DNA of 32,902 nt from Oscillibacter sp. (GTDB lineage Bacteria > Bacillota > Clostridia > Oscillospirales > Oscillospiraceae), in contig JAAWTB010000004.1 in assembly GCA_022801815.1 (NCBI GenBank), positions 1-32,902 of the forward strand, written 5' to 3'. The notes beneath the pieces were generated by a model. That model did no database searches. It was not told where the DNA came from and saw only the letters and a list, made by a program, of their open reading frames with translations. Every line of letters starts with the position of its first letter. Position 1 is the stretch's first letter. The position numbers and the translations under genes are program-made. Positions 1 to 32,902 of the stretch are shown here, piece by piece.

Positions 1-109
1 AGCGGCAGCAGCCGAAGGTTTTTTCAAACAGATCCGCCTGGGCCTCGTTGGGATAAAGGCGAACCTTGAGGGTGGTTTGTTGTCCGCCATATCCGCCTCT
101 CCTCCGCAC
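1..109 (-). pseudogene. N-terminus of TnpB/IS605 OrfB-like protein, truncated by the window edge and possibly frameshifted
   Basis: Minus-strand translation from GTG at 109 gives VRRRGGYGGQQTTLKVRLYPNEAQADLFEKTFGCCR, matching the typical TnpB N-terminus (TLKVRLYPN..Q...L..TFGCCR). An ATG at 90..88 with a GGAGG-type RBS is in another frame; one extra A in the AAA run would give MADNKTTLKVRLYPN. Confidence 0.6.
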
Positions 110-171
110 CGGCTTTCCAGGCTGGGGAGAAAGAAATTGTCCGGAGTTGTACACTTCCCCGTCCGGCTTTT

Positions 172-783
172 TTACATGCGCTTCCCTGCCGTTTCCGTCC
201 GCAAAGCGGCGTCGTAAAAGCTGGACTTTAGCATCCCGCAGGCATCCGCCGCCTCACACAGTGTCATTTGTTTTGCCCTCCATGCCTGGCGAAAGACCTC
301 AAAATTCTCCGGCGGAGCCTGGGCCCTGGGCCCAAAGTGGACGCCCCTGGCCTTTGCCGCGGCAATGCCCTCCATCTGCTGCTGGCGGATATTCTCCCGT
401 TCCGTCTGGGCGACATAGCTAAGAAGCTGAAGGACGATGTCCGAGATAAGCGTCCCGGTCAGGTCCCGGCTTTGCCGGGTGTCCAGCAGAGGCATGTCCA
501 ATACCACAATAGCGGCTTCGCGTTTCTTGGTGATAAGGGTCCACTGGTCCAGAATTTCCGTGTAATTCCGCCCGAGCCGGTCGATGCTTTTGACGACCAG
601 CACATCCCCCCGCCGCAGATTCCGGACAAGTCCCTGATAGCGGGGCCGCTTGAAATCCTTTCCGGACAGCTTTTCGATGATGATATGAGTTTCCCTCACC
701 CCGAAGTCCCGCATGGCGTTCAGCTGTCGAATCTCGTTTTGCTCCTGTGTGGAAACACGCACATAGCCATATGTATTTCCCAT
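172..783 (-). CDS. Serine recombinase (resolvase/invertase family), catalytic domain N-terminal, C-terminal HTH
   Basis: ORF 203 aa; YGYVRVSTQEQN catalytic Ser motif, KSIDRLGRN, ERENIRQQQMEGIAAAKARG; RBS AAAGGAGG upstream of ATG. Confidence 0.93.
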   Translation of the reverse strand: MGNTYGYVRVSTQEQNEIRQLNAMRDFGVRETHIIIEKLSGKDFKRPRYQGLVRNLRRGDVLVVKSIDRLGRNYTEILDQWTLITKKREAAIVVLDMPLLDTRQSRDLTGTLISDIVLQLLSYVAQTERENIRQQQMEGIAAAKARGVHFGPRAQAPPENFEVFRQAWRAKQMTLCEAADACGMLKSSFYDAALRTETAGKRM

Positions 784-910
784 CTAAGATACCTCCTTTC
801 TGCAAGATATTGTAGCATTTTTTTGATATCTTGCGGAAACGAAGCGGCGTTGTACAAACCGGCTGATACGGATTGGTCTGCCGGCGGCGTGTCCTTTTCC
901 GCTATAGAAA

Positions 911-952
911 GTGCAGCGCCGTGTACCATACCCAAGGTACACGGCGCTGCAC
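911..952. repeat. Perfect 17-bp inverted repeat with 8-nt spacer (terminator or recombination-site candidate)
   Basis: GTGCAGCGCCGTGTACC-ATACCCAA-GGTACACGGCGCTGCAC read directly. Confidence 0.9.
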
Positions 953-1013
953 GACGCTTTTTGTAGGGTTTCATTTCTCATAGGACTTGGCGGGATACGG
1001 GAAGCTCCGCCGC

Positions 1014-1997
1014 TCACGGCGATTCCTCCACATAAATCGGGCTGGTCAGCGCCAGCATACGCTCCCCCTGGCTTTCCCGGTAGGTTCCCCAGACCTCCAT
1101 GCGGAGCCAGCCGGAAGCGGCTGTCAAAGAAACCTTCCGCCTGCCATCTCCGCAGGGCAGCTCAGCCACCGTCCGGCCATTCATCACAAGACGGATACAT
1201 TCCGGCTTCACTTCCCAAGCGCGGTTGTTCGGCAGGGCGGAGTCAAGCCCCACGGCGGCGGAAATCTCTCCCGCCGGGACGCTCTCCCCCAGGCCGTAAA
1301 TTCTGTCCCCGTGCTTCACCGAAAATACGGGGACAGGCCCCAGGGTAACGAGACTGCGCCCTTCCCGAAGCGCGGCCATCGCGCCGCCTGTGTCCTCCGA
1401 TTCCATCCCCAGACAGGTCGCCGTCAGAAGCGGCGGATTTGACGGGTCCGAATCGGCGGCGTGCCAGTCCCTTCCGGCGCTGACGCCAAGCCGGTGCCCG
1501 GCGTTCAGCAGCGCGTCATACCACGGCAGCGCCAGGGCGTTCTTTGTCCGCTTGTGGGGGTTCTCTTCAGACCAAACCTCCACATAGCTCACAAGGTCCC
1601 ACCGCGTCACCTTAAAATCCCAATGGCACCCGCACATCAGCGGCGCGCCAACCTCGCAGGGGTGTGCGATTCCGGCGATGCCGCCCGCCTCCCGAATTTC
1701 CATCAGCGCATGGTCGATGGTATCCGGCGTTACAAACCGCCAGTCGACGTACCTCTTGCATCCAAGCACCAGGAGATGCCCATAAAAGGTTGTCCACTCA
1801 ATTCCGGGGATGACAATCATCCCCGTCTCCGCCAGCAGTTCCGGGGTAACCTCGCCAACAGCCGTAAACACATTGTGGTCCGTCAGCGCCGCGCCGCGGT
1901 AGCCGTAGGCCGCGCAGGAACGAAGCAGCTCGCCGGTCAGGAACCGGCCGTCGCTGTGCCGCGTGTGGTTGTGCAGCTCAAACGGCAGGTATTTCAT
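1014..1997 (-). CDS. PHP-domain metal-dependent hydrolase, CehA/McbA-like
   Basis: ORF; FELHNHTRHSDG and LTDHN PHP motifs, GIEWTTFYGHLLVLG, GIAHPCE. ATG at 1997, overlapping the upstream gene by 20 nt. Confidence 0.88.
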   Translation of the reverse strand: MKYLPFELHNHTRHSDGRFLTGELLRSCAAYGYRGAALTDHNVFTAVGEVTPELLAETGMIVIPGIEWTTFYGHLLVLGCKRYVDWRFVTPDTIDHALMEIREAGGIAGIAHPCEVGAPLMCGCHWDFKVTRWDLVSYVEVWSEENPHKRTKNALALPWYDALLNAGHRLGVSAGRDWHAADSDPSNPPLLTATCLGMESEDTGGAMAALREGRSLVTLGPVPVFSVKHGDRIYGLGESVPAGEISAAVGLDSALPNNRAWEVKPECIRLVMNGRTVAELPCGDGRRKVSLTAASGWLRMEVWGTYRESQGERMLALTSPIYVEESP

Positions 1998-2466
1998 CAA
2001 CGCGCTCGCCCCCTTTCAGTCCAAATACCGCGACGTGGCAGTCAACCGTGCCCGCCACCACCGCCTGCACGTGCAGCACAACCCGCCACGGTCCCTTACC
2101 CGCCCTGCGGCGGAAGAAACCAGGGCTTGCTTCCCTTTCCGACACCAGGATGGTCTGGTCCGGCGGATGCCGGTGGGCGCAGCCCACATACTCCTCTCCG
2201 CAGTCCAGCGAAAGTGTGACAAAGTTGAGCAGGCACGGATACTCCTCCATATCCTTCTCGGTCAGCGTCACGCCAGGCGGGAAATATTTCCGCACGCATT
2301 CCTCAATGCGCGGCCGGATGATTTCCGGGTCCCGCACCTCCTTCGGCCCGTAGTGCAGCCGCACGGCAAGCTGCTCGTAATCCTGCGGCAGCGTAAAGGG
2401 CAAAAGCACGTTGCGCTGTACATCCTCCAGGCAGAACACCGCCTGATACTCCATCAGTTTGTCCAT
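1978..2466 (-). CDS. Hypothetical protein, 162 aa, translationally linked to the PHP hydrolase
   Basis: ORF with ATG at 2466; overlaps the PHP gene start; no family recognised. Confidence 0.75.
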   Translation of the reverse strand: MDKLMEYQAVFCLEDVQRNVLLPFTLPQDYEQLAVRLHYGPKEVRDPEIIRPRIEECVRKYFPPGVTLTEKDMEEYPCLLNFVTLSLDCGEEYVGCAHRHPPDQTILVSEREASPGFFRRRAGKGPWRVVLHVQAVVAGTVDCHVAVFGLKGGERVDEIPAV

Positions 2467-2486
2467 AGTTGGCCCCTTTGAGAAGA

Positions 2487-2508
2487 GGGAGGGCGGTTTT
2501 GCCCTCCC
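2487..2508. terminator. Intra-operon stem-loop (8-bp perfect stem)
   Basis: GGGAGGGC-GGTTTT-GCCCTCCC between permease stop (2524) and hypothetical start (2466). Confidence 0.5.
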
Positions 2509-2523
2509 CCCTTCATTCCGTTT

Positions 2524-3369
2524 TTATTTTTCCCATTCCTTCTCTTTCAGATTTGTGTAAATATACACGCCTGCAGAAACCGAGCAGATCAGGAAAATAA
2601 TGACCGACAGCGCCGCTGCCCGCTCATAACGCTGGTACTTGTTAAACTGGTCAAACAGCGAAATGCCCAGCATCTTGGGGCTGTTGCCGCCCATCAAATA
2701 GGGCGTGGTAAAGGAGCCGACGTTGGACATAAACACGAACGTGCCCGCAATGACCACATCCTTAATCGAAAGCGGAAGGACCATGCTGGTGAATACCTTC
2801 CAGCGGTTGGCGCCAACGTCCCGGGCACCCTCAATCACGGAATCGGGAATCGCGCCCAGGCCGGCGGTGATCATCAGCGCCGCAAAGGGGATGTTGAACC
2901 ACAGATTCATCGTGATCATTCCGCTGGCATGGTACATCATGCCAAGCTCCACATCCGCGCCAAAGAGCTGGGAAATTCGATTGATCAGACCGGAATCCCG
3001 GATAATTGTAATCATTGCGTATACCGCTACCAGACCTGGCACAAAACGCGGAACCAGGTACAGGTTTCCGATGGCCCGGGAGATGGGCGACTTCACAAAG
3101 CGCAGGTACATCGCCAGCAAATACGCAATCACAATGGCCAAGAAAACGGTCACAAGCACCACATAGAGCGTGTACAGAAGGTTCCGTATCTCATTGGGCG
3201 TTGTAAAAAAGAATTTGTAGTTTTCCAGCGTAAACGTTCCGGTGTCGGGATGGGTAAAGCTCTGTTTCACCGCCTCCAGAATCGGCCACGCCACAACCGC
3301 CATTACCACCAGGAACGCGGGGAGTACCATTCCATAGGCGGCGAGCATTTTCTTGGATTTTTTGATCAT
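2524..3369 (-). CDS. ABC transporter permease (PotB-like)
   Basis: ORF 281 aa, multiple TM segments, EGARDVGANRWKVFTSMVLPLS EAA-loop motif. Confidence 0.92.
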   Translation of the reverse strand: MIKKSKKMLAAYGMVLPAFLVVMAVVAWPILEAVKQSFTHPDTGTFTLENYKFFFTTPNEIRNLLYTLYVVLVTVFLAIVIAYLLAMYLRFVKSPISRAIGNLYLVPRFVPGLVAVYAMITIIRDSGLINRISQLFGADVELGMMYHASGMITMNLWFNIPFAALMITAGLGAIPDSVIEGARDVGANRWKVFTSMVLPLSIKDVVIAGTFVFMSNVGSFTTPYLMGGNSPKMLGISLFDQFNKYQRYERAAALSVIIFLICSVSAGVYIYTNLKEKEWEK

Positions 3370-3402
3370 AATGTTTTACCTCGGACACATGATGCCGTTC
3401 TT

Positions 3403-4620
3403 TTAGCCCAGAGTGCTGATCTCGTTGTCCCAGCGCTCGTTGAAATAGGTATCCAGAGAGCCGATGGACAGCGTACGGAACTGGGTGACGTCCAGATCCG
3501 CCAGATCCTCCACGCCGTCCAGGTTCATTTCGGAAGTGTCAATCAGCGGAATCGCGGCCATCTTCTCCACCAGAATCTGCTGGGCCTCAGCGGAAAGCAT
3601 ATAGTTGATAAACTCATACGCGCCCTCCGTATTGGAGCCGAAGGTGGGAATCGCCATGCCCTGCAGGGAGCCGGTGAAGGAGGGCGTGATGGTGGTCATC
3701 TTCATGCACTGCGGAACCGTGCCGGCGGAGCGCTGAGAGAGGAGCATGTCCGCCCACATCGGGCACATATCAATTTCCTTGTTGGACAGCAGGTCCAGCG
3801 CGCCCTGGTTCTTGTTGGGATAGGTGACGGTGCCGCCGGAGGTATACATATACGGGTGGATCGAGGCCAGGAACTCGAAGCCGGAATCCCACTGCTCCAT
3901 CCATTTCTCATCGTCGCTGGACCAGGCTTCCGCATCCTCAATATAGTTGTAAACCGCTGTGCGGACAAAGGCGTCGCCCGCGCCGCCGGTGCCGGGAACG
4001 TTATACGCGAAGCGGCCCGGATTGGCTTCCATCCACGCCACCAGCTCGTCAAGCGTCTTGGGGGGAGTCGGAACCGTCTCGGAGTTATAGGCCAAAACCA
4101 CCGTCGTGCCCCGGTAAGGCTGGAGGATATCCGCGCCTTCGGCAGGCTCGGCGTCCACGCTGGCCGCGTTGGGCATCTTGGCGCTGTCCAGCGTCAGGAA
4201 AGCTTCCGTGCCAATGAGGGAGAGAAGCCTGGAAAAATCATCGCCGCCCAAGTCGATCAGGTCATAATCCGTGTTGGTCTGACCAGACTTGTAGGCCGCC
4301 GCAAGCATATCGACCATCGTCTGGGTGCCGGTGCCGGACAGCATGAAGTTCAGCTCCACCTGCACGGAATCCGACTGTGCGTTAAACGTTTCCACAAGAG
4401 TTTCAAACACCTGGCGGACATTGTCCGAACCGGTCGCCCACAGGTGCACCGTGCCGGAAGGCGCGGCGTTGGACGCACCGGCATCCGAAGCACCTGCATC
4501 TGAAGAACCCGCATTGGACGCACCGGCGTCCGAAGAGCCGCCGGAATTTCCGCCGCAAGCCGCAAGGGAAAGGACCATTAACGCGCAGAGCAAACAAGCC
4601 AATAACCGTTTCATTTTCAT
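3403..4620 (-). CDS. Extracellular solute-binding lipoprotein of ABC transporter
   Basis: ORF 405 aa; lipobox LSLAACGG, Ser/Ala/Asp-rich linker, solute-binding-protein body (LWATGSDNVRQVFETLVETFNAQ); GGAG RBS. Confidence 0.92.
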   Translation of the reverse strand: MKMKRLLACLLCALMVLSLAACGGNSGGSSDAGASNAGSSDAGASDAGASNAAPSGTVHLWATGSDNVRQVFETLVETFNAQSDSVQVELNFMLSGTGTQTMVDMLAAAYKSGQTNTDYDLIDLGGDDFSRLLSLIGTEAFLTLDSAKMPNAASVDAEPAEGADILQPYRGTTVVLAYNSETVPTPPKTLDELVAWMEANPGRFAYNVPGTGGAGDAFVRTAVYNYIEDAEAWSSDDEKWMEQWDSGFEFLASIHPYMYTSGGTVTYPNKNQGALDLLSNKEIDMCPMWADMLLSQRSAGTVPQCMKMTTITPSFTGSLQGMAIPTFGSNTEGAYEFINYMLSAEAQQILVEKMAAIPLIDTSEMNLDGVEDLADLDVTQFRTLSIGSLDTYFNERWDNEISTLG

Positions 4621-4638
4621 CTCAATTACTCCTTTTCA

Positions 4639-5604
4639 TCAAAACATATGGTACTTCTCGAATTTGAGGCCTATCTTGTCCCCCAGATCCAATCGGTCGC
4701 TCACCTCCCTGTCCAAAAAGCACTTGACGACTGCTTCCCCGCATTGAACATGCACTTCCACATAGTGTCCGAGAACCATGATCATCCGCACTGTGCCGTT
4801 GACGTCCGCTTCGCCTTCGGGCACAATGGCCACGTCCTCCGGGCGGACCGCAAGGGTTTTTCCCTCTTTATCAATGAAATTCATCTCGCCGATGAAGGAC
4901 GCCACATATTTTGACGCCGGGTTGTCATAAATTTCCGTCGGGCTGCCCACCTGCTCGAACACGCCCTTATTCATAACCACAATCCGGTGGGAGAGGGCCA
5001 TGGCCTCCTCCTGGTCGTGGGTCACGAATACCACCGTAATTTGCAGCTCGGACTGAATCCGCTTTAGTTCCTCCCGCATCTGCTGGCGGATCTTTGCGTC
5101 AAGGGCAGAAAACGGCTCATCCAGCAGCAGCACCGCCGGCTGGAGCATCAGCGACCGTGCAATGGCAATTCGCTGCTGCTGTCCGCCGGAGAGCTGTCCA
5201 GGGTATTTCTTCTCCGTTCCGCTCATGGACACCAGCGCCAAATGCTCTTGAACCGAGGCGTCGATTTCCGCTCTTGACCGCTTGCGCAGCTTCAGGCCGA
5301 ACGCGAGATTCTCATAAACCGTCATATGGGGCCAGAGGTTATAGCTCTGGAACACCATTGCTGTCGGCCGCTTCTCCGGCGGGAGTCCGATGATGGACTT
5401 CCCGTCAATCAGGATGTCTCCGGAAGTCGTGTCCAAAAAACCGCCCAGTGTACGCAGAATGGTGGATTTTCCGCAGCCGGAGGGGCCCAGCAGCGTGATG
5501 ATCTCCCCCTCGTAAATTTTCAGGTTGATATGCTCAACGCCGTCTCCGTTGCCATATTTTTTTGACATATCACGGATTTCCAGTTTGACATTTCGTTCTG
5601 ACAT
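4639..5604 (-). CDS. ABC transporter ATP-binding protein (PotA/FbpC-like, TOBE C-terminus)
   Basis: ORF 321 aa; Walker A GPSGCGKST, LSGGQQQR signature, Walker B LLLDEPFSALD, H-loop VTHDQEEA. Confidence 0.96.
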   Translation of the reverse strand: MSERNVKLEIRDMSKKYGNGDGVEHINLKIYEGEIITLLGPSGCGKSTILRTLGGFLDTTSGDILIDGKSIIGLPPEKRPTAMVFQSYNLWPHMTVYENLAFGLKLRKRSRAEIDASVQEHLALVSMSGTEKKYPGQLSGGQQQRIAIARSLMLQPAVLLLDEPFSALDAKIRQQMREELKRIQSELQITVVFVTHDQEEAMALSHRIVVMNKGVFEQVGSPTEIYDNPASKYVASFIGEMNFIDKEGKTLAVRPEDVAIVPEGEADVNGTVRMIMVLGHYVEVHVQCGEAVVKCFLDREVSDRLDLGDKIGLKFEKYHMF

Positions 5605-5663
5605 TGCTATCCTCCCAACACTCGTGTATGGAAATAATCAAGAAACCTGACATTTCAAGGGCC

Positions 5664-5707
5664 TTTGCAAGACGCAAAGCGTCTTGCAAAAAAGGGATAT
5701 CCCTTTT
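5664..5707. repeat. Two adjacent palindromes in an intercistronic gap
   Basis: TTTGCAAGACGC-AAA-GCGTCTTGCAAA (5664-5690) abutting AAAAGGGATATCCCTTTT (5690-5707). Confidence 0.85.
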
Positions 5708-5727
5708 GCCCTCTTCGCCGCGGGGAT

Positions 5728-6570
5728 TCACTTCATCTTAAAGCCGCCCGCAATGGCCTCCGGACCAATGTATTTCCGCATGGCGAAAATCAAAACGATG
5801 GACGGAATCAGAAGCAGAATGGAAAAGACCGCGCCGGCCTGCCCCGGGTAGTCCAGGATGATTCCGTACATTTCCACCGGCATGGTCTTGATGCGGGCCA
5901 GGCCCACCAGCATGGTGCCCTGGGCCTCTTCCATGGACCCAAGGAAGGTGTACAGCGTCGCCACCGCGATACCCGGCGTCGCCATGGGAAGCGTTACCTT
6001 AAAAAATGTACGGATGGGACCAGCGCCCACGTCCCGGGCCGCCTCCTCCTGCTGGCGGTGCACCGAACGGAACGCGCTGGCCGGCAGCCAGACCATAAAC
6101 ATCATGGAGTTGATCATGTGTATGATGACAACGCCCGGCAGCGACCCCATCAAGTTATAGCGGTAGAACAAGATGGCGATGGAGGTGTAAATTCCAAGCT
6201 TCGGAAATGCATTTGTCAGCAGGAACGACAGCATAAACAGCTTGCGCCCGGGAAATTTGAACCGGGCAATGGAGTACGCCGCCGGAATGCACAGCACCAT
6301 GGAGCATATTGTTGTAATAATCGCCACCATATAGGACTGCACAATTGACGAGCGCAGGCTTTTCTGCTGCAGCACAAAGTCCCACCACTTTAAGCCCCAC
6401 TCCTGCGGAATCACCGCAGGGGATTCGTAGATGTCCGCAAACGCCAGCATGAACATGTTCAGCAGCGGACCATAGAAAAACAGCAGAAACGCCGCCAGAA
6501 CAATGAACTCCCAAAAGTTTTTCTTCCCAACTGCGTGGTAGAAACGTCTGGGGTTCAGGTATTTGAACAT
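5728..6570 (-). CDS. ABC transporter permease (PotC-like)
   Basis: ORF; AARDVGAGPIRTFFKVTLPMATPG EAA motif; start set at ATG 6570 (MFKYLNPRRF) preceded by GGAAGGTGAAAGG. Confidence 0.9.
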   Translation of the reverse strand: MFKYLNPRRFYHAVGKKNFWEFIVLAAFLLFFYGPLLNMFMLAFADIYESPAVIPQEWGLKWWDFVLQQKSLRSSIVQSYMVAIITTICSMVLCIPAAYSIARFKFPGRKLFMLSFLLTNAFPKLGIYTSIAILFYRYNLMGSLPGVVIIHMINSMMFMVWLPASAFRSVHRQQEEAARDVGAGPIRTFFKVTLPMATPGIAVATLYTFLGSMEEAQGTMLVGLARIKTMPVEMYGIILDYPGQAGAVFSILLLIPSIVLIFAMRKYIGPEAIAGGFKMK

Positions 6571-6697
6571 ATACCTTTCACCTTCCTTTCCTTTTTTGAA
6601 AAACCGCGCTTGCAAAGAGCTGCCGGCCATGTTTCACGGCGCGGTATTTTCCCCAGAGAACAACATCAAAGGAGCCGCATGTTGAAAGCGGGCCCGT

Positions 6698-7378
6698 TCA
6701 CCGCCCCTCTCTCCGGAGGGCCAGAGCCGAGGCGATGCGGCGGGTGGTGACATTTTGAACCCCGCGCTGGAAAAACCACTCCAGAGCCTCGCTTTCATCA
6801 ACAGTCCAGGCCGAAACGCCGATCCCCTTCCTGGAAAGAAATTCAATAAACCGGCGCGTCACCAGGCCATGATATATGTTGGCCGTTTGGATCCCCGCTG
6901 CCAGGCAGGCCTCGCAGATTCTGTCCGCCGCCTCCAGATCAAAATCGGGGATATCCCGGTAATTCCAGTACAAATTCGGGACATACCCCTCCACATCCAA
7001 ATAAACGTCGGCAATCTTCAGCAGATCCGAACGGCACGTCAGCGCGGCGACGTCAAAAGACCCGGAGAAAATCAGCCGTCCTCCCAATCCCGCGCGTTCC
7101 GCCAAATGGGAAACCTCCACCTCCAGCCCGCGCTCCTTCAAGTCGCAGTTGATCTTCATCGAAGGATGCTCCGCCACGCGAAGGAACGTATCCCAAAGCG
7201 TGGGGGCGGAGGCTCCGGCGGCGTCGTGTCCCAGCGCAAGAACGCCTTGCGAATTGCGGCGCACGTCAACCTCCAAGGCGTCCGCATCGGAACGCAGCGC
7301 GTAGTCTACAAATTCAAGGCTGTTGTCCGGCCTGTTGTCCGCACCGGAATGCGCTGTTAAAAGTACGGTTTTTCCCAT
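6698..7378 (-). CDS. Glycerophosphodiester phosphodiesterase family protein (divergent active-site motifs)
   Basis: AHSGADNRPDNSLEF ... ALEVDVRRNSQGVLALGHD ... GVSAWTVDE GDPD layout; start ATG 7378 with GAGAGGTGG RBS; ORF open up to GTG 7474. Confidence 0.85.
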   Translation of the reverse strand: MGKTVLLTAHSGADNRPDNSLEFVDYALRSDADALEVDVRRNSQGVLALGHDAAGASAPTLWDTFLRVAEHPSMKINCDLKERGLEVEVSHLAERAGLGGRLIFSGSFDVAALTCRSDLLKIADVYLDVEGYVPNLYWNYRDIPDFDLEAADRICEACLAAGIQTANIYHGLVTRRFIEFLSRKGIGVSAWTVDESEALEWFFQRGVQNVTTRRIASALALRREGR

Positions 7379-7470
7379 GAGTGCCCACCTCTCTTTGATT
7401 TTTGCCTGCGATCTGAGCCAAAGCCAACGCTTCTCCAGCATTTCCCTGCCCGGATCTCCCATAAAAGCGC

Positions 7471-7998
7471 TCACCTATCCGGGCTCTCGCCGTTGGGAAG
7501 GGCGCTGTAAAACGCCTGCTCATCATCCGGCGAGTCAAACGCAGCAAGAGGAATGACCACGACCTCTTTCTCCGCAGTGGTAAGGAACAGGTGCTTTTTG
7601 GCGCGCACCGTGCTGCTGATTCCGCTCAGTGGGATTTTCTGCTCTCCGGAAGCATCCGAGATTTTCAGCTCGTCATCGGAAAGGAAAATCGTGCGCTCTC
7701 CCATTGGCAGCGAATCCGCTTTCTTATCCACCATGCGCCGCACCCATTTTTCAATAGTACTCTTTTCCTGATTCGGCACATACAGCACAAAGAGCAGCGC
7801 GGCAAGCAGAAAAAGCGCCATTCCGCCCGGCGTAACGCCGCCGCGGCCAGCCCCAACAGCCAAGCCAAGGGCAATCAGCGCCCCCGCGCCGGCACACTGG
7901 AGCAGGCGGACCCGGCGGATGAACGCGGGATCATGCCGGGCATAAAACAGGTTGAACGCAATGTAATCGTCCTCGCTCAGGGTATATACTACCTTCAT
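7471..7998 (-). CDS. YcxB-like membrane protein
   Basis: MKVVYTLSEDDYIAFNLFYARHDP...RRVRLLQ, two hydrophobic segments, C-terminal domain with LFLTTAEKEVVVIPLAAF; start ATG 7998. Confidence 0.7.
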   Translation of the reverse strand: MKVVYTLSEDDYIAFNLFYARHDPAFIRRVRLLQCAGAGALIALGLAVGAGRGGVTPGGMALFLLAALLFVLYVPNQEKSTIEKWVRRMVDKKADSLPMGERTIFLSDDELKISDASGEQKIPLSGISSTVRAKKHLFLTTAEKEVVVIPLAAFDSPDDEQAFYSALPNGESPDR

Positions 7999-8005
7999 TT
8001 TCTCA

Positions 8006-9058
8006 CTACTCCACCAGCTCTGCCAGGGACGCGGCTCTGCCATGCGTAATATAGAAGCGGGCGGCAGCGTTGGCAAAGGCGATCCGGTCCTCGTCGCCAA
8101 GGCCCTGGACCGTGGCAAAGCAAAAGGCGCCGTTGAAGTTGTCTCCCGCCCCTGTTGAAATTTTCGGCGCCGGGACAAAGTCGGAATGCCGGCGGGCCAA
8201 GCCGCGGCCAGTGAGCAGATAGGTTTCCCGAATGGTGTGGATAATAACCTCATCTATCCCATAACCGGCGCAAAGCTTCTCCGCAATGCCGGGCAATGCC
8301 TGCACATTTGGAAAGAGCTGTTCCGCAATGACGCGGGCCTCATTTTCGTTCAGACTCAAGACCGTTTTGCGGCAGGCGGAAAATCTCCCCATCAATCGCA
8401 GGACAGCCTCCAGCTCCTCCACCGCTTTCCGGGAAACGTCACAGAGGTCGAAAAAGGCATACCGTTCCCGGTCCGGCGGATAGCTGCGCACCGCTTCCAG
8501 CGTGCGTTCCCACAGCCCGTGAGCGAAGGAAAGTTCGCTCCAGTTCACCAACGCCAACAGATCGGGACTTGTGAGAAGCTCCTCTGCCCTGCCTCCGGCG
8601 GCGGCGTCAACCAAACGCCACACATCCTCAGAAAAGGCGCAGTCCGCAGCAAGCAGAATCTTGCCGTCGCCAAACTCCAGGCAGGTGGACTGTCCCGGCG
8701 GCGCGAAGGGATAGAGCTTGCAGGGCATCTTCGCAAACACGGGGTCCGGCCTGCCCGGCTGTCCCAGCATACCGAGACACGATACATCCGCCCCCAGCCT
8801 CCCCGCCGCACAGGACAGATAAGGAAGGTTCCCCCCCAGGCGGCGCGCCACCGGCTCCAATTCGATGGAACAGCTTTTTTCCGCCTTGCCAATTAAAAAC
8901 TCCCCAAATTCCCGAATCGTCCCAAAGGGCACCGCCGGAGTTCCGGCTGCCGCCGCGTGCCGCAGCGGCTTTACAATGGTGTCCACAAACCCGTCGAAGC
9001 CGACGGTGATCCGCTTTCCCGTCAAGACGCGCTCATTTAGAGCGCCCTGCCAGTTCAC
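8006..9058 (-). CDS. PfkB-family carbohydrate kinase
   Basis: ORF 350 aa; GFDGFVDTIV, GGNLPYLSCAAGRLGADVSCLGMLG, STGAGDNFNGAFCFA; GTG start in GTGA overlap with upstream gene. Confidence 0.9.
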   Translation of the reverse strand: MNWQGALNERVLTGKRITVGFDGFVDTIVKPLRHAAAAGTPAVPFGTIREFGEFLIGKAEKSCSIELEPVARRLGGNLPYLSCAAGRLGADVSCLGMLGQPGRPDPVFAKMPCKLYPFAPPGQSTCLEFGDGKILLAADCAFSEDVWRLVDAAAGGRAEELLTSPDLLALVNWSELSFAHGLWERTLEAVRSYPPDRERYAFFDLCDVSRKAVEELEAVLRLMGRFSACRKTVLSLNENEARVIAEQLFPNVQALPGIAEKLCAGYGIDEVIIHTIRETYLLTGRGLARRHSDFVPAPKISTGAGDNFNGAFCFATVQGLGDEDRIAFANAAARFYITHGRAASLAELVE

Positions 9059-9774
9059 AGCATGGCCGCAGCGGCTTTATCCGCCACGACGACACAGCTC
9101 GGGTGCGTCTGCAAAATAGAAGCGGGCACTTGGTTCGTGACGTCTCCCCGCACCGCTTCGCGAAGGATGTTTGCCTTGTGCTCGCCGCTGGCCAGCAGCA
9201 GCACCGTCTCCGCAGCCATGATCTGGCGGATGCCTTGGGAAATTCCGTACTCAGGGTGAAACTTCTCTCCAAAATACTTGGGCATGACCCGCTTGGTTGT
9301 CTCCGACAGGGGAATAACATGGGCGTTCAGATCAAAGCGCACGCCCTCTTCATTAAATCCCAAATGGCCGTTCATGCCGATTCCCAGCACCGAAAGAGTC
9401 AGCGGGCCATGGGCGGCAATGAAGCCGTCCAGTGAGCGGCACTCCTCCTCTATGTCTGCGGCGCCGTTGATGACATGCGCCTGAAGAAAGGGTATGCGCA
9501 TGCGGCCCAGCAGCTCCTTCTGGTTAAAGAGACCGCAGGAACCCTCGTCTTCCCGGGACAAACCGGCCCACTCGTCCAAAGAGACGTAATACGCGCGGGA
9601 CGGGTCAATCTGCCCGCTGTTCACCATGTCCGCAAACCGGTGGACAAAGCCCAAAGGCGTCTCTCCTCCTGCAAAGCTAAGCAGGGCGTCCGGCTTCCGG
9701 AGAAGCGTTTCCGCCGCGATTCGCGCCGCCGTCCGGCTCATCTCCTCGTAATTCTCACAAATGATCAGTTTCAT
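9055..9774 (-). CDS. Glucosamine-6-phosphate deaminase/isomerase-like protein (NagB family)
   Basis: LSFAGGETPLG, YYVSLDEWAGL, LGIGMNGHLGFNEEG; start ATG 9774 with AAAGGTGG RBS. Confidence 0.9.
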   Translation of the reverse strand: MKLIICENYEEMSRTAARIAAETLLRKPDALLSFAGGETPLGFVHRFADMVNSGQIDPSRAYYVSLDEWAGLSREDEGSCGLFNQKELLGRMRIPFLQAHVINGAADIEEECRSLDGFIAAHGPLTLSVLGIGMNGHLGFNEEGVRFDLNAHVIPLSETTKRVMPKYFGEKFHPEYGISQGIRQIMAAETVLLLASGEHKANILREAVRGDVTNQVPASILQTHPSCVVVADKAAAAML

Positions 9775-9787
9775 GTTTGACCACCTT

Positions 9788-10687
9788 TTAGGCAATGATG
9801 CCCACTTCCCGCAGATACGTCAGATTGCGCTTGGCCGATGCAAACGCCTGGGCGTTGGTGGCACGGGGCATATCCGACTCCACGATGCCAATGCCGTGAA
9901 ATTCGATTTCCTCCAGCACGCGGCGGATTTCCTGAAACGAGATGACGCCGTCGGGCAAATCGCACATGACGTCGATGTCAAACGCCTCGTCGCTGGTCAG
10001 GTTCTCCCTTTGCACCCTTGCGAAAACCGCGCCGTCCATCTGCTTGAAGTGGAGGTAGGCAATTCTCTTAGCAAAGCGCCGCAGGAACGCGGGAGCAGAC
10101 GGCTCCTCCGGCTGGCCGTTTCCGTTGGCATACGCATGGTGTCCCGTGTCAAAGCAAAGATCCAGGCCGGTTGCGTCCAGCAGCCGGACAATTTCCTCTT
10201 CATATTCAACCATGGTCTTTATATGGGGGTGGTAAACGACGTCGATGCCAAATTCCCGTTTCGTAAACTCCCCCATATCCCGGACTTTCCGGAAAAAGCA
10301 ATCCCACTCACGTGGCGTAAGCGCCTTCTTTTTTTCGCTGCGCGCCCCCACATCCGACTCATCCATCGTCACCAGATACTTCGCGCCCAGCGCCGTCAGG
10401 CGGCGGCAGAGGGCCTCTGTCCGGGGCCGGAAGGCCGCGAAATCCGCGCCTTGGTCAAAGGCATAGCACGCCGTCCCCGCGCAGACCGACAGGTTCCGCT
10501 TGCCCAGCTCCTCCAGCAGGCGGGACTCCTCCGTAGGGAGATACCCGTCCGGGCCAAGCTCCAGCGCCTGATAGCCGGCCTCCGCAGCCTGGTCCAAAAA
10601 CAGCTCCCAGGGCGTGCCGGAGGGCGTGCCGTCCGCATACCAAACGCCCCAGGAGCACGGAGCTGTGGCGATTTTCACCTCAAACAT
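9788..10687 (-). CDS. Sugar phosphate isomerase/epimerase, TIM barrel (IolE/inosose-dehydratase-like)
   Basis: ORF 299 aa; IATAPCSWGVWYADG, FDTGHHAYANG, LHFKQMDG, GIGIVESDMP. Confidence 0.88.
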   Translation of the reverse strand: MFEVKIATAPCSWGVWYADGTPSGTPWELFLDQAAEAGYQALELGPDGYLPTEESRLLEELGKRNLSVCAGTACYAFDQGADFAAFRPRTEALCRRLTALGAKYLVTMDESDVGARSEKKKALTPREWDCFFRKVRDMGEFTKREFGIDVVYHPHIKTMVEYEEEIVRLLDATGLDLCFDTGHHAYANGNGQPEEPSAPAFLRRFAKRIAYLHFKQMDGAVFARVQRENLTSDEAFDIDVMCDLPDGVISFQEIRRVLEEIEFHGIGIVESDMPRATNAQAFASAKRNLTYLREVGIIA

Positions 10688-10696
10688 ACTTCCGCC

Positions 10697-11779
10697 TCAC
10701 TTTCCGCCCATCTTGCGGACGATCTCACGAAACAGCTCCAAATCCGCCACGGCATCCTCCAGGTTTGTCTTCGGCTGCTTCCCTGTGGAAATGCAATCCG
10801 AGAACAACGCCAGCTCCGTCTGGAAGGCATCCCGGAAATCCGGTCCGTAAACCGTGGTCTTGGTGTCCTCGCCGCCAGATTCCGTTACGGTAACGGCGGC
10901 GGGCTGATAGCGCAGATACGGCGTCTCGTACTTTACATGGATTTTTCGCGTTTTCTGGAACACCTCGATGGCTGCGTCAAACTGCACGATATCCTGGTTG
11001 TTGACCAGCTCGTAAGTCCCCAGGAAGCCGCCCTCAAACTCCATGACAATTACCACATGCTCGCCGCCGCTGGCCGTGGCCACCGAAAGCACTTTCTTCG
11101 GCACGCCGAACAGCTCCCGCACCGCCGCGAAGGAATGGCAGCCCAGGCCGGTCATCATCTGATACGTTTTGCGCTGCTCGTCCGTGGCGTCCGCGCCGAT
11201 GGCCTCATCCAGCTGGGCGCGGCGGCGGCGGCCACCCTCTTGAATGACCTCTGCGGGGACATCCTTCGGGTAAAACAGCCGTCTGGTCTGCCGCAGGAAG
11301 AAGGGCGCCTCCAGAATAATATCGCGAAAACGCAGGTATTCGGTTTTCATCGGCGTGCTTTCCAGGATCTCCTTCGCCTTCAGGTACGGACCCGCATACC
11401 GCCGCATATACCCCACCATGACGATATGATCAGGGTACTGCTTTTTCAGCTCAATCAGCTCGTTCAGCTCCCGCAGGCACAGCGTAACCGGTTTTTCCAC
11501 AAATACATGACGGCCCGCTTTCAGCGCCCGCTTTACATATTCCCCGTGGTACTGGTCGGGAGAGAGAATGAGAACCGCGTCAATATCCGCCTGTTCAATC
11601 ATCTCCAGGGCATCCCCATAGCCCTCTTTTACGTTGTACTCCTTTTGGATAAATGAAACCAAGGACGGCGAAACATCGGATACCGCCGCGATCGTATAGG
11701 TCTCCCACAGATTTTGCAAAATAGGCAGATGCATGCATTGGGATACCTCTCCCAGACCAATAACTCCAACCCGAATCAT
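10697..11779 (-). CDS. Gfo/Idh/MocA family oxidoreductase
   Basis: ORF 360 aa; VGVIGLGEVSQCMHLP Rossmann motif, AVLILSPDQYHGEYVKRALKAGRHVFVEKPV. Confidence 0.95.
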   Translation of the reverse strand: MIRVGVIGLGEVSQCMHLPILQNLWETYTIAAVSDVSPSLVSFIQKEYNVKEGYGDALEMIEQADIDAVLILSPDQYHGEYVKRALKAGRHVFVEKPVTLCLRELNELIELKKQYPDHIVMVGYMRRYAGPYLKAKEILESTPMKTEYLRFRDIILEAPFFLRQTRRLFYPKDVPAEVIQEGGRRRRAQLDEAIGADATDEQRKTYQMMTGLGCHSFAAVRELFGVPKKVLSVATASGGEHVVIVMEFEGGFLGTYELVNNQDIVQFDAAIEVFQKTRKIHVKYETPYLRYQPAAVTVTESGGEDTKTTVYGPDFRDAFQTELALFSDCISTGKQPKTNLEDAVADLELFREIVRKMGGK

Positions 11780-11792
11780 ACTGACTCCTTTC

Positions 11793-11825
11793 GAAACAAT
11801 ATCAAATTTGTTTCTTAATGTTTCA
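11793..11825. promoter_or_regulatory. Candidate operator cluster (GAAACAA/TTGTTTC half-sites)
   Basis: GAAACAAtatcaaaTTTGTTTC followed by TGTTTCA; matching inverted copy GAAACAAATTT at 11957. Confidence 0.4.
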
Positions 11826-11911
11826 ATTCCTGAATCCTGTATCCGTTACTTGCAAGCGCCAAAGATGAGATATACACCGGTCATTTTCCGCAAGTAATTT
11901 CTTACTATCTT

Positions 11912-11941
11912 ATTATAGCGTCCGCAACAGAGCCCGCACAA
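11912..11941 (-). promoter_or_regulatory. Putative promoter of the minus-strand catabolic operon
   Basis: Minus strand TTGTGC - 18 nt - TATAAT upstream of the Gfo/Idh/MocA gene. Confidence 0.55.
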
Positions 11942-11945
11942 GATG

Positions 11946-11969
11946 GAAACAAAAATGAAACAAATTTTG
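11946..11969. promoter_or_regulatory. Candidate operator, second cluster
   Basis: GAAACAAAAATGAAACAAATTTTG, located just upstream of the regulator -35 box and just upstream of the operon -35 box. Confidence 0.4.
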
Positions 11970-11987
11970 TGGCTTTCGTCAAAGGCT

Positions 11988-12015
11988 TTGCCTCTTGAGA
12001 AAAATATGCTATACT
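11988..12015 (+). promoter_or_regulatory. Putative sigma-70-type promoter of the LacI-family regulator
   Basis: TTGCCT - 16 nt - TATACT. Confidence 0.55.
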
Positions 12016-12130
12016 AAGAACAGGCTTCTCGTGTCAAACGTCCGGGAACAAGCATGCCAGATTGCCCGGCGCGTCCAAGGCAGAACGGCGCGAATCAAAG
12101 GAAACGTTCGGAAGGAGTGTAGGGGAACCC

Positions 12131-13114
12131 ATGACCATCCGTGAATTTGCCGCTTTATGCGGCGTATCTCCCGCCACGGCATCCCGGTTTTTCAGCGGGC
12201 AGGGCCGCGTCAGCGAGGAAAAGCAGCTTATCATGAAACGCATGGCAAAGATCAGCGGCTATGAGCCGCCGGCGTCTTACCGCAGCCGCCGCCAGCTTCG
12301 CAGCGCCATTTTTGCCATTCTGCCGGACTTCCGCCACACCTTCAACAACAACATGGTGGAAATTCTGCGCGTGCAGTCCGCGGAATATGGCCGCCAGCTT
12401 ATGGCTGTCCAATCCGACGGCGCGGCCAACGAGACGCTTCTCGCACTCATCATCGCGGCGCTGCCTCTTGGCGTGATTCTCTTGGGCGACCATCAGAACG
12501 ACCGCATTCCCGTCGAACTGGTACACCGCAGCATCCCCGCCATCCACTGCGGCGGCCTGTCGCTTACTCGCGGAGTTTCCGCCGTCCATATTGACAACAT
12601 GCTGGCCGCATATGACGGAATGCGCCATCTTATCCGCTTGAATCACAAGTGTATCGGTCTTTTAAGCGACGACACCAGGGCAATCAGCACGGACTTTCAG
12701 CGAATCAGCGGATGCCGCCGGGCAATGGATGAGGCCGGGCTTGCCCTTCCGGATTCCCGCATTGCCTATGGGGAAACCACCTTTGACGGCGGCTACCGGG
12801 CCATGTCCATGTTACTCCGGCAGGCGCCGGAGGTCACCGCCGTATTTGCCTTCAGCGACGATATGGCGGCAGGGGCCGCCGCCCGCCTTTGGGAAGAGGG
12901 GAAGCGCATCCCGGACGATATATCCCTGCTTGGTTTTGACGATAACGAGTGCGCCCGGCAGCTGCGGCCCGCTTTGACCACCATCCGCCAGCCCCACGAA
13001 CAGATTGCGCATCTCTCCATTACGTATCTTCTTGAACACACCCGCTTTCAGGAAGAAACCTCCCTTACGCTGCCCCATGAGCTGATTCAGCGGCAAAGCT
13101 GCCGGGCTCTGTAA
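12131..13114 (+). CDS. LacI-family transcriptional regulator
   Basis: MTIREFAALCGVSPATASRFFSGQGRVSEEKQ HTH plus periplasmic-binding-like domain (LLGFDDNECARQLRPALTTIRQP); start ATG 12131 with GGAAGGAG upstream. Confidence 0.93.
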   Translation: MTIREFAALCGVSPATASRFFSGQGRVSEEKQLIMKRMAKISGYEPPASYRSRRQLRSAIFAILPDFRHTFNNNMVEILRVQSAEYGRQLMAVQSDGAANETLLALIIAALPLGVILLGDHQNDRIPVELVHRSIPAIHCGGLSLTRGVSAVHIDNMLAAYDGMRHLIRLNHKCIGLLSDDTRAISTDFQRISGCRRAMDEAGLALPDSRIAYGETTFDGGYRAMSMLLRQAPEVTAVFAFSDDMAAGAAARLWEEGKRIPDDISLLGFDDNECARQLRPALTTIRQPHEQIAHLSITYLLEHTRFQEETSLTLPHELIQRQSCRAL

Positions 13115-13183
13115 GAGAAACGCGCTCCCTCGAAAACCAGGCCGCCCATCGGCGGACAGATGCGCGAAAGAGCGCCGGCGGTT

Positions 13184-13347
13184 TAGGGCTTGTTTGAAAA
13201 ATGTCAACACGCCCAAACAGCGGGCCTTTTTCTGCCATACATCGTTAAATTTTCTTGCCATCCGTCAGGATGCCTGCGAAAATTTGCCTTGCCTGGCAAA
13301 AAAATTCCTCGCTGTTGGGCATATCGCCAATTATCAAACAAGCCCTA
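13184..13347. mobile_element. MITE-like non-coding element with 14-bp perfect terminal inverted repeats including the TA at each end
   Basis: TAGGGCTTGTTTGA (13184-13197) ... TCAAACAAGCCCTA (13334-13347); internal arms GCCCAAACAGCG/CGCTGTTGGGC and AAATTTTC/GAAAATTT also pair. Confidence 0.75.
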
Positions 13348-13375
13348 ATGGAAGTGCTGGATGGGCTGAACATTG

Positions 13376-13424
13376 GCGGGGGCATTTGAGACGATTTCTT
13401 TTGGAACGTCTCAAGTACCCCCGC
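13376..13424 (+). terminator. Long stem-loop (18-bp stem, 2 imperfect positions, 13-nt loop) followed by TGTTTTC
   Basis: GCGGGGGCATTTGAGACG ... CGTCTCAAGTACCCCCGC. Confidence 0.55.
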
Positions 13425-13479
13425 TGTTTTCATATCCCATACAGGCCGGTTTGGTAAAACCCGGGCCGCTCTTTACCGC

Positions 13480-13900
13480 CTGCGCTGAAGCGGCTTCGCG
13501 GCGGGCAATCAGCGTCAAAAGAACCAGTTTATGGCCGCTTCCTTTGCGCCCGACGGCTTCGACTATCTGCGGGACAGCCCCCTACCGCACCGAGACCAAC
13601 CCCTTGGCGGTGGAACGGGGGACTTGCTCCGGCTCCTTTGAGAACGGGAACAACCACTGTGTTGTCCTGCAAAAGCGGCTGGCCCCGGGAGAGAAGACCC
13701 GTCTCCTCTGGATGCTGGGGGAGGGGGACCTGGAGGAGGGACGGCGCGCCCGGGAAAAGTACTGCGATGTTTCTGCGGTGAACGCCGCCTTTCAGGACCT
13801 GGCCCGGTACGGGGTGCGCCCCCAATTCGGCGGACTGCTGATCGACCCCTGCCTCCCGGCGGACTGGAAGTGCTTTGAACTTACGCGGGTCTGGCAGGGG
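13480..13900 (+). pseudogene. GH94 glycoside phosphorylase remnant (short upstream piece joined to the C-terminal tail)
   Basis: KNQFMAASFAPDGFDYLRDS / YRTETNPLAVERGTCSGSFENGNNHCVVLQKRLAPGEKTRLLWMLGEGD..REKYCDVSAVNAAFQDL joined to YGVRPQFGGLLIDPCLPADWKCFELTRVWQG; frameshift in C-run 13578-13582. Confidence 0.8.
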
Positions 13901-14250
13901 GATCTGCCCGCCGTGCTGGACGCCGCCCTGGCCCGGAAGGGCAGTCCCCAGGTACACCTGACGGAGGAGATGACGTATGTCAACGCCTATTTGTACATCG
14001 TCACTCAGCGCTACGGCAAGAGGCTGATGGTGGAGGCGGACCTGCCCGACGAGCTGATGAATTGCCTGGTCCCCCCGGCTCATTCTCCAGCCGGTGATTG
14101 AGAATGCGGTGGAACACGGCATCGGCCCCAGCGGGCAGGGGCGGGTGACCCTTCGGGGGTTCCGGCAGGAACACTTCCTCATTTTGGAGATCGAAAACGA
14201 CGGCGGGCTGTCCCCCCAGGACGAGGCCCACATTGCGCAGAAGGAGAGCG
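13901..14250 (+). pseudogene. YesM-type sensor histidine kinase remnant (C-terminal part), fused in frame to the GH94 tail and frameshifted
   Basis: QVHLTEEMTYVNAYLYIVTQRYGKRLMVEADLPDELMNCLVP then, in another frame, PRLILQPVIENAVEHGIGPSGQGRVTLRGF..LEIENDGG. Confidence 0.82.
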
Positions 14251-14269
14251 GAAATACAAATAAAACCAT

Positions 14270-14885
14270 GGAGGTTGTATCACGAAAAAAACGGACTTCT
14301 TGCGTTGACTCTTGTCAGTGCGTTGATTCTGAGCCTGCTGGCCGGCTGCGGCGGAGACAGCCAGCCCGGCGGTTCAAGTTCCGGAGGCGGCAAAAGCAGC
14401 GGCAGCGCTTCGGCCAGTTCCGGGGTGGAACTGAATGTGGTTACATCTTACGGCGGCGACGGCAACCGGAAACAGTATGAAGCCGCCGTGGCCTCCTATG
14501 AGGAAACCACCGGCAACACCATTCTGGACGCCGACGCCAAGACCGTTCAGCTCTTTGGCGACGCCGCCTTCCTGATTGACGGTTCCTGGAAGGTCAATTG
14601 CTTTGTGGACAACTGTTCCGATACCCTCAGCGACTACGCCATCTCCTACGGCCCCGCCAGAGGGAGCGCGCGGCCTCTGAGGCCATCGGCGGCATCTCCA
14701 TGGCCTGCTTCATCACCAAGAAAGCTTGGGACGGCCCCGCCAAGCACTGTCAAGCACATGACCTCTGACGAGATGATGAGCACCTTTGTCACCACCGAGG
14801 TCACCGCCCTGAAAAACGGCGCCTCCCCCGCCGGGCTGAACGCGCTCCAGCAGGCTGCCGTCGATGCCAATGCCAACATCACCGG
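14270..14885 (+). pseudogene. Sugar ABC transporter solute-binding lipoprotein remnant
   Basis: Lipobox LSLLAGCGG; NVVTSYGGDGNRKQYEAAVASYEETTGNT joined to KTVQLFGDAAFLIDGSWKVN; later KHMTSDEMMSTFVTTEV; RBS GGAGG followed by ACG rather than ATG. Confidence 0.8.
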
Positions 14886-15075
14886 CGTGCTGAAGGTCTT
14901 CGACCTGCCTTGGGTCATGTTCGGGGCGGGAATGCCCCAGGACCGGGGATGGCTCACCGGCACTTATATGTATGACCAGACCTTCAACCGGGGCAATGTG
15001 GACTATGGGTCCGCCATCGCCATCCTCATTGTGGTGCTGTGCGTGCTGTTTTCCAACGTAGCCAACCGGGTCTAA
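14886..15075 (+). pseudogene. Sugar ABC permease remnant (MalF-type C-terminus), fused in frame to the lipoprotein remnant
   Basis: LKVFDLPWVMFGAG...TYMYDQTFNRGNVDYGSAIAILIVVLCVLFSNVANRV. Confidence 0.78.
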
Positions 15076-15116
15076 GCCCCGGGACGGCATTTAAGAGGGG
15101 GACCCGCTGTAAAAAA

Positions 15117-15550
15117 ATGACGCCCGCCAAGGCGGGAACCTATGTAATTCTCACCTTCTGGGCCCTTACCGCCCTGTGCCCCTTCGTCTGGGTTATCCTC
15201 AACTCCTTTCGGGAGAAAGGCCTGATCCGCAAGGACTCCTTTTCCATCCCCACGGCGGGAAACGGCTTCACGATGGATAACTGCGCCAAGGCCATGGAGC
15301 GTTTTGATTTCAGCAACGCCTACCTGAACAACCTGGCGGTCTCCATTTCCGTCACCATCGCGGTGGCAATCATTGCCGGCTTTGCCGCCTGCGGGCCGGT
15401 CCGCTACCGCTTCAAACTGCAGGCAACCTGTGCTTCGCCATTATTGTGCTCATGGGCTTCATTGAGTCGGTTCCCATAGAGCCGGAGGAGAGCGCCTACA
15501 TAGATGGCTGCCATGTGTTTCAAGTGTATTTCCACATCATCAAGGGGTAG
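15117..15550 (+). pseudogene. Sugar ABC permease remnant (MalG-type), internally deleted and frameshifted
   Basis: MTPAKAGTYVILTFWALTALCPFVWVILNSF..YLNNLAVSISVTIAVAIIAGFAA..VRYRFK then another frame AGNLCFAIIVLMGFIESVPIEPEESAYIDGCHVFQVYFHIIKG*. Confidence 0.8.
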
Positions 15551-15553
15551 GGC

Positions 15554-15583
15554 TTGCGTCTCCGCCTCTGTTTCAGGTATAAT
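15554..15583 (+). promoter_or_regulatory. Putative promoter of the YesN-type regulator pseudogene
   Basis: TTGCGT - 18 nt - TATAAT, followed by a 13-bp perfect stem-loop (15593-15621) and GGGAGG RBS. Confidence 0.45.
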
Positions 15584-15644
15584 AAGGAAAACCGGTTTCC
15601 CCGCCGCCGGCGGGGAAACCGCACACCCCGGGAGGTAAACGCGC

Positions 15645-16385
15645 ATGTACAAGGTGGTTCTCATCGACGACGAGGCCATCATTGCGGAGGGTTTTCGAAA
15701 GGTGGTGGACTGGTCCGCCCGCAGCTGTCAGGCTGCAGCCCTGGCCCAGGATGCCGTATCCGGAGCGCAAGCTATTCGGGAATACCGACCGGACATCCTC
15801 TTTACCGACATCAAGATACCCGGAGAGAATGGCCTGACCATGCTGGCCGGTCTGCGGGGGGTGTTTTCCTGGATGCAGATCGCCGTTCTCACCGGCTACC
15901 GGGACTTTGAGTACGCCCAACGGGCCATCCGCTTAGGCGTGGTCCGGTTTTTGCTCAAGCCCTCCAAAATGGACGAGCTGACTGTGGCGCTGGAGTACAT
16001 GACCGGCGTGTTGGACCGTCTGCCGCCGGAGGCGGATCCGGATTCCCAGCCGGGGAGCGAGGACCCCAGCAGCTTTTTGGTCCGCCAGGCTTAGGCCTAT
16101 ATCACAGGGCACTGCGCCCAGCGGCCGTCCCTCCAGGACATGGCCGACCACTGCTATGTCAGCCGGCGGCGCCTGTCCAAGCTGCTCAACAAGCGCCTGA
16201 ATCAATCCTTCTACGATCTGCTGAATACGGTACGCGTTCGCCAAGCCAAACGGCTGATGGACAACCCGGCTCTGCGCATCAGCGAGGTGGCCGAGGGGGC
16301 GGGCTATTTCGATACCTCCCATTTCTCCCGGGTGTTCAAAAAGCTGGAGGGTATCTCCGCCGGAGAAAGGCGCAGCCTGCATTAA
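15645..16385 (+). pseudogene. YesN-type response regulator (receiver plus AraC HTH) split by in-frame TAG at 16092-16094
   Basis: MYKVVLIDDEAIIAEGFRKVVDW..DILFTDIKIPGENGL..VLTGYRDFEYAQRAI..LVRQA*AYITGHCAQRPSLQDMADHCYVSRRRLSKLLNKRL..FDTSHFSRVFKKLEG; both ORFs share one frame. Confidence 0.85.
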
Positions 16386-16480
16386 GGAAAAACGGAATCT
16401 CCCGGCAACAAGGGCCGCCCACGCAAGGCTTACAGCGCGGCCTCCGGCGAGGCCCGGCCATACAAGACGGCTGTTCTGTG

Positions 16481-17239
16481 TCAAATAGGGGACTTTGGCT
16501 GTTTGAGAAATACCAAGTGGTTTTCTGCGGACAGTTCCCCATGGAAACGATAGCCCAACTGGTCAAAGGCCCGGAGATTCTCCGGGACTTCGATGTTACG
16601 TTCGGCCATCCAGCGCACCATCTGCCCCCGGGCCATTTTGCATTGAGTGCCCTTCTCCATAACCCTGCCGCCCTTCCACTCGCCGAAAGCGCAGGTGACA
16701 AAGCGGACACTCTTGGGCAAATAGGGTTCCACCGCCTTGCTGTACTCCTTAGAGGCCAGGTTCAGCACAAACTCAGTCTCAGAGGCCAGCTGCCGGGCCA
16801 GACGGTCACCCCAGAACTGGTACAGGTTCCGGCAGCCGTCCACGTTCAGCTTGGCCTGCATCTCCAGCCGGTAGGGGGTCACGCCGTCGAAGGGCCGCAG
16901 CAGACCATAGAAGCCGGAGAGAATGCGCAGGTGTTCCCGGAGGTAGTCCAGGTGGGCCGCTGTCATCACACCGGGGGCCATGCAGCGGTACTGGATGCCC
17001 TCGTAGGAGAGGACCGCCGGGGTGAGATTGCGGCACAGGTCCATATGCTCCAGCCTCTCCACGTTCAACTTGGCAATAGCGTCGCTGCACTTCCAAAGGC
17101 CCTGCAGCTCCTTGGGGGACATGCCCTGGAGGACCATTTTCAGCCGCTCCGCCCTCTCCAGAAACTGGGGCGGGCCGTCTAAGGCAAAGCTGTCCGTGTC
17201 CACGACCATGTTCTTGGCAGGAGCGATGATGATGCGCAT
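16481..17239 (-). CDS. yaaA: Peroxide stress protein YaaA (DUF328/UPF0246)
   Basis: ORF 252 aa; MRIIIAPAKNM, LSGFYGLLRPFDGVTPYRLEMQ, NLASKEYSKAV. Confidence 0.95.
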   Translation of the reverse strand: MRIIIAPAKNMVVDTDSFALDGPPQFLERAERLKMVLQGMSPKELQGLWKCSDAIAKLNVERLEHMDLCRNLTPAVLSYEGIQYRCMAPGVMTAAHLDYLREHLRILSGFYGLLRPFDGVTPYRLEMQAKLNVDGCRNLYQFWGDRLARQLASETEFVLNLASKEYSKAVEPYLPKSVRFVTCAFGEWKGGRVMEKGTQCKMARGQMVRWMAERNIEVPENLRAFDQLGYRFHGELSAENHLVFLKQPKSPI

Positions 17240-17253
17240 AGGACGGTCCTCCT

Positions 17254-17664
17254 TTAAATAATAATCCCTTCGCAGTGGTCGGTTTCGTGCTGGATAATCT
17301 GGGCCGCCAGGGCGGTAAAGGTCTTGAAGCGGGTCTGAAACCGCTCATTTTGATACTGCACTTTGATGGACTGCCAGCGCTTGGCTTTCCGGGTTCCAGT
17401 TAGGGAGAGGCAGCCCTCCTCCGCCTCATAAGGGCCGGATTTTTTGATGATCTCCGGGTTGAACATGACCATGTACTTGCCCTCGTTGTCAAAGGCGATG
17501 ATTCTTTTTTGGACGCCGATCATGTTGGCCGCCATGCCCACACAGCCATCCCTGTGGGCATCCAGGGTGTCCAGCAGGTCCTGGGCGACGGATAAATCGG
17601 CTGGAGCGGCTGGCTCCGCTTTTTGGGAGAGAAATGTTTCGTCTTTCATAATGTCTCGAATCAT
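17254..17664 (-). CDS. Peptide deformylase-like protein
   Basis: MIRDIMKDETFLSQKAEPA..GCVGMAANMIGV..EEGCLSLTG..QIIQHETDHCEG; ATG 17664 with GGAGG RBS. Confidence 0.9.
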   Translation of the reverse strand: MIRDIMKDETFLSQKAEPAAPADLSVAQDLLDTLDAHRDGCVGMAANMIGVQKRIIAFDNEGKYMVMFNPEIIKKSGPYEAEEGCLSLTGTRKAKRWQSIKVQYQNERFQTRFKTFTALAAQIIQHETDHCEGIII

Positions 17665-17841
17665 GATATGTGCCTCCAAGCCCTGTTTCCCATAACGGAA
17701 ACCGTGTAATATACTTAATAAGATAGCACAAACTGGGGAAAGGCGCAAATGTTGGATAATGCAGCAAATGCCGCCATGAGGAGATAACGGTTTGCGGCGA
17801 AACCCTGATCTATGGGGGCAAGAATCTAACGGGCTATAGAC

Positions 17842-17882
17842 AAAAAATACGGGATCGGCCAAGCGGCCGGTCCCGTATTTTC
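17842..17882. terminator. Rho-independent terminator, bidirectional-looking
   Basis: AAAAAATACGGGAtCGGCC-AAGC-GGCCGgTCCCGTATTTT. Confidence 0.85.
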
Positions 17883-18056
17883 TATCCTGTGCTCTTAGGA
17901 GTCCTTCATCCAGTCCTCATGTTCTTCCAAGGTGATAATGTCCGGAGCCCATTTCTGGTTCATCCTTCCGACCATCTCACTCCAGGCGCAGAAATTGGCG
18001 TCGGACTGCTTTTTCTTCCGCTGCTGGGGACCGTCCTTCTTGTCCGTACGCAGGTT

Positions 18057-18692
18057 CTATTCAACAAAGGAATGGCTCATAATATAGAACTCTTCCTGGC
18101 TGGGCAGATGCTTTTTTTCAAGCGGTTCAAGGCTATCGTCGTAGGTTTGCGCTTCCTCTTCGTTGATGCTCATGACGGGGCTGTCGCAGTAGAACCACTT
18201 CCGGCCATCCAAGGCGCCGGCCCTCAGCTCCTTCACCAGCATCGCCGCCGGGTACTTTCCCCCTTCTACGCAAACATTGTGCTTTTTGCAGCTTTGAAAA
18301 CCCCGGCTTACATAGTTGACCGGACTCCCGAAGATGACAATTACATTATACCCCATCGCCGCTGCCTTCTCAAAGGAATAGTCCATCAGTCTTTTGCCAT
18401 AGCCCTGCCGCTGGTACTCCGGCAGCACGCAGACAGGACCGAAGGTAAGAGCCGTCTTTTCCTCTCCGGCCTCGTCCGCCAGCCGGGCCTTCGTGTACAT
18501 GATGTTCCCGATGACCTGACCGTCCAAGTCCAGAACAAAGTCCAGCTCGGGGATGAAGTCCTCATGCCCCCGCATGACATGAACCAAATAGTGCTCCGCG
18601 CATCCCGGAACATAGAGATTGTAGAAAGCCCGGCGGGTCATATCCTCCACAGTCCGATGATCCGCCGGAGTTTCATTTCGGATATTCAGCAT
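18057..18692 (-). CDS. GNAT-family N-acetyltransferase
   Basis: LTFGPVCVLPEYQRQGYGKRLMDYSFEKAAAMGYNVIVIFGSPVNYVSRGF; ATG 18692 with AGGGGTGA RBS. Confidence 0.92.
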   Translation of the reverse strand: MLNIRNETPADHRTVEDMTRRAFYNLYVPGCAEHYLVHVMRGHEDFIPELDFVLDLDGQVIGNIMYTKARLADEAGEEKTALTFGPVCVLPEYQRQGYGKRLMDYSFEKAAAMGYNVIVIFGSPVNYVSRGFQSCKKHNVCVEGGKYPAAMLVKELRAGALDGRKWFYCDSPVMSINEEEAQTYDDSLEPLEKKHLPSQEEFYIMSHSFVE

Positions 18693-18818
18693 TGTTTCAC
18701 CCCTTTTTGTATTCATTCCCCAAATCGTGCGCCGGAATTCAGCTGGCGGCAATCGCTATTATAGGCGCGGGAAATGGGCGGCAGACATTAGGGCTTGGCA
18801 TTTTTCCAGGAAAAAACC

Positions 18819-19565
18819 TCAAAACACGCACAGCGCCGTAAAGCAGGACCCGCGGGGACCCAGCCCCTCCACAAAATAGCCCGTCTCATCCCGGAATCCA
18901 TCCAGCTTCAGCTGGTCTCCCAGAACGGCCTCCCGGCTGTAGTTGATATAGAACTCTTTGAAAACCCGGGGCTGCAAATCCTCCGGCAGCGCGTCCCAGA
19001 CGATGTCGCCGTAATTTCCGCTGAAAAGATGCCCGTTGCCGTCCAGGTCGGACCATCGGACCCGGCGGGTTCCCAGGTCCTCCCGTCCTTCTGGGGGCAG
19101 GACAATTCTCCGCGTTTCCGGGCAGTCCAAGGGCCGGTCGTCCCGCAGCAGGGGTTTGGCGGTGAAGGCCGAGGGGCGCATAATTTTCCTGGTTTCCGGG
19201 TCCACCAGAATCCAGTCCGTCCGGGCGGAGACCCGGAGCCGGCCCTGCCGGTCCTTCATCTCATAATTTCGTCCCATGTGGGTGCCCTTAATCCCGGCCT
19301 CCCAGGTGGTGATGTCCAGCACGTCCCCCGCCCTGGGGCAGTCGTGGATGCGAAGCGCCGCCCGAGAGAGGAGGAACACCTCCCGTTGGGCCCACAGCGC
19401 CTCGTGGGTCAGGCCCCGGGCGTCGTAGTCGTACCCGGCGAAGGCCCCCAGGCGGCTTAGAAGTGCCGCCGCCCGGACCCGCTGGTCCGGACCGCAGTCC
19501 CAGAACACCAGTTCCTCCTGGCGGAAATAGCCGTTTTCATACAGCCGCTGTTTAAAATCTTCCAT
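18819..19565 (-). CDS. Acyl-ACP thioesterase
   Basis: MEDFKQRLYENGYFRQEELVFWDCGPDQRVRAAALLSRLGAFAG..SARTDWILVDPETRKIMRPS..VRWSDLDGNGHLFSGNYGDIVWD..; the larger ORF to 20024 overlaps the upstream gene and is not used. Confidence 0.9.
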   Translation of the reverse strand: MEDFKQRLYENGYFRQEELVFWDCGPDQRVRAAALLSRLGAFAGYDYDARGLTHEALWAQREVFLLSRAALRIHDCPRAGDVLDITTWEAGIKGTHMGRNYEMKDRQGRLRVSARTDWILVDPETRKIMRPSAFTAKPLLRDDRPLDCPETRRIVLPPEGREDLGTRRVRWSDLDGNGHLFSGNYGDIVWDALPEDLQPRVFKEFYINYSREAVLGDQLKLDGFRDETGYFVEGLGPRGSCFTALCVF

Positions 19566-19588
19566 GGCAGAATCCCATCCTCCTTCGT

Positions 19589-20035
19589 TCACTTCCTGGT
19601 CGGGCGCAGCCGGGGGAACACCGCCCGGAACACCGACGAGGCCAGCATGGCCCCCACTGCCAGCGCCGCCGCCATCCCGAAGGTGTGAAGCAGGGTGCGG
19701 AGAAATGCATCCGTCTCCCCCGCCACACAATGCCGCATAGCGTAGTAAACGCCCCCGCCGGGAACCAGGGGCAGCAGGGCCACCAGTACATAGCCCGTCA
19801 CCGGGCAGCGCCGGACCCGGCTCATTACCTCGGCAAAAACGCCGATGGCCGCCGCCGCCAGGAAAGCCGCGAAGATGCTCTTCCCTCCCAGCAGGTATAC
19901 CAGCCAGCCCAGGGCCCCGCCCACTCCGGCGATCAGCTTGCCACCGCCGTGGATGTTGAACATCAGCGTAAAGCCCACGCAGGCCAAAAAGGCGCAGAGG
20001 CAGGGCAGGACATAGTCCAAACATATCGTCTCCAT
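19589..20035 (-). CDS. Threonine/serine exporter, small subunit-like (ThrE_2/DUF3815)
   Basis: Hydrophobic ORF; LACVGFTLMFNIHGGGKLIAGVGGALGWLVYL, LPLVPGGGVYYAM; GGGAGG RBS. Confidence 0.88.
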   Translation of the reverse strand: METICLDYVLPCLCAFLACVGFTLMFNIHGGGKLIAGVGGALGWLVYLLGGKSIFAAFLAAAAIGVFAEVMSRVRRCPVTGYVLVALLPLVPGGGVYYAMRHCVAGETDAFLRTLLHTFGMAAALAVGAMLASSVFRAVFPRLRPTRK

Positions 20036-20045
20036 ACCGTCCTCC

Positions 20046-20807
20046 CTACACAAACCCGCCCAGAGCCTGTCCCGCAGCCGCGCCCAAGGCGATGGCGGAG
20101 GCCACCAAAATCGCGTCCGCTGTGCGGCTCAGGGCGGAAAAAGTGTCCCCGGCCATAATCTCCCGCATGGCGTTGGTCAGAGCCACGCCGGGCACCAGGA
20201 CCATCAGTGTGGAAATCGTCACCACGTCCACACTCCGCCCCAGCCCCGCCTCCACCAGCGCCAGCGCCAGGAAGGCCGCCACGGCGCTGCACACCGCCGT
20301 GCGGAAAAAGCTGTTTGCCCCGATGAATTTTCCGCCGTAGAGCAGGCACAGCCCCACCGCCAGGCCGCAGAAGAAGGAACAGGCCGTGTCCCGCAAGCCT
20401 CCGCCGAACAGCGGGGCGAAAAAGGCGGAGGCTACGCCGTAGCCCAGCAGTGTCGTCCGGGGGGAATGCCGGGGAATGGCGTCCGGCAGGGCGTTCACCG
20501 CCTCCTGGGCCTCATCCAGGGACGGAACCTGGGCGCAGAGGCGGCGGCACAGGGCGTTGCACCGCTCCAGCAGCTCAATATCCGTGCCGTGAAGCGGAAC
20601 CCGGCGCATCCGGGTGACGGGATGGCCCTGGGGCGTCGCCACGCTGACAATCAGGCAGTTGGGGATAGCGAAGACCTCCGGGTTTTCCAGGCCATAGGAC
20701 CGGAGCAGCCGCCGGGCGGACTCCTCCACCCGGTAAATCTCCGCGCCGCTGTACATCAGCTGATAGCCCAGCTCCGCCGCCATATTCAAGAGCTTTTCAT
20801 AGTCCAT
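20046..20807 (-). CDS. Threonine/serine exporter, ThrE N-terminal domain (DUF1212)
   Basis: ORF 253 aa; MYSGAEIYRVEESARRLLRSYG..FAIPNCLIVS, STLMVLVPGVALTNAMREIMAGD. Confidence 0.92.
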   Translation of the reverse strand: MDYEKLLNMAAELGYQLMYSGAEIYRVEESARRLLRSYGLENPEVFAIPNCLIVSVATPQGHPVTRMRRVPLHGTDIELLERCNALCRRLCAQVPSLDEAQEAVNALPDAIPRHSPRTTLLGYGVASAFFAPLFGGGLRDTACSFFCGLAVGLCLLYGGKFIGANSFFRTAVCSAVAAFLALALVEAGLGRSVDVVTISTLMVLVPGVALTNAMREIMAGDTFSALSRTADAILVASAIALGAAAGQALGGFV

Positions 20808-20809
20808 GC

Positions 20810-21619
20810 TCAGTCCAGCGTCTCCTTAAAATCCGCGCAGAAGTTGGGCCGGTGAACATCCAGCACCACGGGGAGCTTCCCCTCCGCGAAGCGCTGGCTC
20901 AAGCCCTCCATGCCGTACTTCAGCTTGTACTCGATCTCCTCCTTGTAGGCGGGGATCAGCAGATAAAAGCTGATCTCCCGCTCCTCTTCGGTCTTCAGGG
21001 GCGGAACCAGGGTAAGGCTGTCCAACACCGCGCCGCCAAAGCCCAGGCCGTCGCAAATGGGGGTGTACTCCGGCCCGTTGGGGATGGTGTGGCCCCAGCC
21101 CAGCCAGGTCTTGTACTCGTGGGGGAAGCGGGCCAGGAACTTCAGCATCTGGATGGGCCAGAACCGCTCATAGGGCAGGTCCTTGGGATTGCTCCCCGCC
21201 TTGCCCAGGTCCCAGTCCCCAGGGAGGAGCATGTAGAGCTCCGCGTATTTCAAATCCTCCCGGTCCGCGATCTCCTCCGGCAGGCTCATGGGCAGATCGC
21301 TCATGCCGGTGGTATAGAGGAGCGTGCAGTCCCCCTTGGGGGAGTGGAGGACGTGAACGTCGATGTGGACCAAATCGCTGATGAGCTCGTGGCAGACGAA
21401 ACCCTCCCAGCCCGGGAAAATCTCCTCCATGTGCTTCTCAATGGCCTCCGTGGAGACGCACACATCCTCCGGGGGCCGGAAGCCCGGATTCTCCGGCGTC
21501 TGGTACCGGTAAACAGCAGAGCCGCCGGGGGTATACTCCTCCGTCTCCGGGGCCGTGCCCGGCTTTCTTCCGGAAGGCGGGGCTTCCTTTTTCTTTTTAA
21601 ACCTGTCCAAAAAAACCAT
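20810..21619 (-). CDS. Suppressor-of-fused (SUFU) domain protein
   Basis: ORF 269 aa; ISDLVHIDVHVLHSPKGDCTLLYTTGMSDLPM, YAELYMLLPGDWDL, LKFLARFPHEYKTWLGWGHTIPN. Confidence 0.88.
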   Translation of the reverse strand: MVFLDRFKKKKEAPPSGRKPGTAPETEEYTPGGSAVYRYQTPENPGFRPPEDVCVSTEAIEKHMEEIFPGWEGFVCHELISDLVHIDVHVLHSPKGDCTLLYTTGMSDLPMSLPEEIADREDLKYAELYMLLPGDWDLGKAGSNPKDLPYERFWPIQMLKFLARFPHEYKTWLGWGHTIPNGPEYTPICDGLGFGGAVLDSLTLVPPLKTEEEREISFYLLIPAYKEEIEYKLKYGMEGLSQRFAEGKLPVVLDVHRPNFCADFKETLD

Positions 21620-21758
21620 AGCAGAAACCTCCTTATATCATCCGCAGAAACTTTTCTCTATCCTACTCCTTTTCCCTCCCGCTGGCAATTGTTTTTTCTC
21701 CCGAAATCCGCTACAATGGAACCGGGCAAACTTCCATCATTTCAAAAGAGGTGTTTTT

Positions 21759-22517
21759 ATGAGACTGGTTTCCTGGAATGTCAACGGCCTGCGGGCCTGC
21801 CTGAAAAAAGGTTTTTTGGACTTCTGCACCTTCGCCGACGCGGACATCATCTGCCTCCAAGAGACGAAGATGCGGCCGGAGCAGGCGGAGTTTGATCTCC
21901 CCGGCTATACCCGCTTCTGGAACAGCGCGGACAAGGCGGGCTACTCCGGTACCGCCTTGTTCACCCGCCGCCAGCCCCTGAACGTCACCTACGACTTCGG
22001 CATCGACGAGCACCGCCACGAGGGGCGGATCATTACGGCGGAGTTTCCGGACTTCTACCTGGTCTGCTGCTACACCCCAAACTCCAAGGACCAGCTCCTC
22101 CGCCTGGACTACCGGATGGCCTGGGAGGACGACCTGCGGGACTACCTCTGCCAGCTGGACGCGGTGAAGCCGGTGGTCTACTGCGGGGATCTGAACGTGG
22201 CCCACCAGGAAATCGACCTGAAAAACCCCGGCCCCAACCGGCGGAACCCCGGCTTCACCGACGAGGAGCGGGAGAAAATGACAAAGCTTCTGGACGCCGG
22301 CTTTGTGGACACCTTCCGGGCGCTGTACCCGGACAAGACCGGAGCCTACTCCTGGTGGAGCTACCGGGGCCGGGCCCGGGAGAACAACGCGGGGTGGAGA
22401 ATTGACTACTTCATCGTCTCGGAGCGGCTGAGGAGCCGCATTCAAAACGCCGACATCTGGAGCGAGGTCCACGGCAGCGACCACTGCCCGGTGGTGCTGG
22501 AGCTGTCTGAGGAATAA
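21759..22517 (+). CDS. Exodeoxyribonuclease III
   Basis: MRLVSWNVNGLRAC, DIICLQETKM, YCGDLNVAHQEIDL, WRIDYFIVSE, GSDHCPVVLEL; ATG 21759 with AAAGAGG upstream. Confidence 0.97.
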   Translation: MRLVSWNVNGLRACLKKGFLDFCTFADADIICLQETKMRPEQAEFDLPGYTRFWNSADKAGYSGTALFTRRQPLNVTYDFGIDEHRHEGRIITAEFPDFYLVCCYTPNSKDQLLRLDYRMAWEDDLRDYLCQLDAVKPVVYCGDLNVAHQEIDLKNPGPNRRNPGFTDEEREKMTKLLDAGFVDTFRALYPDKTGAYSWWSYRGRARENNAGWRIDYFIVSERLRSRIQNADIWSEVHGSDHCPVVLELSEE

Positions 22518-22518
22518 A

Positions 22519-22545
22519 CGGAGGAGGGGCTTTGCCCCTCCTCCG
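22519..22545. terminator. Stem-loop between convergent genes
   Basis: CGGAGGAGGGGC-TTT-GCCCCTCCTCCG followed by CGTTT. Confidence 0.75.
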
Positions 22546-22560
22546 CGTTTGGTCTTCCGG

Positions 22561-23901
22561 TCAGTCCACCGCTTCTTCCAGCTCCAGCACAGCCTCCAGG
22601 GTCTCCCCGTTCCGAAGGAGGGTCAGGGCCAGCGTATCGCCTACATAGAGCGTCCGCCGGACGCGGAACAGGTCCTGATTCGTGCGCACCGGCTCTCCCT
22701 GGGCGGCAATTATATAGTCTCCCGGCCGGACTCCCGCCGCCTCTGCGGCGGTGCCGGCATCCACAGAGCTTACCAGAAGCCCCCGCTCGTCCGTCTGCAC
22801 CCAGATGCCGAGCCTCGGCTCCGGCCGGACCTCGCCCCACTTTAAAAGGTCGTTGACAATCCGCTCCAGCTGGGCGGAGGGGATGGCAAAGCCCAGGCCC
22901 TCTACGCTGTCCCGGTTCCAGTCGGACATGTATTTGGCCACGTTGATGCCCACCACCTGGCCCCGCTCGCTGATGAGGGGGCCGCCGGAGTTGCCGGAGT
23001 TCAGGGCGGCGTTGGTCTGGAGGAGGGTCATGGTGTGGCCCTCCACCTCAATGTCCCGGTCGATGGCGGAGACAATGCCGTTGGTCAGGGTGCCCCGGAG
23101 CCGCCGGGGGGCGCCGATGGCGTAGACCGGGTCCCCCACTACCAGCTGCTCCGAATCTCCAAACGGGGCGAAGGGCAGGGCGTCTGCGGTCAACTCCATC
23201 AGCTCCCCCGGGGGAACCTTCAGGACCGCCAGATCGCTGTTCTCGTCCCCAGCCACAAAGCAGACCTCCATGGTATAGCCGCTGTCCAGCGTGACAAAGC
23301 ACTTCCTTCCGCCCCGGACCACATGATGGTTGGTCAGAATATAACCGTCCTCCGAGAAAATGACGCCGGTACCGATGGAAATGCCTTCCCCCGTCTCGCA
23401 CTGCACCGTTACCACCGCCGGATTCAGGCGGCGGTAAACCTCCTGGGCCGTCAGGATCTCTCCTTGTTCCCGAACCACCGTCAGCGCCGCCCCCTGATCG
23501 ACGGGCCAGCCGGGGATGCTGATTTCCACCGTTTGGCAGGCGGCGGGGCCGCTCTCCGGGGCGTTTTTCTCCTGAAAGGCCAAATGCTCCACGGTCTTTG
23601 CCGCCGCCGTCAGGCCCACCAGCGCCGCCACACAGAGTAAAAATTTGTAAAAGCCGGACTTCCGCCTCCCAGGCCGGCGTCTCCCCGGCCGCCCCTTCCG
23701 GGAAGCAGCTGAAACGGAGGGCGCTCCTCTCCCGCCAGGGACAGGGCGGCAATAGGACTCCACCACCTCCCGGGGGTCCCGCTGGCGGTAGGCTTCCACA
23801 ATCTCCCGGGGGTCCCGCTCCCCTTCGCCGTTTCGAAGGGGAGCGCGGTAAACCTCCACAATCTCGCCGGGCAGCCGCCCGGCCTGCTCACGTTCTCCCA
23901 T
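22561..23901 (-). CDS. HtrA/DegP-like trypsin-type serine protease with PDZ domain, membrane anchored
   Basis: ORF 446 aa; ILTNHHVV, NSDLAVLKV, NSGNSGGPL triad motifs, one TM segment, C-terminal PDZ. Confidence 0.95.
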   Translation of the reverse strand: MGEREQAGRLPGEIVEVYRAPLRNGEGERDPREIVEAYRQRDPREVVESYCRPVPGGRGAPSVSAASRKGRPGRRRPGRRKSGFYKFLLCVAALVGLTAAAKTVEHLAFQEKNAPESGPAACQTVEISIPGWPVDQGAALTVVREQGEILTAQEVYRRLNPAVVTVQCETGEGISIGTGVIFSEDGYILTNHHVVRGGRKCFVTLDSGYTMEVCFVAGDENSDLAVLKVPPGELMELTADALPFAPFGDSEQLVVGDPVYAIGAPRRLRGTLTNGIVSAIDRDIEVEGHTMTLLQTNAALNSGNSGGPLISERGQVVGINVAKYMSDWNRDSVEGLGFAIPSAQLERIVNDLLKWGEVRPEPRLGIWVQTDERGLLVSSVDAGTAAEAAGVRPGDYIIAAQGEPVRTNQDLFRVRRTLYVGDTLALTLLRNGETLEAVLELEEAVD

Positions 23902-23907
23902 GCTCCC

Positions 23908-25362
23908 TCACTTTGTGGTCAGCGAAAAGGAGAAGGTGGTCACGCCGCTTTCGCTGGTGACGTTGATTTTCTCCTTGTGCTGCTCCAAAATCGTCTTGAC
24001 GATGTAAAGCCCCAGACCCACGCCGTCCTTGTCCTCACTGCGGGATTTATCGCTTTTGTGGAACCGCTCAAACAGCAGCGGCAGCTCCCCGGCGGGAATG
24101 GCATCCCCGCAGTTGCGCACCATCACCCGGGCCCGTCCGTCCAGGAGGGTCAGCCCCAGGTAGAGGGTGGACCCCTTGTAGGCGAACTTCGCCGCGTTTT
24201 CCAGCAGGTTGTAGATAACCTGGGTAATCAAATCGTTGTCCCCCAGGACCAGGATGGGTCCCTCGGGAATATCGGCCTCCACGTCCAGCTCCCGGTCCGT
24301 GATTTTTTTCTCCATAGAGATCAGCACCCGGCGCATGCTTTCGCAGAGGTCAAAGTGGGCCCCGCTCCGCAATGGGTCGATGGCCTGGAGCTGGCTCACG
24401 TCCAGCATCCGCCGCACCAGGCGGCTGAGGCGGCGGCTCTCTCCGGAGATGATCTGGAGGTAGTGTTTCTCATTCTCCGGCGGAATGGCGCCGTCCAGGA
24501 TGGCGTCCGTATATCCGGCGACGGTGGTCATGGGGGTTTTCAGCTCGTGGGAGATGTTGGCGATGAACTCCCGCCGCTGCCGCTCCGTCTGCTGGAGAGA
24601 CTCCGCCATGGCGTTGAAGGAGGCCGCCAGCTCTCCCACCTCGTCCCCCCGGCCATAGTCGTTCATGCGGACATCAAAATCCCCCTCGGCATAGCGCCGG
24701 GTGGCTTCCACCATCTCCCGGATGGGCTTCACCTGCCGCATGGCGGTGACGGAGGAGGCCATGAAGGCAATCATCAGTACCACAAAGGCCGTCATGAAGA
24801 AAAGGCCGATAAAGCCCTGCCACATCGAATCCAGCGAGGCCATGGTGGACACCGCCACTACCTCCCCCACCCGCTCCAACGTGGCGGGATTCACGGCGGC
24901 CACGCCCACGGAGAACCGCTTCTGTGGATAGATGCCCCCGAAATCGTCCCGCCAGGAGTCGCTGCCCCGGTCCATGATCCGGGCCGTCCGCTCGTCGGGG
25001 ATGGTGACCGTCTTCCCGTCCAGGGTCTTGTCGGTGGAAAGAAGGACATGGCCCTCCGGGTCGCAGATCATGAAATGCACATCGGAGACGATGGCGGCAA
25101 AGCTGGCCAGGCGCTGGAAGTCCAGATCGTCCTGAAGGTCTTCCATATCGAGATACCGCCCGTTCTCCAGATAGCTCAGGGAGAGCTGGCTCATGACCTG
25201 GGCCTTGGCGGCGATCTCCTGACCCTGCTGGCTCCGGGCGTAGTTATAGCTCAGGGAGAAGAAGGACACGCCCAGCAGGCACAGCGTCAAAAGCACCATG
25301 CCGGCGGTGACGCAGAGCTGCCGCCAGTAAAGGCCCTGGGTCCGCTCCCGAAAGCGCCTCAT
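23908..25362 (-). CDS. Sensor histidine kinase (HAMP, HisKA, HATPase)
   Basis: ORF 484 aa; FIANISHELKTPMTTVAGY H-box, NLLENAAKFAY N-box, GVGLGLYIVK G-box. Confidence 0.96.
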   Translation of the reverse strand: MRRFRERTQGLYWRQLCVTAGMVLLTLCLLGVSFFSLSYNYARSQQGQEIAAKAQVMSQLSLSYLENGRYLDMEDLQDDLDFQRLASFAAIVSDVHFMICDPEGHVLLSTDKTLDGKTVTIPDERTARIMDRGSDSWRDDFGGIYPQKRFSVGVAAVNPATLERVGEVVAVSTMASLDSMWQGFIGLFFMTAFVVLMIAFMASSVTAMRQVKPIREMVEATRRYAEGDFDVRMNDYGRGDEVGELAASFNAMAESLQQTERQRREFIANISHELKTPMTTVAGYTDAILDGAIPPENEKHYLQIISGESRRLSRLVRRMLDVSQLQAIDPLRSGAHFDLCESMRRVLISMEKKITDRELDVEADIPEGPILVLGDNDLITQVIYNLLENAAKFAYKGSTLYLGLTLLDGRARVMVRNCGDAIPAGELPLLFERFHKSDKSRSEDKDGVGLGLYIVKTILEQHKEKINVTSESGVTTFSFSLTTK

Positions 25363-26057
25363 GGCTCCGCCTTCTCCGTGATCAGCTCGAATTTATAGCC
25401 CACGCCCCACACGGTTTTCAGGGCCCACCGCTCGCTGACGCCCTCCACTTTCTCCCGCAGGCGTTTGATGTGTACATCCACCGTCCGGCTGTCCCCGAAG
25501 TAATCAAAGCCCCAAACCTCGTCCAGAAGCTGGTTCCGGGTGTAGACCCGATTGGGAGTGGACGCCAGGTGATATAGAAGCTCCAGCTCCTTGGGCGGGG
25601 TGTCAATCTTTTTCCCGTCCACGATAAGCTCGTAGGAGTCCAGGTTGATAATCAGCCTGTCGAAGGTCAGTTTCTTGCTGGTGTCATTGGGAATCTCCGT
25701 CCGGCGGAGGACGGCGTTGATGCGGGCGATGAGTTCCTTCATCTCAAAGGGCTTGACGATGTAGTCGTCCGCCCCCATCTCCAGCCCCTGGATGCGGTCG
25801 AACACCTCGCTTTTGGCGGTAAGCATGATGATGGGCACCTGGGAGGTCTCCCGAATCTTGGCGCAGACGGCCCAGCCGTCCATAACGGGCAGCATGATGT
25901 CCAGGAGAATCAGGTCCGGCGGGGACTTTTGAAATTCCTCAATGGCCTTCCCGCCGTCCCCGGCGATGCGGACATCGAAGCCCTCCTTCACCAGGTACAT
26001 GTGGATGAGATCGGAGATGTTGCGGTCGTCCTCGACCACCAAAATATTGCGTCCCAT
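25359..26057 (-). CDS. OmpR/PhoB-type response regulator
   Basis: MGRNILVVEDDRNISDLI, LILLDIMLPVMDGW, winged-helix RVYTRNQLLDEVWGFDYFGDSRTVDVHIKRLREKVE; ATG 26057, GGGAGGG RBS. Confidence 0.96.
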   Translation of the reverse strand: MGRNILVVEDDRNISDLIHMYLVKEGFDVRIAGDGGKAIEEFQKSPPDLILLDIMLPVMDGWAVCAKIRETSQVPIIMLTAKSEVFDRIQGLEMGADDYIVKPFEMKELIARINAVLRRTEIPNDTSKKLTFDRLIINLDSYELIVDGKKIDTPPKELELLYHLASTPNRVYTRNQLLDEVWGFDYFGDSRTVDVHIKRLREKVEGVSERWALKTVWGVGYKFELITEKAEP

Positions 26058-26154
26058 GGCGGACCCTCCCCAGTTTTCCAAGTCTTTCTTTGTTCATTAT
26101 ACCCTCTGCGGTACAAGGTTGTTGAATTTTCTGTAAAGATTCCGGCGGACCGCC

Positions 26155-27312
26155 TCAGCCCAAACCCACTTCCCGGTAGGCGGCGCACACGCCCCCCGCC
26201 TCCCGGGCGGCGGTGAGGAAGGACCGAAGGCCCGCCGGCCCGGCGGCGTCCCCCAGCCAGACGGAGGCGTCCCCCTGCCAGGAAGCCAGCCGCCGGATCA
26301 GCTCCTGGGCCCCGGAGGCGTTTTGCAGGGCATAGCCGCTTCGGTTCAGATCCGGCTGGAGGCAGCGGAAGCCCGCCTCTTCGGCGGCCTGAAGCGCCTG
26401 CGCCCCGCCGCCCGGAAGATAGGCCAGGCGCGTCTTTCCGCAGGCCGCCCGGTAAAGGGCGGCGTTCCCCTCCTCCAGCTGCTCGGTTACGGTCCGGTCC
26501 GGGCGGCCGGCGTCCACCAGGATGCCCACGCTCTGCCCCTGTGCAAGAAGGCGGCGCAGGGTTCCCCCCTGCCGCTCCATCTCCTCCGGCGTGAAAAAGA
26601 AGGCGGCCCCCGCGTTATAGGCGGCCAGAGCGTCCGCCATTGCAGACGCGTTGCTTCCCGCTTTCAGGCACAGGGCCACGCGCTTCCCGTCCAGCCCGGC
26701 GGCGGGGTCCTGAACCTCGGCGGGAACAGTGGGCCGAACGGTTCCGCCAGGTGCCCCGCCCTCGGTGGGAGCCGTCTCCTTGGCCCGGATATAATCAGCG
26801 TAAACGGAGTTCATGGAGTACTGTGCCGCGTCGGCAAACAGCTTGTCCGACACACTGTATCCCGGCTGACGGAGCCAGACCATACTGCCATGCTCCACCT
26901 CAATCACGGAGTACACCAGGTCGAAGTACCGGGACACCGTGTTGGCGGGAACGAACACTGTGCCGTTGCGCTGGATGGCCCCGGGGTAATAGGCGGCGCC
27001 GTCGTTGTCCAGGGCGCAGTTTTCGGAGAGGGTATAGGTCAAAGACCGTCCGCCGCTGTAGAGAACCAGGCGGCTCTGATCGTTGTTGAACACCTGGGAG
27101 ATGCCCAGGGACTCCCGGCCCGCCCCGGTGAAGATGGAGCTGGCGATGTAGACATAGCCGCCGCTCCAAAAAGGCATCGTGTTGTCCGACAGGGGCAGGA
27201 CATAGCTGCCCACGGCGGTGAAATAGACCCGGTCCGCCGCCCGGGCAGGGGGAAGGGAAAGCTGGAACGCCAGCAGAAAACACAGCAGCAAGGCCGCCGC
27301 CCGCCGTTTCAT
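26155..27312 (-). CDS. Secreted protein with copper-amine-oxidase-N-like domain and a NodB-like, possibly degenerate C-terminal domain
   Basis: Signal peptide RRAAALLLCFLLAFQLSLPPARA; YYPGAIQRNGTVFVPANTVSRYFDLVYSVIEVEHGSMVWL; GKRVALCLKAG..; ATG 27312 with AGGAGG RBS. Confidence 0.75.
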   Translation of the reverse strand: MKRRAAALLLCFLLAFQLSLPPARAADRVYFTAVGSYVLPLSDNTMPFWSGGYVYIASSIFTGAGRESLGISQVFNNDQSRLVLYSGGRSLTYTLSENCALDNDGAAYYPGAIQRNGTVFVPANTVSRYFDLVYSVIEVEHGSMVWLRQPGYSVSDKLFADAAQYSMNSVYADYIRAKETAPTEGGAPGGTVRPTVPAEVQDPAAGLDGKRVALCLKAGSNASAMADALAAYNAGAAFFFTPEEMERQGGTLRRLLAQGQSVGILVDAGRPDRTVTEQLEEGNAALYRAACGKTRLAYLPGGGAQALQAAEEAGFRCLQPDLNRSGYALQNASGAQELIRRLASWQGDASVWLGDAAGPAGLRSFLTAAREAGGVCAAYREVGLG

Positions 27313-27583
27313 AAGCCGTTCCTCCTTCGTAAATCCTGTTGAAAACCAGTATATTTTATAGTCAACGCACATGAAAAGAATCATCCTGATTCGTTTCAAT
27401 CTGGCGGCAGAAGAACTGCCGCCAGGGACCGCATAAGCGGCCCCTGTGCCTGACTTCATAGTGAAAGCACACGGGCAAAGCCCGTCCAGCGGTCCTTCCG
27501 GCCGCCGGTGGAACATCCGCAAATTGCGGATGTTCAAGCGCTTCAACTATATCACACCCGGGCTAGGTTTGTAAAGCCCGCCG

Positions 27584-28621
27584 TCAGCCCCGGTAGGGCT
27601 CCACGGTGACGCCGGTGTAATAATGGGTCAAAATCTCCCGGTAGTCCGCTCCCGCCGCCGCCATGGCGCTGGCCCCGTACTGGCTCAAGCCCACGCCGTG
27701 GCCGTAACCGGTGACAAAGAAGACCATTTTGCCGTCCTGTACCTCCCAGGTAAAGCATGCGGACCGGAGCCCCAGGGCGGAGCGCACCTGAGTTCCCTTC
27801 GCCGTCACGCCGCCCACTAAGACCGTGGCCACGCTCCCGGCTTCGTCGGCGGCGGGATCTTTGAGCCAGTCCTCCATGCCGCCGGTGAAGTCCGCCTCCG
27901 GGAAGGCGGACCGGAGCTTGGCCTTCAGCTCCTCCGCCGTAAATTCCACCCGGCTGTAATACTGGGGGATACGGTCGCCCGGCTCTGGGGAATCCACCGC
28001 CTGGAGGTAGGGCAGGTCGTTCACCCATACCTCTCCCGCCGCCCGGGTCAGCCCCGCCGAGGAAGAGTGAAACACCGCCAGAATGGGCACGCCGCCATAG
28101 AGAATGGTCTCGCCGTCGGTCTCCCGCACCGCCGCCTCTACTTTAGCCTCGTAGGCGCCGGCGTTCTCCCCCCAGTTGGACCGGGCGCGATCCTCGCCGA
28201 TATACGCCTGGCAGCAGGTGCTGTCCGTGCAGATATCGGCGGTCTCCCCGTGATTTCCGCCGGATTGGAGCTTGTACAGCGTATAGGTCCGGGCGGCCAC
28301 CGCCTGGGCCTTCAGGGCCTCCGCCTCAAACGAGGCAGGCATCTCCGCCCGGACCACCCCCACCAAATAGGTTCCCAGGTCCATCTCCAAAACCTCCTCC
28401 CCGTCCAGCACCCGGAGCATTCTGGACGCATCCAGATCGCCGGCGGCCAGGGAGGGCGGCGGGTCCTCCCGCTCCGTCTCGTCCACCGGCTCTTCCTGCC
28501 CGAAGAGAGCCGGGCGGAAGGGGACCACCACCAGAAGCGGCAGCAAAAACAGCGCCAGCAGCAGCAGTGCCGACACGGCGATGGACTGGCTGATCTGGCT
28601 TCTCCGTCTTTTTTTTCTCAT
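27584..28621 (-). CDS. SpoIID/LytB domain-containing protein
   Basis: ORF 345 aa; DLGTYLVGVVRAEMPASFEAEALKAQAVAARTYTL, FHSSSAGLTRAAGEVWVNDLPYLQAVDSPE, GYGHGVGLSQYGASAMA. Confidence 0.94.
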   Translation of the reverse strand: MRKKRRRSQISQSIAVSALLLLALFLLPLLVVVPFRPALFGQEEPVDETEREDPPPSLAAGDLDASRMLRVLDGEEVLEMDLGTYLVGVVRAEMPASFEAEALKAQAVAARTYTLYKLQSGGNHGETADICTDSTCCQAYIGEDRARSNWGENAGAYEAKVEAAVRETDGETILYGGVPILAVFHSSSAGLTRAAGEVWVNDLPYLQAVDSPEPGDRIPQYYSRVEFTAEELKAKLRSAFPEADFTGGMEDWLKDPAADEAGSVATVLVGGVTAKGTQVRSALGLRSACFTWEVQDGKMVFFVTGYGHGVGLSQYGASAMAAAGADYREILTHYYTGVTVEPYRG

Positions 28622-28843
28622 GGGACTTCCTCCTTTGTAGCGGGGCGGAATATGTGTTCCACCCTATGCGGCAAGGGGTGGGAACATGCCCGGCTTGGGG
28701 AATTTTGGTAAACTTATAGTATTGTACGCCATAGTATATGCCAAAACGTACTGGCTTATCGACACGTTTCCCCAGCATAACCTCCTGCGGCGGAGGGCGG
28801 CAAGGCGGGTCCCGTTCCGCCGGGATTCGCCGCGAAATAGGGC

Positions 28844-28872
28844 TTGAAACCGCCCGCCGGATTCGCTATACT
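28844..28872 (+). promoter_or_regulatory. Putative sigma-70 promoter of the aminotransferase gene
   Basis: TTGAAA - 17 nt - TATACT. Confidence 0.7.
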
Positions 28873-28911
28873 AAGCTGTATCAAAAGCACTGACAGAAAG
28901 GACGGATTTTT

Positions 28912-30186
28912 ATGAAGCCTTATGCCGCGCTCACCCCGGCGGAGCGGAAAGACGAATACGCCCGCCTGAAAGCCGAATTCGACGCCTTGAAAGCGAAAGG
29001 ACTCAGCCTGAACATGGCCCGGGGCAAGCCCGGAAAACAGCAGCTGGACCTGGTCAGCGATATTTTCGGCCTGATGCAAAACCCCGGGGACTATGTTTCC
29101 GACGGCATCGACGTGCGGAACTACGGCGAGATGAACGGCCTCCCCGCCGCCCGGCGGCTCTTCGCGGACATCCTGGGCTGTAAGATGGAGCAGGTCTTCG
29201 TGGGGGGCAGCTCCAGCCTTCAACTTATGTACGACACCATCGCCAAGGCCTACACCCACGGCCTGCTCCACAGCCCCCGGCCCTGGTGCAAAGAGGAAAC
29301 CGTCAAATGGCTCTGCCCCGCCCCCGGCTATGACCGGCACTTCAAGGTCACGGAGGCCTTCGGCTTCCAGCTTATCGCCATCCCCATGACCGACGGCGGC
29401 CCGGATATGGACGCCGTGGAGGCGGCGGTTCAGGACCCAGCGGTCAAGGGCATTTGGTGCGTCCCCAAGTACTCCAACCCCGAGGGGGTCATCTACTCCC
29501 AGGAGACCATCCGCCGCATGGCGGCCCTGTCCCCCGCCGCGCCGGATCTCCTCATTATGTGGGACAACGCATACTGCGTCCATGAGTTCGAGGGGGACTA
29601 CGCGCCCTTCCCGGACATCCTGTCCATCTGCGCGGAGGCCGGACACCCCGACCTGGTATTTGAATTTGCCTCCACGTCAAAGATCACCCTCCCCGGCGCG
29701 GGCGTGGCCTGCTTCGCCTGCTCCGAGGCCAACATGACCCACATGGAGAAGCTCCTCACCCCCCAGGTCATCAGCTTCGACAAGGTCAACCAGCAGCGTC
29801 ATGTCCTCTACCTCCGGGATAAGGCCCACACCCTGGAGCTGATGAAGAAGCACGCCGCCGTCATGGGTCCCAAGTTCCGCTGCGTGGCGGATACGCTGGA
29901 CAGGGAAATTGCCCCGCTGGACATCGCCGCCTGGCGGCGGCCCAAGGGCGGGTACTTCGTCTCTTTCAACGCCATGCCCGGCACCGCCAAGCGGACCCTG
30001 GCCCTGTGCAAAGAGGCCGGCGTCACCATGACCAGCGCCGGGGCCACTTTCCCCTATGGGAAGGATCTCCAGGACAGCAATATCCGCATTGCTCCCTCCC
30101 TGCCCCCGGTGGAGGAGCTGGAGCAGGCCATGGCTGTGTTCTGCGTCTGCCTCAAGCTGGCCGCGCTGGAGAAATTAGGCGTATGA
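28912..30186 (+). CDS. Pyridoxal-phosphate aminotransferase (aspartate aminotransferase-like, PF12897-type)
   Basis: ORF 424 aa; LSLNMARGKPGKQQLDL, CVPKYSNPEGVIYS, ASTSKITLPGAGVACFA. Confidence 0.92.
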   Translation: MKPYAALTPAERKDEYARLKAEFDALKAKGLSLNMARGKPGKQQLDLVSDIFGLMQNPGDYVSDGIDVRNYGEMNGLPAARRLFADILGCKMEQVFVGGSSSLQLMYDTIAKAYTHGLLHSPRPWCKEETVKWLCPAPGYDRHFKVTEAFGFQLIAIPMTDGGPDMDAVEAAVQDPAVKGIWCVPKYSNPEGVIYSQETIRRMAALSPAAPDLLIMWDNAYCVHEFEGDYAPFPDILSICAEAGHPDLVFEFASTSKITLPGAGVACFACSEANMTHMEKLLTPQVISFDKVNQQRHVLYLRDKAHTLELMKKHAAVMGPKFRCVADTLDREIAPLDIAAWRRPKGGYFVSFNAMPGTAKRTLALCKEAGVTMTSAGATFPYGKDLQDSNIRIAPSLPPVEELEQAMAVFCVCLKLAALEKLGV

Positions 30187-31052
30187 GATACTACGGCAGC
30201 GTATACCGCCCCCCCTCCGAGGCGCGAAGCCTCATCGTTCAGGTGACCTACGGGTGCAGCCACAACACCTGCGCCTTTTGCAGCATGTACAAGGAGAAGC
30301 GTTTCTCCGTCCGTCCTCTGGAGGAGGTGCTGGAGGACTTCCAGATGGCCCGGCAGGTTTACCGCCGCGTGGAAAAGGTCTTCCTGGCGGACGGAGACGC
30401 CCTGGTGCGGAAGGCTGCGGAGCTTTACACCATCCTGGACACGGTGCGGGAGCTGTTCCCGGAGTGCCGCCAGGTGACCAGCTACGCCTCCCCCGCCTCC
30501 ATCCGTATCCGGACGGAGGAGGAGCTGCGGGCCCTTCGGGAGAAGGGGCTGACGATGGTCTATATGGGCCTGGAATCCGGCAGCGACCAGGTGCTGACCC
30601 TGATGCACAAGGGCCACCCGGCCTCGGAAATCATTGAGATGGGCCAAAAGGTCCGAAATTGCGGCATCGCCCTCTCCGTTACGGCCATCACCGGCCTGGG
30701 CGGGCAGCCGCTGCTGGAGCGCCACGCTCTGGACACCGCCGCCGCCTTCAACGCCATGAACCCGGAGTATATCGGGCTGCTGACGCTGATGGTAGAGCCG
30801 GAGACCCCCCTCTACGACTGGGTCCGCGGGGGAACCTTCCAGCTTCTCACCCAGTCCCAGGTGCTGGAGGAGACCCGGCTGCTGGTGGAACATCTCGACA
30901 GCCCCGGCAGCGTGTTCCGTATGAACCACGCCAGCAATTACCTGGTCCTCCGGGGAACGCTGAACCAGGATAAGGCCGCCATGCTGGCGGAGATTCAGCG
31001 CGCCGAGAGGGATTTGACCCGCCTCCGGCCGGAGTCCTGGCGGGGACTGTAA
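30183..31052 (+). CDS. Radical SAM protein
   Basis: VTYGCSHNTCAFCSMYKEKRF CxxxxxCxxC cluster motif (GCSHNTCAFC), FLADGDAL, YMGLESGSDQVL; ATG overlaps the aminotransferase stop (ATGA). Confidence 0.93.
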   Translation: MRYYGSVYRPPSEARSLIVQVTYGCSHNTCAFCSMYKEKRFSVRPLEEVLEDFQMARQVYRRVEKVFLADGDALVRKAAELYTILDTVRELFPECRQVTSYASPASIRIRTEEELRALREKGLTMVYMGLESGSDQVLTLMHKGHPASEIIEMGQKVRNCGIALSVTAITGLGGQPLLERHALDTAAAFNAMNPEYIGLLTLMVEPETPLYDWVRGGTFQLLTQSQVLEETRLLVEHLDSPGSVFRMNHASNYLVLRGTLNQDKAAMLAEIQRAERDLTRLRPESWRGL

Positions 31053-31070
31053 CACATTCGCAGCCATACG

Positions 31071-31106
31071 GCAAACGGGACCCTGCGGGGTCCCGTTTGC
31101 TTTTTT
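31071..31106. terminator. Rho-independent terminator
   Basis: GCAAACGGGACCC-TGCG-GGGTCCCGTTTGC-TTTTTT. Confidence 0.93.
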
Positions 31107-31108
31107 GT

Positions 31109-32350
31109 TCAGGCCAGCTCCGCCACCGCTACGTACACGTTGGAAATCTCATACCAGACAGCGAAGTCCACGCTCCCCGTCTGGGGCAGGTGGAAAATCT
31201 TCTGGAACTCCGTTACCGCCGCCTGGGTGGCGGAGCCATAGACGCCGTCCGCCGGGATCTTGGGAATGGCGGGGAAATTGTCCGCGATGCGGTTGAGCTG
31301 GTTTTGTATGGTCCGTACCGCCTCTCCCTCGCTGCCCAGAGTCAGCACCTCGCCGTCATAGGACAGGGGGACACCCTCCACCTTCTCCGCGCTCTTAAGG
31401 TAGACTTCCGAACCGTAGTATTTCCGAAGGATGCTCACCGCGTCCCAGCCCTGCTCCCCCAGGGCCTGGGAGCCCCACTGGCTCAGTCCCTGGCACTGGG
31501 TCCGCCGCCCGTCGCAATATTGGGTGAACAACGGCTGGGCGATGCCCTCCTTGGTGACATAAGTGGTGAACAGATCATCCACCACCACGCCGATCTCCTC
31601 GAAGATCGTCCGGCCATGGGAATAGGACTGGTCGAAGGCCGTGGAACTGGTAATGGTGAAGTCGTAGCCCTTCCCCCGGTACCACTCCGTGTATACCCGG
31701 TTGAGAGTGAAGGATATGATGGCCAGCACATTGGCCTTGATGGCCTCGGTGCGCCAGGTGGAGTAAATCTCGCTGCACGCCACGTTCTTCACATAGTCCT
31801 TGAACCGCACCCAGTAATTGGGGGCCGAGGCGTCGTCCGGCCGCCCGGCGTGGACCACCACGTATTCCGGGATCACCGGCTCCGGCAGCACCACCAGCCC
31901 CGACTGCTCCGGCAGGGGCTTGACCTCCTCCTCCGGCGGCCGGGAGGAAGGCTCTCCCCAGAGGGCGTGAGGCGGCAGCAGCACATTGTGTACATTAAAG
32001 CCCCCCGCCCGGGCCGGCGCCAAGGGCATCCGCTGGATGGCGCGCCCCGCGGGCAGCAGTTCCACGCCGCCGGTGTGAAGGGTCTCCCAGCCCTCGGCGG
32101 AAACGGTGACATTATAGACGGCATAGGGCCGCTGCTCCCCCGCTCCCTCCTCTGACACCGACAGCTCCATGGGCGGCGCGGGCAGCTCCACAAAGGGGGT
32201 CTGTCCCGAGGAATCGGTGACGGCCTCCTCCAGAACCCTGCCGTCTGCCGGGTCGCTGATGCGGACTCTCGCTCCCGGAATGGGCTCCGGGCTCTCTCCC
32301 GCCGTAACAAAAATTTGCAGATCGCCTTTGTCCAGATAGGTTGGATTCAT
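31109..32350 (-). CDS. SpoIID-like / peptidoglycan-binding domain protein
   Basis: ORF 413 aa; CSEIYSTWRTEAIKANVLAIISFTLNRVYTEWY, QCQGLSQWGSQALGEQGWDAVSILRKYYGSEV, PG-binding repeat LGSEGEAVRTIQNQLNRIADNFPAIPKIPADGVYGSATQAAVTEFQK. Confidence 0.85.
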   Translation of the reverse strand: MNPTYLDKGDLQIFVTAGESPEPIPGARVRISDPADGRVLEEAVTDSSGQTPFVELPAPPMELSVSEEGAGEQRPYAVYNVTVSAEGWETLHTGGVELLPAGRAIQRMPLAPARAGGFNVHNVLLPPHALWGEPSSRPPEEEVKPLPEQSGLVVLPEPVIPEYVVVHAGRPDDASAPNYWVRFKDYVKNVACSEIYSTWRTEAIKANVLAIISFTLNRVYTEWYRGKGYDFTITSSTAFDQSYSHGRTIFEEIGVVVDDLFTTYVTKEGIAQPLFTQYCDGRRTQCQGLSQWGSQALGEQGWDAVSILRKYYGSEVYLKSAEKVEGVPLSYDGEVLTLGSEGEAVRTIQNQLNRIADNFPAIPKIPADGVYGSATQAAVTEFQKIFHLPQTGSVDFAVWYEISNVYVAVAELA

Positions 32351-32433
32351 AACGGCGCTCCTCCTTTCCGTATACTATCCTATGCGGGCGGGTGCGGCTG
32401 GGCCCACGCCGCCCCGCCAGGACAGGAGGTTTT

Positions 32434-32902
32434 ATGGAATACATCATCAAATACACGGGGAATATCCTCTCCCTGGGCTATCCCACCGAGCTGCTGGACG
32501 CCCAGTTTGCCATCATGGAGCTGGATGCCCAGGACCCGGAGCGGCTTTTGGAACATCGGCAGGTCACCTGCTTTGAGGCCGCCCGGCGGCTCAGCGGCCT
32601 GGCGGACCGGAGTCTGGAGGCCGCCTGCATCCCTCCGGTCCAGCGGGAAACCGGCCTGGGCCTGACGGGCCAGGGGGTTCTCATCGGCTTTGTGGACTCC
32701 GGGCTAGACCTGTACCACCCGGAGTTCCTGGGGGAGGACGGAAACAGCCGGGTGGTGGCCCTCTGGGACATGACGGCCCAGGGGACGCCTCCCAGGGGCT
32801 TCCTCCACGGGGCGTTCTATTCCAGGGAGGAGATTGCCGCCGGCCTGGTCCCCCACACCGATCTGGCCGGCCATGGCCCCGCCGTGGCCGCCATTGCCGC
32901 CG
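32434..32902 (+). CDS. S8 family (subtilisin/Csp-like) serine peptidase, N-terminal part, truncated by the window edge
   Basis: Manual translation MEYIIKYTGNILSLGYPTELLDAQFAIMELDA..LTGQGVLIGFVDSGLDLYHPEF..DLAGHGPAVAAIAA; AGGAGG RBS; missing from the ORF track because it has no stop. Confidence 0.9.
   Translation, partial: MEYIIKYTGNILSLGYPTELLDAQFAIMELDAQDPERLLEHRQVTCFEAARRLSGLADRSLEAACIPPVQRETGLGLTGQGVLIGFVDSGLDLYHPEFLGEDGNSRVVALWDMTAQGTPPRGFLHGAFYSREEIAAGLVPHTDLAGHGPAVAAIAA

Follow-up and report, generated by a model that had tools for sequence, protein, structure and literature searches.

The operon described here, twelve minus-strand genes of a gut-type Firmicute in a window of 32,902 nt (the whole stretch of DNA analysed), unites two gene sets that are normally found apart and suggests an undescribed route for the use of glycerophosphate-linked sugars. 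It is made of two conserved modules. Module A (8006-11779) encodes a Gfo/Idh/MocA dehydrogenase (MocA), an IolE-like enzyme, a NagB-like protein and a kinase of the ketohexokinase (Khk) family, and module B (1014-7474) encodes a GDPD, an Fbp/Pot-type ABC importer and a hydrolase split into U162 and PHP. The original prediction of this gene set and its minus-strand order was borne out, since all open reading frames are present and profile searches confirm their identities (Table 1). The genes are tightly packed, with intergene spacings of −20 to +127 nt. Both overlaps that had been pointed out are exact, namely GTGA at 9058-9055 between the NagB-like and Khk genes and 20 nt (1978-1997) between U162 and PHP, whose ATG lies at 1997. 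The YcxB-like gene, located between the modules, overlaps the GDPD gene by 4 nt, is separated from the Khk gene by 7 nt and starts at 7998, not at 8253; the NagB-like gene probably starts at 9774, and permease B (permB) probably at the ATG at 6570 of a frame that opens at 6630. Rfam and tRNA scans gave no match. The twelve genes may be carried on a single transcript. A paper describing the twelve-gene set was not found in the open-access literature searched, in keeping with its earlier designation as a candidate undescribed operon.

Table 1. Features of the operon and its surroundings in the window
Feature	Position	Strand	Basis
Candidate operon terminator	911..952	-	17-bp-stem hairpin directly after PHP stop; T run on + strand side
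CehA/McbA-type PHP metallohydrolase	1014..1997	-	NF038032 226 bits, cut-off 80
U162, N-terminal beta-sandwich split from PHP hydrolase	1978..2466	-	Fused with PHP in L082, L084, L085
ABC permease A	2524..3369	-	PF00528; PhnU2/PotH-like
Lipoprotein solute-binding protein (SBP, P0004)	3403..4620	-	SBP_bac_8; PRK11622-like; Fbp/Pot-type fold
ABC ATPase	4639..5604	-	PhnT2/PotA-like, TOBE domain
ABC permease B (permB)	5728..6570	-	BPD_transp_1 (PF00528); likely ATG 6570
GDPD, HSG variant subfamily (P0007)	6698..7474	-	PF03009 41.6 bits, cut-off 23.6
YcxB-like protein (P0008)	7471..7998	-	PF14317 30.4 bits; ATG 7998
PfkB-fold kinase, prokaryotic ketohexokinase (Khk) family (P0009)	8006..9058	-	PF25270 105.4 bits, cut-off 35
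NagB-like deaminase/isomerase, altered phosphate loop (P0010)	9055..9774	-	Glucosamine_iso
IolE-like TIM-barrel enzyme (P0011)	9788..10687	-	AP_endonuc_2; TIGR04379 123.2 bits, cut-off 290
Gfo/Idh/MocA dehydrogenase (P0012)	10697..11779	-	GFO_IDH_MocA; invariant EKP, GLGCH motifs
Palindrome GAAACAATATCAAATTTGTTTC, candidate LacI operator	11793..11814	.	Found once in window (chance expectation 0)
Second GAAAC-N6-GAAAC site	11946..11970	.	Near-identical counterpart in L107 LacI-MocA intergenic region
LacI-family regulator	12062..13114	+	ORF opens 12062; divergent from MocA

Module B is present in 15 of the 87 genomes of family f3, which appears to be Butyricicoccaceae, and more distantly related versions occur in two further families. 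A glpP antiterminator and/or a glpA-type G3P dehydrogenase is encoded within about 6 kb at 11 of the 15 loci, which makes uptake of glycerophosphodiesters or G3P the likeliest role of the module; a GDPD lies inside or near the cluster at 11 of the 15. At one locus (L002) the module is followed by MttB, EutB and EutC, which are enzymes of headgroup catabolism. In the distant relatives the importer and U162+PHP are still paired, with a GDPD and a LacI gene added in L126, and several module-B loci lack either PHP or GDPD. Since importer, GDPD and PHP recur across genera beside genes of the G3P regulon, the evidence favours glycerophospho-compounds over other classes of substrate, and we consider it likely that module B imports glycerophosphodiesters or G3P. 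In the window, the G3P genes are unlinked to the operon, and the glpP of the source genome is found on another contig.

The importer had been called PotABCD-like. Fbp/Pot-type is the better name, given that the best model for the ATPase, which also matches PotA models, is PhnT2 (355 bits, under the cut-off of 457.7), and that a fold search with the predicted SBP structure (pLDDT 77.9, moderate confidence) returned STM0429 (4r6y) as top match and AfuA (4r73) at rank 50. We take STM0429 to be PhnS. The fold likeness of the SBP model covers binders of iron, polyamines, opines and sugar phosphates, including FbpA and PotF. All importer matches fall under equivalog cut-offs, as in the case of the permease with PhnU2 (81 bits against 593). 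A PDB sequence search with the SBP found no close relative (best 1elj, E 5e-6), and NCBIfam gave no UgpB match for it; permB is 93% identical to its counterpart in L003. Among transporters of the broad Fbp/Pot type, some carry 2-AEP. Others carry sugar phosphates, as AfuABC does (PMC4546632).

The Ugp system (UgpB/UgpAEC with the GDPD UgpQ, in E. coli and others) resembles module B in encoding an ABC importer together with a GDPD that has no obvious export signal, and in supplying G3P metabolism. It differs in that its importer is CUT1 and its GDPD HRG, whereas those of the window are Fbp/Pot-type and HSG, and in that the window operon adds a PHP hydrolase and a joined sugar cassette. To our knowledge, AfuABC has no GDPD/PHP partnership. 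This hexose/heptose-phosphate importer shares with module B the Fbp type, an organic phosphate substrate and the fold likeness of its SBP, but it has low sequence similarity to the window importer and takes sugar monophosphates (PMC4546632). GpxB, a G1P/G3P importer, is similarly a non-CUT1 ABC importer for glycerol phosphates, but it is reported to belong to family 3.A.1.9, clade D-III (PMC12718374). The 2-aminoethylphosphonate transporters PhnSTUV and PhnT2U2 provide the best model for the ATPase and permease A and, through STM0429, the top fold for the SBP, but the window proteins stay below their equivalog cut-offs and no phosphonate catabolism genes were identified nearby.

The GDPD retains the catalytic histidine pair and the acidic metal ligands (AH(S)G, ExD, HD), and its AHSG, EVDV, GHD and NCDLK motifs are kept in the aligned relatives. 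The HRG motif with the phosphate-contacting arginine is absent, being replaced by AHSG in the window protein and all aligned module-B orthologs and by AHTG in L126, and the third metal ligand is Asp for Glu (NCDLK). Because the HRG arginine is missing, activity on glycerophosphodiesters is only putative. The YcxB-like gene adjoins module B in L077 too, with 41% identity.

The 162-aa protein, formerly listed as a separate unknown, is a split-off domain of the PHP hydrolase, as U162 and PHP form a single open reading frame in three relatives. Profile searches gave no family match for U162 and a PDB sequence search no close relative; with its AlphaFold2 model (pLDDT 92.4), a PDB fold search found nothing below E=1e-3, collagen-binding/PPC-like beta-sandwiches being the best. 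A weak U162 match in L004 is accompanied by neither a PHP nor a transporter match. The metal-site motifs of the PHP protein (HNHTRHSDG, TDHN, AHP, GRDWH) are all found, and against PF02811 it scores 23.6 bits, below the cut-off of 26.4. CehA itself is a carbamate hydrolase, and PHP similarity alone is therefore insufficient for a phosphoester substrate such as had been assigned to CehA-like proteins.

Elsewhere, module A supplies the enzymes of CUT1 sugar operons, behind the CUT1 importer. One of these loci includes a sulfatase whose C-terminus is of the N-sulphoglucosamine type, and the accompanying CUT1 SBP weakly matches NgcE models; both point to amino sugars, and we give an amino sugar an even chance of being the substrate of module A. 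The NagB-like protein remains below the TIGR00502 equivalog cut-off (164 against 236.9 bits). In the class-A NagB alignment (n=12 sequences, 11 of them spanning the phosphate loop), the loop reads GG(D/E)TP versus the canonical TG(S/G/N)(T/S)P, Lys stands for Arg172, and the catalytic residues LDE, NGH and FNE are retained. Such a combination of kept catalytic residues and altered phosphate site suggests that the enzyme probably acts before the kinase, on a still unphosphorylated (amino) sugar. The STGAGD motif is invariant among Khk orthologs; more distant homologs of Khk from the class, at 30-36% identity, have unrelated neighbourhoods and were set aside as evidence.

The IolE-like protein, with conserved CFDxGHH, YLHxK and ESD/EQD motifs, has 3cny as best PDB match (E 1.2e-14), and the MocA gene adjoins the gene of this metal TIM-barrel fold. 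The reaction of MocA is uncertain because the catalytic Asp expected of inositol dehydrogenases is missing. Precedent for a MocA enzyme acting with a TIM barrel comes from glycoside oxidation/beta-elimination (PMC10628242), where the GlycDH-AtOGE-AtHYD and DgpA/CGE operons pair an oxidoreductase with a metal TIM barrel that resembles sugar phosphate isomerases; unlike there, the pair in the window is followed by NagB-like and Khk-type proteins, and its eliminase role is putative.

Among the genomes searched, both modules occur complete in one run in the window only. Conserved co-occurrence is seen for module A and for module B, each of which recurs, but not for the full twelve-gene set. A near relative, L107, has a partial version, in which a second MocA-IolE pair, a LacI gene opposite it (64% identity to that of the window) and operator-like sites, among them a GTTTC repeat resembling the GAAACAATATCAAATTTGTTTC palindrome, lie beside module B; the same genome has a CUT1 cluster with MocA-NagB-Khk on another contig (L108). 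From these likenesses, the two sites between the LacI and MocA genes of the window may be operators. Modules A and B are found together in 6 of the 87 f3 genomes (Fisher p=0.0028, confounded by shared ancestry). Because the complete run is confined to the window, whose source genome (189 contigs) is 65% complete, joint function rests on one case and the partial L107. That the modules serve one conjugated substrate in this organism is accordingly a tentative proposal, to which we give somewhat less than an even chance.

The reading that we favour, still short of an even probability, is a LacI-controlled operon for the use of a glycerophosphate-linked (amino) sugar. The intact diester would be imported by the transporter of module B and cleaved in the cytosol by the HSG-type GDPD into G3P and the free headgroup, with U162+PHP as an additional phosphoesterase acting on related esters. 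G3P would enter the ordinary G3P metabolism of the host, and the headgroup sugar would be handled by module A: MocA may oxidise a hydroxyl, making possible an elimination or isomerisation by the IolE-like enzyme; the NagB-like enzyme would then open, isomerise and possibly deaminate the sugar, and the Khk-type kinase would phosphorylate the resulting ketose. Of the import and dismantling of a phosphate-linked sugar proposed originally, the glycerophospho class is supported, while a single conserved twelve-gene pathway is not.

Two independent catabolic units might instead share one promoter after a chance horizontal assembly, module B working on G3P or on common diesters that derive from phospholipids (GPE, GPC, GPG) and module A on a free sugar or amino sugar that enters through a different importer. 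We regard this as a serious competitor, with a probability of roughly a third. Both modules also exist singly, complete and conserved, in other genomes; in the order sample, a class-A NagB is missing from several genomes that carry module B, and module A occurs in G674 with no module B. Module B is moreover nearest to that of another family and was probably transferred into this genus. However, the window lacks the CUT1 importer of the CUT1-type module-A loci, GDPD and module B occupying its place, the junctions around the YcxB-like gene and between NagB and Khk are overlapping or very close, and L107 keeps MocA-IolE and LacI beside module B despite the CUT1 cluster elsewhere in its genome. 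The fragmented, incomplete source genome, the affinity of module B to another family and the lack of a U162 (P0002) match in the other congeners searched could also come from faulty assembly or binning of a metagenome-assembled genome. Genes of the same contig are 67-97% identical to and syntenic with those of congeneric genomes, by which the contig belongs to the genus and a binning error is unlikely; as the modules also meet through close-packed genes in one continuous reading direction and L107 has a related neighbourhood, we consider such an artefact very improbable.

Substrate identity offers two further alternatives. The inositol-type enzymes of the original prediction would suit a glycerophosphoinositol that is imported and cleaved by GDPD, its inositol being degraded by the IolG/IolE-like and then the NagB-like and PfkB proteins; indeed, of the NCBIfam models, IolG and IolE score best for the MocA and IolE-like proteins, and inositol dehydrogenases and IolE are among their closest entries in the PDB. 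Yet the scores miss the cut-offs (IolG 114/355, IolE 123/290 and, for P0009, IolC 19/300 bits), no IolB or IolD match exists among the operon families, MocA lacks the expected Asp, and module A elsewhere accompanies CUT1 importers and amino-sugar-type genes. Classical inositol catabolism as in the myo-inositol iol operon, which the window resembles in its IolG-like and IolE-like members but not in IolB, IolC and IolD, was rejected, and the glycerophosphoinositol route is improbable. Hardly less so is an importer for 2-aminoethylphosphonate, polyamines or ferric iron with incidental GDPD and PHP genes: the PhnT2 and PotA matches of the ATPase and the SBP fold likeness to STM0429, FbpA and PotF speak for it, but every match is under its equivalog cut-off, no phosphonatase or polyamine enzymes were identified among neighbouring families, and glpP/glpA, GDPD and U162-PHP recur alongside in several genera.

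More speculatively, and in our estimate rather unlikely, module B may represent a further, Fbp/Pot-type class of glycerophosphodiester importer, separate from both CUT1 Ugp and GpxB, with its own HSG GDPD and split CehA-type hydrolase. In this organism it would have been joined to a new amino-sugar pathway, whose NagB-like enzyme works on unphosphorylated sugar ahead of a ketohexokinase, so that glycerophospho-(amino)sugars could be used. If the favoured reading of the operon is right, it would provide a role for an importer class without a prior link to it in the open-access papers found, and functions for four loosely annotated groups, namely the HSG-type GDPD, the CehA-type PHP with its split domain, the NagB-like subfamily and the PF25270 kinase. 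It would also explain how some gut-type Firmicutes exploit water-soluble residues from membrane lipids or glycans carrying glycerophosphate.

The operon is real and well-formed. All genes named in the original prediction are present in the window, with the family of each confirmed by profile search; the two gene junctions that it quoted are exact and the remaining intergenic distances lie between -4 and +127 nt. Three gene starts are corrected (YcxB to 7998 and, probably, NagB to 9774 and permB to 6570). The cluster is bounded by a hairpin at one end and by a divergent LacI gene at the other, and a single transcript is plausible.

Features of the window and of loci in other contigs
Feature	Position	Remark
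Serine recombinase/resolvase gene	window 172-783	just past operon 3' end, at contig edge
Hairpin	window 911-952	strong; bounds one end of gene cluster
Overlapping frames	window 13373-16094	right of LacI; several, plus strand, without family match; may be a decayed gene
Response-regulator receiver domain	window 15645-16094	within the preceding stretch
SUFU-domain protein	window 20810-21619	bacterial chromosome; ~90% identity to its counterpart in a congener (L119)
Split DpaA-type gene	L003:12150-18621 (= L107:7655-14126)	has the appearance of a skin-like element within the gene for dipicolinate synthase
MttB-family methyltransferase, EutB, EutC	L002:12928-17981	downstream of module B
Canonical HRG-type GDPD	L127:3229-4854	adjoins glpP; window's own genome (C150), on another contig
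Sulfatase	L110:4184-5641	N-sulphoglucosamine sulphohydrolase C-terminal domain
NagB-like match of module A	L052 (G570:C2:399026-399757)	one internal TAG stop

Comparison of the window proteins by tblastn with loci fetched from other genomes separates the cluster into two units, namely module A (MocA-IolE-NagB-Khk) and module B (permB-ATPase-SBP-permA, mostly with GDPD and/or the U162-PHP pair). Module B is found in 12 of the 394 genomes sampled from the order, the window's own included, in 15 of the 87 genomes of family f3 and, in a more distant form, in two genomes of another family in the phylum. Family f3 is probably Butyricicoccaceae; its members include the genomes behind L002 (Butyricicoccus sp. 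Marseille-Q5471, on what seems to be the contig of G570) and L003 (G732, apparently G758). The NagB-like subfamily of module A occurs in 11/87 f3 genomes. In the best-kept loci (L089, L109, L110 and L111) module A forms the tail of a larger operon that also encodes a two-component system, a CUT1 importer (binding protein, two permeases and ATPase) and a DUF624 protein; L108 shares this CUT1 arrangement, with IolE not detected, and in L113, more loosely L091, an MFS transporter and a SIS-domain protein replace the CUT1 set. Both modules are present in 6 of the 87 f3 genomes (Fisher p 0.0028, a figure inflated by relatedness), on separate contigs or far apart, and among the loci compared only the window holds both complete in one run. 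The general reading of the original prediction, that a phosphate-linked sugar is taken up and broken down, stands; co-occurrence is conserved within each module but not for the whole set, so that two separately conserved, joined modules take the place of a single conserved unit.

For module B, we infer a role in the import of glycerophosphodiesters or glycerol-3-phosphate (G3P). By our count, in 11 of the 15 f3 genomes a gene for a G3P antiterminator (glpP-type), a G3P dehydrogenase (glpA-type) or both lies no more than ~6 kb from module B, in both transcriptional arrangements and across four genera; a GDPD gene accompanies the cluster, inside it or close by, in 11. A HAD-IIA phosphatase is added in L082, L084 and L085, and the MttB, EutB and EutC genes of L002 are those expected if ethanolamine or methylated headgroups were set free. 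In L126, from a distant family, U162, PHP, GDPD, LacI, permB, ATPase, SBP and permA form one cluster. In the literature consulted, the glycerol phosphate importers described are those of UgpB (CUT1) and GpxB (family 3.A.1.9) (PMC12718374). The importer of module B is not Ugp, since the window SBP resembles the PRK11622 model and folds of the Fbp/Pot type; the nearest characterised importer in kind is AfuABC, which imports sugar phosphates (PMC4546632). All aligned module-B GDPDs carry AHSG for AHRG and NCDLK at the third metal ligand, normally Glu, with the ExD and HD motifs kept, and by alignment are a variant subfamily of putative activity. The 162-aa protein (U162), previously left without assignment, is most plausibly an N-terminal domain split off from the CehA-type hydrolase, given its in-frame fusion to the PHP domain in L082, L084 and L085 and a confident AlphaFold2 beta-sandwich (pLDDT 92.4).

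In module A, the NagB-like protein and 11 orthologs differ consistently in alignment from ordinary NagBs of the order: their sugar-phosphate-binding loop is one Gly longer and carries an acidic residue, and Lys replaces Arg172, the catalytic residues being kept. From these residues the substrate is probably an unphosphorylated sugar, which would place the Khk-type kinase after the NagB-like protein. MocA retains the lysine of EKP and a histidine and lacks the usual aspartate, its GLGCH motif being invariant; in the IolE-like protein the metal and substrate motifs are intact. Pairs of an oxidoreductase and a metal TIM barrel are known to cleave glycosides via oxidation and beta-elimination (PMC10628242). 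The L110 sulfatase, whose gene lies within the CUT1 operon of module A, and the weak NgcE-like matches of the CUT1 binding protein point to amino sugars. Inositol (iol) identities were rejected for the operon enzymes, the IolG, IolE and IolC cut-offs all being missed by wide margins.

From TE rightward, the genes up to the end of the contig show synteny with three genomes of the same genus, which places the contig in the Oscillibacter sp. genus. P0002 (U162) was not found in any other congeneric genome searched, window module B groups with L003 inside f3 (support 99/100), and third-position GC over the operon (0.66-0.76) is lower than in most flanking chromosomal genes; the simplest reading is a transferred accessory region. 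A partial counterpart, L107, lies on the same contig as L003: a LacI gene (64%) diverges from MocA-IolE (78% and 81%), and module B follows the strand of MocA at a distance of ~8 kb; another contig of that genome carries MocA-NagB-Khk in a CUT1 cluster. In both window and L107, the region between LacI and MocA contains GAAAC/GTTTC repeat sites, candidate LacI operators, among them a near-identical element, GAAAC-N6-GAAACAAA-TTTGT. Elsewhere on the L107 contig, a DpaA-type N-terminal part and a dehydrogenase-like C-terminal part flank genes for a chemotaxis receptor and a large serine recombinase, and a DpaB-like flavoprotein adjoins.

All together, the operon joins a conserved importer module, probably directed at glycerophosphodiesters, to a sugar cassette that is conserved on its own.
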